Source: an uncultured Bacteroidales bacterium (lineage in GTDB: Bacteria > Bacteroidota > Bacteroidia > Bacteroidales > Paludibacteraceae). Taken from it: a stretch of DNA of 64,000 bases. Position 1 is the first letter of the stretch. Each line of letters begins with the position of its first letter. The stretch covers positions 1-64,000 of the forward strand of contig CADCBB010000005.1 in the NCBI GenBank assembly GCA_902799555.1, in the 5' to 3' direction. Shown here in pieces: positions 1-64,000 of this stretch. The notes beneath the pieces were generated by a model. It saw only the letters and a list, made by a program, of their open reading frames with translations. It searched no databases and was not told where the DNA came from. A program made the translations under genes and the position numbers.

Positions 1-73
1 TAACATGGTAAAAGAGTACCAACAGTACGGTCACCCAACGCAAATTATCTATCCAATGTTTTCGCATGTTTTC

Positions 74-1075
74 TTATGGTTTATAATAACTATCTTCCAG
101 TATTTTTTGTGCGTCCGGTTCTGCCATCAGTTCCTGCAGGCTCACGGCTTCATTATGCGCCATATAACTCTCTGCAATACGCCAACCGAGCCATATGCCC
201 AACCGACCCGGGGCATCTTGTGACACCTCTGACGTGAATGGCCCATCGTTCAGATAACTCGTCAATACCAGACTCTCGGTCTTGAAAAGATCGCGTTTGT
301 CCATCACCAGATGCCAGATCGCCCGTTCGTTTTTTACGCACCAATTCCATTGTTCCTTCGTCCAACCCATCACTTCATAACCCGGCAGTTCATCAAAGAG
401 TTGCGCTACCAGATACATTACTTTTCCCCTGTACATCATCTGGTCTAACAGCCGACTTTTACTACTAGTGTAGGGTAGGGTGCGGAATAAAAATGCACTC
501 ACCACATCCACCGGAATACACTCCTTACGCATGGTCTGTTTCTGATACTCATACACCACGCGGTTGTAGTATTCATAATCGCTCCCGAGGTACATGTCGC
601 CTCCGATACCTATCAGTTCGTCCCCGAAATAGATCGGCATCTGAAAACCCGAAATAAACAAATATATACTCGGTATCTCCGTCTCTGGATACAAATGTTG
701 TATCCGACTAAACGCTTTACTTAGTCCTTTTTCGATATCCTTGACGTCTGCAAAGACCGTTTGCTCCTTGGCGTTTGTGGCTTTAAAACCATAGATCGTA
801 TCGTTCAGAAACTCCGGTAAGGCTTGCTCCAGATACGCTGTATCGGCAGCCGGAATACCCAGAATCTCTTCCACCCAAAGCGGCATAAAACTCGGATACT
901 CATCGTATAGTACTTTGATATCCTGTGCGACACTGGCCTCATGCACATTTAGCAAGGCCTTATCGAACCGAACGATCTCAACTTGCTGAGCCTCAATGTC
1001 TTTCGGAAAATATGTCCGCCCTTTCTGACAGGCTGTCAGTGCCATCAGACAGGCTATAAATAGGTATTTTTTCAT
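74..1075 (-). CDS. gldB: Gliding-motility lipoprotein GldB
   Basis: The 333-residue product begins with a lipoprotein signal peptide whose lipobox LTAC puts the acylated cysteine at residue 16. The rest is soluble, and its length and overall character fit the GldB family of Bacteroidota, envelope lipoproteins needed for gliding and linked to the type IX secretion machinery. GldB is often kept in non-gliding Bacteroidales, so motility should not be assumed. The ATG overlaps the end of the lolD-like gene by 4 bp, so the two are probably translationally coupled in a DUF456-lolD-gldB operon. The family call is from sequence resemblance; the exact biochemical role of GldB is not known. Confidence 0.82.
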
Positions 1076-1722
1076 TTGATGACTCCGTCTTTAATTTCGA
1101 TGATGCGATCAGCGATATTCGCTAATTCTTTGTCGTGCGTCACCAACAAAATTGTTTGCCCATATTCTTTGCGCAACTTTAGCAGCAACTCACTCAGTTC
1201 TTTCTTATTCTGCGTATCCAGGCTTCCCGTCGGTTCATCCGCCAGAATGATATCCGGCGCCATCATCAATGCTCGGGCAGCTGCTACCCGTTGTTTCTCT
1301 CCGCCGGATAGTGCATTCGGCTTATGGTTCATTCGGTCACTCAAGCCTAAGTCCCGCAGCAGTTTTTCTGCACGAGGCTTGTAATCCGCCTCTTTCTCCC
1401 GCGCAATCATCGCCGGAATGCAGACGTTCTCCAAGGCCGTGAACTCCGGTAATAACTGGTGAAACTGGAAGATAAACCCGATATGCTTGTTACGGAAAGC
1501 CGCCAAGTCTTTGTCCTTCATTGCAAACACGTCGGTACCATCGATCAGCACTTGTCCTTTGGTCGGCCTGTCCAGCGTACCGATGATCTGGAGTAGGGTA
1601 GTCTTACCCGCTCCGGATTTACCGATAATAGCCACAATCTCGCCTTTCTTGACGCTTAGATTAACCCCTTTCAGCACCTCCAATTCGCCGAAAGATTTGC
1701 CTATATTCTTAACCTCTATCAT
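1072..1722 (-). CDS. lolD: LolD-type ABC transporter ATP-binding protein
   Basis: This is a 216-residue ABC ATPase of normal length for the LolD/MacB group. Walker A (GKSGAGKTT) lies at residues 34-42, the ABC signature LSGGEKQ at 138-144, and Walker B ([10 protein letters not shown]) at 157-166, followed by a switch histidine in VTHD. LolD energises release of lipoproteins from the inner membrane together with LolC/LolE-type permeases. No such permease is encoded in this window, so the partner must lie elsewhere. It sits 7 bp after the DUF456 gene and overlaps gldB, so a lipoprotein-export ATPase is co-expressed with an envelope lipoprotein. An export ATPase for another substrate (FtsE- or MacB-like) cannot be excluded. 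Confidence 0.8.
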
Positions 1723-1729
1723 AGTTTTT

Positions 1730-2203
1730 TTACCAAATCATTCGTATCAACGCGCTGGTCATCAGTCCGCAGCAGATTAACTTTAGAATCGTGCCAAACA
1801 GCAATCCTACAAAACTGCCCCAGCCGGCACGGATCGCCTCTGCTACTTGCTTACCGCCTAATAACTCACCTAATACAGCGCCTACCAGCGGTCCGGCAAT
1901 CACGCCTACAGGTCCAAAGAAAAGACCGGCAAACACACCTATCGTACTGCCTACAACGCCCCATTTGGTACCGCCGAACTGCTTCGTGCCCCATGCCGGA
2001 ACGACATAGTCCAGTATGGTCACGACGATTGTTACAATACCCCAGATAAGTAAGGTCTGCCACGTAAAGTCAACCCGTTCCGTGATTTGCGCAATCCATA
2101 AACCTGCATACGCAATAGGTACGCCAGGTAAACCCGGTACGATACATCCGATGATGCCTATCAGCATGCATAAACCGGCTATAACTAACAAAAAGATTTC
2201 CAT
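1730..2203 (-). CDS. DUF456 family small membrane protein
   Basis: The product is about 157 residues and nearly all hydrophobic. It has several glycine- and proline-rich membrane segments (for example [14 protein letters not shown] near the start and a [16 protein letters not shown] stretch in the middle) typical of DUF456 proteins, whose function is unknown. The reading frame is open up to a TTG at 2212. I chose the ATG at 2203 because the promoter -7 box at 2223-2230 puts transcription start only a few bases ahead of the TTG. It is the first gene of the operon with lolD and gldB. Confidence 0.75.
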
Positions 2204-2222
2204 ATCACTCAATTTTGCGCTG

Positions 2223-2254
2223 CAAAATTACTGCTTTTTTTCGACATATGCAAA
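2223..2254 (-). promoter_or_regulatory. Promoter of the DUF456-lolD-gldB operon
   Basis: Read on the minus strand there is TTTG (2251-2254), 20 bp, then TAATTTTG (2223-2230), matching the Bacteroidota housekeeping consensus. The spacer contains an A-tract followed by GCAG directly before the -7 box, the same arrangement seen at the other promoters in this window. Transcription would start roughly 7 bp downstream, just before the gene. Confidence 0.8.
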
Positions 2255-2292
2255 TGAATTCGCAATTTTGGGTGATTTTGGACGAAGGAAGA

Positions 2293-3633
2293 TTAGTCTC
2301 TCAAGTTCATGATCGCTGCCAAAAGGAGCAATAGAATATAGTAGATAGCGACCATTCCTCCGTTGGCGAAGGCAGGGAACGTACTACCCGGTAAAGACTC
2401 GATCCAACCTACCGAATGATTCATCAGCCAAGAGAGACCAAAGGTGATTTTCGTAAACCAAACACCGATCCATGAACCGCCTAAAAGCAAACTCACTAAA
2501 CCGCATGGAACGAGCAAAGTAGCTAACGGCAGAACGATCAGATTAGTCAGCAGAAAATACGTACTCACATAACCGAAATAGTGAATCGTCAGCGGTAAGG
2601 TACCTAACTGCGCCGCAATCGAGACAATGATTGTACCCAAAATCCAATCAAACAGCCTATTTCGCTCTTTTAATATTCTCTCTAGATGAAACCATTTCTC
2701 GCATTGTCTGGCGAGCAACACAATAGCCGTAGTAGCCGTAAAACTGAGTTGAAAACCTACGCTCCAGAGATCCAGCGGTCGTACCAATAATATAAACACA
2801 GCAGCGGCTCCTATACTATTGAGGCCGATACCCTGTTTGTATAGCATCCGTCCTACTTCCACAATCGTCACCATCACTACCGCTCGAACGACCGAAGGGG
2901 TCATACTGGTTAACCATGCGTAGCCCCACATGACTGCGATGACAATGCTGCTGATGACACAACGACCTAACTGATTTTCATACCGCGGTCGAAAATGGCC
3001 TCCAAGCGTTAAAAGACTGATAACCAATAGATAAATAATTCCTGTATGCAGTCCGCTTACCGCCAACACATGGGCCGCACCGGAAGCCTGAAAACGGCGT
3101 TTGAGAGCCGGATCCAAATCTTCTTTATAGCCCAAAGTCAGCGCCCCTACGGTAGCTAACTCATCGCCCTCAAGACCCGCTTCAAAGAGTCTGTTGTAGA
3201 GCCGTTTCTGAAGTGGGATAGAGTAGGTAGCAGCCGGAAGAAGTTCATATCGATACACAAATGCCGAACCGATTAAACCTTGTCGTAACAGGTATTTTCG
3301 GTAGTCAAAAGCCCCTATCGAATCGGCTTTACGTATCCGTGTTGCAGCCTTAATCGTGTCCCCTGTATGCAGTAAAGAGTTTGTACTATCCCGCCTTACA
3401 TACACATACACTTTCCCGCCATAGGTCTCTGCCTCATAGCGCTCATATTGTGTGGTGGGCTTGTTTTCGCTCTGTATCACGAATGTATGCACGCATAAAC
3501 TGTCATACACCGCCTGCTCTTCCGGATACAGCACCCCGATTCGTTCACAAAACAATATTGCCACCACCAACGGTAGCAGCAATATAATCATCGGATATGC
3601 ACGGATACGATCTAACACCCTTTCACTTTTCAA
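2293..3633 (-). CDS. comEC: ComEC/Rec2-type DNA-uptake membrane protein (short form)
   Basis: This 446-residue polytopic protein has an N-terminal hydrophobic segment, a soluble beta-rich region (about residues 35-150), and then the multi-helix Competence domain, recognisable from ASGAAHVLAVSGLHTGIIY at about residues 183-201. ComEC forms the inner-membrane channel for single-stranded DNA uptake. The C-terminal metallo-beta-lactamase-like nuclease domain of full-length ComEC (about 700-800 residues) is absent; the protein ends in membrane helices. The frame opens at a TTG (3633) that overlaps tsaE by 4 bp; a GTG at 3618 or an ATG at 3591 are alternative starts. The 5' end lies in a low-complexity tract that also encodes the tail of TsaE. 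Confidence 0.78.
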   Translation of the reverse strand: MKSERVLDRIRAYPMIILLLPLVVAILFCERIGVLYPEEQAVYDSLCVHTFVIQSENKPTTQYERYEAETYGGKVYVYVRRDSTNSLLHTGDTIKAATRIRKADSIGAFDYRKYLLRQGLIGSAFVYRYELLPAATYSIPLQKRLYNRLFEAGLEGDELATVGALTLGYKEDLDPALKRRFQASGAAHVLAVSGLHTGIIYLLVISLLTLGGHFRPRYENQLGRCVISSIVIAVMWGYAWLTSMTPSVVRAVVMVTIVEVGRMLYKQGIGLNSIGAAAVFILLVRPLDLWSVGFQLSFTATTAIVLLARQCEKWFHLERILKERNRLFDWILGTIIVSIAAQLGTLPLTIHYFGYVSTYFLLTNLIVLPLATLLVPCGLVSLLLGGSWIGVWFTKITFGLSWLMNHSVGWIESLPGSTFPAFANGGMVAIYYILLLLLAAIMNLRD

Positions 3634-4085
3634 CTTTCAATTTTCAACTTCCTGTCTCCGTTCTCCTGAGGTTCGATCTTGATCCATACCGTATCTTCCG
3701 GAAGGATTGCTTCGATCATCTCCGGCCACTCTATGAAACAATAGTTACCCGAATAGAGATACTCCTCGGCACCAAAGTCCAAAGCTTCCCGGATGTCTTT
3801 GAGTCGATAGCAGTCGAAATGGTACACTTCCCCTCGATAGGGTTGTTCCACGTCATACACATTGACGATGGCGAAAGTCGGACTATTGACCACGTCAACC
3901 GTTCCCATCTCTTCACACAACTTTTTGATGAAGGTCGTCTTACCGGCACCCATCTGTCCGTCGAACGCAAACACACGATGGGGTTCGCATGCTTTCAGAA
4001 TCTCAAGCGCACTTACTTCCTCTCCTTGCTCGTTGAGGAGCAAAAGGTCGGAATTTTCACCTTTTTTTATCGTATAAGTACTCAT
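3630..4085 (-). CDS. tsaE: tRNA threonylcarbamoyladenosine biosynthesis ATPase TsaE
   Basis: The 151-residue product has the TsaE P-loop GQMGAGKTTF near residues 43-52, followed by VNSPTFAIVNVY and the conserved YHFDCYRL and FIEWPE motifs. TsaE works with TsaB and TsaD to transfer the threonylcarbamoyl group to A37 of ANN-decoding tRNAs, hydrolysing ATP. Length is normal for the family. The last residues (KLKIES) are encoded by a TTTCAA/TTTTCAA low-complexity tract and probably add little. The gene overlaps the comEC reading frame by 4 bp and follows uvrC after 22 bp. Confidence 0.93.
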   Translation of the reverse strand: MSTYTIKKGENSDLLLLNEQGEEVSALEILKACEPHRVFAFDGQMGAGKTTFIKKLCEEMGTVDVVNSPTFAIVNVYDVEQPYRGEVYHFDCYRLKDIREALDFGAEEYLYSGNYCFIEWPEMIEAILPEDTVWIKIEPQENGDRKLKIES

Positions 4086-4107
4086 ATTCTTGCTTTTTAT
4101 TCAATTC

Positions 4108-5925
4108 TCAGAGGCTTATTTTCGCCTGAATTTGTTCGTAAATCATTGAACCTCTGTGAGTTCCAAGTAATTTAATCCATTCGTCTTTCGTGGCCGTTCT
4201 AGCGCGCTTCATAGAACCGAAATGCATCAGTATTTTATGCTTTGTTGCTTCTCCAACTCCTTGAATATCATCAAGTTGACTATGAATTTGCGCCTTACTG
4301 CGTTTCTTTTTATGGTACGTAATCGCAAATCGGTGTACCTCGTCCTGTATATTCGTCAATAAACGGAACACTTCGCTCGTCACCGGCATCGAGATCTCTT
4401 TCGGCGGAAAACCAAACAGCAGTGTCTGCGTCCGGTGTTTGTCATTTTTCTTCAGACCCGCTATCGGAATGCTGAGTCCCAGTTGATCTTCTACCGCTTC
4501 ACGAATCGCATGCATCTGACCCAGACCTCCATCCGCAATGATTAAATCCGGCATTTGTCCGTTGGATTCGAGAATACTTTGATATCTCCTTCGTACTACC
4601 TCGCGCATACTCGCATAGTCATCCGGTCCTTCAACAGTCTTGATCTCAAAGCGTTTATAGTCGCTCTTACTCGGTTTGGCCATTCGATAGACCACGCATC
4701 CGGCAACGGCGTTCTCTCCTTGAATATTCGAGTTATCAAAGCAGTCTATCCATTTTGGCAGGGTAGGAAGCCCCATCATCTGCTGCATCTCCGTCAAGAT
4801 TCGTACGCCGCGTTGCTCGGGATTGAGTTTATCGTCCTGTTTGAGTCGGTCTAATTTATATTGCCGAACGTTCTGCATCGCCAGACCCAAGAGCTTCTTT
4901 TTATCTCCGCTTACTGCTATATGCACGTGCAGCGAATCATCAAAAACCTCCGGAATGAACGGAACAATTACGTCCTTGGTCTTGCTCTCCAAGCGCTGTC
5001 TGAGTTCTATCATCCCGATCGCTAATAGTTCCTCTTTCTCTTCTTCCATCTTACGGCGATATTCGATCGTCTGACCTTGTACGATGGATCCGTTATGCAC
5101 GTGCAGCATTGCGATATATACTTTATCGTCCTGTTCGTCGTAGCCGAAGACATCGACATCCTTGGCTGTACTGTTGATGATAATGGTCTTACTCTTAAAC
5201 TGCTCCAATAGCTCGATCTTACGCTTGATCTCTGCCGCCTCTTCGAATTTAAGTTCAGCCGATTTCATCAGCATTTCTGCCTCGAGTTGCTTCCCGATAT
5301 CATGCGCATCACCTTTAATGAGTTTGCGAGCCTGATCGATCCATGCTTGATAATTCTCCTGACCTATTCCTTCACAGATTCCGCAACAATTTTTGAGATG
5401 GTACTTTAGACATACACGCATCTTCTTTTTCTCGATGGATTCGGAAGAAATCTGTATATTGCAGGTTCGAATCGGGTAGAGTTTATGAATCAATTCCAGA
5501 ACCAGCTCTACCGTATAACCAAAGCTATATGGACCATAATACTCTCCGCTTTTCTTATTAACTACCCGCGTTTTGAATATTCGAGGATATTTCTCGCGTG
5601 TGATGCAGATGTATGGATAGCTTTTCCCGTCTTTTAGTAAGATATTATACTTGGGCTTGTACTGCTTTATTAAATTATTCTCTAATAAGAATGCATCCTG
5701 CTCGCTATCTACCACTACATAGCGTATATCGGCTATATGTGCTACTAATTGACGTGTTTTAGACGACTGATGATCTTTATTAAAGTAACTATTTACCCGT
5801 CGGTGTAGGTTCTTAGCTTTACCTACATAGATGATCTGCCCCTCTTTATCAAAGTATTGATACACCCCGGGGCTTTCCGGAATGCGCTTTAAAAGAAGAG
5901 CAATATGTTCATCCGTTTTATTCAT
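4108..5925 (-). CDS. uvrC: Excinuclease ABC subunit C (UvrC)
   Basis: This 605-residue protein has the full UvrC layout. A GIY-YIG nuclease domain is at the N-terminus (PGVYQYFDKEGQIIYVGKAK from about residue 19). A UVR segment (SAELKFEEAAEIKRKIELL) lies near residue 225, an RNase H-like 5' incision domain follows, and a C-terminal helix-hairpin-helix region (LDDIQGVGEATKHKIL) is present. UvrC makes both incisions around bulky DNA lesions bound by UvrB. The gene lies directly behind apt, with the apt stop overlapping its start by a few bases, in the long minus-strand operon. Confidence 0.96.
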   Translation of the reverse strand: MNKTDEHIALLLKRIPESPGVYQYFDKEGQIIYVGKAKNLHRRVNSYFNKDHQSSKTRQLVAHIADIRYVVVDSEQDAFLLENNLIKQYKPKYNILLKDGKSYPYICITREKYPRIFKTRVVNKKSGEYYGPYSFGYTVELVLELIHKLYPIRTCNIQISSESIEKKKMRVCLKYHLKNCCGICEGIGQENYQAWIDQARKLIKGDAHDIGKQLEAEMLMKSAELKFEEAAEIKRKIELLEQFKSKTIIINSTAKDVDVFGYDEQDDKVYIAMLHVHNGSIVQGQTIEYRRKMEEEKEELLAIGMIELRQRLESKTKDVIVPFIPEVFDDSLHVHIAVSGDKKKLLGLAMQNVRQYKLDRLKQDDKLNPEQRGVRILTEMQQMMGLPTLPKWIDCFDNSNIQGENAVAGCVVYRMAKPSKSDYKRFEIKTVEGPDDYASMREVVRRRYQSILESNGQMPDLIIADGGLGQMHAIREAVEDQLGLSIPIAGLKKNDKHRTQTLLFGFPPKEISMPVTSEVFRLLTNIQDEVHRFAITYHKKKRSKAQIHSQLDDIQGVGEATKHKILMHFGSMKRARTATKDEWIKLLGTHRGSMIYEQIQAKISL

Positions 5926-6457
5926 CTACTTCAATTCCAAATAAGCAGTACAAATCATCTGCTTTACCTTCCAGATACTTACGACCGTTCAAGCCTTCCA
6001 GTTCGATGATACAGTTTACGTAAATCTTTTTTACGCCCAGTTTCTTCACCAGATTAATCGCTGCTTCCATCGATCCTCCTGTAGCCAGGATATCATCATG
6101 AATGAGCACGATATCATTCTCATTCAAAGCATCTTTGTGAATTTGGATCGTATCATCTCCATATTCCTTGGTATAGGTATAGGATACCGTTTCTGCAGGC
6201 AGCTTGTTTTGCTTGCGGATGGGCACAAACCCTGCACCTATCTCTATGGCTACTGCCGGCGCCAGAATAAATCCTCGCGACTCAATACCGACCACTTGTG
6301 TAATACCCAGATCTTTGTAACGGTTCACAATCTCATCTTTCATCCAGCATAAGCAATCATGTCTTGCTAATGCAGTTGTGATGTCCTTGAACTGTATGCC
6401 CGGTATAGGAAAATCAGGCACATTACGAATAGCTGCTTTTACTTCTTCTAATGTCAT
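5918..6457 (-). CDS. apt: Adenine phosphoribosyltransferase
   Basis: Apt makes AMP from adenine and PRPP. The 179-residue product starting at MTLEEVKAAIRNVPDFP matches the family length and N-terminus, and the PRPP-binding loop is seen in VLIHDDILATGGSMEAA. The reading frame is open further upstream to an ATG at 6490, but that extension (MFHVEH...) is simply the translation of the parS-like palindrome at 6474-6489, so I place the start at 6457. It overlaps uvrC by 8 bp at its 3' end and follows mnmG after a short gap that holds the palindrome. Confidence 0.93.
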   Translation of the reverse strand: MTLEEVKAAIRNVPDFPIPGIQFKDITTALARHDCLCWMKDEIVNRYKDLGITQVVGIESRGFILAPAVAIEIGAGFVPIRKQNKLPAETVSYTYTKEYGDDTIQIHKDALNENDIVLIHDDILATGGSMEAAINLVKKLGVKKIYVNCIIELEGLNGRKYLEGKADDLYCLFGIEVDE

Positions 6458-6473
6458 ATTATTTTTGTATTTG

Positions 6474-6489
6474 TGTTCCACGTGAAACA
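6474..6489. promoter_or_regulatory. parS-like centromere site
   Basis: The 16-bp sequence TGTTCCACGTGAAACA matches the ParB-binding consensus TGTTNCACGTGAAACA exactly. It lies between apt and mnmG. ParB sites of this form cluster near the replication origin in most bacteria, so the site suggests this part of the window is origin-proximal. Only one copy was seen in the window. Confidence 0.88.
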
Positions 6490-6522
6490 TTCAAGTTAGT
6501 TTGCTTTGCAAACTAGTTCTAT

Positions 6523-8388
6523 TTATCTACCCATCAAAACCAACAAAACACTGATATCATTTGGGCTTACGCCGGGTATGCGTTGGGCTTCTCCGATGGA
6601 TTTCGGGCGTATACGACTTAGCTTCTGTCGTGCCTCGGTGCTTAGACTCTGCACGTCGTCGTAGTTGAAACCATCCGGTATACGTATTTGGTCTAGACGT
6701 TGCAGTTTAGCAGCCTCTATTTGTTCGCGTTTAATATAGCCTGCGTACTTAATCTGAATTTCGCAACTTTCAACGATTTCATCGGATAAATCTTCTATCT
6801 TTGCTTTTAGTTCCGGTACTACTTCGGCCAAATCCTTAATATTTACTTGTGGGCGCAGGATTAGGTCGCTCATCTTGCATCCTTCATGGAGAGGTGTGCT
6901 GCCGATGGATTCTAACCAACCGTCAATACTTCCTTTGTGGATTGTATTAGTCTGTAAATAGCCGATGAAATCGGCACAACTTGTTTGCTTTTGATGCCAT
7001 AATTCATAGCGATCCTTATCGGCTAATCCTATCTCATAACTGCGTGTAGTGAGTCGTTCGTCGGCATTGTCCTGACGCAATAAGATGCGATACTCTGCAC
7101 GAGAAGTGAACATACGGTAAGGTTCATCTACACCCTTATTTACCAGATCATCTATCAGCACACCGATATAACTCTCGTTTCTACCCATCGTGAAAGGATC
7201 ACCGCCATGCACGTTGATATGTGCGTTGACACCCGCTACTAACCCTTGTCCTGCTGCCTCTTCATAACCCGTTGTACCATTGATCTGGCCTGCGAAAAAC
7301 AGATTTTTAATCTGTTTTGTTTCCAGTGTATGATGCAATTGGGTGGGATCAAAGAAATCATATTCGATAGCATACCCCGGTCGGTAGAGGACGACATCTT
7401 CGAGTCCTTTGATGGTTTTTAAACCGGCCAATTGTACTTGCCAAGGCAGACTACTGGAGAACCCGTTCACATAATATTCATTGCTATCCACCCCTTCCGG
7501 CTCCAGGAATATTTGGTGCGCTTCCTTATCGGCAAAGGTAACGATCTTCGTCTCAATACTTGGGCAATAACGCGGACCGATACTCTTGATTTGTCCGTTG
7601 AAAAGGGGAGAATCTGCAAGTCCAGCGCGTAATGCGTCATGGGTCTTCGTATTGGTATACGTGATCCAACACGGCATCTGTTTGAGTTCTCTTTTTACCG
7701 TATTCAGATAACTGAACTGATGCCAGTCATTATCTCCATCCTGACGCACCAATTCATTAAAATGAATCGAGCGGGCATCGATACGTGCGGGTGTACCGGT
7801 TTTCATACGGTCTGTCTGAAAGCCCAGCGATACCAATTGTTCGGTGATGCCGTGCGAAGCCGGTTCGGACGTGCGTCCTCCGGGGATTTGGGTCTTACCA
7901 CAATGCATCAGGCCGTTGAGGAAAGTGCCGTTGGTGAGTACCACAGCCTGCGCTTCCATCTCGATACCTAACATCGTCTTTACACCGCATACCTTATTAT
8001 CTTTGATAATAAGACTGACTACGATATCTTGCCAAATATGCAGATTTTCGGTACTACTCAGTACCTTGATCCACTCTTCAATAAACCGTTTTCTGTCGCT
8101 TTGGCTGCGTGGGCTCCACATGGCAGGACCTTTGCTCTGATTAAGCATGCGGAATTGAATAGCACTTCGGTCCGTGACGATACCCATTTGACCTCCCAAA
8201 GCATCTATCTCGCGCACGATCTGACCTTTGGCTATTCCGCCTACAGCAGGATTACAGCTCATCTGCGCGATCTTATTCATGTCCATTGTGATCAGCATAG
8301 TCTTACTACCCATACGGGCAGCTGCGCTGGCTGCTTCACAACCGGCATGGCCTGCTCCCACTACTATGACATCGTATTTAAAATCCAT
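6523..8388 (-). CDS. mnmG: tRNA uridine-5-carboxymethylaminomethyl modification enzyme MnmG (GidA)
   Basis: This 621-residue FAD enzyme, with MnmE, installs the cmnm5 group on the wobble uridine of several tRNAs. The N-terminal dinucleotide-binding motif VVGAGHAGCEAA is at residues 9-20. GidA signatures such as NPAVGGIAKGQIVREIDALGG (from about residue 46) and PGYAIEYDFF are present, as is the C-terminal helical domain ending near RPKSIGEAQRIPGVSP. Length is typical. The gene follows yraN by about 1 bp and precedes the parS-like site; mnmG is often found near the chromosome origin. Confidence 0.97.
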   Translation of the reverse strand: MDFKYDVIVVGAGHAGCEAASAAARMGSKTMLITMDMNKIAQMSCNPAVGGIAKGQIVREIDALGGQMGIVTDRSAIQFRMLNQSKGPAMWSPRSQSDRKRFIEEWIKVLSSTENLHIWQDIVVSLIIKDNKVCGVKTMLGIEMEAQAVVLTNGTFLNGLMHCGKTQIPGGRTSEPASHGITEQLVSLGFQTDRMKTGTPARIDARSIHFNELVRQDGDNDWHQFSYLNTVKRELKQMPCWITYTNTKTHDALRAGLADSPLFNGQIKSIGPRYCPSIETKIVTFADKEAHQIFLEPEGVDSNEYYVNGFSSSLPWQVQLAGLKTIKGLEDVVLYRPGYAIEYDFFDPTQLHHTLETKQIKNLFFAGQINGTTGYEEAAGQGLVAGVNAHINVHGGDPFTMGRNESYIGVLIDDLVNKGVDEPYRMFTSRAEYRILLRQDNADERLTTRSYEIGLADKDRYELWHQKQTSCADFIGYLQTNTIHKGSIDGWLESIGSTPLHEGCKMSDLILRPQVNIKDLAEVVPELKAKIEDLSDEIVESCEIQIKYAGYIKREQIEAAKLQRLDQIRIPDGFNYDDVQSLSTEARQKLSRIRPKSIGEAQRIPGVSPNDISVLLVLMGR

Positions 8389-8389
8389 G

Positions 8390-8836
8390 TTATTTTGTCT
8401 TTCTTATTTTCTTATGTCCCCATCGCCAGGCAGCACTATGACTCCCGTTTGTGATCGCATGTATGGCGGGGTTAAAAGCATTCTCCAAATGCGATCGGTA
8501 GGTGACCTCCATCGTTTCCGGATTGACCACAATACCGATGATGTCGAACCGCAATGCCTTGGTGGACTTGCTATGTCGTATGAACGCATTTCCGGAGGTG
8601 ATCATCCGTTTTTTCTTGGCTTCATCGACATATTCTTCCGGTCGGAAGTCCCCGAACATCGTCGTTCTGGCTTTCACCTCCACAAGCACGATCTCCTGTT
8701 TGTTCTCTGCAATAAGATCTATTTCATAGTGACCCAAACGCCAGTTATGCGCTACAATTCTATAGCCTTTTTTCTCCAGCATCTTGGCCGCCTCTTCTTC
8801 GCCTTTGATTCCTATGGGATCGGTAACAAAAGCCAT
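8390..8836 (-). CDS. YraN/UPF0102 family endonuclease-like protein
   Basis: The 148-residue product has the YraN fold signature: GEEEAAKMLEKKGYRIVAHNWR at the start, then EIDLIAENKQEIVLVEVKAR, which contains the E-I-D and E-V-K residues of a restriction-endonuclease-like active site. The family has no settled function but resembles Holliday-junction resolvases. It is slightly longer than usual because of a basic C-terminal tail (about residues 115-148). It sits between rodA (1 bp) and mnmG (1 bp) in the same operon. Confidence 0.88.
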   Translation of the reverse strand: MAFVTDPIGIKGEEEAAKMLEKKGYRIVAHNWRLGHYEIDLIAENKQEIVLVEVKARTTMFGDFRPEEYVDEAKKKRMITSGNAFIRHSKSTKALRFDIIGIVVNPETMEVTYRSHLENAFNPAIHAITNGSHSAAWRWGHKKIRKTK

Positions 8837-8837
8837 A

Positions 8838-10301
8838 TCAATTCAATTGCTCCATACGGGCTGCATCGAGACGCAGCAAAATAAACAACAAGAGCGTGAA
8901 TCCCCATAACGAACTACCTCCATAACTGAAGAAAGGTAGCGGAATACCAATTACCGGCAAGAGTCCTAAAACCATACCCACGTTGATCGTGAGATGGAAA
9001 AGGAAGATGCTGGCGACCGCATAGGCGTATATGCGTGTAGAGACGTTTCGTTGCCGTTCTGCAATGAAGATGAGGCGTAAGATAAAGGCCAAATACATCA
9101 ATAAAACACCGATGGAACCGACAAAACCCCATTCTTCACCTACGGTACAGAAGATAAAGTCTGTATCTTGTTCCGGCACAAATTGCAGCTTCGTTTGGGT
9201 GCCGTTCAGGTATCCTTTTCCGAAGAACCGTCCTGAACCGATGGCTATACGGGCTTGATTCACGTTGTAACCGGCGCCGGCCGGATCTTCTTTCATACCA
9301 AACAGTACCTCAATACGGATCCGTTGGTGCGGTTGGAGCACTTTCTGGAATACAAAATCGCAGGCATGCGTATAACCGATACAGAAGAGCGTAAAGACCG
9401 CCAAAACTAGCAGCATGTACTTGCGCCAATAGAGGCTGACGAAGACATTATAAATCACCAATGCGATGACGATACCCATAGAGATCCAGTCGAAAGGCAT
9501 GGGTATCCATATGTTGATAATCAAGCAGATAGCATAGATGAGTGCTACGCTACCTACTAATATCAGTCCTTGCCAGCGCATCGGATGCTCTTTGCAAATG
9601 AAATAGATTTCCACGACCGTCAGGATGAGCATACAGGTTAGGATTCCTACACTTCCCGTACCTAAAGGTAAGGTGTTTGCACCAAATCGGATACTGATGA
9701 TGAATAGGGCGACAGCAGCGACTCCCATCCATAATACATATCCACTCATTCCTTGGCGGTAGAAGACGAGTAAGAAAGCTGCAAAGACAAGTGCTGAACC
9801 CGTCTCTTTTTGTAGCACCATGATGATGAGTGCCGGCACACCGATAAGGGAAAAAGGTACGATGAGATCGCGCCAAGTTCGTATTTTGTAGTCATACCTT
9901 CCCATATATTTGGCGACGGCAAGCGCCACGACGCACTTGGCAAACTCAGCCGGTTGTAAACTCACCGGACCAAGAGATATCCAGGACATAGAACCTTTGA
10001 TATCGTGGGCTAAGAAAGGTGTGGCTAATAACAATAACAGCATCGCGCCGTAGGCGATATAAGCCAATACGTCATAGGTTTTATAGTCAATAAGCAGTAG
10101 GATGATACCCAGTACCAACGAACCCATCAGCCAAACAAACTGCTTACCGGCACGGTTAGAGAAATCGAAGATACTGGTCTGGTCAAAGGTATAACTGGCA
10201 CCATAGATATTGAGCCAGCCGAAAAGGGCCAGCAGGAGGAACATGCCGATGGTGATCCAGTCTACATGCTGCCATATGTTACCATTTCTTGACGCTCTCA
10301 T
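8838..10301 (-). CDS. rodA: Rod-shape SEDS glycosyltransferase RodA
   Basis: This 487-residue polytopic membrane protein belongs to the SEDS family, which polymerises lipid II glycan strands during elongation together with PBP2. Conserved regions include SWISLGPVSLQPAEFAKC near residue 105, the loop FVPEQDTDFIFCTVGEEWGF, and the C-terminal IPLPFFSYGGSSL. It is longer than the E. coli enzyme (about 370 residues) because of extra membrane segments in the middle, as is common in Bacteroidota. Its start overlaps the PBP2 gene by 23 bp, supporting co-translation of the RodA-PBP2 pair. Confidence 0.95.
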   Translation of the reverse strand: MRASRNGNIWQHVDWITIGMFLLLALFGWLNIYGASYTFDQTSIFDFSNRAGKQFVWLMGSLVLGIILLLIDYKTYDVLAYIAYGAMLLLLLATPFLAHDIKGSMSWISLGPVSLQPAEFAKCVVALAVAKYMGRYDYKIRTWRDLIVPFSLIGVPALIIMVLQKETGSALVFAAFLLVFYRQGMSGYVLWMGVAAVALFIISIRFGANTLPLGTGSVGILTCMLILTVVEIYFICKEHPMRWQGLILVGSVALIYAICLIINIWIPMPFDWISMGIVIALVIYNVFVSLYWRKYMLLVLAVFTLFCIGYTHACDFVFQKVLQPHQRIRIEVLFGMKEDPAGAGYNVNQARIAIGSGRFFGKGYLNGTQTKLQFVPEQDTDFIFCTVGEEWGFVGSIGVLLMYLAFILRLIFIAERQRNVSTRIYAYAVASIFLFHLTINVGMVLGLLPVIGIPLPFFSYGGSSLWGFTLLLFILLRLDAARMEQLN

Positions 10302-12117
10302 TGAGTACAGTACTTCCTATACGATTTCGTAAATCTTTGCGTTTGACTTCTCCTGTCAGGTATTGCTCGATCATCATGGTAGCGATCGGGCAGGCCCAGG
10401 TAGCACCAAATCCGGCGTTTTCTACGACGACTGCAACGGCAATTTGGGGATCTTCCACCGGAGCAAAACCGATGAAGATAGCGTGGTCGCGTCCATGTGG
10501 GTTCTGTACGGTGCCTGTTTTACCGGCCATATGTAGGCTATCTACCGCATAATGGCGTCCGGTACCATACACCATCACGCGATGCATACCGGCCTTTACC
10601 ACCTCAAAATGCTCTTTCTTGATGTCCAGATTATGCCGATGAATCCGCATAGAATCGTTCTTATTGAGGTGCGGAGAGATATAGTATCCGTCATTGGCAA
10701 TAGTAGCCGCTTGGTTAGCCAATTGCAGCGGAGTGACGAGGATCTCTCCCTGACCGATAGAGAGGGAACGGATGGTGATGGCTTTCCAACCTGTTTTGCC
10801 GTAGAACTTATCGAATAACTTCGTACTCGGAATACTTCCGGAGGATTGTTCACTCAAGTCTGTATCCGTAAATTTCTTCCCCAGACCGAAACTCATCACA
10901 GCATCCCGCCATAACTCATAGCGATGCCGGAAATCTTCGTTATCTTTGCCATACCCGTCCATTTGTAGCAGGTCGCGGAAGGCGCACCAGAAATAAGGGT
11001 TACAACTCTGCTCGATGGCCCTATCTAAGGCTACCGGAGAACCGTGATGGTGAGTACATTTGATAGGCGTACTACCCGGACCGGAACAGGGATAGAGTGT
11101 GTTGGGTGTGATGGCTCCTTGCTCCAAGCATACTAGCGACTGGATGGTCTTGAATGTCGATCCGGGAGGATACATGGCCTGCGTGGCACGGTTCATCAAG
11201 GGTTTGGTCTTGTCTTTGAGTAGGAGATTGTAGTTTTTACTACGCTCTTTACCTACCAGCACTTTGGGGTTCCAACCGGGATTAGAAGCCAAGGCCAGGA
11301 TCTCACCTGTCTTAGGTTCGATAGCAACGGCACTGCCGATCTTACCGGCTAATAGTTCTTCCGCTAACAGTTGAAGTTGGATATCCAGCGTGGTGTACAG
11401 ATCCGTTCCGGCTTTGGCGGTACGGTCTAACTCACCATCCTGATAGCTACCTTGTATACGTCCGCGCACATCGCGCATCAGCACTTCGACCCCTTTCTCA
11501 CCGCGCAATTGTTTCTCATAAGTTCGTTCCAGACCGTCACGACCTGAATAGTCTCCGCGTGCGTAGTATTCATCGCGGTCTAAGTCGTTCTGGTTCACTT
11601 CGCCTACAGAGCCCAACACATGCGCGGCGGCATTGTAGGTATAATCTCGCAAGGTTCGTTTCTGAATCTGGATACCCGGGAAAAGGAAGAGTTCTTCTTG
11701 CAATGTGGCGATATCTTCTTTCTTGAGTTGACTCATGAAAACCTGCGGCGTCCAACGGGAGTAGCCGCGGTTCTTTCGCTTATCTTTAATCTCTGCTATT
11801 CGTTCATCGAACTCCGCACGCGTGATCTGCAGACAGTGACAAAAAGCCAGCGTGTCCCACTCTTTACCCATATCACGCATGGTCATCGTGATCTCGTAGA
11901 TGGGTTGGTTAAAGACCAATAACTCGCCGTTTCGGTCGTAGATCAAGCCTCGAGAGGGGTAAATGGTCTGTTTGACCAATGCATTGTTATCCGCTTGGTT
12001 CTTGGTCGACTGATCAATTACCTGCAGGTAAAACAACCGAATTATATACACCAATACAATCGTGATAGCTATACCACTGATTACATATCGGCGTCTATAA
12101 AACTGGTCATTAATCAT
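10279..12117 (-). CDS. mrdA: Penicillin-binding protein 2 (elongasome transpeptidase)
   Basis: The 612-residue class B PBP has one N-terminal membrane helix (about residues 13-31), a dimerisation domain, and a transpeptidase domain. All three active-site motifs are present: STFK at residues 320-323, SCN at 371-373 and KTG at 533-535. The enzyme crosslinks new peptidoglycan on the outer face of the inner membrane and pairs with RodA. The gene overlaps mreD by 4 bp upstream and rodA by 23 bp downstream. Confidence 0.95.
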   Translation of the reverse strand: MINDQFYRRRYVISGIAITIVLVYIIRLFYLQVIDQSTKNQADNNALVKQTIYPSRGLIYDRNGELLVFNQPIYEITMTMRDMGKEWDTLAFCHCLQITRAEFDERIAEIKDKRKNRGYSRWTPQVFMSQLKKEDIATLQEELFLFPGIQIQKRTLRDYTYNAAAHVLGSVGEVNQNDLDRDEYYARGDYSGRDGLERTYEKQLRGEKGVEVLMRDVRGRIQGSYQDGELDRTAKAGTDLYTTLDIQLQLLAEELLAGKIGSAVAIEPKTGEILALASNPGWNPKVLVGKERSKNYNLLLKDKTKPLMNRATQAMYPPGSTFKTIQSLVCLEQGAITPNTLYPCSGPGSTPIKCTHHHGSPVALDRAIEQSCNPYFWCAFRDLLQMDGYGKDNEDFRHRYELWRDAVMSFGLGKKFTDTDLSEQSSGSIPSTKLFDKFYGKTGWKAITIRSLSIGQGEILVTPLQLANQAATIANDGYYISPHLNKNDSMRIHRHNLDIKKEHFEVVKAGMHRVMVYGTGRHYAVDSLHMAGKTGTVQNPHGRDHAIFIGFAPVEDPQIAVAVVVENAGFGATWACPIATMMIEQYLTGEVKRKDLRNRIGSTVLNESVKKW

Positions 12118-12608
12118 TTGTATTTCAATGCATTATAACCTATAATAATACTGATTGTAATCATACTGCTTACCAGAGTCTCCAGGAGCACAAATCCAAA
12201 ATGCTGCCAACTCCAGGCGGCGAGCATAAAGACTGTCAGATGGTGAATAAGTACCAGAATCACTACATATTTGATCAAGGCCTCCATACCGATGGCACGC
12301 AGACTGATCTGCTCGTTAAGGCGGTCTTTGTCATTGACGATAAGGCCGATGAGATAGGGGCGTATGAACATCAAAAGGATACATGCGGCCATATGAACGC
12401 CCAACGAATTACAGAACACATCCATGATGAGGCCGACGATAGCACCGATAAGCATCGATGCGCTATGCGACAGCGTGATCGGCATCATCAGGAGGCAGAG
12501 TACATAGATATAAGGATGGCAAGCACCCCATAACTGCAGTTGGTTGAAGAGCAACACCTGCAGCAACATAACGATGATGTAGCGTATGAGTTGTTTAGTC
12601 CAGTCCAT
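12114..12608 (-). CDS. mreD: Rod-shape determining protein MreD
   Basis: This is a 164-residue hydrophobic protein with about five membrane helices. The length, the weak sequence conservation and the position between mreC and mrdA are the main evidence. MreD is an integral membrane part of the elongasome. It overlaps mreC by 14 bp and the PBP2 gene by 4 bp. Confidence 0.9.
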   Translation of the reverse strand: MDWTKQLIRYIIVMLLQVLLFNQLQLWGACHPYIYVLCLLMMPITLSHSASMLIGAIVGLIMDVFCNSLGVHMAACILLMFIRPYLIGLIVNDKDRLNEQISLRAIGMEALIKYVVILVLIHHLTVFMLAAWSWQHFGFVLLETLVSSMITISIIIGYNALKYK

Positions 12609-13386
12609 TTTGCAGTTCCTCCAGTTCGTTTAAGGCGGCGTTCTGTACGATCTCTACGTACTTCAGACGCTTGAAATTAGTATTCAACCGAACACGTATC
12701 GTATAGTACGAATCGCCCTCCTTTAAGATGCTATTTTCCACGATTCCAACGGGAATTCCTTCCGGAAAAACGGGACTTAATCCGCTGGTAACAATCGTGT
12801 CTCCTTCGTTGACTACCATATGCGCCGCCACATCAGCCAATTGGGCAAAACGGCTGTCTTTCCCATTCCACTGCAAAGTACCGATATAGTCGTTCTTTGC
12901 AAAGCGACAACTGAGGTTCGTATGCGTATTGATGATCGGTAGCACAACGCTATAATGCGTGCCTACCGTACGAACGATACCAACAACACCATCTTCATTA
13001 CGAACACCTTGACCGCGCTGGATGCCGTCTTTACTACCCCGGTTAATGGTCAGATAGTTATGTAGCCTGTTCGTGGTCATCTGTACCGCTTTAGCCGGCA
13101 GATAATGGAAACTCTCCCCTGTCTGCATCGAATCCAATGCGGCTAGTTGATTATGTAGGGCTGCATTCTCATTGGCTAGCTGCTCATTGATCTGACGCAG
13201 ATGGAAATAGGAACGTATCTCATTCACTTGTGCATACTGCCAAGCGACCACTTCATTGGCGGTACTGAGCATACTGCTTCGCGGATAGACGTTATTCCAA
13301 CTTAGCAGCAAAAACGCAGCAACTTCCAAGGCAATAAACACAAGGAAGTTGCTATAACGCAGCAGTATTTTAAGTAAAGTCTGCAT
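12595..13386 (-). CDS. mreC: Rod-shape determining protein MreC
   Basis: The 263-residue protein has one N-terminal membrane anchor (about residues 9-30). A periplasmic coiled coil follows (about 55-85, containing LRQINEQLANENAALHNQL), then the paired beta-barrel region with GSKDGIQRGQGV and GDTIVTSGLSPVFPEGIPVG motifs. MreC links the MreB filament to the PBP2/RodA synthase. It follows mreB after 12 bp. Confidence 0.95.
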   Translation of the reverse strand: MQTLLKILLRYSNFLVFIALEVAAFLLLSWNNVYPRSSMLSTANEVVAWQYAQVNEIRSYFHLRQINEQLANENAALHNQLAALDSMQTGESFHYLPAKAVQMTTNRLHNYLTINRGSKDGIQRGQGVRNEDGVVGIVRTVGTHYSVVLPIINTHTNLSCRFAKNDYIGTLQWNGKDSRFAQLADVAAHMVVNEGDTIVTSGLSPVFPEGIPVGIVENSILKEGDSYYTIRVRLNTNFKRLKYVEIVQNAALNELEELQNGLD

Positions 13387-13398
13387 TGCGCTCAGTGA

Positions 13399-14418
13399 TT
13401 AGCGAAGCAGGAAGCCGAAGTTATGTACGTTCTTCAGTGCTACACCTGTTCCGCGCGCTACAGAGTGCAACGGATCTTCCGCTACGTGGAACGGAATAGT
13501 GATCTTATCCGTCAGACGTTTAGCCAGACCATGCAGCAAGGCACCACCACCGGTCAGGTAGATACCACGTTTTACGATATCGGAGTACAACTCAGGAGGC
13601 GTGGACTCCAAAGCCTGCAGGATAGCGCCCTCGATCTTGGATACACTCTTCTCCAGGCAATGTGCGATTTCTTGGTAACTTACAGGAACGGACATCGGGA
13701 GAGCGGTCACTTTATTCGGACCTACTACGATGAAATCTTCCGGTGCGTCTTCCAGTTCCGGCAGGGCGGAACCCACCTGAATCTTGATGCGCTCAGCCGT
13801 CGGTTCGTCAATACGCAAGTTGTGCATACGACCCATGTACTCGATGATATCCTGGTTGAAGTCGTCACCTGCGATCTTGATGGACTTGTTGCTGACAATG
13901 CCTCCTAAGGAGATAACGGCGATCTCCGTCGTACCGCCACCGATATCAACGATCATACAGCCTTCCGGACTCTCTACATCCAGACCGATACCGATTGCAG
14001 CTGCCATCGGCTCGTAGATCATATAGACATCACGACCGCCTGCATGCTCCGAACTGTCACGCACAGCACGGATCTCAACCTCGGTCGAACCCGAAGGAAT
14101 ACAAATCACCATGCGGATGGAGGGGGTGAAAAGACGTGCTTGCTTCGGAATCATCTTGATCATACCGCGAATCATCATCTCGCAAGCGTAGAAATCGGCG
14201 ATTACACCGTCACGCAACGGACGAACGGTACGAATCATGCTACCGCCCTTACCGATCATTTGTTGTGCCTTACGGCCGACGGCAACCATCTTGTTGTCCG
14301 CCATCGAAATTGCTACTACGGAAGGCTCATCTACCACGATCTTGTCATCACACATGATGATGGTGTTGGCCGTTCCCAAGTCAATAGCAATTTCCTGTGT
14401 AAAAGAAAAAAGTCCCAT
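13399..14418 (-). CDS. mreB: Rod-shape determining actin homologue MreB
   Basis: The 339-residue cytoplasmic protein has the actin-fold phosphate loops IDLGTANTII near residue 12 and VDIGGGTTEIAV, and the adenosine loop LTGGGALLHGL. MreB filaments position the lateral wall synthesis complex. It heads the long minus-strand operon that continues through mreCD, mrdA and rodA to mnmG, uvrC and comEC. Its promoter is at 14488-14519. The presence of the full set indicates a rod-shaped or ovoid cell. Confidence 0.97.
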   Translation of the reverse strand: MGLFSFTQEIAIDLGTANTIIMCDDKIVVDEPSVVAISMADNKMVAVGRKAQQMIGKGGSMIRTVRPLRDGVIADFYACEMMIRGMIKMIPKQARLFTPSIRMVICIPSGSTEVEIRAVRDSSEHAGGRDVYMIYEPMAAAIGIGLDVESPEGCMIVDIGGGTTEIAVISLGGIVSNKSIKIAGDDFNQDIIEYMGRMHNLRIDEPTAERIKIQVGSALPELEDAPEDFIVVGPNKVTALPMSVPVSYQEIAHCLEKSVSKIEGAILQALESTPPELYSDIVKRGIYLTGGGALLHGLAKRLTDKITIPFHVAEDPLHSVARGTGVALKNVHNFGFLLR

Positions 14419-14487
14419 TATTGTATCGTTTTTATATAATTTTCACTCAAAAATGCTTCCAAAATGCGCACATTTCGGAAAATTGCG

Positions 14488-14519
14488 CAAAGTTACAACT
14501 TTTTTTTCATATATGCAAG
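14488..14519 (-). promoter_or_regulatory. Promoter of the mreB operon
   Basis: On the minus strand CTTG (14516-14519) is followed after 20 bp by TAACTTTG (14488-14495). The spacer again has an A-tract. The box lies about 70 bp upstream of the mreB start codon, leaving a leader of roughly 60 nt. Confidence 0.78.
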
Positions 14520-14573
14520 CGCGCGCGAATTTTTTTATTTTTTTTATAAAAAGTGTAAAGTCTGAAAATCGAC

Positions 14574-14610
14574 AAAAAAAGAGTGACAACTGAAACCAGC
14601 TATCACCCTC
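14574..14610 (-). terminator. Intrinsic terminator of tRNA-Asn
   Basis: Read on the minus strand, a hairpin (arms at 14598-14610 and 14581-14591, loop GGTTTC, one GG bulge and two G-U pairs) is followed by seven T residues (14574-14580). It lies 3 nt past the tRNA 3' end and ahead of the mreB promoter, separating the two transcription units. Confidence 0.8.
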
Positions 14611-14612
14611 TG

Positions 14613-14686
14613 CGCTCCCTCTAGGACTTGAACCTAGGACCCCCTGATTAACAGTCAGATGCTCTAACCGACTGAGCTAAGGAAGC
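14613..14686 (-). tRNA. tRNA-Asn (anticodon GTT)
   Basis: The 74-nt sequence folds as a full cloverleaf. The acceptor stem GCTTCCT/AGGGAGC has one T-G pair, the D arm GCTC/GAGC encloses AGTCGGTTA, the anticodon arm TCTGA/TCAGG encloses CTGTTAA (anticodon GTT), and the T arm CTAGG/CCTAG encloses TTCAAGT. The discriminator base is G, as expected for asparagine. CCA is not encoded. The tRNA has its own promoter (14709-14740) and a terminator just downstream. Confidence 0.97.
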
Positions 14687-14708
14687 AACTTTTTTTCAAA
14701 AGCGGGTG

Positions 14709-14740
14709 CAAAATTACTGCTTTTTTTTTATATATGCAAG
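14709..14740 (-). promoter_or_regulatory. Promoter of tRNA-Asn
   Basis: On the minus strand CTTG (14737-14740), 20 bp, then TAATTTTG (14709-14716). The spacer has TATAT, a nine-base A-tract and GCAG, the extended pattern shared with several other promoters in this window. Transcription would begin about 15 nt before the mature tRNA 5' end. Confidence 0.8.
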
Positions 14741-14760
14741 TTTTTTTCAAAAAAAATTCG

Positions 14761-14768
14761 TATCTTTG
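14761..14768 (+). promoter_or_regulatory. -7 box for the PfkB kinase operon
   Basis: TATCTTTG fits the Bacteroidota -7 consensus TAnnTTTG and lies 49 bp before the ATG at 14817. No good TTTG/CTTG -33 element is found 19-21 bp upstream, so the promoter is weaker or uses another contact. It diverges from the tRNA-Asn promoter. Confidence 0.6.
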
Positions 14769-14816
14769 CACAGTTTTTTGATTTTTAACCCTATTTTAGG
14801 ACAAAAAAGTGATAAA

Positions 14817-15821
14817 ATGAAGAAAATTTTAGGTCTTGGAAATGCACTGACGGACATTTTGCTGCAGGTGAGTGAAGACGATTTGCGTGAGCTTGGATTC
14901 CCGAAAGGAAGTATGAATCTGATCTCGCGTGAACAAGCTGAGCAAATTCAATATCGCTTTCTCTCGGTGAGAAAACGTATGGTAGCCGGAGGATCTGCGT
15001 CGAATACGATCAACTGTATCGCTTCGTTGGGAGGCAAAGCGGCTTTTATCGGTAAGATCGGTAACGATGAAGTGGGCGATTTCTACCGCGAGGATATGAT
15101 CAAGAACGGGGTCAAACCTATCTTGCTGCTCTCGCAGACATCCATGTCCGGTTTTTCGATCGTCCTTGTCACGCCTGACGGAGAGCGTACGTTTGCTACC
15201 TATCTGGGTGCCGCGGCGGAGTTATGCGCCGATGATATCCAGAAAGATGCTTTCAACGGCTACGACATCTTCCATATCGAGGGTTATCTGGTGCAGAATC
15301 ATGAGTTACTGGAGAAATCGCTTAAGTTGGCTAAAGAATCCGGTTGTATGGTATCGCTCGATCTGGCGTCGTATAATGTCATCAATGAGAACCATGCATT
15401 CCTCAAAGATCTGGTTAAACAATATGTGGACATTGTCTTTGCCAATGAAGATGAGTCCTTTGCCTACACCCATCTTAATCCGGAAGAATCTGTGCAGATG
15501 ATTGCAGAGCAATGCGATATCGCGGTGGTGAAGGTAGGTAAGAACGGATCGTACGTGCAGCAGGGCAGTAAACGTCATCATATAGGGGCAATCACCACTT
15601 CTTGTACGGATTCTACGGGTGCCGGAGACTACTTTGCAGGCGGTTTCCTCCATGCCCTGAGTGACGGATTTGATATCCGCCGTTGTGCAGAGATCGGTAC
15701 GATAGCTGCCGGACGGGTTGTAGAGGTAATCGGTACCAAATTGAGTGAGGATACCTGGGAAGAGATACGCCGTATCTGCGCCCTCTATCGCGGATTTATG
15801 CAGAAATACGATAAGGAGTAG
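14817..15821 (+). CDS. PfkB-family carbohydrate/adenosine kinase
   Basis: The 334-residue product carries the PfkB signatures: GGSASNTINCIASLGG with G-K-I-G-N-D-E in the N-terminal half, and DSTGAGDYFAGGFL near residue 265, whose Asp is the catalytic base. The N-terminus (MKKILGLGNALTDIL) resembles bacterial adenosine kinases or sugar kinases of the Bacteroidota. The exact substrate (adenosine, ribose or another sugar) is not decided by sequence alone. I use the ATG at 14817; the upstream open frame to 14706 is only translated promoter sequence. It is the first gene of a plus-strand run through trmB. Confidence 0.82.
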   Translation: MKKILGLGNALTDILLQVSEDDLRELGFPKGSMNLISREQAEQIQYRFLSVRKRMVAGGSASNTINCIASLGGKAAFIGKIGNDEVGDFYREDMIKNGVKPILLLSQTSMSGFSIVLVTPDGERTFATYLGAAAELCADDIQKDAFNGYDIFHIEGYLVQNHELLEKSLKLAKESGCMVSLDLASYNVINENHAFLKDLVKQYVDIVFANEDESFAYTHLNPEESVQMIAEQCDIAVVKVGKNGSYVQQGSKRHHIGAITTSCTDSTGAGDYFAGGFLHALSDGFDIRRCAEIGTIAAGRVVEVIGTKLSEDTWEEIRRICALYRGFMQKYDKE

Positions 15822-15823
15822 TT

Positions 15824-16537
15824 ATGAAATACCTGTATTACATCTATCAGTATCTGATCGCCTGGCCTATATTATTGGTCTTGACGATTTTTACGGCGGT
15901 CTTTACCGTGTGTACGGTGCATTGGAAGAATGCGGAGTTTGTGCATAAGGTGCAGCAGTTCTGGTCCAGATCGTTCTTCTGGCTGATGTTCTTGCCGGTT
16001 TCTATCGATGGAACCGAGCATATTCAGCCCGGACAGAGTTATGTATTCGTCTCTAACCATCAGTCGATGTTTGACGTATGGTTGATCTACGGATGGCTGC
16101 CGGTGATCTTCAAATGGTTGATGAAAGCGGAGTTGCGTAAGGTGCCTTTTGTGGGTACGGGTTGCAAAGCCGCAGGGCATATCTTCGTCGATCGCCGCAA
16201 TGCCAAAGCGGCCATGGAGAGCCTCAAGGAGGTGGAGAAACAACTCGTGAACGGAGTGAGTACGGTTATCTTCCCCGAAGGAACCCGTTCGTTAAACGGC
16301 GAAGTGGGACGATTCAAACGCGGCGCTTTCCAGATCGCTTGGGACCTGGGTCTGCCGGTCATTCCTCTTTCGTTGGACGGCTGTTTTGAGGTGCTGCCAA
16401 AAGGCAAACCCTTTGTGCATCGAGTGCCGATGCATATGCATATAGGTGAACCGATCGACCTCAAGCAGTATGCCGATCCGAACGAAGCGATCGAAGCTGT
16501 CCGTAACGCCGTTATTAATGGTCGAATGGCAAAATGA
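15824..16537 (+). CDS. plsC: 1-acyl-sn-glycerol-3-phosphate acyltransferase
   Basis: The 237-residue membrane-associated enzyme has N-terminal hydrophobic segments and the PlsC motifs NHQSMFD (the NHX4D catalytic site, about residue 70) and FPEGTRS (about 148). It adds the second acyl chain to lysophosphatidic acid to form phosphatidic acid. The start lies 2 bp after the kinase stop, so the pair is an operon. Length is normal for the family. Confidence 0.92.
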   Translation: MKYLYYIYQYLIAWPILLVLTIFTAVFTVCTVHWKNAEFVHKVQQFWSRSFFWLMFLPVSIDGTEHIQPGQSYVFVSNHQSMFDVWLIYGWLPVIFKWLMKAELRKVPFVGTGCKAAGHIFVDRRNAKAAMESLKEVEKQLVNGVSTVIFPEGTRSLNGEVGRFKRGAFQIAWDLGLPVIPLSLDGCFEVLPKGKPFVHRVPMHMHIGEPIDLKQYADPNEAIEAVRNAVINGRMAK

Positions 16538-16539
16538 AT

Positions 16540-16578
16540 AAAAATCGTACATCGTAAATCGTTAAATCGTAAATATAT
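16540..16578. repeat. Low-complexity AATCGTA tract
   Basis: The gap between plsC and the HIT gene is filled by imperfect copies of ATCGTAAA/ATCGTACA/ATCGTTAAA. Similar short imperfect tracts with different units occur at several other gene junctions in the window. Confidence 0.6.
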
Positions 16579-16579
16579 T

Positions 16580-17011
16580 ATGTATTCTGATCCCCAAAAC
16601 TGTCTCTATTGTCAAAACAATGAGACACTTCACAATTTGATGATAGAGATCGCGCACCTGCGCGTGTCGCGCGCGTTCTTATTTAAAGAACAAACGTATC
16701 ACGGTCGTTGCCTCGTGGCGTACGATGAGCATGTGAATGATCTCAATGAACTGAGTGACGAACAACGCAACCTCTTCATGGCGGATGTGGCGGATGTCAC
16801 ACGTGCCATGCAGAAATTATTCAAACCGGAGAAGATCAACTACGGTGCCTATTCCGACAAACTGAGTCACCTGCATTTTCACCTGGCTCCCAAATATGTG
16901 GACGGACCGGACTATGGAGGTACATTCCAGATGAATCCGGGTAAAGTCTATCTGTCCGATGAGGAGTATGCAGAGATGGTAGAGGCGTTGCGTGCAGAAT
17001 TAAAGAAATAA
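16580..17011 (+). CDS. HIT family protein
   Basis: The 143-residue product has the histidine-triad motif HLHFHLAPK (residues about 95-103) that defines HIT nucleotide hydrolases and transferases, along with CLYCQNNETL at the N-terminus, where the two cysteines may bind zinc. The natural substrate is unknown. It ends 3 bp before holB. Confidence 0.85.
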   Translation: MYSDPQNCLYCQNNETLHNLMIEIAHLRVSRAFLFKEQTYHGRCLVAYDEHVNDLNELSDEQRNLFMADVADVTRAMQKLFKPEKINYGAYSDKLSHLHFHLAPKYVDGPDYGGTFQMNPGKVYLSDEEYAEMVEALRAELKK

Positions 17012-17014
17012 ACA

Positions 17015-18178
17015 TTGCTTTTCTCTGAGATCATAGGGCAAGAAGAAGTGAAGCACCAGTTACGTGCTTCAGTGCGTGAGGGACGTATTCCTCATGCCCA
17101 ACTTTTTGCAGGCATATCGGGTATCGGCAAGTTACAGTTGGCACTCGCTTATGCTCAATACCTCAATTGTCCGCATCGTACGGAAGAAGATAGTTGCGGT
17201 ACGTGTCCTACCTGTCTGCAGTTTCAGCATCTACAGCATCCGGATCTGCATTTTGTCTTTCCTATTGTCAAGACCGATGCCGGAGATACCTGTGACGATT
17301 TCCTGGAACCATGGCGTCAGATCGTATTGGAGAAGGGTTATTTTGACCTCAACGACTGGCATGAAGCGTTGGGTGTGGAGACCAAGCAGTCGATGATCTA
17401 TGAGAAAGAGAGTGGAGAAATACTGCGCAAACTGAGTCTCAAAGCCTACGGGGACGGGTATAAAGTGATGCTCATCTGGCAGCCGGAGAAGATGAATGCC
17501 TCGTCGGCGAATAAGTTACTCAAGATTCTTGAAGAACCCGCGCCCAAGACCGTCTTTCTGATGGTTTCCGAGCATCCTGAGCAGTTGTTGGCGACTATTC
17601 AGTCCCGTGTGCAGACGATACGCGTGCCGCGACTGGAGACAGAGACGATCGCTGAGGCTTTGTGCGCTAAGGGTATCAATTCGACCAAAGCAAACGATAT
17701 TGCCCGCATCGCGAACGGCAGCTATCTGGCGGCAGTCAAAAAGCTCGATGAATCCGACGAGAATCAACAAGAATTGCGCGATTTCATCGCACTTTTCCGA
17801 GATGCTTATACGGTGGGTGTACTCCGTGATCCACAGAAGAAATACGAGAGTCTGCAGCGTTTACGTCAGTGGAGCCTCGATATGGCAGACTCTAAAGTGG
17901 GAAGAGAGCGGCAGAAACATTTTCTGCAGTATGCCCAGCAACAGATTCGGGAGAACTTCATCCGTAATGCCGGTCAACCCGAACTCAATTATCAGATGGA
18001 GGCAGAGCGCGATTTCTCCGTTAAATTCGCGCCTTTTATACATAGCGGCAATGTAGAAGCTATCATGAATCAACTCGATTTGGCGGAGCGACAGATTGAG
18101 CAGAACGGAAACGCGAAAATGATTTTCTTTGACCTCTGTCTGCAGATGATCGTATTGATTAAGAAACCGAAACAATAA
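17015..18178 (+). CDS. holB: DNA polymerase III subunit delta'
   Basis: The 387-residue clamp-loader subunit begins MLFSEIIGQEEVKHQLRASV, the usual N-terminus of this family. That supports the TTG start codon at 17015; no in-frame ATG lies between it and the TAA directly before it. A zinc-binding cluster is seen in CPHRTEEDSCGTCPTC (about residues 50-65), and SSANKLLKILEEP follows near residue 162. Delta' has no working ATPase; here the P-loop region reads GISGIGKLQL, with the Thr/Ser after Lys replaced by Leu, as expected. It abuts the PSP1 gene with no gap, as is common in Bacteroidota. Confidence 0.92.
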   Translation: MLFSEIIGQEEVKHQLRASVREGRIPHAQLFAGISGIGKLQLALAYAQYLNCPHRTEEDSCGTCPTCLQFQHLQHPDLHFVFPIVKTDAGDTCDDFLEPWRQIVLEKGYFDLNDWHEALGVETKQSMIYEKESGEILRKLSLKAYGDGYKVMLIWQPEKMNASSANKLLKILEEPAPKTVFLMVSEHPEQLLATIQSRVQTIRVPRLETETIAEALCAKGINSTKANDIARIANGSYLAAVKKLDESDENQQELRDFIALFRDAYTVGVLRDPQKKYESLQRLRQWSLDMADSKVGRERQKHFLQYAQQQIRENFIRNAGQPELNYQMEAERDFSVKFAPFIHSGNVEAIMNQLDLAERQIEQNGNAKMIFFDLCLQMIVLIKKPKQ

Positions 18179-19261
18179 ATGTCAAATAACAAATATACAA
18201 TGTCCAATGAATTAGGTGCGTCGGCTACCAAGCGTAACTCGGCGCATATGTTACCGGTATGTGACTGGTTGAGTGACCTGCCGGAGAATACACGACTCAC
18301 TGACCTGATTGAGGTGCAGTTCAAAAATACAAGAAAGGGTTATTTCCACAATGCCGCTAACTTGCCCTTGGAGAAAGGCGTTAACGTAGTTGTGGAAGCA
18401 AATCCGGGATATGATGTAGGCGAAGTGGTACTGACCGGTAAGTTGGTAGAACTGCAAATCAAGAAGAATAAGATCGACGCTTCCCGTTATGAGATTCGTC
18501 AAGTGATCCGTATTGCTACCGAGGAAGACCTGCAGCGTGCGGCAGAGGCGCATGCGCGCGAGCATCAGACGATGATTAAAGCGCGTGAACTGGCTAAATC
18601 GCTGGGCTTGGAGATGAAGATAGGGGATGTAGAGTTCCAAGGAGACGGATCAAAAGCCATCTTCTTCTATATCGCCGACGGCCGTGTTGATTTCCGTCAA
18701 CTGATCAAGGTGTATGCCGAGACCTTCCGTATTCGTGTGGAGATGAAGCAGATCGGTGCACGTCAAGAAGCAGGACGTATAGGGGGAACCGGACCGTGCG
18801 GTCGTGAGTTATGTTGTTCGACCTGGATGATCAATTTCTCGTCCGTAGGTACCGGCGCAGCGCGTCTGCAGAATATATCGCCTAACCCGCAGAAGTTAGC
18901 CGGAATGTGCGCGAAACTCAAGTGCTGTCTCAATTATGAAGTGCCGGTTTATGAGGATGCTTCGAAACTGTTACCGAATCGTCATATCGAATTGGAGACC
19001 CAAGAGGCTACCTGGTATTTCTTCGCTTCCGATCCTTTGGCAGGTACCGTTACTTATTCGTCTGACCCGCAGAAGGGAGTGAACTTGACCGTTCTCTCCG
19101 CTGCACGCGCTCATGAGATCATAGCCATGAACCGACGGGGCGAGAAACCCGCCACGCTGGAAGGAAACAAGTCCGCGGTGGTTGAGATCGGATACCAGAC
19201 AGGACATGGGGATGTCACACGTTTTGACCACAAAAAGAAAAAACACCATAACAGACGATGA
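18179..19261 (+). CDS. PSP1-domain protein (RicT/YaaT-like)
   Basis: The 360-residue cytoplasmic protein has the PSP1 C-terminal domain with two cysteine clusters, GPCGRELCCS (about residue 203) and MCAKLKCCLNYE (about 240). In B. subtilis RicT such cysteines take part in an iron-sulfur-bound complex controlling RNA processing. The function in Bacteroidota is not established. The basic tail ends in KKKKHHNRR. It directly follows holB and overlaps gldH by 4 bp. Confidence 0.85.
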   Translation: MSNNKYTMSNELGASATKRNSAHMLPVCDWLSDLPENTRLTDLIEVQFKNTRKGYFHNAANLPLEKGVNVVVEANPGYDVGEVVLTGKLVELQIKKNKIDASRYEIRQVIRIATEEDLQRAAEAHAREHQTMIKARELAKSLGLEMKIGDVEFQGDGSKAIFFYIADGRVDFRQLIKVYAETFRIRVEMKQIGARQEAGRIGGTGPCGRELCCSTWMINFSSVGTGAARLQNISPNPQKLAGMCAKLKCCLNYEVPVYEDASKLLPNRHIELETQEATWYFFASDPLAGTVTYSSDPQKGVNLTVLSAARAHEIIAMNRRGEKPATLEGNKSAVVEIGYQTGHGDVTRFDHKKKKHHNRR

Positions 19262-19710
19262 GAAAATTACTGTTTTTGGCAGCCTTGGCGCTCGCACTTA
19301 CTGCTTGCCGTCAGGATATCGTATTTAGTCAATTTGTCTCGATTCCATCGGGAGAATGGCATGTGGATTCGGTGGCGCAATTTAATTATCAGATACCCGA
19401 TAAAAAGGTTGGCTACCAAGTGCTGGTCTATGTGCGCCATACGGAACGCTATCCCTATCAGAACATGTGGCTCTTCCTGGATAACGGAACGCAACGCGAT
19501 ACGATCGAGTTCTACTTGGCAGATGATCGTGGACAATGGCTCGGAGATAAGCATCACGGATTCATTGAAATGCCCGTTCTCATCGAGCAAAATTACCATT
19601 TTCCGGATACCGGCAGGTACTACATGGCGATTCAGCACGGCATGCGGGATAGTCTATTACGCGGAGTGACAGATATAGGTGTAGAGATAAAACGAAATGG
19701 GCAAGAATAA
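19258..19710 (+). CDS. gldH: Gliding-motility lipoprotein GldH
   Basis: The 150-residue lipoprotein has lipobox LTAC (Cys at residue 17) followed by a beta-rich domain. The size, the [14 protein letters not shown] segment and the position just after the PSP1 gene match GldH of Bacteroidota, an envelope lipoprotein associated with gliding and type IX secretion. Along with gldB and the T9SS sorting domain encoded at 54 kb, it supports an active T9SS in this organism. It overlaps trmB by 14 bp. Confidence 0.85.
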
Positions 19711-20440
19711 GCTGAAGAAATTTGCGGAGATGGAGACCTTCTCCAATGTCTTCCAACCTCCGTATGACCCGTCGATGGTAGGACATTGGCGGGAGCGTTA
19801 TTTCCATAACGACCGTCCTATTGTGCTAGAGTTGGGTTGCGGACGCGGCGAATATACGGTAGGTCTGGCTCAGAAATATCCTGATAAGAACTTCATCGGA
19901 GTGGACATCAAAGGTGCGCGCATGTGGGCAGGCGCCAAACAGGCGGAGCAGGCTGGCTTGAAGAATGTGGCGTTTCTGCGTACGCAGATCGAGTTCATTA
20001 CGAACTTCTTCGCCGTCGATGAGATAGATGAGATATGGATCACGTTCTGTGACCCCCAGATGAAAAAAGCCACTAAACGGCTTACGAGTACATATTTCAT
20101 GCAACGCTATCAGCAGATCATGAAACCGAACGGCCTCATCCATCTCAAGACCGATAGCCCGTTCCTCTATACCTATACGATGGAGATGCTGCGGCTCAAC
20201 CCTTATCTCGTCCTCTGTTCCACGGATGACCTATATGGCAAAAGTACCGATGGAGTCGAGCTTTTTGACGATGCGAAAGCGCTGCAGACGCATTATGAGA
20301 AGCAATGGTTAGACCGCGGTTTCGCGATCAAGTATATCGAGTGGCAACTCGTTCCTCTTACTTCTTTCGAGGAACCGACAATCGAGATAGAACATGACTC
20401 CTATCGCTCCTACGGTCGCAATTACCAAGTTACTGACTAA
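19697..20440 (+). CDS. trmB: tRNA (guanine-N7-)-methyltransferase
   Basis: The 247-residue product shows the SAM-binding motif [12 protein letters not shown] (about residues 37-48), then [12 protein letters not shown] and the [16 protein letters not shown] region typical of TrmB (canonical form is FPDPWPKKRH; here [12 protein letters not shown]). It methylates G46 in the variable loop of tRNA. It overlaps gldH at the start and is followed by a TonB-dependent receptor after 13 bp. Confidence 0.9.
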
Positions 20441-20453
20441 AGACAATGATCAA

Positions 20454-22676
20454 ATGAAGCGTATTTTGTTCATATTGTTTTTGGCGTTGACCACTTGTCT
20501 GCAAGCGCAGATAAGCGGTGTGGTGCTGGATGAGAAGGGAGAACCGTTGGTAGGCGCAAATGTCTATTGGGCGGGTACATCGACGGGTGTGGCGACGGAT
20601 TTTGAAGGACAGTTTACCTTGATGCCGGTCAAGACGACGAATCGTCTGGTAGCTTCTTTCGTAGGCTGCCATAACGACACGATAGCAGTCATGAACCGTG
20701 CTCCGCTGACAATCGTGCTGGTTGACGAAGCGGTGCTGGACGAGGTGACGATCACGGAACGCAAGTTGGGGGTACTGAAGAGTCGCAGTTCGGCTTTTGA
20801 CACGCAGACGATCGGTACGGAAGAGTTATGCCGCGCGGCATGCTGCAACCTGAGCGAAGCGTTTGAGACCAATGCATCGGTGGATGTCGCTTATTCGGAT
20901 GCGGCTACGGGCGCCAAGCAGATACGTCTGTTGGGCTTGAGCGGCACCTATGTGCAGTTAATTCAGGAGAACACGCCTGCTGTGCGTGGTCTGGCGCAGA
21001 ATTTCGGTCTGGAGTATATACCCGGACCCTGGATGAGTTCGATCCAGGTAAGTAAGGGTACCTCGTCTGTCATCAACGGCTATGAGGCCACTTCCGGACA
21101 GATCAATGTAGAGTTACTCAAACCTAATACGCAGAATCCGCTGGCGGTCAACCTGATGTTCAATAGCGAACTGATGGCGGAGGCGAATATCATGGGCGGA
21201 TGGCAGTTGAAAGACCATCTCTATACCGGTCTTTTGGCGCATTATGGCGGTAGTTATATGGGCATGGACGAGAATCATGATTCGTTTGCCGATATGCCGA
21301 AGGTGCAGAACGCGAATCTTGCCAACAGATGGTTCTACAAGCATGGTAATTATACCTTCCAGGCGTTTGTGCGCGGACTCTATGACCGCAGACGTGCCGG
21401 ACAAATTGCGCATCATGCGGATACGATCGATAACCCGTATTTAATCAACCTCAACACCTGGCGTGTGGAAGGATTTCTAAAGAACGGCTATGTGTTTGAC
21501 GAAGAGAGCGGTTCATCAGTGGCCTTGATCACGGCCGTCAGTTACCATGATTTGAATAACCGATACGGTCTGCGTAACTGGGCGGCGAACCAACTGAACG
21601 TCTATGTCAATGCACTCTATCAGGGGAATTTTGAAGGCGGCGGACTGATCGATAACGACCACCGTCTTAGTGCCGGTCTGAGCGTGAATGTGGATAAGTA
21701 CGGTGAGCGGTTAGCGCTTAGCGGATTAGCGCTTAATCTCGACCGTCTGGAAGCGGTGCCGGGCATTTTTGCGGAGTACAGTTTCAAGTACGCAGATATG
21801 CTATCGTTGGTAGCGGGTGTACGTGCCGATTACTCAACGCGGTACGGGTTCTTCTTCACCCCGCGTATGAATATCCGTTATACGCCGTTCGAATGGTGGA
21901 CCTTACGGGCCAGTGCCGGTATGGGGTATCGCAGTCCGAATACGATCGCTGATAATGCGTTTATCTTACCTTCGAGCCGTACGCCTCATCTGACAGAAGA
22001 TATCCGGCAAGAAAGGGCAGTGAACACGGGTCTGAGTACCACGTTTTATATCCCGATGGGCAGTAAGCAGCTGCAGTTGTCGGCAGAGTATTATTACACG
22101 TATTTTATGAACTCGCTCATCGTGGATATGGATCGTGACAAACATGCAGTTTATATCTATAACCAGACGGATATACCGAATGCCAAATCGTTTGCGCATT
22201 GTGCACAAGTGGAAGCCTCGATGGAGGTGCTGCGCGGTTGGACCTGGACCGCTGCTTTCCGTTGGACGGATGTGGAGCAGACGACCTTTAACAGTACGAC
22301 GAATCGCTATGAGTTACGTCCCAAGGCTTTGACGAACCGTTTCAAGGGTGTCATCACGACCAGTTACCAGACGCCGCTTAAGAAATGGCAATTCGATGTA
22401 ACGGCGCAGTTCAACGGCGTGAGTCGTATGCCGGATGGGTTTGAGACACCGTTCACCTGGTATCCGCAACTCATGGCGCAAATCACCAAATATTGGCGTA
22501 CCTGCAGCCTGTATGTAGGCGCAGAGAATATGACGAACTTCCGACAAGATCATCCTATAATCGACTCTTTTCATCCCTTCGGCCCGGATTTCGATGCCTC
22601 CATGGTTTGCGGTCCTACGGCGGGTTGGAAAATATATGTCGGTTTCCGGTATGACCTGGAGAGGCCGGAAGAGTAA
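20454..22676 (+). CDS. TonB-dependent outer-membrane receptor
   Basis: The 740-residue protein has a signal peptide (to about residue 18), a CarboxypepD_reg-like domain starting ISGVVLDEKGEPLVGANVYW, a plug with KQIRLLGLSGTYVQLIQ and a C-terminal beta barrel ending in an aromatic-rich strand (YVGFRYDLERPEE). The plug resembles BtuB/metal-type receptors more than SusC. The substrate is not evident and there is no riboswitch in front of it. I chose ATG 20454, which follows trmB by 13 bp; the frame is open to 20394 but that would overlap trmB and remove the signal peptide. Confidence 0.85.
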   Translation: MKRILFILFLALTTCLQAQISGVVLDEKGEPLVGANVYWAGTSTGVATDFEGQFTLMPVKTTNRLVASFVGCHNDTIAVMNRAPLTIVLVDEAVLDEVTITERKLGVLKSRSSAFDTQTIGTEELCRAACCNLSEAFETNASVDVAYSDAATGAKQIRLLGLSGTYVQLIQENTPAVRGLAQNFGLEYIPGPWMSSIQVSKGTSSVINGYEATSGQINVELLKPNTQNPLAVNLMFNSELMAEANIMGGWQLKDHLYTGLLAHYGGSYMGMDENHDSFADMPKVQNANLANRWFYKHGNYTFQAFVRGLYDRRRAGQIAHHADTIDNPYLINLNTWRVEGFLKNGYVFDEESGSSVALITAVSYHDLNNRYGLRNWAANQLNVYVNALYQGNFEGGGLIDNDHRLSAGLSVNVDKYGERLALSGLALNLDRLEAVPGIFAEYSFKYADMLSLVAGVRADYSTRYGFFFTPRMNIRYTPFEWWTLRASAGMGYRSPNTIADNAFILPSSRTPHLTEDIRQERAVNTGLSTTFYIPMGSKQLQLSAEYYYTYFMNSLIVDMDRDKHAVYIYNQTDIPNAKSFAHCAQVEASMEVLRGWTWTAAFRWTDVEQTTFNSTTNRYELRPKALTNRFKGVITTSYQTPLKKWQFDVTAQFNGVSRMPDGFETPFTWYPQLMAQITKYWRTCSLYVGAENMTNFRQDHPIIDSFHPFGPDFDASMVCGPTAGWKIYVGFRYDLERPEE

Positions 22677-22690
22677 ATAACATTTATTAA

Positions 22691-22764
22691 TCATTACGGG
22701 GTGCTTCGGCTGAGAATAAACCCTTGGAACTTAGGCGGGTAATGCCGTCAAAGGAAAAAAATGA
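22691..22764 (+). ncRNA. TPP (THI-box) riboswitch, compact form
   Basis: All the conserved THI-box segments occur in order: ACGGGGTGC (22695-22703), GCTGAGA (22709-22715), ACCC (22720-22723), the P4/P5 region AACTTAGGCGGGTAATGCCG (22728-22747) and AAAGGAA. P3 is reduced to GC closed by a cUUCGg tetraloop (22703-22710). P1 would pair TCATT (22691-22695) with AATGA (22760-22764), which includes the AUG of the next gene. TPP binding would then block translation directly; this pairing is inferred. The TonB-dependent receptor behind it is a predicted thiamine or thiamine-precursor receptor. Confidence 0.9.
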
Positions 22765-24956
22765 AAAAAAAATCTATTCGTATTGCATGCGTGTGTGCAT
22801 GCGTACTTCTTAATGTAAACGCGTACGTACGTGCGCAAGTGATTAACGAGTCATTCGAAGAGGACACGCTGACGATCATCGGTCGCGATATAGCCGATAT
22901 AGTGGTCAGTGCGCCGGTAACGCAAGCGACTATCAGCAAGCAGGAGGTGAAGTATGCGGAACTGAACCGAGACAACACGGGGCAGAACTTACCGATCTTG
23001 CTGAGCAAGACCCCCTCGTTGGTAACAACCAGCGATGACGGTCTGGGCGTGGGGTACACCTATTTTCGCGTACGCGGTAGTGATCACACCCGTATTAATA
23101 TGACCATCAACGAGGTGCCGCTCAATGATGCGGAGAGCCAAACGGTCTTCTGGGTGAATATGACGGATATCAGTTCATCCATCACTAAACTTGATGTGCA
23201 ACGCGGTATAGGTACGAGTTCCAACGGCGGTAGCAGTTTTGGAGCCAGCATCAATATATCCACGATCGATGCACAACAGGCCAATGTACAAGATACAAAG
23301 GGACCTGTGCGGGGTGAGTTGAGTTTCAACGGTGGTATGTACAACACGTTCCGCGAGATGGCAAAGATCGATGCCTACTGGGGCGACAAGAACAGCGATA
23401 AGGGTGCATGGCATGTCGGCGGACGATTCAGTAAGGTTAACTCGGACGGATATATCGACCGCGCATTCTCGGATCTATTCAGTTATCAAGCTCAGTTAGG
23501 TTGGCAGAACAGCAAGACTGCGGTTAACCTGCTTTCCTTCGGCGGCAAAGAGAAGACGTATCTGGCATGGAATGGTCTGACCCGCGAGGATATAGAGGTG
23601 AACAGGCGTCAGAACAGCGCCGGGGCTTTTCTTGATGCTAACGGCAACGTGCAATACTACCGCAACGAGACCGATAATTATCAGCAACACCATGTGCATC
23701 TGAATGTAACCCATCGGTTCAACTCGCATTGGAGTTTGAATGCGACCGGGCATTATACCTTCGGTACCGGCTATTGGGAGACGTTTGACTCCTGGTATCT
23801 GCTCGGTATTGCGCAGAAAGGTCTTCGTAACCATTTCTACGGTGGCATCCTCAGCGCTAAATATATCCATGAGAAAGTCGATGTGCAGGCAGGTATTGCG
23901 CTTAATAATTACAACGGAACGCTGTACGGCAATATTGACCAGAACTTTGGGACTGATTTCAAGGAGTACTATTTGGGTTTCGGCGATAAATTAGACGGCA
24001 ACATATATGCAAAAGCCAACTGGCGCGTGTTGCACCGCGGCAAAGAGAAGTTGACGCTCTACGGCGATTTGCAATACCGCTTGGTGAACCATCATATCTA
24101 CGGCGATAACGATAATAGTACCGTTCCGGGATACCGCGTGAAGATCGAAGAGCAGCATATCTGGCATTTCTTCAATCCGAAAGCGGGTCTGACGTACGAC
24201 AATGGCGGTCACCGTCTGTCAGCTACCTTTGCGTTAGCTAACCGCGAGCCGGCACGAACGAATTTCACCAACCGTCAAGAGGGCGAAGCAATGCCCAAAC
24301 CGGAGAAGTTGTTTGACTATGAGTTGGGGTATCATTACACTTCGGCAGGAGTGACCCAAAGCGGTTATGCTATCCCTTGGCATATCGGCCTTAACCTCTA
24401 TTTCATGGATTATAAAGACCAGCTTGTGCTGACGGGTGAGATCAACAGTATAGCTATTTTCCTGACGAAGAACGTCGATAAATCGTACCGGACAGGCGCG
24501 GAGTTGCAGTTTGGTGTGGACTGGACGAAATGGTTCAGTTGGAGCGGCACGCTGACCTGGAGTCGCAATAAATGGTTAGACGGAAACAGATGGAGGACGA
24601 TCTCTTTCTCGCCGGATTGGATTGCAGGGAACATCTTCTCATTCCATGCCGCGGGATTCAATGCGGAGCTGCAAACGAGCGTGATCAGTAAGCAGTTCTT
24701 AGCGAATAACGAGGATCCGAACGCTACGCTGAAAGCTTACACCGTTACAAACCTGAACATGCAATACCTTCTGCCAACGAAGCAATTCAAACACTGCCCG
24801 GACATAACGATCAAATGTCAGGTGAATAATCTCTTCAACGCCATGTACGAGAGCAACGGCTATGTCTATCATGACGCATGGTCAGGAAGCGACATCGCCT
24901 ATTTCATGCCGCAGGCGGGTATCAACGTACACGCAGGGTTTGTCGTACAATGGTAG
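22761..24956 (+). CDS. TPP-riboswitch-controlled TonB-dependent receptor (predicted thiamine receptor)
   Basis: The 731-residue outer-membrane receptor has an N-terminal signal peptide (to about residue 25). It lacks a CarboxypepD_reg domain and goes straight to a plug with LSKTPSLVTTSDDGLGVGYTYFRVRG-type features (about residues 75-100) and GTSSNGGSSFGASINI (about 150), then a 22-strand-type barrel ending in HAGFVVQW. By itself the protein looks like a FecA-type receptor. The TPP riboswitch before it makes thiamine or a precursor the likely substrate, as proposed for the OMR1 receptors of Bacteroidota. No PnuT-like inner-membrane partner lies next to it. Its last 35 bp overlap the convergent gene at 24922. 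Confidence 0.85.
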   Translation: MKKKSIRIACVCACVLLNVNAYVRAQVINESFEEDTLTIIGRDIADIVVSAPVTQATISKQEVKYAELNRDNTGQNLPILLSKTPSLVTTSDDGLGVGYTYFRVRGSDHTRINMTINEVPLNDAESQTVFWVNMTDISSSITKLDVQRGIGTSSNGGSSFGASINISTIDAQQANVQDTKGPVRGELSFNGGMYNTFREMAKIDAYWGDKNSDKGAWHVGGRFSKVNSDGYIDRAFSDLFSYQAQLGWQNSKTAVNLLSFGGKEKTYLAWNGLTREDIEVNRRQNSAGAFLDANGNVQYYRNETDNYQQHHVHLNVTHRFNSHWSLNATGHYTFGTGYWETFDSWYLLGIAQKGLRNHFYGGILSAKYIHEKVDVQAGIALNNYNGTLYGNIDQNFGTDFKEYYLGFGDKLDGNIYAKANWRVLHRGKEKLTLYGDLQYRLVNHHIYGDNDNSTVPGYRVKIEEQHIWHFFNPKAGLTYDNGGHRLSATFALANREPARTNFTNRQEGEAMPKPEKLFDYELGYHYTSAGVTQSGYAIPWHIGLNLYFMDYKDQLVLTGEINSIAIFLTKNVDKSYRTGAELQFGVDWTKWFSWSGTLTWSRNKWLDGNRWRTISFSPDWIAGNIFSFHAAGFNAELQTSVISKQFLANNEDPNATLKAYTVTNLNMQYLLPTKQFKHCPDITIKCQVNNLFNAMYESNGYVYHDAWSGSDIAYFMPQAGINVHAGFVVQW

Positions 24957-25416
24957 CACCTAACCAGGCAAGGAGAATAATGCCGGTCGGAATCCAGACG
25001 AACAAGTTCGCGGAAATTTGAAATTTGAAATCTAAAATTTGGAATATATTCCCTACTGCTATCCATATCGCCACCAATGCAAAGCCGATCAGCATCGCTG
25101 TGAACGTACGCAGGTCGAATAGATGACGATAAACGAGGTATATCCAAACAGGGAGGATCAGGAAAAGTACGGATGGCAGCCAATAAGCGGCGATGCCTAA
25201 TAGTACTGCAACCTGAAAACTGGGTACTACGGCATTCTCATGACGCTTGATATGCGTGAGAAGGAGAGCCGAGATGAGGCATACTATCCCGGGGATATAA
25301 TTGTACATTGTAAATTGTACATTGTACATTTCCCAAAGAACCATACCGCCTGCTGCCAGCAGCCAAAAGACTACCGGCAACAGGTGGTATAATATTTCTT
25401 GCGTCTGACGTTTCAT
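24922..25416 (-). CDS. Hypothetical polytopic membrane protein
   Basis: The 164-residue product has about five hydrophobic segments and no motif I recognise. Two stretches are encoded by low-complexity DNA: MYNVQFTMYN (about residues 30-39, from 25300-25331) and ILDFKFQIS (about 126-134, from 25012-25050), which lie in predicted loops. Its start overlaps the stop of the M3 peptidase gene (TAATG), making it the last gene of the ileS operon. Its 3' end overlaps the convergent TonB receptor by 35 bp. Confidence 0.7.
   Translation of the reverse strand: MKRQTQEILYHLLPVVFWLLAAGGMVLWEMYNVQFTMYNYIPGIVCLISALLLTHIKRHENAVVPSFQVAVLLGIAAYWLPSVLFLILPVWIYLVYRHLFDLRTFTAMLIGFALVAIWIAVGNIFQILDFKFQISANLFVWIPTGIILLAWLGATIVRQTLRVR
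25012..25050. repeat. Low-complexity AAATTTGAAA tract inside a coding region
   Basis: Imperfect repeats of AAATTTG/AAATCTA lie within the gene for the 164-residue membrane protein and are translated in frame. Confidence 0.6.
25300..25331. repeat. TTGTACA/TTGTAAA tract inside a coding region
   Basis: Four imperfect copies of a roughly 8-bp unit (ATTGTACA or ATTGTAAA) lie within the same membrane-protein gene and encode a short tyrosine/asparagine-rich stretch. Confidence 0.65.
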
Positions 25417-27515
25417 TAGTCGATGAAACCTTTGCGACGCAGCAGGTTCTTCGGATCGGCCTCTTTACCGCGGAACTCGATATACAGTTCCTGTGCATCG
25501 CGCGTACCGCCTTGCTCCAGCAAGTGGCGGAAACGTTTGGCTGTCTCGGGTTCGAAGAGGTTTCCGGTCTCTTTGAAAGCAGCAAAAGCGTCTGCATCCA
25601 GCACCGCTGCCCAGGTGTAGCTATAATAACCGGCTTCGTAGCCTGTCGTAAAGATATGGTTGTAGAAAGTCGGACGATAACGCACGATGATCTCGTCGAT
25701 CATGCCCATCTTCGCCAGACTCTTGGCTTCAAACGCATTCACGTCTAGGCCTTCTGCGGTTGTTAACTCATGGAAATCCATATCGAGGATAGAAGCGCTT
25801 AGTAACTCGGTCGTTACAAAACCCTGATTGAACTTACCGGCTGCGTTGATCTTGGCAATCAGTTCATCGGGGATCACTTCGCCGGTCTGATAATGGAACG
25901 CATAGGTCTTCAGTACCTCGGGTTCATATGCATAGTTCTCCATGAATTGGCTCGGTAACTCGACGAAATCACGCGGGGTGTTCGTACCGCTGAGGCTCTT
26001 ATAATGGGCTTTGCTCAACAGGCCGTGTAAAGCATGACCGAACTCATGGAAGAGGGTCTCCACATCGTCCATCGAGAGCAACGAGGGGTTTCCGGCAGTC
26101 GGTTTATTGAAGTTACCTACGTTGATGATCACCGGACGATGATCCACGCCTTCGGCGTCGATATACTGTGGCAAGATATTATTCATCCATGCGCCCGGAC
26201 GTTTGCCTGCACGCGGGAAATAGTCGGTGTAGAGGATGCCTACCAGCGAACCGTCGGCTTCGGTTACTTTGAAGACTTCTACCTCTTTGTTATAAACCGG
26301 CATGTTCTCCAATTTCTCGAACTGTACGCCGTATAACTTGGTAGCTACACCGAACGCACCCTTGCGTACGTTGTCCAACTCGAAGTATGGCTTGATCTCC
26401 TCTTCATCCAATGCATATTTGGCTTTGCGCAGTTTCTCGGCATAGAACCACCAGTCCCAGGGTTGGAGTTTCTCACCCGGGTAGTCTTGCTCGAGCAACT
26501 CCTGCAAAGCTGCCGCCTCACGTTTGGCAGCCTCCAAGGACGGTGCCCAAACGGATGCGAGGAAAGCATCTACGGTCTGATGGTTCTTTGCCATGCAGTC
26601 CGCCAGGATATAGTCCGCCGGGTTGTCATAACCGAACAGTTTAGCTTTCTCGATACGCAACTCCATCTCACGCAGGATGACAGCTTTGTTATCATTGGCG
26701 TTGTCATGGTTGCCGCGTGTGGTATAGTCTATCAGCAACTGTTTGCGCAGGTCGCGGTTCTCGCAGTACTGCAGCACCGGCGTGAAGGACGTACGCTTCG
26801 GCGTGAAGAGCCACTCGCCCGGATGACCGGCTGCGGTCGCTTCTTCGGCTGCAGCGGCTTTGGCGCTCTCCGGCAGACCCTTTAACAATGCCTCATCGGT
26901 GACAAAACGTTTCACGTCATCGCTATTGGTCTCAGCCACTACGTTATTACCGAACTGCAGGGACAGCAGACTCAGTTCTTTGTTGATCTCTTTAAGACGC
27001 TCTTTCTGCTCTTGAGGCAGGTTAGCGCCGTTATCCGCAAAATGCTTGTAGGTCTCGGTCAGCAGACGCATCTGTTCGGGGTTCAGACCCAGGTGCTCCC
27101 GTTGGTCATAGACGAACTTAACGCGTTTGAACAGCGCCTCATTGAGGATGATACCGTCACTCAGGTCACTCAGCATCGGACTCACTTGCTCGGCAATCTC
27201 GTTCATCTCGTCGTTACCGTCTGCTTCCAGCACGTTGAAGAATACACCTACCACGCGATCCAAGAGCAAACCGGTACGATCGAGTGCCACAATCGTGTTC
27301 TCAAAAGTCGGTTCCGCTTCGTTATTCACGATCGCTTCTACCTCTGCCTGGTTCTGACGGATAGCCTCTTCGAATGCCGGCATGTAGTGCGCTAACTTGA
27401 TTTGATCAAAGGCCGGTACACCGTACGGCGTGTTCGGCTGCTCCAACAAAGGGTTGGTTTTGTTACATGCTAATAAACTCATAGCAATAACTCCTAATAA
27501 AATCGTTTTTTTCAT
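25416..27515 (-). CDS. dcp: M3 family peptidyl-dipeptidase, lipoprotein
   Basis: The roughly 699-residue zinc metallopeptidase has the catalytic motif HEFGHALH near residue 485, in a DVETLFHEFGHALHGLLS context as in Dcp/oligopeptidase A. The N-terminus is a lipoprotein signal (LLAC at about residue 15), so it is exported, unlike the cytoplasmic E. coli enzyme. Dcp releases C-terminal dipeptides from short peptides. The frame is open to a GTG at 27539, but the ATG at 27515 gives a clean signal peptide. It follows the AsmA-like gene by about 20 bp. Confidence 0.92.
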   Translation of the reverse strand: MKKTILLGVIAMSLLACNKTNPLLEQPNTPYGVPAFDQIKLAHYMPAFEEAIRQNQAEVEAIVNNEAEPTFENTIVALDRTGLLLDRVVGVFFNVLEADGNDEMNEIAEQVSPMLSDLSDGIILNEALFKRVKFVYDQREHLGLNPEQMRLLTETYKHFADNGANLPQEQKERLKEINKELSLLSLQFGNNVVAETNSDDVKRFVTDEALLKGLPESAKAAAAEEATAAGHPGEWLFTPKRTSFTPVLQYCENRDLRKQLLIDYTTRGNHDNANDNKAVILREMELRIEKAKLFGYDNPADYILADCMAKNHQTVDAFLASVWAPSLEAAKREAAALQELLEQDYPGEKLQPWDWWFYAEKLRKAKYALDEEEIKPYFELDNVRKGAFGVATKLYGVQFEKLENMPVYNKEVEVFKVTEADGSLVGILYTDYFPRAGKRPGAWMNNILPQYIDAEGVDHRPVIINVGNFNKPTAGNPSLLSMDDVETLFHEFGHALHGLLSKAHYKSLSGTNTPRDFVELPSQFMENYAYEPEVLKTYAFHYQTGEVIPDELIAKINAAGKFNQGFVTTELLSASILDMDFHELTTAEGLDVNAFEAKSLAKMGMIDEIIVRYRPTFYNHIFTTGYEAGYYSYTWAAVLDADAFAAFKETGNLFEPETAKRFRHLLEQGGTRDAQELYIEFRGKEADPKNLLRRKGFID

Positions 27516-27535
27516 AACTATTAACCTTTCACTTT

Positions 27536-30487
27536 TCACTGTATCCGTACATCTTTTTCGAGGGACTGCTTGATCATCTTCCTCAACTCCAGCGACTGCG
27601 TGTCCGCTTTTTCATACCAGTGCGGTCGGAAATCTTTGGCGTATTTACATTTGGCCAACTTGATCTGCAGGTTATCCATCGTCCCGCCTACGTGTACACC
27701 GAGGTAGAGCGGACTAAGCACATTGATATCGTAGTCAAAACTCATGTCGGTCTTATGCCGTCCGCCGAGTGCCACCATGTAGTTATCCATTTGTACGCAG
27801 AGCGGATAGACATCGATATCGTTCTTATACACCGTGATCTCGGCATTGAGAGAGTCGATCTTGTTCTCGGTCTTCTTCTTGAACTGCAGCAATTTGGCGA
27901 TCTTGGAGAAAGTCTCGCTATCCATGACCACAAGATCTTTTCCCGAGAGCGAAGCGGCACCGCGGAGGGTACTCATCTTCGGTTCATAATTGCTCTTCAG
28001 ATAGGTCTCTGCCGCCAGATGGAACTGCGCTGCACCCTTGAAGGACTTGAGCATCGGTACCATATCCTCCAGGTTCGGAATCATGGTCAGCAGTTCGTCT
28101 ATATCCACATCCAGCATGTGGTAGTCCAGACCGACATAGAGGTGGTTCTTTCGCGGGGTGCGGTACATGGCCGTTAACTGCAGTTTGGCAGCGCGGCAAA
28201 CAAAACCCACCTCATCCAGCATCAGCGTGCCGTTCTTGACGTAGATTCCGCCCTTCAGGTCTTTCGCATGCTGGTTAAAGACCTCCACCTCGCGCAGATG
28301 CGTATTAAGCGCCAGATCGACGTCCGTCGGAACCATAAACGGATCGCCTTCTTCTTTTTTCGACTCCACCTCTTCTGATGACTGATTGCTGACGGCTGAT
28401 TGCTCTTCAGATCCTTTATCGGCGCTGAACCAGGCGAGCAGTTGGTTCACATCGCAATGATCGGACACGATATCCAGTTTGCCTTCCAATATATCCTGAT
28501 GTCTAAACCATTTGCCGATATGCCGTATGTTACCTTTGAGGTTGAGGTCGGAGTTGCCCAACTCGATACGACTGTTGTCGATCGTCATCTCGCGGTTGGA
28601 GTACTTGAACTCGATAGACGGGATATAAACGGTCTCCGGCAGACGTTCCGGGATATTCAGGACACCGTTCTTGAGGTTGATCTTCAGGCGGGGGTTCCAT
28701 TTGAGTAACGTGTTCTCGCCCTCTTTGTTGTAGCGTGCTGCGGCTTCTAGGGCCAGGTTTCCGGTCTTGGCTTGCAGCTCTTCGCCCATACGTCCGTTGA
28801 GAGCGGTGGTTCTCAGTTTGGCACTCACTTTCCGTCCGCCGCTCACGAAGGCTTCCAGTTCGGATTGCTTCAGGTCCGCGAGAATATCGTCGTATTGGGC
28901 ATCGATTGCATCGAAAGCGAGGGTAGCCCAATAGTCCTGCCCTTTGGCCAACACGTTCGCTATCTCTGCATGCAGCGCCGGCGCATCGATCATCGCGTGT
29001 GTACTGTTACCCATCAGGAAATCAATCTTGTCCGCCGTCAGGTCCGCTTTCGCCCAATTCACCGACTTGCGGGTAGGCGTGTTGTTCGGTAACTGCAGCG
29101 AGAGATGACTCGTAGGCAGCACGGCGCGCATCGAGTCTTGCGCATAGCGGAGGTCCTGAAAATGAAGATCCGCTGCGAGCAGACCTTTCTCCAATTTCAT
29201 GTCCGTCAGATCTTTCAGACGTATCTTGGCATCCAGCGTACCTTTCGCTTGCCCTTCCAACTCCATCGAGTCCGGCAGGAAATACGCGAAGTCGGGCAGG
29301 TTGGCCTTGAGTTGCATTTGCAGATCCAGCAGCATGTCGCCCAGCAGATCGTTGATCTTACCTTTGGCGCTCACTTGACTCTCTTTGGTCTTGGCGGCCA
29401 ATTGACGAATCGTCACGTTGGACTTACCGCCTTTATTGAGGTTCATCGCCGCCTCGGCATCCAGCGTCAGGTCGCGCAAGGTGTAGGGCAGCGGTTTGTA
29501 CGCACCCTTACCGTCTTTGAGTTGCACCTGCGCCTGAATGAGCGGCATCGAGTGCTCGCTATACGTACCCTTGGCGGTCGCATCCAGTTGGATTGTACCG
29601 TCCACATCGATATCCTTCAGCCCGGAGGTGAACTTAGCCGGCACAAGCGCCAAGAGCGGCTTGATCTGCCATTTGCCGGTTTCCAGTTTCGCATCCATGT
29701 CGATAGCGTCGCCTATCGTCACATCGCCTTCTATGCGCACTTGGAAATCATTGACCGCCAACCGGGCTCCGTCGAACGCAAAATGCATCGAATCGAGGTT
29801 CATCGCCATCGGTGCAATCAGCTCCACATGCAGGCTGTCGGCGTATGTCTCGTGCTTGATCGAAGCGCATACATCCCGGGCATCCAAAGTAACGAGCATA
29901 TCGTCCCATCCCTCTGCCTTAGCGCTTAGTTCGGTAGCACCTAAAGCCGCCGTGATCGTATCTTTGTCATCCGTGAAAGAGATAGCCTTGGCCTGCAGAC
30001 GCAATCCGTCCACACGCAATGCCTCGAAAGGCATCACAAAAGCTGTCGTATCTTCGGTCGTATCCGGCGAGGTCACGAATACATCGGTCAGGTTGGTCGT
30101 GCCGTCTTCCGCGATGTAGAAATGCACCGTCGCATCCTCTAAGATCGCCTCGTGGATATGGAGGTTCTTATGGTTGATAAACTCCATCACATCCACCGTC
30201 GCCACCAGATGCTTCGCTTCTACGACGGTGTCGTTCGGTGCTCCGGTTTTGGGGTTGATTAGTAATAGACCATCAGCACGCAAGCCGAAACGCGGGAAGG
30301 TAGAGAAGAAGGTCAGATCCACTTCGCCTATCTCATGTTCGCAGGTCACATACTGCGCTGCGGCTTGCCGTGCGATAGGGGTCAACTGTTGAGGCGTGAA
30401 CACCACATACACGACCAGGCAAACCGCCGCTACGACCGTCAGGATCAGTCCAAACAGCGTCCATCCGATGATTTTTAACGCTTTCAT
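27536..30487 (-). CDS. AsmA-like envelope protein
   Basis: The 983-residue product has one N-terminal membrane helix (about residues 7-30) and a long periplasmic beta-rich body with alternating short strands, the pattern of AsmA/TamB-like proteins now thought to form grooves for lipid transport between membranes. Known members include AsmA and YhdP; the family is broad, so the cargo is not known. An acidic linker with SAVSNQSSEEVE (near residue 695) is encoded by a CTGA-type repeat (28375-28410). The start overlaps the lipoprotein gene by 4 bp. Confidence 0.8.
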   Translation of the reverse strand: MKALKIIGWTLFGLILTVVAAVCLVVYVVFTPQQLTPIARQAAAQYVTCEHEIGEVDLTFFSTFPRFGLRADGLLLINPKTGAPNDTVVEAKHLVATVDVMEFINHKNLHIHEAILEDATVHFYIAEDGTTNLTDVFVTSPDTTEDTTAFVMPFEALRVDGLRLQAKAISFTDDKDTITAALGATELSAKAEGWDDMLVTLDARDVCASIKHETYADSLHVELIAPMAMNLDSMHFAFDGARLAVNDFQVRIEGDVTIGDAIDMDAKLETGKWQIKPLLALVPAKFTSGLKDIDVDGTIQLDATAKGTYSEHSMPLIQAQVQLKDGKGAYKPLPYTLRDLTLDAEAAMNLNKGGKSNVTIRQLAAKTKESQVSAKGKINDLLGDMLLDLQMQLKANLPDFAYFLPDSMELEGQAKGTLDAKIRLKDLTDMKLEKGLLAADLHFQDLRYAQDSMRAVLPTSHLSLQLPNNTPTRKSVNWAKADLTADKIDFLMGNSTHAMIDAPALHAEIANVLAKGQDYWATLAFDAIDAQYDDILADLKQSELEAFVSGGRKVSAKLRTTALNGRMGEELQAKTGNLALEAAARYNKEGENTLLKWNPRLKINLKNGVLNIPERLPETVYIPSIEFKYSNREMTIDNSRIELGNSDLNLKGNIRHIGKWFRHQDILEGKLDIVSDHCDVNQLLAWFSADKGSEEQSAVSNQSSEEVESKKEEGDPFMVPTDVDLALNTHLREVEVFNQHAKDLKGGIYVKNGTLMLDEVGFVCRAAKLQLTAMYRTPRKNHLYVGLDYHMLDVDIDELLTMIPNLEDMVPMLKSFKGAAQFHLAAETYLKSNYEPKMSTLRGAASLSGKDLVVMDSETFSKIAKLLQFKKKTENKIDSLNAEITVYKNDIDVYPLCVQMDNYMVALGGRHKTDMSFDYDINVLSPLYLGVHVGGTMDNLQIKLAKCKYAKDFRPHWYEKADTQSLELRKMIKQSLEKDVRIQ
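28375..28410. repeat. CTGAnTGCTGACGGCTGA tract inside the AsmA-like gene
   Basis: A short imperfect repeat of CTGATGACTGATTGCTGACG type, translated in frame as a Ser/Glu-rich linker. The core GCTGACGGCT (28388-28397) recurs at 32058-32067 inside ileS. Confidence 0.6.
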
Positions 30488-30960
30488 GGGAATTTTACTT
30501 CATCCAATTTTTGTCCTTCTACCTTGGTATACGTCTGCTTCTCGTTTTTATAACCCTCTTTGTAGTACTCGAATGTACTGCTATTGAGGATTGTGATGAC
30601 GTAGGTCTCAGGGATCAAACCGCTACCGATACTCATCGTGTTGGTTTGGTACCATTTCTGGCCTTCCAGGCTGTAGATAAACCAACTGTTACCGTACTTC
30701 ATATCCGGTTCGAAGAGGTCACCCTCTTCCGTACCGTCTCCTTCGTCCCATTCGTAGCCCCAAAGGTAACCCGTTTTGAGGCTATCGGCCGCATCGGTCG
30801 TGAAACGCATAAAATGCTCCGTGCCGTCCTCTTTCCAAAGGCCCTGCATATCGCTCAGCGAATACTCAATCGGTTCCTGGCGACCACAAGCACTAAACGC
30901 GATGCCTATCAGCGCGACAATCAAAAATCTAAAATCTAAAATCTTAAATCTGAAATTCAT
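30484..30960 (-). CDS. Small lipoprotein, lipocalin-like
   Basis: The 158-residue product (from the ATG at 30960) has a lipoprotein signal with FSACG and a compact domain: SLSDMQGLWKEDGTEHFMRF at its start, several predicted beta strands and a GWYQT-like aromatic pattern. This resembles the lipocalin-like proteins of Bacteroidales, but I do not recognise a specific family. The N-terminal MNFRFKILDFRF is encoded by an AAATCTAAA low-complexity tract (30922-30959). It lies between ileS (1 bp) and the AsmA-like gene (4-bp overlap). Confidence 0.65.
   Translation of the reverse strand: MNFRFKILDFRFLIVALIGIAFSACGRQEPIEYSLSDMQGLWKEDGTEHFMRFTTDAADSLKTGYLWGYEWDEGDGTEEGDLFEPDMKYGNSWFIYSLEGQKWYQTNTMSIGSGLIPETYVITILNSSTFEYYKEGYKNEKQTYTKVEGQKLDEVKFP
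30922..30959. repeat. AAATCTAAA tract at the start of a lipoprotein gene
   Basis: Imperfect repeats of AAATCTA and AAATCTTA overlap the first codons of the small lipoprotein gene and supply its basic N-terminal residues. Confidence 0.55.
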
Positions 30961-30961
30961 A

Positions 30962-33900
30962 TTATGCTTTCTCAATTTTGATATTCACATTATAGCCGTC
31001 CATCTCAACCGCCTCACCTTGTACATCGGCAGCCAGCTGCAACGAAGTGGCCAATACCTGACCGGCGATATACTCACTGCAATGCAGTACGGCGTTATGG
31101 ACCTCAGGACGGTCTTCGATCGTCACCTTAATACGGTCAGTGATCTCGAGACCACTTGACTTACGCAGGTTCTGGATGCGGTTGATCAGTTCGCGTGCGA
31201 TACCTTCTTCGATCAACTCGTCCGTCAACTCGATATCGAGAGCGATCGTCAGGATGCCGTTGTTAGCTACCAACCATCCCGGCATATCTTCGGTGACGAT
31301 CTCCACATCCTCCGGCACAAGCGTGTAGTCGAGTAACGTGAACTGTCCGTCGGCTTCCATCTTGGCGATATCGTCCTGACTCATCGCGGTGATAGCCGCA
31401 GCCAGCTCTTTCATCTTACCGCCTACTTTCTTACCCAGCACCTTGAACTGCGGTTTGATCTTCTTCACCAACCGGATCTCGCTCTGCTCTGCCGGCACGA
31501 TGACGAGTTCTTTCACGTTCACCTCGCTCTTGATGAGGTCCGCTACATGCAGCAAAGCTTCGGTCGTCTCGCTGTCCGGCGTCGGGATAACGGCCTTCTG
31601 TAGCGGTTGACGCACGTTCTTCTCGGCGCGTTTACGCAGAGAGAGAATCATACTCGTCGCCTGTTGTGCCAGGTACATCTGACGCTCTAACTTAAGGTCA
31701 ATGCGGCTCTCGTCGGCTTTCGGCCACTCGCTCAGATGCACGGTCTCGCCTACCAAGTCGCGATAGAGACGGTCGGCATAGAACGGTGCGTTCGGAGCCA
31801 TCAGTTGAGCCACGGTCTTCAGACAGGTATAAAGGGTCTCATACGCCGCCTGTTTGTCGGCATCCATGCTGCCGCCCCAGAAACGTTTGCGGTTCAGACG
31901 TACGTACCAGTTCGAGAGATCGTCCTGTACGAAATCGCTGATCGCACGGCCGGCTTTCGTCGGTTCGTACGCCTCATATGCCTCCGTTACCTCCTTTACA
32001 AGCGAGTTCAGACGCGAGAGGATCCACTTATCGATCTCTGAATACTGACCACTGAAAGCTGACGGCTCCCATCCGTCCACATTCGCATACAGCGCAAAGA
32101 ACCCGTACGTGTTATACAGCGTGCCGAAGAATTTTCTTCTTACCTCGTCCACGCCTTCGGGATCGAACTTCAGGTTCTCCCAAGGACTGGAATTAGTCAG
32201 CATGTACCAACGAACCGGGTCAGCGCCGTAGGTGTCGAGTGCGCCGAACGGATCCACGGCGTTACCCAGACGTTTGGACATTTTGTTGCCGTTCTTATCG
32301 AGCACGAGACCGTTGGAGATGACGTTCTTGTAGGCCACCGTACCTTCGATCATCGTGTGGATCGCGTGCAGCGTGAAGAACCAACCGCGGGTCTGATCGA
32401 CACCCTCCGAGATAAAGTCCGCCGTACGCGGCAGGTCAGCGTTCTCAAACGGATAGTGGTTCTGTGCATACGGCATCGCACCCGAATCGAACCATACATC
32501 GATCAGGTCCAACTCGCGCTTCATTGGTTTGCCGCTCGGCGATACGAGGATGATAGAATCTACATACGGACGATGCAGGTCGATCACACTCGGATCATAG
32601 TTCGCCTTGCTGTAATCGCCAACCACATGCTTCGGCCACGGGTTCGCCTGCATGAAACCGGCCTTGACGGATTTCTCGATCTCTTCAAACAACTCCTTGA
32701 TGCTGCCGATGCAGATCTCTTCTTTGCCGTCTTCGGTGCGCCAAATAGGCAGCGGTGTACCCCAGTAACGGCTGCGGCTTAAGTTCCAGTCATTGAGGTT
32801 ATTGAGCCATTGACCGAAACGACCCGTACCCGTACTTTCCGGTTGCCAATTAATGGTCTTATTGAGTGCGATCATCTCGTCGCGTGCCATCGTGGACTTG
32901 ATGAACCAAGAGTCCAGCGGGTAGTACAACACAGGTTTGTCGGTACGCCAGCAATGCGGATAACTGTGCACATGTTTCTCGGTCTTCAATAGACGACCGT
33001 CCGCCTTCATCTCCATGCAGAGGTGCAGGTCCAGACTCTCATCTTTGTCGGTGAGCGTCGGGTCGTAAGCATTCTTCACAAAACGACCTGCGTATTGGCT
33101 GTACAACGCATCGTTCACGTTCGCTGCGTACCATGCCTCGTCCAGATCCTCCACTTTCCAGTACTTACCGGTGAAATCGACCATCGGACGCCAACCATTG
33201 TTCTTGGTCAACATGTACAGACCCGGTACACCGGCTGCGTCGCCCACTTTCTTATCGTCCGCACCGAAGGTCGGCGCGATATGTACGATACCCGTACCGT
33301 CTTCGGTCGTCACGTAGTCACCGGGGATGACACGGAACGCACCCTCTCCCGGATTCACCCACGGGAAGAGCGGATCGTACTCCAGACCTACCAGGTCCGC
33401 ACCTTTGTATCGGGCCACGATCTCCGCGTTCTCGAAGTACGCACTCAGACGCGCTTCGGCCAAGATGATATGCTCGCCGCTCTCGAGTACGATCTCCACG
33501 TAGTCAATCTTCGGACCTACACAGAGCGCGGTATTCGAAGGCAAGGTCCATGGAGTCGTTGTCCATGCAATGATATAGCGTCCGTCTTTCAGATGGAATT
33601 TCGCTGTACACGTCAGGTCCTTGACGTCCCGATAGCATCCCGGTTGGTTCAACTCGTGCGAGCTGAGACCCGTGCCTGCAGCAGGCGAGTAGGGCTGAAT
33701 GGTATAGCCCTTATAGAGGTAGCCCTTTTTGTAGAGCTCCTTGAGCAGGTACCACAGCGTCTCGATATACTTGTTGTCATAGGTGATATACGGATCATCG
33801 AGATCTACCCAATAACCCATCTGCTTCGTCAGGTTCGTCCACTCTTTCGTGTATTTCATTACCTCGCGACGGCAAGCGGCGTTGTATTCATCTACGCTGA

Positions 33901-34234
33901 TCTTCTTGCCGATATCTTCTTTCGTGATACCGAGCATCTTCTCTACGCCCAACTCTACCGGCAGACCATGGGTATCCCATCCCGCTTTACGACGCACTTG
34001 ATAGCCCTGCATCGTCTTAAAGCGGCAGAACGTATCCTTAATCGTACGCGCCATCACGTGGTGAATACCCGGCATGCCGTTCGCTGAAGGAGGACCTTCA
34101 AAGAACAAAAACGGCGTGTGACCTTCGCGTTCGGACACACTCCTCTCAAATAACTTCTCCTTCTCCCAAAGCTCCAACACCTCTTTACTCAGCGCCGGCA
34201 AATTCAATCCTTTGTACTCATTAAACTTCTTCAT
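30962..34234 (-). CDS. ileS: Isoleucyl-tRNA synthetase
   Basis: This is a class I synthetase of 1,090 residues, the size of the large-form IleRS. The HIGH-type motif appears as GMPGIHHVMART near residue 52 and the KMSKS motif as NKMSKRLGN in the second half of the catalytic core. The editing domain and anticodon-binding helices are in place. I use ATG 34234; the open frame goes back to a TTG at 34252. Residues SAFSGQYSE between the catalytic core and the anticodon domain are encoded by a CTGA-type repeat (32036-32070). The gene heads a minus-strand operon with the lipoprotein, AsmA-like, M3 peptidase and membrane-protein genes. Confidence 0.97.
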   Translation of the reverse strand: MKKFNEYKGLNLPALSKEVLELWEKEKLFERSVSEREGHTPFLFFEGPPSANGMPGIHHVMARTIKDTFCRFKTMQGYQVRRKAGWDTHGLPVELGVEKMLGITKEDIGKKISVDEYNAACRREVMKYTKEWTNLTKQMGYWVDLDDPYITYDNKYIETLWYLLKELYKKGYLYKGYTIQPYSPAAGTGLSSHELNQPGCYRDVKDLTCTAKFHLKDGRYIIAWTTTPWTLPSNTALCVGPKIDYVEIVLESGEHIILAEARLSAYFENAEIVARYKGADLVGLEYDPLFPWVNPGEGAFRVIPGDYVTTEDGTGIVHIAPTFGADDKKVGDAAGVPGLYMLTKNNGWRPMVDFTGKYWKVEDLDEAWYAANVNDALYSQYAGRFVKNAYDPTLTDKDESLDLHLCMEMKADGRLLKTEKHVHSYPHCWRTDKPVLYYPLDSWFIKSTMARDEMIALNKTINWQPESTGTGRFGQWLNNLNDWNLSRSRYWGTPLPIWRTEDGKEEICIGSIKELFEEIEKSVKAGFMQANPWPKHVVGDYSKANYDPSVIDLHRPYVDSIILVSPSGKPMKRELDLIDVWFDSGAMPYAQNHYPFENADLPRTADFISEGVDQTRGWFFTLHAIHTMIEGTVAYKNVISNGLVLDKNGNKMSKRLGNAVDPFGALDTYGADPVRWYMLTNSSPWENLKFDPEGVDEVRRKFFGTLYNTYGFFALYANVDGWEPSAFSGQYSEIDKWILSRLNSLVKEVTEAYEAYEPTKAGRAISDFVQDDLSNWYVRLNRKRFWGGSMDADKQAAYETLYTCLKTVAQLMAPNAPFYADRLYRDLVGETVHLSEWPKADESRIDLKLERQMYLAQQATSMILSLRKRAEKNVRQPLQKAVIPTPDSETTEALLHVADLIKSEVNVKELVIVPAEQSEIRLVKKIKPQFKVLGKKVGGKMKELAAAITAMSQDDIAKMEADGQFTLLDYTLVPEDVEIVTEDMPGWLVANNGILTIALDIELTDELIEEGIARELINRIQNLRKSSGLEITDRIKVTIEDRPEVHNAVLHCSEYIAGQVLATSLQLAADVQGEAVEMDGYNVNIKIEKA
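32036..32070. repeat. CTGACnnCTGAAAGCTGACGGCT tract inside ileS
   Basis: A short CTGA-rich tract translated in frame as SAFSGQYSE in a linker of IleRS. It shares GCTGACGGCT with the tract in the AsmA-like gene. Confidence 0.55.
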
Positions 34235-34295
34235 TATCTTCGATTTTTTCAAATGCTTTTTATTCGTGCTTTTTATAAGCCCATATTTTGCGCTG

Positions 34296-34327
34296 CAAAA
34301 TTACTGCTTTTTTTGCATATATGCAAA
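34296..34327 (-). promoter_or_regulatory. Promoter of the ileS operon
   Basis: On the minus strand TTTG (34324-34327), then a 20-bp spacer with a TATAT, an A-tract and GCAG, then TAATTTTG (34296-34303). It lies about 62 bp before the ileS ATG and is nearly identical to the DUF456 and tRNA-Asn promoters. Confidence 0.82.
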
Positions 34328-34363
34328 TTTTGATAAACTTTTTCTGTTTTTATTCCATTTTTT

Positions 34364-34395
34364 CTTGCATACATCGCAAATTTTGCGTACCTTTG
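34364..34395 (+). promoter_or_regulatory. Distal promoter candidate for the SusR-like regulator
   Basis: CTTG (34364-34367), 20 bp, TACCTTTG (34388-34395) on the plus strand. It is 84 bp ahead of a second, similar promoter and would give a leader of about 90 nt. It is divergent from the ileS promoter. Confidence 0.6.
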
Positions 34396-34447
34396 CACTC
34401 GCAAAATAGAAACAATCGGAGTGAAATCACAGAAATCTTCGGAATTA

Positions 34448-34479
34448 TTTGCATGTATCAAAAAAAAGTAGTACCTTTG
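34448..34479 (+). promoter_or_regulatory. Proximal promoter of the SusR-like regulator
   Basis: TTTG (34448-34451), 20 bp, TACCTTTG (34472-34479) on the plus strand, ending 12 bp before the ATG. The spacer contains AAAAAAAAGTAGTAC (34460-34474), the reverse complement of the GTACTACTTTTTTT repeat found upstream of both PUL promoters. This could be autoregulation or could simply be the A-tract/GCAGTA of the promoter consensus. Confidence 0.7.
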
Positions 34480-34491
34480 CAGCGTCATAAA

Positions 34492-35952
34492 ATGATAGAT
34501 GTAACGCAAATACGGCAGATTTGTTTATATTTCATAGGATTATTTCTTATGTCCTGTGGATGGCATGGTGATGCGGATCAAGCGCTTCTCAAGGAGTTGG
34601 ATCAATGTATAGAGGAGCGTGCTGTCTATTATGCGCCGCGTGAGCATCAGGTAGATTCGTTGCAGGCACTGCTTGCCGAGCCGTGCTCAGCCAACGAGCG
34701 CTTCGAACTGTATGGCAGGCTGGTAGAGACCTATCGTTCTTATAACCTCGATTCGCAGCTGTATTACACGGAACAGCGTATGATACTGGCTCAAACACCG
34801 TTTGAGAAGCAGGTCTCGTTGCTCAATTATGCCGAGGTGTTGATGCGTAGCGGTATGTACCATGAGACGATACTCTATATGGATTCTGCCTTGCAGCAAC
34901 CCTTGGATCCGGTTTTGAACCATTATTACAATCATCTTCGTCGTACGCTTTTTGGCTTGATGGACGATTTTGCGGTCACCGAGAGGGAGCACCGGATATA
35001 TCATTCAATCACACAACAATATCGCTTGGAATTGATGAAGATACATGCAGCCGGTTCTTTCTTGCATGAACTGGTGCGGGCGGATTATCTGTATGAGGAG
35101 CAATTATACGACAGCGCTTTATATGTATTGGAAGCCTATGAGAGCACGCATCATGTAGAAGGGAAACCGTTTGAGGAACCGGCTTTTGCTTTCACTCGTG
35201 CGCAGATATACAAAAAAATGGGCTGTATAGACCAAGCCAAACATTATTTGATTATCGCATCCTTAAATGATTTGCGGAGTTCCGTCCGCGAATATGTCGC
35301 TTTGCGGGAATTGGCGGTGTTGCTCTGTAATGAAGGGGACTCAGAACGTGCATATAAGTACATGTTCTGTGCTCAGCAGGACGCTATGACAGGAGGTGAA
35401 CGTGTACGCTCTATCGAAATCAGTACTGTCTATCCTGTGATCAAAGATGCACATATGCACTATGTGCACCGGCGTCAGGTGGGGATGATTATCTTTTTTG
35501 TTCTGGTCTGCTTGATAGCGGTCTTATCATTGGTTTTTCTGCTCTATATACATAAGAAACACCGTCAGTTGGAGATGCTCAATAATCGTTTAGCGCAAAG
35601 TAACGAGGAACTCCGCAAAAGCAATCATATCAAATCAGTCTACGTAAGACGCTTCATGAAAATGTCCACCATCGAGGATTTTGATGATGCCTTTCTGGAG
35701 TTGTTCCCGGATTTTGTAATGCAAGTGCAATCTCTTCTGCTGCCTGAAGCTGAGTTGCGTATTAAGCCCAAAGAACGATTGAATACGGATCTGCGTGTCA
35801 TGGCTCTTATCTATTTGGGCATTACGGACAGCAAACAGATAGCGGAGATTCTGCATTATTCACTTCCCACTATATATAATTCGCGTACCCGCATGCGCAA
35901 CCTTGCAAAGGAAAATAGGGATAGTTTCGAAGATAAAGTGGCCATATTATAA
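34492..35952 (+). CDS. Membrane-spanning SusR-like regulator (DUF6377-type)
   Basis: The 486-residue protein has an N-terminal export signal (LFLMSCGW), an alpha-helical periplasmic sensor with TPR-like repeats (about 30-325) and one membrane helix (about 332-354). A short coiled coil (about 358-385) and a cytoplasmic C-terminus follow. That C-terminus contains a LuxR-like helix-turn-helix (DLRVMALIYLGITDSKQIAE and PTIYNSRTRMRN, about 430-470). This plan matches SusR of B. thetaiotaomicron and the DUF6377 family, which sense glycan products in the periplasm and activate PUL transcription. It lies next to two PULs that share an operator-like element and is the obvious candidate regulator. Assignment to DUF6377 is by resemblance. 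Confidence 0.78.
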   Translation: MIDVTQIRQICLYFIGLFLMSCGWHGDADQALLKELDQCIEERAVYYAPREHQVDSLQALLAEPCSANERFELYGRLVETYRSYNLDSQLYYTEQRMILAQTPFEKQVSLLNYAEVLMRSGMYHETILYMDSALQQPLDPVLNHYYNHLRRTLFGLMDDFAVTEREHRIYHSITQQYRLELMKIHAAGSFLHELVRADYLYEEQLYDSALYVLEAYESTHHVEGKPFEEPAFAFTRAQIYKKMGCIDQAKHYLIIASLNDLRSSVREYVALRELAVLLCNEGDSERAYKYMFCAQQDAMTGGERVRSIEISTVYPVIKDAHMHYVHRRQVGMIIFFVLVCLIAVLSLVFLLYIHKKHRQLEMLNNRLAQSNEELRKSNHIKSVYVRRFMKMSTIEDFDDAFLELFPDFVMQVQSLLLPEAELRIKPKERLNTDLRVMALIYLGITDSKQIAEILHYSLPTIYNSRTRMRNLAKENRDSFEDKVAIL

Positions 35953-35960
35953 TTTTTTTA

Positions 35961-36049
35961 TACTACTTTTTCTTAACCTATTTAAAAATGCTATATTACT
36001 GAAAATAAGCAATATAGCTTTTTTGTTGTGGCGAAATGTACTACTTTTT
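35961..36049 (+). promoter_or_regulatory. Operator-like element upstream of PUL1
   Basis: Two copies of ACTACTTTTT (35962-35971 and 36040-36049), 78 bp apart, flank a dyad with arms GCTATATT (35990-35997) and AATATAGC (36011-36018). The dyad is followed by six T residues and may also act as terminator of the regulator gene. The proximal repeat begins (TGTACTACT at 36037) 48 bp before the -7 box. The same arrangement and the same 48-bp distance occur before PUL2. Confidence 0.6.
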
Positions 36050-36060
36050 TTTGTGCGTAT

Positions 36061-36092
36061 GTTGCCTGTGTAAAAAAATAGCAGTAATTTTG
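36061..36092 (+). promoter_or_regulatory. Promoter of PUL1
   Basis: GTTG (36061-36064), 20 bp, TAATTTTG (36085-36092), with the A-tract and GCAG before the -7 box. The ATG is at 36125. The -33 element departs from TTTG, fitting a promoter that needs an activator. Confidence 0.75.
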
Positions 36093-36124
36093 CAAAAAAT
36101 TTGATACCAAAAACTCAAAATGAT

Positions 36125-38449
36125 ATGAAACGATTTTTATTATTTGCTACTCTGTTATTCAGTGTCTCTGTTTTTGCAGATGACTGGTCATTCCATGGCG
36201 GATATGTGTTTTATGACAACACCCAAACGCAGTGGACGGATGGCCATATTATGTTTGTAATCGGCAGCGACTCATGGTCTTCTGCGTACGAAATGGCGCC
36301 GGACACGGTAGCCGGTCGCTTTACCTGCCCGTTGCCGCTCCATGGATGGAATGATGCTACGTATTTGGCTGTCATCTCGGACACGTATGTCTGGGATTCT
36401 GGTGAGTGGGATGCTAATAATGTGGTGAATGCCTCCCATTATACCGGCATCTATACAGCCGGCTTATCCTCTCATCAAGGCGAAGGATTTTTAATATCCC
36501 CTGCCTCGCCGGTCAATGGCTGTGAGATAAGCATAGCGTCTCTTGGGAACGGTTTTTCCGGGGTGCGTTTTACCACTGCTGAGAAAAATGCCTGCCAGAA
36601 ATTGGATCCGGTTAATAATACCGTCACTTTGATTTTTTCCACGGCGCAGTCGCGATTTAACCAATCTTTTACCGCGGTCAAGAAGATTTATGTCTATGGA
36701 CCTGTTACGATGTGGAATGTCAATGAGAACTATCGTTTAAACAGGTTTTCTGACGATAGCTGTTTCTATCGCACATTCGCGTTGGATGAGATAGAACGCC
36801 CCGGTAATAGCGGGCGTCCCGAGTTCCGATTCAAGGTATATAAAACCGATGGTACGGATTATGAAGAGCGCAGTCATGCTTCTTGGGAATGCGGTATCGA
36901 TAGCCGATTATTGATAGCTAACCGTTCCAATAATATGATGGTCATGTTGCCGGGAGATCAAATAGAAGACTTGGGCGAAAGACATGACAAGGGACAAATC
37001 TGGTTATCCTTGAACGAGTGGGGAGAGCTGGCGGGAGATTACGACAAACAAATACAGATTAGTAATTTCCGAAGGGTACCGGGTACCGCTAATCTCTATC
37101 GTTCCTATCACCCCTATGCACCGGATGAAGCGAATGATACAGAAGAGAGAAGATTCCACTATATCAAAAAGTTTGCTGAAAAAGTGGGCATTCAAAGTGA
37201 TTTGTGTCTCAGTGGAGACCAGTCCTATCTGGAAGGAAATACGTATCAATGCGGTGATCATGCCTATCAAGTATCTATTCCTTCTTATTATGCACGCATG
37301 ATGCAACAAGGTAATGTCCTAATAGTGGGTACGGACAATGGGCATACACCCGCGTACAATGACTGCCTGTATCAAGAACACCCGGAGCGTTATGGGGAAT
37401 GGATGCATGAAATAGCTGCGTACATTAACGATGAGAACCACCCCGGACCATGGCAGATTCATTGTCAGTTAGGCGGTGACCGTACAGGGATGTTTGCTGC
37501 CACGCTGGCAGCCTTATGTGGTGCTGACTGGGAGAGTATAGCGCGTGATTATGAGGCAACAACCGATCTGAAAATGCAGCAGTTCCGCCATCGTGACTTG
37601 TTGCGTTATGCGTTTAGACTGATGATTGGTGATTCTCCTGAACAAGTGGAGGACCTGCAGTCTGCCGTACGGTCGTATATGGTGAGTCACGCTTATCTGA
37701 CGGAAACAGCGATTGATAGTATGGTTACACGACTTGTCACCCCCATCAATACAACCTATACCGTGGTAGTACCTGCAGGAACCAACGCCTGTTACATGTC
37801 TGCTACTTGGAATAACTGGACATGGACGCGCATGGATAGCGTGGATGCTACGCATTTCCGTTTGACCGTGCCGTATGTTAGCGAGGCGTGTGAGTACAAA
37901 TATAGTTGCGGACCATCGTGGGACTACGAAGATCTATCCACGAAAGGCACCGCCAATCGCACTTGGCATGCAACCGACACCGTGTCGGCATGGAAAGCCG
38001 CTCCCGATGCTTGTACCCCGATGCCTTCATACGGCGATATCAGACTGCGCGTCTATAGCACGACCGGAATACCGTATCTTCGTTGGCAGTCATCAGGAGA
38101 TCGATGTCAGAGCAGTGCTATGAGTGGCCATGCCCCCTCAGCGCCGGTGGCTATGAAAGAAACGGAGGAAGAAGGATGGTATGAATGGACATGGAAAGAT
38201 GTTGATTTGGAGCAGGGGATAGGATACACCCTATGTGTTGCCAATCAAGAAGACTCAGAACAGTTTGTCGCTTACGCGAACGAATGCCGCAATGCGAATT
38301 ACCAACTCATGGAATGCCCGGAGATACCTACGGCGGCGATGGATGCCCAATCCATCAAGAGTAACGTCCGGAAAATATGGAAGGATGGGATGCTCTTTAT
38401 CGTGCACGGCACGCATACGTACACTTTATTGGGAAATAAAATATACTAA
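36125..38449 (+). CDS. Secreted tyrosine-phosphatase-like protein with glucan-binding modules
   Basis: The 774-residue product starts with a signal peptide (to about residue 18). Residues about 20-290 are beta-rich carbohydrate-binding-like modules. Residues about 300-535 look like a tyrosine/lipid phosphatase (Y_phosphatase3 type): FRRVPGTANLYRS, then the CX5R active site HCQLGGDRTG with Cys447 and Arg453. Residues about 542-597 (ATWNNWTW... EYKY) resemble CBM20/48, and about 640-735 (IRLRVYSTTGIPYLRW, GWYEWTWKDV) a CBM26-like starch-binding module. The tail DGMLFIVHGTHTYTLLGNKI resembles C-terminal domains of secreted Bacteroidales proteins. Phosphatase plus starch-binding recalls the glucan phosphatases SEX4 and laforin. 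Activity and substrate are inferred. It is the first gene of PUL1. Confidence 0.68.
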   Translation: MKRFLLFATLLFSVSVFADDWSFHGGYVFYDNTQTQWTDGHIMFVIGSDSWSSAYEMAPDTVAGRFTCPLPLHGWNDATYLAVISDTYVWDSGEWDANNVVNASHYTGIYTAGLSSHQGEGFLISPASPVNGCEISIASLGNGFSGVRFTTAEKNACQKLDPVNNTVTLIFSTAQSRFNQSFTAVKKIYVYGPVTMWNVNENYRLNRFSDDSCFYRTFALDEIERPGNSGRPEFRFKVYKTDGTDYEERSHASWECGIDSRLLIANRSNNMMVMLPGDQIEDLGERHDKGQIWLSLNEWGELAGDYDKQIQISNFRRVPGTANLYRSYHPYAPDEANDTEERRFHYIKKFAEKVGIQSDLCLSGDQSYLEGNTYQCGDHAYQVSIPSYYARMMQQGNVLIVGTDNGHTPAYNDCLYQEHPERYGEWMHEIAAYINDENHPGPWQIHCQLGGDRTGMFAATLAALCGADWESIARDYEATTDLKMQQFRHRDLLRYAFRLMIGDSPEQVEDLQSAVRSYMVSHAYLTETAIDSMVTRLVTPINTTYTVVVPAGTNACYMSATWNNWTWTRMDSVDATHFRLTVPYVSEACEYKYSCGPSWDYEDLSTKGTANRTWHATDTVSAWKAAPDACTPMPSYGDIRLRVYSTTGIPYLRWQSSGDRCQSSAMSGHAPSAPVAMKETEEEGWYEWTWKDVDLEQGIGYTLCVANQEDSEQFVAYANECRNANYQLMECPEIPTAAMDAQSIKSNVRKIWKDGMLFIVHGTHTYTLLGNKIY

Positions 38450-38454
38450 CTAAT

Positions 38455-41400
38455 ATGCATAATACGATGAAGAATACGATTACAGTATGTTCATTACTGA
38501 CCCTTTTATCCGTGTGCCAATGGGGATGGGCGGAATCTGCTCACTTCAATCTGATCGGATCGTTTGCTGAGGGTGAAGGCCAGTGGAGTACAACTAACTC
38601 GACTAAACCGCTCAACAAGTCATACCATGACGAAACATCGAAGTATTATATCGATGTGGATGTAGTGAAGGACCAGACCTATTATTTTGCCTTTAACAAT
38701 AACCTCAACAACGATGGAACCCCGCAACGCTATGCTCCTTTAACGGAAAACCCCGAAACGGAAAACAAAGTCTTGGATTTATCCGCTTTACTGAACTATG
38801 AGCCCGTTGAGGCGGCCAAAGGAGCGCATCAGAGCGGAGGTGCTTCGTACAATGGGGAACACGGTGGCCAAAATGTTTCTAATCACAGCTGGCGGATAAC
38901 GGCGAACTATACCGGTAAGTTACGCATCTGTGTGGATCAGAGTGGAGAAGACCAACATTACTTCCCCTATGTATGGTTGGAGCGTCCGGCTTATTACTTG
39001 ATCGGAAGTGTCATAAACGAAGATTACACATCATGGTCTGCTAAAAACAGAGAGAGACCTCTTCGGGATAAGATAGGAGAAAGCACCTATTATCGCTATT
39101 TCTATATGCCGCAGAACGCTTATTTCGCGTTTACCTATCGTGAGATGCGATATGCACCTTCGTCCAACCCTGTTGAGTTGAGCACCTTGCCACAAACACT
39201 CAGCGGTGAAAGAAAGAATGATTACGAAAACAATTCCTGGAAATATACCGGCAGTTGGTGCAGTGCCCGTGTGAATGTGGATGTCTCTACTTCCGATGTT
39301 GCCCCCGTTATAACGGTGGAGGAACGTTGGCCGGATACGGTGTACCCGGTGGGCTCGGGTTGTTGGGTAGGCTGGAGTACGGACGGCAGAAAAGCAATGA
39401 CGGAAACGGCATCCAATTCGGGTATTTATAAAGATACATTAAAACTAAAAGGCACAAATACAGAACTTAAATTCCTTTGTGTAAAAGGCGAATATAGCAC
39501 GATGTTCGGAAAGAAAGCCGAGACCGGTGATATATCTGATTGCGGTACGTACCAGGTTCAGATGGAGAATGGTGGCACAGATAGTAAATGGCGGGTCAAC
39601 TTATCGGAAAATACGTATTTCGTCGTACTGGATGCGCCGCAGAGTCAATTGCGTATTCACCCCTATCTGCCTTCCGCAAACCTGTCCCTAAACCCCGATA
39701 CGACAGCACTGACGCTAGGGGAAAGTGTACACTTTGCACCTGCTATGAGCGGGTACAGCGGCGAAGTAACGTACACCTATCTGGTGAATGATGAACCGGT
39801 GGAACTCGAAGCTGACCAATGGCAACCCTCCCAAGCCGGTACTTATCAGGTGAAGGTACAGATCAATGCAGAAGAGCAATGTGTCACTTCCGCTCCATCC
39901 ACTATCACTGTGTCGGGGAAAGACGTGACTGTCAGACTGCATGCCACCGAAGAAGCCAAAGCGGAATTTGACAATACGTTCTACCTCTATTATTGGGGGG
40001 AGCACACGGGCGCACAAATGGCTGAATTCTCGGAGGAATCCGACGGATGGCGTGAGGCAACCGTGCATATTGATGAGAACTTAAAATTCCTGGTGAAGAA
40101 TGTAAAAAGTACGACGGAATGGGGGGACGGAGTAAAACAGACAACGACTGTGGACAATGCCGGAAAAGGTTATACTGCGAATGTCGTCTGTGCCGAAATA
40201 TTGAGCCGAGGAGAGCAAAAGGAATATGAATATTTCAAATATAAATTGTACGAGTTGAGTGAGTGTACGTACTCGACTAACAATTTCACCATTCATGCCT
40301 ATGTGGACGATGCCTTGAAAACCGATGATCAAACGTATGAGAAAGATGATACGCAAATTCCTAACAGATGGGATGTGGTCAGTTTCTATACCTATGGCAA
40401 TGCCCACATGCAGTATAATGATTTTTGGATCAATGATATCAGCAGCGGAGAGGATGGCTGGTATAGTCACACCTATCGGAACGTGGATTCGGTGAATCTG
40501 GTAATAGCCGGCAGCACTGCCTCATGGACAGGCAATCCACATCGGCAGGCACAGGATATTAAAAAGATCACCACGGACAAGTATTTCTTTGTAACCAATA
40601 GCCCAAACAATACGCAGAATAACCGGCGTGTGGCGATTGAGTTACCCGATAAAATAACACCGATTACCTTGACGTTCCGATTCACGGATGTAGCTCGCCA
40701 AACATGGGAGGGCTTAGATGTATATCTGCGTTACTGGATGTATTATAAGGAACCGGGTGAGGAGAATGCCTACGATCATGCCTTCTATAAACAACTGGTA
40801 GCAGACGGGGACGGCATCTATTCCTGCACCATTCTACCCATTGCTCCGGTCAAACTGACTATTCAGTCCGGTGGAAGTGAATATCATACAGAAGGACATT
40901 GGACGAACGACTTGGTAGAGGGTTATACTACCAATAAAGATTTTATTATCAAGGACTATAATGACGGTGGGCATGTGATTGAAGAATACACAGAAGAACA
41001 AATGAAAGTGCACATGACTCCCGATGGTTTTGCTTCCGCTTGTTGGGATAAAGACTGGACTACGGACCAGGCAGGCGTGTATATCGGTACCTATATTCCT
41101 GAGGAAGGTTTGGAATTGAAGCCGGTTTCAGACCCTATAGTGCCTGCCAATCAGGGTGTTTTCCTGTACAACCCGGAAATGGGAAATCAGTATATCACCC
41201 TTCTCAAGACCGATAACACACCTACTGCCGATTATTCGGGGAACGCTCTAAAAGGTACGACCTCGCTGACCAATCGGGACACAGAAAAGACCACTTATGT
41301 GTTGGGGTATAGCACGGATCAGTCCAAAGCTATGCTCTTCAGATATACAGCGGCTCAGATTCCTTCTTACAAGGCCTATCTGGAGATACCCGTCATTGCC

Positions 41401-41556
41401 AGTGCGCCGCAAATGTGCATGTTCATTCGCAACAAGACAACCGATGTGAATACCACTAAAGCCGACCGTATGGTAGTGAAAAAGATGGAGAGCGGGCGGA
41501 TAGTGATTGTGGTTAACGGATTGAAATATAATATAGTAGGACAAAAAATTGAATAG
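38455..41556 (+). CDS. Large secreted multi-module glycan-binding protein
   Basis: The 1,033-residue product has a signal peptide and no catalytic motif I recognise. It is built of repeated beta-sandwich modules: the first about residues 25-175 (HFNLIGSFAEG), the next from about 180 (AYYLIGSVINED), 295 (VYPVGSGCWVGW), a PKD/Ig-like segment near 410-485, then starch-binding-like modules near 490-610, 620-740 and 745-860. These patterns resemble CBM26 and SusE/F modules, so it probably binds alpha-glucan outside the cell. The C-terminal KKMESGRIVIVVNGLKYNIV resembles the tail of the preceding protein. The start could instead be the ATG at 38467. It follows the phosphatase-like gene by 5 bp. Confidence 0.65.
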   Translation: MHNTMKNTITVCSLLTLLSVCQWGWAESAHFNLIGSFAEGEGQWSTTNSTKPLNKSYHDETSKYYIDVDVVKDQTYYFAFNNNLNNDGTPQRYAPLTENPETENKVLDLSALLNYEPVEAAKGAHQSGGASYNGEHGGQNVSNHSWRITANYTGKLRICVDQSGEDQHYFPYVWLERPAYYLIGSVINEDYTSWSAKNRERPLRDKIGESTYYRYFYMPQNAYFAFTYREMRYAPSSNPVELSTLPQTLSGERKNDYENNSWKYTGSWCSARVNVDVSTSDVAPVITVEERWPDTVYPVGSGCWVGWSTDGRKAMTETASNSGIYKDTLKLKGTNTELKFLCVKGEYSTMFGKKAETGDISDCGTYQVQMENGGTDSKWRVNLSENTYFVVLDAPQSQLRIHPYLPSANLSLNPDTTALTLGESVHFAPAMSGYSGEVTYTYLVNDEPVELEADQWQPSQAGTYQVKVQINAEEQCVTSAPSTITVSGKDVTVRLHATEEAKAEFDNTFYLYYWGEHTGAQMAEFSEESDGWREATVHIDENLKFLVKNVKSTTEWGDGVKQTTTVDNAGKGYTANVVCAEILSRGEQKEYEYFKYKLYELSECTYSTNNFTIHAYVDDALKTDDQTYEKDDTQIPNRWDVVSFYTYGNAHMQYNDFWINDISSGEDGWYSHTYRNVDSVNLVIAGSTASWTGNPHRQAQDIKKITTDKYFFVTNSPNNTQNNRRVAIELPDKITPITLTFRFTDVARQTWEGLDVYLRYWMYYKEPGEENAYDHAFYKQLVADGDGIYSCTILPIAPVKLTIQSGGSEYHTEGHWTNDLVEGYTTNKDFIIKDYNDGGHVIEEYTEEQMKVHMTPDGFASACWDKDWTTDQAGVYIGTYIPEEGLELKPVSDPIVPANQGVFLYNPEMGNQYITLLKTDNTPTADYSGNALKGTTSLTNRDTEKTTYVLGYSTDQSKAMLFRYTAAQIPSYKAYLEIPVIASAPQMCMFIRNKTTDVNTTKADRMVVKKMESGRIVIVVNGLKYNIVGQKIE

Positions 41557-41559
41557 CAT

Positions 41560-41694
41560 ATGAGAAAACGCTATCAAACACCGCATACCCGCAAAGAATC
41601 TGTACCCTGTCTGTTTTCACTGATGACAGGTTCGGACTCCATAGTTATTCCTGTTAGTCAGGAAGAAATGAATAATATGCTCAATGTATTCTAA
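41560..41694 (+). CDS. Small 44-residue peptide gene between PUL proteins
   Basis: An ATG-to-TAA frame of 45 codons fills the gap between the multi-module protein (3 bp) and SusC (13 bp). The product MRKRYQTPHTRKESVPCLFS... has a basic start with a K/RxYxxPxxR motif and an acidic, hydrophobic end (SQEEMNNMLNVF). Small Bacteroidales peptides beginning M-K-K-x-Y-x-x-P are common next to envelope genes, and this one resembles them. Its function is unknown. Translation is uncertain, but tight packing and a full open frame support it. Confidence 0.5.
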   Translation: MRKRYQTPHTRKESVPCLFSLMTGSDSIVIPVSQEEMNNMLNVF

Positions 41695-41707
41695 TTAGTA
41701 CGTGCGT

Positions 41708-44700
41708 ATGAAATATCTTCGAACAATCTTAATTTGGACATTGAGCTTTTTGCCCCTACTTGTGTGCGCAGAAAATGAGTTGAAAATCAGCGGAACGGTA
41801 GTGGACGATAACAAGGAACCTTTGATAGGTGTCAGTGTTATCGTTCAGGGGACATCTTTGGGAACTGTTACCGATATGGATGGACACTTCTATGTATCGG
41901 TGCCGGACAAAGACGCTGTATTGCAGATATCTTATATCGGTTACAAAACGACAACCCTTAAAGTCGGGAAAGAAATAAATTTCTATGTGACCCTCAAGGA
42001 AGACTCAGAAGCATTGGACGAGTTGGTTGTCGTCGGCTACGGGAATCAAAAGAAAATATCCGTCATAAGTTCTGTGCAAACCTTGGAACCCACCAAACTG
42101 CAAGTCGGTAGTTCCCGTTCCATGAGCAATAACTTGTCTGGTCAATTGGCCGGTGTCATCGCAGTACAGCCATCCGGTGAACCTGGATACGACAATTCGG
42201 ATTTCTGGATTAGAGGTATTGCGTCCTTCTCGGGCAATACGACACCGCTGGTTTTAGTGGATGGTATAGAGCGTAGCTTGAATGACTTGGATCCTGCCGA
42301 GATTGAGGCCTTCTCCGTATTAAAAGACGCTTCCGCCAGTGCGATGTATGGTGTGCGAGGAGCGAATGGAGTCATCTTGATTACTACCAAACGCGGACAG
42401 GTCGCTCCACCCAATATAGATGTACGAGTGGAGCATGCCTTTACCACCCCTACGCAACTCCCTCAATTCATAGGGGCGGCGGAGTATATGTCTTTGCTCA
42501 ATAGTTTATGTTCTGATCCCAATAAGCGGCTATTCACGAAAGACCAGATCCAGAAGACATATCATCACTATGATCCGGATTTGTATCCCGATGTCAACTG
42601 GCTGGATGCGGTAACGGAGGACTGGGCGCATAACACACGCTTGAATATCAATGTCGGAGGCGGCTCGGAACGAGTGAGATATGCGATGACAGCTTCTTAC
42701 TACAATGAAGCCGGTATCATGGTGACGGATAAAAGCCTGCCTTATAACACGGCTTCTACACTCAACCGCTTTAACCTCCGTGCCAATGTCGATCTGGACA
42801 TGACCAAAACAACAGTCCTGCGTGTAAGTGTGGGAGGATATCTCGAACTATTGCGTAAGAGCAGATCCTCTACTGACGAAGTCTTCAGTAAGGCATTTGA
42901 AACACCTCCTTTTGTGCATCCTGCCATCTATTCCGACGGTACTATTCCTATCGCTTCCGCGATGCGAGCCAATCCGTGGGCTATGTCCACGCAAAATGGC
43001 TATTATCGCGGAACCAGAGGGAAACTGGAGTCGCTGTTCTCCATTGAACAGGATTTGAAATTCATTACTCCCGGACTAAAAGCAAAAGCCGTCTTCTCTT
43101 TCGATTTCTTCTCGCATAAATATATCACACGCGGAAAGACGCCTAATTATTACAGCGTGGCATGCGGGAGAGATGACGAGGGAGAATTGGTGCATTCGAT
43201 TTTACTGTACGGATCTGATTTCCTCGATCACTCTTCCAATGCGGAATATGGTGATCATAGTATCTATTTCGAAGCAAATGTATCCTATAACCGTACGTTT
43301 GCTCAAAAGCACACTATGGATGCGATGATCCTTTATAATCTCCGCTCGTATGACAATGGGGGCATACAGCCTTATCGTAATCAAGGTGTGGCGGGACGAG
43401 TCAGTTATACCTATGATCGACGGTATATCGCTGAGTTCAATTTCGGTTATAATGGTTCCGAAAACTTTGCACCCGGACATCGATACGGTTTCTTCCCTTC
43501 CGGCGCAATCGGGTGGGTCATATCGGAGGAACATTGGATGGATGACGTGCGCGATAAACTATCTAAACTCAAATTGCGTGGCAGTATAGGTCTCGTCGGA
43601 AATGACCAGATTGGAGGAAATCGACGCTTTGCGTACATCACGACTATCAACGGTAAGGCCAACGGCTATAATTGGGGATACTATGGAGATATATATTATC
43701 AAGGTGTAGAGGAAGGAGAAATAGGTGTGGAAAACCTCACCTGGGAAACATCCCGCAAAGCCAATGTAGGCTTGGAACTGGGGTTGTTCAATGATTTGGA
43801 TGTGCAAGTGGATTTCTTTCAGGAGTTACGCTCCAATATCTTCATGCAGCGCAATACCATCCCCTCGCAAATCGGTTTCCTCCAGAACCCCTATGCCAAT
43901 TTCGGAAAAGTGGATAACCGAGGAGTGGATCTGAGTGTCAATTATAGTCACCATTTTAAAAAAGGGGTCAATCTTGCCATTCGGGGAACCTTTACCTATG
44001 CTAAAAACACCATTTTGGAAATAGATGAGCCTCAGGCGCTAAAGGAGACCGGATATCGTTCGCAAACAGGGCGTTCTATTAATACGCTTTGGGGCTATAC
44101 GGCGGAGGGACTCTATTCTGCCGAAGACTTTGACGCGGACGGTAACCTTCGACAGGGATTGCCCGTCCCCGAATTGGGGGCAAAAGTTCGTCCCGGAGAT
44201 ATTAAGTATAAAGATATGAACGGCGATGGAAAGATTACCAATGTGGATGAGGGATACATAGGGGGTACGAACGTCCCGTCTATCGTATATGGAGCCGGTG
44301 CCAATATCGATTGGAAAGGGATAGATTTTAGTTTCTTCTTTCAAGGGGCGGCTGACATCTATCGCATCATCGGCGGAACAGACTATTTCATCCCGGGGGC
44401 AGGTCAGGGCGTATTGGGGAATGTGTTTGCCAATTACAATGACCGATGGACAGAAGAAAATCCTCAACAGAATGTTTTTTGGCCACGCTTGAGTGAAGCC
44501 ACCAATCCGCATAATAACGTAGCTTCTACATGGTGGAAAAAAAATATGAGTTATCTGCGCCTTAGATCCATAGAATTGGGCTATACACTGCCTAAAGTCG
44601 CGCTGGACAAGATGCACGCCAAGAACTTCCGCGTATTTGTCTCAGGAAACAACCTGGTTTGTTTTTCTTCCTTCAAATTGTGGGATCCGGAATTGGACTC

Positions 44701-44764
44701 CAACGACGGACTGCGGTATCCGCACATGCGGAGCGTATTGGTGGGGTTGCAAATAAGCTTTTAA
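41708..44764 (+). CDS. susC: SusC/RagA-type TonB-linked outer-membrane transporter (PUL1)
   Basis: The 1,018-residue receptor has a signal peptide, a CarboxypepD_reg domain (KISGTVVDDNKEPLIGVSVI), the TonB box region ELVVVGYGNQKK, a SusC-type plug (VLKDASASAMYGVRGANGVILITTKRG) and a beta barrel ending in aromatic residues (SVLVGLQISF). SusC imports oligosaccharides with SusD as lid. The ATG at 41708 is chosen over the GTG at 41702. The SusD gene follows after 20 bp. Codon choice (more GGA, CGA and CCC) looks different from PUL2 and the core genes. Confidence 0.95.
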   Translation: MKYLRTILIWTLSFLPLLVCAENELKISGTVVDDNKEPLIGVSVIVQGTSLGTVTDMDGHFYVSVPDKDAVLQISYIGYKTTTLKVGKEINFYVTLKEDSEALDELVVVGYGNQKKISVISSVQTLEPTKLQVGSSRSMSNNLSGQLAGVIAVQPSGEPGYDNSDFWIRGIASFSGNTTPLVLVDGIERSLNDLDPAEIEAFSVLKDASASAMYGVRGANGVILITTKRGQVAPPNIDVRVEHAFTTPTQLPQFIGAAEYMSLLNSLCSDPNKRLFTKDQIQKTYHHYDPDLYPDVNWLDAVTEDWAHNTRLNINVGGGSERVRYAMTASYYNEAGIMVTDKSLPYNTASTLNRFNLRANVDLDMTKTTVLRVSVGGYLELLRKSRSSTDEVFSKAFETPPFVHPAIYSDGTIPIASAMRANPWAMSTQNGYYRGTRGKLESLFSIEQDLKFITPGLKAKAVFSFDFFSHKYITRGKTPNYYSVACGRDDEGELVHSILLYGSDFLDHSSNAEYGDHSIYFEANVSYNRTFAQKHTMDAMILYNLRSYDNGGIQPYRNQGVAGRVSYTYDRRYIAEFNFGYNGSENFAPGHRYGFFPSGAIGWVISEEHWMDDVRDKLSKLKLRGSIGLVGNDQIGGNRRFAYITTINGKANGYNWGYYGDIYYQGVEEGEIGVENLTWETSRKANVGLELGLFNDLDVQVDFFQELRSNIFMQRNTIPSQIGFLQNPYANFGKVDNRGVDLSVNYSHHFKKGVNLAIRGTFTYAKNTILEIDEPQALKETGYRSQTGRSINTLWGYTAEGLYSAEDFDADGNLRQGLPVPELGAKVRPGDIKYKDMNGDGKITNVDEGYIGGTNVPSIVYGAGANIDWKGIDFSFFFQGAADIYRIIGGTDYFIPGAGQGVLGNVFANYNDRWTEENPQQNVFWPRLSEATNPHNNVASTWWKKNMSYLRLRSIELGYTLPKVALDKMHAKNFRVFVSGNNLVCFSSFKLWDPELDSNDGLRYPHMRSVLVGLQISF

Positions 44765-44784
44765 TATAACGAATCCATTCTACA

Positions 44785-46641
44785 ATGATGAAAAAAACAT
44801 ATTTATTTTTATTAGGTCTTATTACCTTATTCCCGTCTTGCCATTTCTTGGATAAAGAACTGGATACGGAATTAACCCTCGATTTGGTGTTTGAGGACAA
44901 AACACGCACGTACGGATGGCTTGCTAACGTGTATAGTGCTATTCCTGATCCCTATTTCGGATATGGCCGGTATCTGGGATGGGATATCTTGGGAGACGAA
45001 ATGAGCCCTTCCGAGCGTTGGCGCCAATGGGATTGGAAAGTCATTCCGTATATCGTCGGAGAATGGTCGCCCAGCAGCAGTTGGGATGGTAATTATTGGG
45101 CCATGTTGCCGCAACGCATCCGCGAAGCGGAAATATTCAAACAAAATGTACATCCACTTCCGGATCAAGGGATTGGTGCAAAAGAAGTGGAATATATGAA
45201 AGCGGAATGCGATGCCTTGATAGCCTATTACTACTGGTTAATGGTCAATACCTATGGCGCTATTCCTTTTACTCCGGGTAAGGTATATACTACGGATGCT
45301 ACCGAAGAAGAAATGATGCAGGGACAGGCTCCTTATTATACGGTGATTGATTGGTGCGACTCCGTTTTGCTGGATGTAAGTCACCGCTTGCCTACTAAGT
45401 ATAGCTCGCAAAAATACGGACGCTTTACCGCTGTTATGGCGCTCGCAGTACGTGCACGAATGCTGCTCTATGCTGCCAGTCCGCTCGTGAACGGAAATCC
45501 GGATTATGCAGGCTATACCAACTGTCATAATGTACCCGTTTTTAGTACCGAAATGGACCCCTCACGGTGGACAAAAGCAGCCGATGCATGCAAACTGCTC
45601 ATAGAAACAGCAGAATCAGCCGGACATACCTTGTATATCGAACGCACACAACAAGGACAGATTGATGCCTTTATGTCTGTGCAGAATGTTCTCTTTACAC
45701 GCTATGACGAAGGGAATACGGAAATATTGTTTGCTCGCCCTAACGGATGCAATTATACCGATCTGGAAAAACATTCCACCCCCGCCAATTCCGGCGGTAA
45801 CGGCGGATATGGCATCACGCAGTCTTTGGTCGATGCCTTCTTTATGGAAAACGGATTACCCATTACGGACGAAGCTTCAGGCTACGTGGAAGAAGGTTTT
45901 AATGAAGCAGCGGTCTCCTCCGAGAAAACCGAATGGGGAAGCAAAGTGAACGGAGGGTATATCACATATCCACATACATATAATATGTACTGTCATCGCG
46001 AACCGCGTTTTTATGTCGCCGTCAATTTTCATAATGCGTGGTTTACACAAGAGAATCGTACCTTCAATTTCTTCAATGGCGCACAGGACAATACCCATAC
46101 ACACGACGCACCGCAAAGCGGTTATCTCTTACGTAAAAAAATTCATCCCAACACCAATGTGAAGGAAAATAATTTCCCATATCGTCCGGGTATCTTGTAT
46201 CGCTTGGGGGAAGCGTATCTCAACTATGCGGAAGCACTCAACGAAACAGACAAACGAGATGTGCATGAGATACTTTATTATATCAACCTCATTCGGCAAC
46301 GAGCAGGTGTGCGGACATATACTACGGGGGCTACCAATGCCGATGAAATCCATGTGGAGACTGACAGGGAACAACTGCGCGAGATTATCCGGATGGAACG
46401 ACATGTCGAGTTATGCTGCGAAGGATTGCGGTATGATGACCTCAGACGGTGGAAACTGGCGGAAAACCTGCTCGACGGTCCCCAATATGGTATGAATTTT
46501 TCAGGAAAAGACGATGCGTCCTTCTTCCAACGAGTCATTTACCAGCAACGCGTGTATAGAAAAGCGTATTACTGGTTCCCTATTCACCAAACGGAATTAG
46601 ATAAAAACAAATATTTAAAACAATTACCATACTGGAATTAA
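44785..46641 (+). CDS. susD: SusD/RagB-type glycan-binding lipoprotein (PUL1)
   Basis: The 618-residue lipoprotein has the lipobox LFPSC (Cys near residue 19) and the SusD N-terminal pattern FLDKELDTELTLDLVF. The TPR-like helices and the C-terminal RagB region (ELLRIIRMERHVELCCEGLRYDDLRRW) are seen. It captures glycan at the cell surface and delivers it into SusC. At 618 residues it is longer than the PUL2 SusD (492), with extra sequence in the glycan-facing region. A second ATG lies at 44788. It follows SusC and precedes SusE by 4 bp. Confidence 0.93.
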   Translation: MMKKTYLFLLGLITLFPSCHFLDKELDTELTLDLVFEDKTRTYGWLANVYSAIPDPYFGYGRYLGWDILGDEMSPSERWRQWDWKVIPYIVGEWSPSSSWDGNYWAMLPQRIREAEIFKQNVHPLPDQGIGAKEVEYMKAECDALIAYYYWLMVNTYGAIPFTPGKVYTTDATEEEMMQGQAPYYTVIDWCDSVLLDVSHRLPTKYSSQKYGRFTAVMALAVRARMLLYAASPLVNGNPDYAGYTNCHNVPVFSTEMDPSRWTKAADACKLLIETAESAGHTLYIERTQQGQIDAFMSVQNVLFTRYDEGNTEILFARPNGCNYTDLEKHSTPANSGGNGGYGITQSLVDAFFMENGLPITDEASGYVEEGFNEAAVSSEKTEWGSKVNGGYITYPHTYNMYCHREPRFYVAVNFHNAWFTQENRTFNFFNGAQDNTHTHDAPQSGYLLRKKIHPNTNVKENNFPYRPGILYRLGEAYLNYAEALNETDKRDVHEILYYINLIRQRAGVRTYTTGATNADEIHVETDREQLREIIRMERHVELCCEGLRYDDLRRWKLAENLLDGPQYGMNFSGKDDASFFQRVIYQQRVYRKAYYWFPIHQTELDKNKYLKQLPYWN

Positions 46642-46645
46642 GGCT

Positions 46646-48027
46646 ATGAAAAAAGGATTATATCTTTTCACCATAGTGTCCATTTTGTGGGCATGCAAGT
46701 CGGAAGACCCCTATGCGACAATCAATCAACCGGAGGACCAAATGCATCTTCAAGTATCCCCCTCACCCGTCGTGTTGAATCCGCAACTGCGGGATGAGGT
46801 GGCGGCTACCTTTACTTGGACATGGCCCGAACTTCAATATGGCGCAGAGTCCTATGTGTGCGCTTTTAAAATGGATATAGCGGATAACCAATTTAAGACG
46901 GCTATCCCCAAAATGACCATCGCAAACGATAATCAACTAACATTCACACATAAGGAATTGAACGATTTATTGGCAGACTGGGGAATCGTGGCCGGACAAT
47001 CTGCACAATTGGAAGCGGAATTGATTGCTGAATTCAAAGGAACCGATGTCTATGTGAAACCCATGATCAGCAAACTCATCTTTACCATTACCGGCTACGC
47101 TAATCACCTATATGTGATGGGTTCCGCTACACTGGCCGGAACAGATTTCGCTTCTGCTTTTGAGATGGATAAGATAGCCGGTACAGATGCATATAACTGG
47201 CGAGGATTGTTATCCGAAGGATCCATTCAATTCGTGTCCGCACAAAAGGCCTCGGCTATCATATATGCTTCTTTCCCTATCTCGCGGTCGGGATTCTATG
47301 ATGTCACCTATGACATGACGGATAACACCATGACTACGAAAGAACCACTTTACCTTGTCGGAGATGCCACACCGGGCGGGTGGGCGCTGCACGATGCTAC
47401 TGCACTGGATTTTGAAACAACACCCGCTACTTGGACAGGATTCCTTTCCACGGGGGAAGTGAAATTTGCATGTAATCCCCAAAGTGGGGTGTTTGAAGAT
47501 CCGTTCTACCAGTCGGCCTCCCCGGACGCAGCTCCCGAGGGCACACAACAGATAGTCTTTAATCCCGATGGGAAAGGAGCGGATAACAAATGGCGCATTA
47601 CCGAAGAAGGTGTCTATTCCATATCCGTCGATGTAACGAACCGAACCGTCTCTTTTGCGCGAGATCATTCGATGGATGACCTGCCCGTTAAAGAAGTCTG
47701 GATATGCGGAAGCGCCACCCCAAGAGGGTGGGACACACCTTTCCCCGAAAAAATGATGTATGACTTCCAGGCTCCTAAAGGAACGTTTGTCTGGAACGGC
47801 AACTTAACAGAAGGAGAAATCAAGTTCCCTCTGAATAATAGTCAGTACGGGGGGGCATTCTATCTGGCGGATGAATATGATATGCATATTACCGAAAATA
47901 CATCCTATCATATCAACTACTTTGCTTCCTGTGTGGACGTGCCGGATAAAAAGTGGATCTTAGATGATCCGGGGTACTATAAAATAGTACTTAATGTGAT
48001 AAACAATACAGTTAAATTTTATAAACA

Positions 48028-48031
<4 letters not shown>
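46646..48031 (+). CDS. SusE-like surface glycan-binding lipoprotein (PUL1)
   Basis: The 461-residue lipoprotein has lipobox WACK at about residue 16. An N-terminal SusE domain comes first (FTWTWPELQYGAESYVCAF, about 30-145). Three SusE/F carbohydrate-binding modules follow at about 150-230 (LYVMGSATLAG), 232-345 (LYLVGDATPGGW) and 350-461 (VWICGSATPRGW). These modules bind alpha-glucans in SusE/SusF. The tryptophans after the glycines are the likely stacking residues. The gene overlaps the GH27-like gene by 4 bp. Confidence 0.88.
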
Positions 48032-53525
<5,494 letters not shown>

Positions 53526-53583
53526 AAACATGGAGCTCATTTCCCGGAGGATATTCCGACGCTCATAAGAAAATATAACACAG

Positions 53584-53602
53584 GCATCCCATCCGTGGGT
53601 GC
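53584..53602 (+). terminator. Possible terminator hairpin after PUL1
   Basis: GCATCCCA (53584-53591) and TGGGTGC (53596-53602) form a short hairpin with one mismatch, followed by TTGTT rather than a clean T-run. It lies 59 bp after the tandem GH97 stop codon. Confidence 0.4.
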
Positions 53603-53646
53603 TTGTTCGTATATAAACGAATTGGTTAAACTAAAAAATTAAAATC

Positions 53647-53831
53647 ATGACTCAAAAAAATTGATCATCGATTGTCTGCCGGACTTTCAAGGCAACATCA
53701 TTGTCAACATCAACGTCGTCTCAGCTTCGGAGACACAAGTATCTAACCCATCATTCTTCTCGCGCATCACGCAAACCGCCTACGACAAAGAGGATCGTGA
53801 GCATTTTGAGGAAAAAGTAGCGGCTTTATAG
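53647..53831 (+). pseudogene. Small gene interrupted by a frameshift in an A7 run
   Basis: ATG ACT CAA AAA AAT TGA stops after five codons. With one more A in the run at 53654-53660, the frame would continue M-T-Q-K-K-L and on through an open frame of 56 more codons to TAG at 53829-53831 (DCLPDFQGNIIVNINVV, and FEEKVAAL at the end). A frameshift, programmed or transcriptional slippage at A7, or a TTG start at 53661 are all possible. The product would have about 56-61 residues. I do not recognise its family. It sits between PUL1 and the PUL2 operator. Confidence 0.4.
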
Positions 53832-53839
53832 CATAAAAG

Positions 53840-53927
53840 CACTACTTTTTTTTACTACTAGTCAAAAACGTATATTGCTAAAAATAAGCGATATACATTT
53901 TTTTATGCCTTATATGTACTACTTTTT
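53840..53927 (+). promoter_or_regulatory. Operator-like element upstream of PUL2
   Basis: Copies of ACTACTTTTT at 53841-53850 and 53918-53927 (77 bp apart) flank a dyad with arms GTATATTGCT (53870-53879) and AGCGATATAC (53887-53896). The dyad is followed by a T-run. Compared with PUL1 the outermost pair of the dyad changes from C-G to G-C, keeping pairing. TGTACTACT (53915) lies 48 bp before the -7 box, as in PUL1. Confidence 0.6.
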
Positions 53928-53938
53928 ACGAGCGTGCT

Positions 53939-53970
53939 CTTGTGTATATTCGCAAAAAGCAGTAATTTTG
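53939..53970 (+). promoter_or_regulatory. Promoter of PUL2
   Basis: CTTG (53939-53942), 20 bp, TAATTTTG (53963-53970) with AAAAAGCAG before the -7 box. The ATG at 54007 is 36 bp downstream. Confidence 0.78.
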
Positions 53971-54006
53971 CATCGTCGAATCAATTTTAATCTAAAAGTT
54001 AGGCTT

Positions 54007-55239
54007 ATGAAAACACATTTTCTTTCTTTGGTACTGACTGTGATGTTGGCAATCGCTCCATGTTTTGCAAATCGTATTTATCTGATTGGTGATGCTACAC
54101 CGGGTGGATGGTCTTTGGACAATGCTGCGCTGATGGTGCCGGCAGCGGATGGTGTGTATGAGTGGGTTGGTGACTTGAACGCCGGTGCGCTCAAGTTTGT
54201 GACACATCATGATTGGTTGCCATCGTATGGCCCTGCTACGGATAATACCGCCCTATCTGTCGGAACTGTTGATTTAGTCCTTCGTTCTGCTACTGCCGAT
54301 CCCGACAATAAGTTTGCGGTCGCTGCAGGACGCTATGCTCTTACGATTGACCTGACCGGTGCAACGCCGCAACTGACTGTTGCTGATGGTACCGGGATCG
54401 CAGATAAGGGATTGGACACCTATTATCCGGAGATGATTTATGCTATCGGTTCCGCTACACCAGCAGGTTGGACTGTGAAAAACGCCATCAAGATGAGGGA
54501 GAGCGACTTCAATTCGGGTATCTACGAAAAGGTGCTCACACTCAATACCGGCGAATTGAAATTCCTTCACCAGAAAGATTGGGGTGCCGGTTATGGCGCC
54601 ACGGTCGCGAATGCTCCGGTGAACGGCTCAGGAGTCTATACTATTGCCGCCTTGGATGATGCAGACAAGAAGTTCGCTGTGGCTCTGACTGCTGCTACAG
54701 ATTATAAAATGACGGTCAATGCGGTAACAGGCTCGATGACGCTATCCTATTATCCGGAGCATTTGTATATCATCGGTCCGGCTGTGGGCGGATGGAGTTG
54801 GAATAATAACGCTATAGAAATGACGACTTCCGAAGAAGGTATTTTTACATGGGCGGGCACGTTGAGTGCAGGCGAGATGAAATTCTTTACGGAGAGAGAC
54901 TTCGGAGCAACGGCTTATGGTGCCACAGTGGCAGGGCAAGAGATTGCGGCAACTGGAGTATATGATCTGGAGAAACTGGGTGCGGAAGATAAGAAATTTA
55001 TTGCTCCGGTGGCAGACGTTATACTTACGGTGGACTTGAAGCAGATGAAACTTATATCAGTACCTGATACCGTGGCAGGTATCAGTATGGTGGCAGATGA
55101 CGGAATTATCCGTATATACGACATGATGGGTATGCTCCGCATCACTCTTCCTGCAAATGAAAATATAACCGATAATCTCACGAAAGGTATCTATATCATG
55201 GTGAATGGTTCCAAAACGGAGAAGATTATTATCCGTTAA
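54007..55239 (+). CDS. Secreted SusF-like three-module glycan-binding protein with T9SS sorting domain
   Basis: The 410-residue protein has a signal peptide without lipobox and three SusE/F-type carbohydrate-binding modules: about 21-130 (IYLIGDATPGGW), 135-240 (IYAIGSATPAGW) and 245-345 (LYIIGPAVGGWSW). It ends with a type IX secretion type A sorting domain: GIIRIYDMMGMLRITL, then KGIYIMVNGSKTEKIIIR. After export by T9SS the domain is removed and the protein is attached to or released from the cell surface. It is the first gene of PUL2 and has no enzyme motif, so a surface glucan-binding role is likely. The upstream open frame to 53875 overlaps the promoter and is not used. Confidence 0.85.
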   Translation: MKTHFLSLVLTVMLAIAPCFANRIYLIGDATPGGWSLDNAALMVPAADGVYEWVGDLNAGALKFVTHHDWLPSYGPATDNTALSVGTVDLVLRSATADPDNKFAVAAGRYALTIDLTGATPQLTVADGTGIADKGLDTYYPEMIYAIGSATPAGWTVKNAIKMRESDFNSGIYEKVLTLNTGELKFLHQKDWGAGYGATVANAPVNGSGVYTIAALDDADKKFAVALTAATDYKMTVNAVTGSMTLSYYPEHLYIIGPAVGGWSWNNNAIEMTTSEEGIFTWAGTLSAGEMKFFTERDFGATAYGATVAGQEIAATGVYDLEKLGAEDKKFIAPVADVILTVDLKQMKLISVPDTVAGISMVADDGIIRIYDMMGMLRITLPANENITDNLTKGIYIMVNGSKTEKIIIR

Positions 55240-55244
55240 ACGTT

Positions 55245-58214
55245 ATGAACAAAAAATCAATACCTATTACACTTATCCTCTTACTCGCCTGTGTCTTTCC
55301 TCTTTGGGCGCAAGTGAGTGGAGTGATTGTGGACGAAAAAGGCGAACCCATCATCGGAGCCAGTATATTGGAGAAGGGTACGACCAATGGAACCATCACC
55401 GACTTTGATGGTAATTTCACGTTGAATGTCGCCGAAGGTGCTACACTGGAAATCAGTTACGTCGGCTATGCATCGCAGTCTCTTTCCGCAGCTGCCAACA
55501 TGAAAATTATCCTTAAAGAGGATACTGAAGTGCTCGAAGAAGTGGTGGTGGTCGGTTACGGAGTCCAGAAGAAAAGCGACTTGACGGGTGCTATCTCTCA
55601 GGTAACAGAGAAAGATCTTCAGAAAGTTCCCGCACCTTCGATCGGTGTGGCTTTGGAAGGTCGTGCAGCCGGTCTGCAGGTTATCGGTTCCGGTGCTCCG
55701 GGTAGCAATGTGAGCCTCAACATCCGTGGTATCGGTAGTATCAATAACTCCCAACCGCTGATTGTGATTGACGGTGTACCGACCGATGTGCCGTTGAACA
55801 TGATTAACATGGATGACGTGGCGAGTGTGGACGTACTCAAAGATGCTTCTGCTACAGCTATCTACGGAAGTCGTGGTGCGTATGGTGTTGTAATTATTTC
55901 TACTAAGAAAGGAGAGAATGAGAAGGGACATATTAATCTCAAAGCTTCTTTCGGCTTTGATCAACTTCAACGCACCTTGCCGCTGCTCAAAGCCTATCAG
56001 TTTGCTTCGCTGCATAATGAGATGATGGCGGCGGCCGGTGAACCCCAATATTCCGGGTACGCCGATCCATTGGAATTAGGAAATGGTACGGACTGGATGT
56101 CTGAACTATGGCAGTTTGCCCCGACCCAAAACTATAGTCTGAGTTACTCAGGTGGTACCAAGAAATCCAATTTCTATGTGTCCGGTGCGTACTATGACCA
56201 AAAGGGTATCATTAAGACCACAGCATACAAGCGCCTGACATTGCAATTCAATCACGACACTCAATTATTCGACTGGTTGAAGTTTGGTCATAAACTCAGT
56301 CTTAACCATGATATCAAGTCCGGTGGTGCATACAATATTCAAAATACCATGCGCGCGTTACCTACGCAACCGATATATAATGAAGATGGTACTTGGGCGG
56401 GCCCGGTAGGTTTGGCAATGTACGTGGGAGATATTGCGAACCCGATAGGAAAGATGAAGGAGAATACCAGTGTAACCAAAGGGTACAATCTGTTAGGAAA
56501 CATCTATGCGGAGATAAAGCCGGTGGATTGGCTGATTTTCAAGACAACATTCGGTATTCAAGCATTGTTCTGGGATAAGGAAGGTTGGACTCCTAAGTAT
56601 GATTGGCAACCTATTGCGCAACCCGAATCGGAAGCGAGCCGTTCGTTCGACAAGAGTATCACGTGGCTTTGGGATAACACGCTTACCTTTGTCAAGACCT
56701 TCAAACAGAAGCATAATTTCACCGCTATGATCGGTTCTTCCATGCAGGCGAATACCTATGAGTTTATGTCCGGCTCCGTACAAGGTTTTATTTCCGAAAC
56801 GGCCAAACAACTGAGTAACGGTCTTCTCGAACCGACTCTCTACGGCAACAAATCCGATTGGGCATTACTCTCCTTCATGGGACGTGTAACCTATGGTTAC
56901 GACAATCGTTATCTGTTAACGGCTACTTTCCGAGCCGACGGCTCGAGTCGTTTTGCCAAAAAGAACCGCTGGGGCTACTTCCCCTCTGTGGCATTGGCAT
57001 GGCGTATGAGCGAGGAGCATTGGTTTGAAAAGAACTTCTGGCTGTCAGATCTTAAACTGCGTGCCGGCTATGGTCAGACGGGTAACCAAGCCAGCGTCGG
57101 TAACTACGCATACGCAAGCCAACTGCAGACTGTCCAGTATGTGTTCGGCGATAAGCAAGTGCCAGGTCTCGCTCCATGGGTGCTGCCTAATCCCAATGTG
57201 CGTTGGGAAACGGTCGAACAGTATAACGTAGGTGCCGATTTCGCATTCTTTGATCAACGCTTACATGCTACCGTCGATTGGTATATTAAGAATACAAACG
57301 ACATGCTCGTGCCGATGTCCGTACCTATTAGCAGCGGTTATTCGGACGAAGCAGTACCGAGTATCAATGCCGGACGGATGCGCAACACGGGTGTAGAGGT
57401 GAGCCTGAATAGTTTGAACATCAAAAAAACGAATTTCACCTGGACAACTACGGTCAACTTCGCCTATAACCATAACACCATCCTTTCGTTAAATGACGAT
57501 GTACCGATGTATTTCGATTGCAATGTGCATAAGATCGGTTATCCGGTAGCAGCATACTACGGTTACGTGACAGATGGTATCTTCCAGACCCAAGAGGAAG
57601 TGGATATGCATGCCGTGCAAACGATCGGTAGCGATAAGTATAGTAGTACCCAACCAGGTGATATCCGTTTCAAAGACCTCAATGGTGACGGTATCATCAA
57701 TGAAGACGACCGTACCGTCCTTGGTTCTCCGACCCCGACATGGACATTCTCCATGAATAACCGCTTCGAGTTCTATGGGGTAGATATAGAGATTTATCTG
57801 CAAGGCGCAGCCGGTAATAAGATCTACAACGGAAACAGGTCGACGTTAGAGGCGATGTCTGTTGCGCAGAACCAGATGACTACCGTCCTCGATCGTTGGC
57901 GTCCGGATAATCCGACGAACACCATGCCGCGTGCCGTGTTCTCCGACCCGAATAAGAACAACCGCGTCAGTGACCGTTTCTTGGAGTCCGGTGATTATCT
58001 GCGTCTGAAGAGTATCACAATAGGTTATACCTTGCCTAAGAAGTACACGAAGAAAGCCCTTATGGACGAGGTGCGCTTCTCGTTTTCGGGGCAGAACCTA
58101 TACACACTGACCCGTTACACAGGACTCGATCCTGAGGTCGGTGGCAGCGGTATTGACAGTAATGTCTATCCACTCACCCGTAATTTTACATTTGGTCTTA
58201 ATATAACCTTCTAA
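55245..58214 (+). CDS. susC: SusC/RagA-type TonB-linked outer-membrane transporter (PUL2)
   Basis: The 989-residue receptor begins with a signal peptide, a CarboxypepD_reg domain (VSGVIVDEKGEPIIGASI), the TonB box region EVVVVGYGVQKK and the SusC plug pattern VLKDASATAIYGSRGAYGVVIIS. It ends in the barrel strand FTFGLNITF. It should import oligosaccharides, here most likely dextran-derived, with the SusD downstream. It follows the three-module protein by 5 bp and overlaps the SusD reading frame by 1 bp if the first ATG is used. Codon use is like the core genes (GGT, CGT). Confidence 0.96.
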   Translation: MNKKSIPITLILLLACVFPLWAQVSGVIVDEKGEPIIGASILEKGTTNGTITDFDGNFTLNVAEGATLEISYVGYASQSLSAAANMKIILKEDTEVLEEVVVVGYGVQKKSDLTGAISQVTEKDLQKVPAPSIGVALEGRAAGLQVIGSGAPGSNVSLNIRGIGSINNSQPLIVIDGVPTDVPLNMINMDDVASVDVLKDASATAIYGSRGAYGVVIISTKKGENEKGHINLKASFGFDQLQRTLPLLKAYQFASLHNEMMAAAGEPQYSGYADPLELGNGTDWMSELWQFAPTQNYSLSYSGGTKKSNFYVSGAYYDQKGIIKTTAYKRLTLQFNHDTQLFDWLKFGHKLSLNHDIKSGGAYNIQNTMRALPTQPIYNEDGTWAGPVGLAMYVGDIANPIGKMKENTSVTKGYNLLGNIYAEIKPVDWLIFKTTFGIQALFWDKEGWTPKYDWQPIAQPESEASRSFDKSITWLWDNTLTFVKTFKQKHNFTAMIGSSMQANTYEFMSGSVQGFISETAKQLSNGLLEPTLYGNKSDWALLSFMGRVTYGYDNRYLLTATFRADGSSRFAKKNRWGYFPSVALAWRMSEEHWFEKNFWLSDLKLRAGYGQTGNQASVGNYAYASQLQTVQYVFGDKQVPGLAPWVLPNPNVRWETVEQYNVGADFAFFDQRLHATVDWYIKNTNDMLVPMSVPISSGYSDEAVPSINAGRMRNTGVEVSLNSLNIKKTNFTWTTTVNFAYNHNTILSLNDDVPMYFDCNVHKIGYPVAAYYGYVTDGIFQTQEEVDMHAVQTIGSDKYSSTQPGDIRFKDLNGDGIINEDDRTVLGSPTPTWTFSMNNRFEFYGVDIEIYLQGAAGNKIYNGNRSTLEAMSVAQNQMTTVLDRWRPDNPTNTMPRAVFSDPNKNNRVSDRFLESGDYLRLKSITIGYTLPKKYTKKALMDEVRFSFSGQNLYTLTRYTGLDPEVGGSGIDSNVYPLTRNFTFGLNITF

Positions 58215-58225
58215 TGCTTATGACT

Positions 58226-59701
58226 ATGAGAAAAAAGATATTGTGTATCCTATTAATAGCGTTTGCGGTTACATCTTGTAACTTCTTAGATCGCCAACCC
58301 TGGGATTCGGTCGATACGACCAATGGTTTCCAAACGGCGGCAGATGCTGAAGCGGCTGTGAATGCTTGCTACCAACCGCTCCAATGGGCGAAACTCTATA
58401 ATATGCGCATCTGGACAACAGATATCATAGCCGGCGAGAGTGTAGTAGGTGCCGGAGGTGGTGAAGACGGTATAGAGACAGTCGATCTTGCGAACTTCAT
58501 CGCGAATGCAGATAACTTCGCTGCGTTGGATCTGTGGCGTGGTCCTTCTCCCGGTATCCTGCGTTGTAACTTCGTACTCAAGAACGTGCCGGACATGCAG
58601 ATAGAGACGGACCTGAAGAACCGTATGTTAGGGGAAGCATATTTCTTGCGCGCGCATTACTATTTTATCTTGGTTCGCCTCTTCGGTGGAGTACCGATGC
58701 CTACGGAACCACTTACCTCTGATAGTGAACTCAAGATGCCGCGCGCTTCGGTGGATGAGATCTATGAACTCATCATCAGTGATTTGAATGAAGCCATCGT
58801 CCGTCTGCCACAACGCAATACTTATGGAAGTGCCAATATAGGAAGGGCAAGCAAAGAAGCTGCAATGGCAGAACTGGCACGCGTACACCTTGCCTACACG
58901 CATAACTATAATGAGGTAGTGCGTCTCTGCCAAGAGATAACCGCCATGGGATACCAACTGGCTCCCGACTATGCCGATAATTTCAATCCTGCCAAGCAGA
59001 ATGGGGTAGAGTCCATCTTTGAGGTGCAGTATTACGGCAAAACCAATTATAATTTCTGGTCGAACGAGAATCAGTCTTCATGGATCAGTACGTTCCAGGG
59101 ACCTCGTAACTCAGGCATGGCTGCAGGTTGCTATGGTTGGAACCAACCGACCGCTGAGTTTGTTAGCCAGTATGAAGCGGGAGACTTGCGCAAAGATAAA
59201 ACAATCTTCTATGCTGGCTGTCCGACTTTTGATGGCATGACCTATAACAGCACTTGGTCCACAACCGGCTATAACGTGCGTAAGTTCCTCTTGACCAAGA
59301 ATCAGTCTCCTGATTATAACACCTCCAACCAGAACTGGGTGGTTACTCGTTATGCGGATGTGTTGCTCATGGAGGCAGAGGCGCTAAATGAGTTAGGCCG
59401 TACTACGGAAGCAGAAGCACCGCTTTATCAGGTTCGTAAGCGCGCAGGACTCACCAGCCGTGCCCAGATAGAAGGACTGACACAAGCGCAGATGAGGGAC
59501 AAGATAATACACGAACGCCGTATCGAACTGGCTTTCGAGGGACATAGATGGTTCGATATGTTGCGCTATCCGAATAACTATGCTCTGAATTTCCTGCATT
59601 CAATCGGAAAGACCAATGCAACAACCAAGCATCTGCTCTTTCCGATTCCAACCCAGGAGATCGAAGCCAATGAATTATTAACTCAAAATCCTGGCTATTG
59701 A
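58226..59701 (+). CDS. susD: SusD/RagB-type glycan-binding lipoprotein (PUL2)
   Basis: The 491-residue lipoprotein has lipobox VTSC and the SusD start pattern CNFLDRQPWDSV. It has the central FFRAHYYF-type helix (FLRAHYYFILVRLFGG) and the C-terminal RIELAFEGHRWFDMLRYP signature. It holds glycan over the SusC channel. The ATG at 58226 gives the best signal peptide; ATGs at 58214 and 58220 are alternatives. SusE follows after 1 bp. Confidence 0.95.
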   Translation: MRKKILCILLIAFAVTSCNFLDRQPWDSVDTTNGFQTAADAEAAVNACYQPLQWAKLYNMRIWTTDIIAGESVVGAGGGEDGIETVDLANFIANADNFAALDLWRGPSPGILRCNFVLKNVPDMQIETDLKNRMLGEAYFLRAHYYFILVRLFGGVPMPTEPLTSDSELKMPRASVDEIYELIISDLNEAIVRLPQRNTYGSANIGRASKEAAMAELARVHLAYTHNYNEVVRLCQEITAMGYQLAPDYADNFNPAKQNGVESIFEVQYYGKTNYNFWSNENQSSWISTFQGPRNSGMAAGCYGWNQPTAEFVSQYEAGDLRKDKTIFYAGCPTFDGMTYNSTWSTTGYNVRKFLLTKNQSPDYNTSNQNWVVTRYADVLLMEAEALNELGRTTEAEAPLYQVRKRAGLTSRAQIEGLTQAQMRDKIIHERRIELAFEGHRWFDMLRYPNNYALNFLHSIGKTNATTKHLLFPIPTQEIEANELLTQNPGY

Positions 59702-59702
59702 T

Positions 59703-60821
59703 ATGAATGGTTTACGATTGAAAATAATAGGTCTCGCGCTATGTGCCCTCTTTTGCATAGCATGTGAGAAACCCGGGGAAGATCCAAAGCGTGACGAAGC
59801 ATTAGTATTGACGGTTTCGTCGGATAGTACCATCTGTGTTCCTTCGTATGGACAACAGACGGCTCTCGAAATAGAGTGGACAGCCGGTACGAACCACGGT
59901 ACCGGCTCGGCAATCTCATATACTTTGGAGATGGATCGGGCAGGAAACGACTTTGCGGCTGGTATTAATTGGGAGATCGGTCGTACGATGGATCGCACTA
60001 TCCAACTCGGACATAAACAACTGTCCGACACTCTCAAACGCTATTTCCCCGATATGGAGGACGAAGTGTTTTATGAGTTTGAACTGCGAGTACGCGCCAA
60101 AGTGCTTATGACTGAAGAAGAACAGATAGCACCGGTCGTAACGATACGGATCGCTCGCTTCACGACTATTCTAACCAACCTATATCTGGTCGGTGATGCA
60201 ACGCCTGGTGGATGGGATCGTAACTACGCGTCTATCATGTTCGCTGATGGCACCAACTCATCCCGCTTTACATGGGAGGGAAGATTAAAAATCGGCGAGT
60301 TCAAGATGTTGACCACTACCACTTCATGGCTTCCTTGCTATGTGCGTGATTCGACGGATGTCAATAGGATGGTGTATCGCAAAACGGAAAAGGCATACCC
60401 CGATTTCAAATGGAACATCACTGTTCCGGGAACCTATTCCATCACAGCGGATACCAAAGCACTCACGATATCCGTCACTCGGCTCAGTGACGATGTATAT
60501 AATCATATATACATGATAGGTGATGCAACGCCGGGTGGATGGAGTTGGGATAACCTGACGGAACTGAATCATCCTGAGGCAAATATCTTTACCTATGAAG
60601 GTACACTCAATCCGGGTGAGATAAAATTCCCTACTGAAATCAAGTCCGATTGGTCGGGAGAGATGATCTTCGCGCCTACACCCAATTGCGCTCCTTCCAG
60701 CAATGGAACGTTTGATATCCATATCGGGAATCCTGACAATAAATGGGTAATCCCGTCTGCCGGTAACTGGAGTATCACAATCCATATAAAAGATCAAACT
60801 ATTTCCTTTATAAAATTATGA
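59703..60821 (+). CDS. SusE-like surface glycan-binding lipoprotein (PUL2)
   Basis: The 372-residue lipoprotein has lipobox CIAC (Cys about residue 21). An N-terminal SusE domain comes first (LEIEWTAGTNHGTGSAISYTLEMD, about 50-155), then two SusE/F modules at about 158-255 (LYLVGDATPGGWD) and 260-372 (IYMIGDATPGGWSW). The PUL1 SusE has three modules. It is expected to bind alpha-glucan outside the cell. The GH66 gene overlaps by 4 bp. Confidence 0.9.
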   Translation: MNGLRLKIIGLALCALFCIACEKPGEDPKRDEALVLTVSSDSTICVPSYGQQTALEIEWTAGTNHGTGSAISYTLEMDRAGNDFAAGINWEIGRTMDRTIQLGHKQLSDTLKRYFPDMEDEVFYEFELRVRAKVLMTEEEQIAPVVTIRIARFTTILTNLYLVGDATPGGWDRNYASIMFADGTNSSRFTWEGRLKIGEFKMLTTTTSWLPCYVRDSTDVNRMVYRKTEKAYPDFKWNITVPGTYSITADTKALTISVTRLSDDVYNHIYMIGDATPGGWSWDNLTELNHPEANIFTYEGTLNPGEIKFPTEIKSDWSGEMIFAPTPNCAPSSNGTFDIHIGNPDNKWVIPSAGNWSITIHIKDQTISFIKL

Positions 60822-62590
60822 AAAAGATGTCTCTAACAGTTATTGTATCTTCCATACTCTTAATGAGCTGTAATATCATAGAACCGGAACACGATCCCAT
60901 CACCTATGGTGAGACCTATGTCTCCAATATGCTTAGTACAGACAAGGCTTGTTACCAACCCGGCGACGTAGTGCAACTCTCCATGCCCGGCATCCCGGAA
61001 GGAGAAGTAACCGTGCGTTACCAACATCTTGGTAAAACAATCAAAGAAGAGCCCGTTACTTCGCGGCAATGGACATGGCAACCTCCTTCGCAGGATTTCC
61101 AAGGCTATATGGCGGAGATTCATGGGAAAGTGAACGGACGAGATACAGTCTATTCTTCAGTCGGTATAGATGTGTCTTCCGAACCTGCGCGCTTTCCTCG
61201 TAATGGATTTCTCAGTATGTACGGCAAAATGTCGGCGTCCGAAATAGCAGCAGTCATGGATGACCTCAACCGCTATCATATCAACTACGTCCAGTTTCAG
61301 GATTGGCATTGGAAACACCATCATCCGCTGGGCGGTTCGGTTACACAACCTATGGAAGTATGGACGGACATCATATCCCGCAACTGTTATCGTGCTACCG
61401 TGCAAGGATACATCGATGCTGCCCATGCACGCGGTATGAAGACGCTCTTCTATAATCTCCTCTATGGCGCACTGGATGACTGTGTAAACGATGGTGTAAG
61501 TAAGGAATGGATGGTGTTCAAAGATAAAAACCACGGGGTTCATGATACGCACCCGTTATCATCGCCGTTCAAAAGCTCCATCTATGTCCTCGACCCGAAT
61601 AATCAGAACTGGAAAGAATATCTCTCAGCTCGTAACGATGAAGTCTATCAGGTATTCAATTTCGACGGTTGGCAGATTGATCAGTTGGGCTATAGAGGAT
61701 CCGTCTATGACTATAAAGGCCAAGAGATCGAAATGGACAAGTCGTTTGGGCAGTTTGTTACCTATATGAAAGACAAACAACCCACCAAGCGTCTGGTTAT
61801 GAACGCTGTCGGACAGTATGGTCAAGAAGGACAAATAGCTACTGCACCTGTTGATTTTTGCTATACCGAAGTGTGGAGTCATAATAATAGTAACGGATAT
61901 ACCATCTTCTCGAATATCATTACAGATAACGCAAAATGGTCCAACGGCAAACAAACTGTCCTGGCGGCATACCTCAACTATAATCATGGACGTAAAGGAA
62001 GAGGATGGTTTAATACTCCGGGTATCATCATGGGAACCGCTGCAGCTATGGCTTGGGGCGGTACCATCCTGCAAATGGGTGAACATATGCTCAATAATGA
62101 ATATTTCCCCAATAGCAATCTGTCCATGTCCGGCGATCTCAAACGCGCTATGATCTCCTACTATGATTTCACGGTAGCGTATGAGAACCTGCTCCGTCCC
62201 GATGTTCCTGCAAGCGGAGTCAATAGCGATTGGTATGGCGTGGACGTAACGAGTGAAACGGTTGCATTTAACCAATGGGCTCCCCAAAAAGGACAAATTG
62301 CAACAATTGGTCGGCATGTTGATAACCGTGACGTTGTTCAACTCCTGTCATACCGCAATGCTACACACCTCGACTGGTGTGACACCGATGCCAATCAAGG
62401 TGAACCCGATTGGTTATATAACATCTCTATTGCGGTATCGGCATCCGAACAACCGACACGCGTATGGTTTGCTTCGCCGGATTACAATCACGGTGCAGCG
62501 ATGAATATGGAGTTCTCCTATGCCAACGGGCAAGTGCAATTGACTTTGCCTGCGATTAAGTATTATTCAATGATTGTACTGGAGTATTGA
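60818..62590 (+). CDS. GH66 endodextranase lipoprotein
   Basis: The 590-residue lipoprotein (lipobox LMSC, Cys18) has an N-terminal Ig-like domain (about 35-125) and a GH66 TIM barrel. The nucleophile lies in FDGWQIDQLG (Asp288) and the acid/base in CYTEVW (Glu351); their 63-residue separation is close to that of S. mutans dextranase (Asp385, Glu453). No inserted CBM35, as in cycloisomaltooligosaccharide glucanotransferases, is seen, so endohydrolysis of alpha-1,6-glucan is most likely. The lipid anchor puts it at the cell envelope, probably on the outer surface, to supply SusC/SusD. It is followed by the GH97 gene after 1 bp. This enzyme is the strongest clue to the PUL2 substrate. Confidence 0.92.
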   Translation: MKKMSLTVIVSSILLMSCNIIEPEHDPITYGETYVSNMLSTDKACYQPGDVVQLSMPGIPEGEVTVRYQHLGKTIKEEPVTSRQWTWQPPSQDFQGYMAEIHGKVNGRDTVYSSVGIDVSSEPARFPRNGFLSMYGKMSASEIAAVMDDLNRYHINYVQFQDWHWKHHHPLGGSVTQPMEVWTDIISRNCYRATVQGYIDAAHARGMKTLFYNLLYGALDDCVNDGVSKEWMVFKDKNHGVHDTHPLSSPFKSSIYVLDPNNQNWKEYLSARNDEVYQVFNFDGWQIDQLGYRGSVYDYKGQEIEMDKSFGQFVTYMKDKQPTKRLVMNAVGQYGQEGQIATAPVDFCYTEVWSHNNSNGYTIFSNIITDNAKWSNGKQTVLAAYLNYNHGRKGRGWFNTPGIIMGTAAAMAWGGTILQMGEHMLNNEYFPNSNLSMSGDLKRAMISYYDFTVAYENLLRPDVPASGVNSDWYGVDVTSETVAFNQWAPQKGQIATIGRHVDNRDVVQLLSYRNATHLDWCDTDANQGEPDWLYNISIAVSASEQPTRVWFASPDYNHGAAMNMEFSYANGQVQLTLPAIKYYSMIVLEY

Positions 62591-62591
62591 T

Positions 62592-64000
<1,409 letters not shown>

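Follow-up and report, generated by a model that had tools for sequence, protein, structure and literature searches.

Among regulators of glycan use in gut Bacteroidales, SusR is the founding member. A SusR-type motif was predicted in 2013 by Ravcheev et al. as direct repeats whose centres are separated by 67 or 77 bp; in the sections of that paper drawn on here, the spacer is called non-conserved and the distance between the repeats is put down to protein size (PMC3878776). In 2019, the mechanism of SusR was described as undefined, in work on the dextran PUL48 of B. thetaiotaomicron, where the bt3090 promoter is under the SusR-like protein bt3091; in the portion of that text used here, the promoter served as a part and its operator was not dissected (PMC6874557).

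In this study, two promoter regions were analysed within the window, a 64,000-nucleotide stretch of DNA from an uncultured Bacteroidales bacterium. They share with the operators described in 2013 the direct repeats, the long spacer, the position before PULs and a SusR-like (DUF6377) regulator, and their spacings of 78 and 77 bp agree with those operators when matched by spacing class. This kind of operator was already predicted in the published account; unlike the description given there, the regions studied here have a fixed element in the spacer, a -7 box at 45 nt from the proximal repeat and, in one genus, a hairpin on the element (PMC3878776). PUL2 encodes a dextranase, and its predicted control resembles that of PUL48 in placing a dextran PUL under a SusR-like protein (PMC6874557).

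Regulator gene, repeats and promoter register

The gene at 34492..35952 (+ strand, 486 aa) encodes a DUF6377 protein that matched Pfam PF19904 (E 1.3e-49) and had a weak C-terminal match to a LuxR-type helix-turn-helix (GerE, E 0.17, or 0.071 with the C-terminal 150 aa alone, both short of the cut-off). Its score against NCBIfam NF058541 (SusR_regulator) was 342.6 bits, missing the equivalog cut-off of 480, and it is therefore named SusR-like rather than SusR. SusC and SusD genes lie downstream. From its sequence, the product is a putative SusR-type regulator, having DUF6377, a C-terminal helix-turn-helix (the sub-cut-off match) and an adjoining SusC/SusD operon.

The sequence ACTACTTTTT occurs twice before each PUL, always on the + strand, as the preliminary description had reported. 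The distal and proximal half-sites are at 35962..35971 and 36040..36049 for PUL1 (starts 78 bp apart) and at 53841..53850 and 53918..53927 for PUL2 (77 bp apart); the distal assignments rest on the sequence and its count in the window, and for PUL1 also on its being kept in relatives. Promoters of this kind have the -7 consensus TAnnTTTG, and the -7 boxes TAATTTTG were located at 36085..36092 (PUL1, +) and 53963..53970 (PUL2, +). Both proximal half-sites start 45 nt before the box, and the reported 48-nt distance from the start of TGTACTACTTTTT to the box was found at both promoters. A TTG at the -33 position lies at 36062..36064 (+) before PUL1 and at 53940..53942 (+) before PUL2, the latter in a place matching the aligned relatives; in their alignment, a TTG spanning -23 to -21, counted from the start of the -7 box, was invariant in 18 non-redundant rows.

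The window contained five copies of ACTACTTTTT against 0.12 expected, the fifth, on the - strand at 34463, being absent from the earlier list. Searching the assembly (2.34 Mb, 86% complete) for the pair ACTACTTT-N55-84-ACTACTTT returned two matches, which were the PUL1 and PUL2 sites, and the reversed-pattern control returned 0; the paired form is confined to the two PULs in this assembly. The single motif GTACTACTTTTT occurred 11 times, and 9 of these, the 34463 copy among them, read GCAAAGGTACTACTTTTT, the -7 region AAAAAGTAGTACCTTTGC of a promoter on the opposite strand. Because of these nine, the signal is seen in the pairing together with its distance to the -7 box, the 10-mer alone being nonspecific, and the single-motif genome search was dropped as a regulon test. 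The same nine invite the view that ACTACTTTTT itself is an opposite-strand -7 region, which is scarcely credible at the two PULs, where the reverse complements are TACATTTC and TACATATA, not TAnnTTTG, and where the repeats are paired at a constant distance from a forward -7 box.

A remnant of a susR 3′ end (53799..53832, +), ending in ...EDREHFEEKVAAL*, lies before PUL2, and its positions 53799-53831 share 94% identity with the end of susR at the relatives' loci L028, L030 and L033. The remnant implies that a junction between susR and a PUL has been copied or relocated, so that the likeness of the two promoters might be ascribed to recent duplication alone, without selection. That explanation is very improbable, since the repeats, the register and the element are kept at two promoters whose inter-repeat sequences differ, and the same pattern is present in other families and in 20 further genomes of the genus. 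Near-identity of the two 150-bp promoter regions was looked for and is not the case.

Conservation of the paired repeats in relatives

The pair was found just 3′ of susR at 20 of 20 SusR loci of the same genus (21/21 with the window included). At these 21 loci the spacing was 76-79 bp, and the proximal start lay 45 nt before the -7 box in all but one (20/21; range searched, 43-47). In L042, L043 and L047, where the distal half-site lies within the final codons of susR, the spacing nevertheless remains 77, 77 and 78. The positions, spacings and conservation of the repeats are established.

Outside the genus, a pair matching at least 9 of 12 letters was present in the 65-68 or 76-79 class at 56 of the 106 susR loci that have a -7 box, compared with 16 of 511 other -7-like sites in a portion of that DNA; at 10 of 12 letters or more, 8 of 20 control pairs fell in the spacing classes, which is few but not zero. 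Of the 158 non-genus susR loci, 87 showed no pair under the rule used, many of them having no downstream -7 box; judged partly by eye, no pair was present at 19 of 20 distant DUF6377 loci (20 fetched of 21 matches). One locus, L088, had a spacing of 55, with the distal arm one turn short. When the best direct repeat was sought without bias at spacings of 40-110 in 60 new loci, 9.3 fell in 64-68 against 4.1 for shuffled sequences, and 6.8 in 76-79 against 2.3. The excess is mild because a good many of the susR genes are not directly followed by a -7 box or a PUL; anchoring on the -7 box is needed. The proximal half-site combined with the -7 pattern matched in 42 of 121 genomes, many of the matches being divergent promoters by eye; the fetched flanks yielded one further candidate SusR target only (L157), and a scan of genome contigs for relatives yielded one locus, in an uncultured Bacteroidales MAG.

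The preliminary description had proposed the repeats as binding sites of the neighbouring SusR-like regulator. The published spacing class and the 21/21 genus loci support this proposal, and the paired repeats before PUL1 and PUL2 are very probably SusR sites.

The central spacer element and its hairpins

A near-palindrome, YTGANNNTCAR, was observed at a fixed position in the spacer across SusR loci, the -7 box lying about 80-81 nt downstream of its centre in the 77-bp spacing class and 70-71 nt downstream in the 67-bp class. In the window it is represented by CTGAAAATAAG at 35999..36009 (+; 7/8 matches, centre 36 bp upstream of the proximal half-site) and CTAAAAATAAG at 53878..53888 (+; 6/8, 35 bp upstream). 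It was found in one locus set and recovered in two later sets. For the class tables of the discovery set, -7 boxes were picked by eye and 18 rows were used, from 38 loci; L148 (spacing 84) was left out, L144 and L161 were added without an automatic pair, and L158 (automatic spacing 76) was put into class 67 by hand. Test 2 used 17 of 19 automatic pairs, omitting L199 (spacing 72) and L219 (spacing 79). Test 3 was automatic, its 34 pairs giving 32 without near-duplicates, of which 24 were in the classes and 8 were left out (spacings 50, 50, 73, 89, 90, 90, 92 and 99). The sets are partly dependent: L167 is almost the same as L129, L169 is close to L170, and test 3 was drawn from the family of L129, L130 and L167.

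With the element predicted beforehand, TGANNNTCA (at most one mismatch) occurred 11 times within 1 nt of offsets 71/81 in 60 new loci (39 -7 sites), compared with 0.16 on average and no more than 2 at any other offset, and no peak was seen at the predicted offsets of 514 control sites. In L047, no central element was present at 36, and the hairpin is placed elsewhere. The comparison suggests that the spacer of the SusR operator holds a fixed third element between the repeats, which is new here.

The dyads noted earlier at 35990..36018 (PUL1) and 53870..53896 (PUL2), with the common core AAAATAAGC, are present and centred on the element; the first is preceded by an A-run and followed by a T-run, and the second is followed by a T-run. 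Their RNA folding was better than 200 of 200 dinucleotide shuffles at both PULs (z-scores of -3.2 and -5.0 on the + strand, and -5.8 and -5.2 on the - strand), and a terminator scan gave one site per dyad, on the - strand at PUL1 and the + strand at PUL2. The PUL1 dyad could be a terminator in either direction. Termination, which had also been proposed, is plausible for susR within the genus; as an account of the dyad it is incomplete, the dyad centre being a spacer element that also occurs in several hairpin-less loci.

The plain operator of 2013 would need nothing further, the dimer's own size spanning 67 or 77 bp and the spacer being only a susR terminator with no promoter role. The spacing classes match those of that account, as far as it was drawn on here (PMC3878776), and genus spacers folded strongly in 15 of 22 rows, with T-runs adjoining. 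We nevertheless consider this unlikely, because the element keeps its place in the hairpin-less L041 and L044-L046 and is kept outside the genus, where folding at z ≤ -2.5 was confined to 7 of 59 spacers (5 of the 7 centred on the element). The hairpin is an optional feature of the spacer, to judge from the loci compared. A generic terminator loop was rejected as the source of the conserved core: with one hairpin detector for both sets and at most one mismatch, TGANNNTCA was at the apex in 7 of 20 spacers and, among the terminator-like hairpins that remained once those spacers were excluded, in 7 of 117 (2 of these 7 being susR-spacer hairpins on the other strand). Conservation of the dyad past the core was not general, and outside the genus dyad scores were no higher than those of shuffles.

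A predicted bend site and the proposed operator

The flanks of the element fit the IHF consensus WATCAANNNNTTR, which was derived from enterobacteria (PMC8942017, in the part consulted), and the TTR arm scores highest at the 4-bp gap that such sites require. The gap-4 score (of 3) was 2.74 in 35 non-genus loci (other gaps, 1.34-2.06), 2.88 in the 17 test-2 loci, a subset of these (1.24-2.12), 2.54 in the 24 test-3 loci (1.33-2.08) and 2.36 in 22 genus rows (0.45-2.14); none of 2000 flank shuffles reached the observed score in each non-genus set. The IHF profile reached its maximum at the expected offsets in each of the five sets (within 1 nt) and in both test-3 classes. One of three predictions failed in part: a match of at least 8/9 in place was found at 4 of 16 class-67 loci and 0 of 8 class-77 loci in test 3. 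The window sites match the enterobacterial consensus weakly (6/9 at PUL1 and 5/9 at PUL2, counted by eye) and are outside the best five IHF matches. The central site may be a DNABII (IHF-type) bend site; the genome has four PF00216 genes.

The palindromic element might instead be bound by another regulator, e.g. a global catabolite regulator, and both TTR arms were perfect in only 3/18, 5/17 and 10/24 loci. This is decidedly improbable, as the element is unlike the Crp-like motif wwwTATGTTnTAnAACATAwww given in the published account, as far as used here (PMC3878776), and a TTR arm at gap 4 is a property of IHF sites. In the text consulted, IHF-assisted activator complexes likewise have a bending site between two protein sites, with a core and a TTR arm at the right gap; unlike theirs, the core here is near-palindromic, which would suit a homodimeric DNABII protein, and the window matches are weak (PMC8942017). 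No link between SusR and integration host factor was found in the literature searched.

Our preferred reading, held at a probability of roughly 0.6, is a three-part operator in which a SusR dimer occupies both repeats of a DNABII-bent loop and activates from the promoter-side repeat. SusR binding, bending, dimer geometry, activation and termination are what we infer. The operator would consist of distal half-site, central bending site and proximal half-site in fixed register, the proximal start 45 nt before the -7 box. On sensing sugar, the SusR-like membrane regulator (34492-35952) would bind as a dimer to both half-sites, and a DNABII (HU/IHF-type) protein at the central site would bend the intervening 77-78 bp into a turn. 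The U-turn would make the direct repeats antiparallel, so that a two-fold symmetric dimer could hold both; the proximal subunit would lie against RNA polymerase, activating PUL1 and PUL2 together. In the genus, an inverted repeat would have grown around the central site, and this hairpin probably also terminates the susR transcript. That such a loop of SusR half-site, DNABII bend and SusR half-site is conserved across Bacteroidales, in spacing classes that differ by one helical turn and with a near-palindromic IHF-like site suited to a homodimeric DNABII protein, we hold about as probable as its contrary.

If true, the three-part loop would account for the reading of direct repeats at a distance of 67-78 bp by a dimer. 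Anyone building gene circuits that respond to dextran or starch would learn which 11 bp of the 'empty' spacer to retain. A fixed bend site would give SusR a concrete, testable mechanism and would tie PUL control to a nucleoid protein.

Paired half-sites at PUL1 and PUL2

The DUF6377 protein gene at 34492-35952 is termed SusR-like here because its product scored 342.6 bits, below the NCBIfam cut-off of 480 for SusR proper. PUL1 contains SusC, SusD and SusE/F-type genes and a single 1339-aa reading frame (49506-53525) with two GH97 stretches, the second resembling a retaining alpha-galactosidase; two GH97 enzymes have apparently been fused in this frame. PUL1 begins with a gene (36125-38449) that encodes a tyrosine phosphatase-like domain (Y_phosphatase3), which is unusual for the leading gene of a PUL. 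PUL2 contains SusE/F, SusC, SusD, a second SusE/F and dextranase genes. A 220-aa frame at 62574-63236 matched the N-terminal GH97 domain only and seems to be shortened or frameshifted.

Inspection of the window sequence bore out the preliminary description, in which four copies of ACTACTTTTT had been placed before PUL1 (35962 and 36040, spacing 78 bp) and PUL2 (53841 and 53918, spacing 77 bp), with the start of TGTACTACTTTTT 48 nt upstream of the -7 box at both promoters. In the 2.34-Mb assembly, the paired pattern occurred twice, both times at these PULs, and its reversed control was not found. Singly, GTACTACTTTTT occurred 11 times in the assembly; since 9 of these copies belong to the flank of a promoter on the opposite strand, including that at 34463 between the susR-like gene and a divergent operon, the 10-mer by itself is uninformative. 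AAAAAGTAGTACCTTTGC was observed as a repeated promoter -7 region in this genome (e.g., at 34463 in the window), and the half-site is therefore identical to a promoter flank read in reverse complement.

A regulator match with an E value of 1e-20 or better was found in 38 of 121 genomes sampled from the genus, and the best 20 loci outside the window from these 38 genomes were analysed together with the window. The pair, as ACTACTTT with at most one mismatch in total, was present in all 21 loci, with spacings of 78 bp (13 loci), 77 bp (6 loci), 76 bp (1 locus) and 79 bp (1 locus). The start of the proximal repeat lay 45 nt upstream of TAnnTTTG in 20 loci and 44 nt in one. The distal repeat usually started 9-11 nt past the susR stop (26-27 nt in four loci); in L042, L043 and L047 it fell within the last codons of susR itself, and the spacing was nonetheless 77, 77 and 78 bp, respectively. 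In 61 genomes, the pair pattern was found at 16 places, 7 of them behind susR or a susR remnant; the -7 box was at exactly 45 nt in all 7, and at 43-47 nt in none of the other 9.

Upstream of PUL2, a susR 3' end without the remainder of the gene was found at 53799-53832, and 53799-53831 showed 94% identity to the susR ends of three relatives. The PUL2 promoter and first genes (53917-59707) showed 81% identity to L047, a same-genus locus in which the matching PUL stands behind an intact susR of its own. Because of this remnant and the L047 arrangement, PUL2 looks like a moved susR-PUL junction that has lost its own regulator, and the junction looks chimeric.

Spacing classes and a central element in other families

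Loci with susR outside the genus were collected in three sets: 38 loci (discovery set), 60 new loci (test 2), and 60 loci of one family (test 3). TAnnTTTG was found 60-300 nt past the susR stop in 25/38, 30/60, and 51/60 loci. Under a pair rule (12-mer pair alike in at least 9 letters, proximal copy 43-48 nt upstream of the -7 box, spacing 50-100 bp), 18, 19, and 34 loci had a pair, with 15, 16, and 25 of these at 65-68 bp (class 67) or 76-79 bp (class 77). Among 511 other -7-like sites within the first two sets, 78 had a pair, 16 of them at these spacings. The half-site letters varied with the regulator (e.g., TCTATATTTT, ATCTACATTTT, and TCCACTTTTTT). The two classes agree with the SusR-type operators predicted in PMC3878776, with repeats 67 or 77 bp apart; the two-repeat operator is already known, as a prediction.

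Alignment of the spacers on the -7 box revealed a near-palindrome, YTGANNNTCAR. For most genus rows its centre was 35-37 bp upstream of the proximal repeat, and for class 67 this distance was about 26 bp. In the discovery set, class 67 alone gave a slight peak (3.64 vs 3.57 at three other offsets; 9/500 shuffles reached 3.64), so the case for the element rests on the later sets. Its offsets upstream of the -7 box were set down ahead of test 2, and the predictions for test 3 ahead of that test. In test 2 (39 -7 sites, 30 loci), copies of TGANNNTCA with no more than one mismatch occurred at 2, 3, 4, and 2 sites (10 loci) at offsets 70, 71, 80, and 81, respectively, and at none at 72 and 82; at other offsets the count averaged 0.16 and never exceeded 2, and 514 control sites gave 0.006 per offset without a comparable peak. 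Among the 17 test-2 loci that fell into a class, the predicted offset had the highest core score (4.82 of 8; mean 2.77), the runner-up (3.71) being its neighbour.

The distance from distal repeat to element was about 41-42 bp in both classes, and that from element to proximal repeat about 26 bp (class 67) or 35-36 bp (class 77); class 77 thus has an extra helical turn between element and proximal repeat. The more distant DUF6377 locus L088, in genome G109, carries the half-site TATCCACTTTTTTA twice at a spacing of 55 bp and an exact CTGATTTTCAG at offset 70; the distal arm is therefore short in this exception, which is perhaps a third spacing class. A search of one literature collection found no report of an element in the SusR operator spacer.

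Hairpin in the spacer

The spacer folded well in 15 of 22 genus rows, including PUL1 and PUL2, with the loop centred on the element, 35-37 bp upstream of the proximal repeat. No such hairpin was found in L041-L046 and L047: exact TGANNNTCA was present at 36 in L041 and L044-L046 and a poor copy (2 mismatches) in L042 and L043, all without a stable hairpin, and L047 had a hairpin at another place and no element at 36. Only 7 of 59 non-genus spacers reached a fold z of -2.5 or lower, 5 of them element-centred. Since the element is kept without a hairpin in several loci and few non-genus spacers fold, the hairpin is an addition to the element. It is probably the susR terminator, and the preliminary description had raised a terminator role for the dyads; a terminator scan placed it on the - strand at PUL1 and the + strand at PUL2.

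Likeness to IHF sites and a possible mechanism

One half of the palindrome equals ATCAA of the enterobacterial IHF consensus WATCAANNNNTTR, as quoted in PMC8942017, and this match fixes the position required of the TTR arm. Over 35 loci from outside the genus, the arm scored 2.74 of 3 at gap 4, against 1.34-2.06 at other gaps; the gap-4 score was 2.88 for the 17 test-2 loci, 2.36 for 22 genus rows, and 2.54 for 24 test-3 loci (1.33-2.08 at other gaps); 0/2000 flank shuffles reached the gap-4 value in each non-genus set. As predicted for test 3, 24 of 32 non-redundant pairs fell within the classes, the best gap was 4, and the top IHF score lay at the predicted offsets in both classes (70/71 and 81). 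Matches of 8/9 or better, predicted for a quarter of the loci or more, were found in 4 of 16 class-67 loci (0.21 elsewhere) and in none of 8 class-77 loci. The window sites matched poorly (6/9 at PUL1 and 5/9 at PUL2), and the IHF reading there therefore rests on position and on the relatives. Four DNABII genes are present in the assembly, two of them adjacent (L228 and L230; G000, C18:11710-12272), one in a 366-aa open frame. No paper treating SusR and integration host factor together was found in the literature collection searched.

The proximal repeat, beside the promoter at a rigid distance, would make the activating contact, and the distal repeat, at either of two distances one turn apart, may be held by the second hand of a dimer. 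A near-palindromic IHF-like site would suit a homodimeric DNABII protein; placing the dyad on the W of WATCAA would put the A-A steps 9 bp apart, equal to the 9 bp between IHF kinks. A bend between the repeats would form a U-turn that makes the direct repeats antiparallel, and thus fit for a two-fold dimer.
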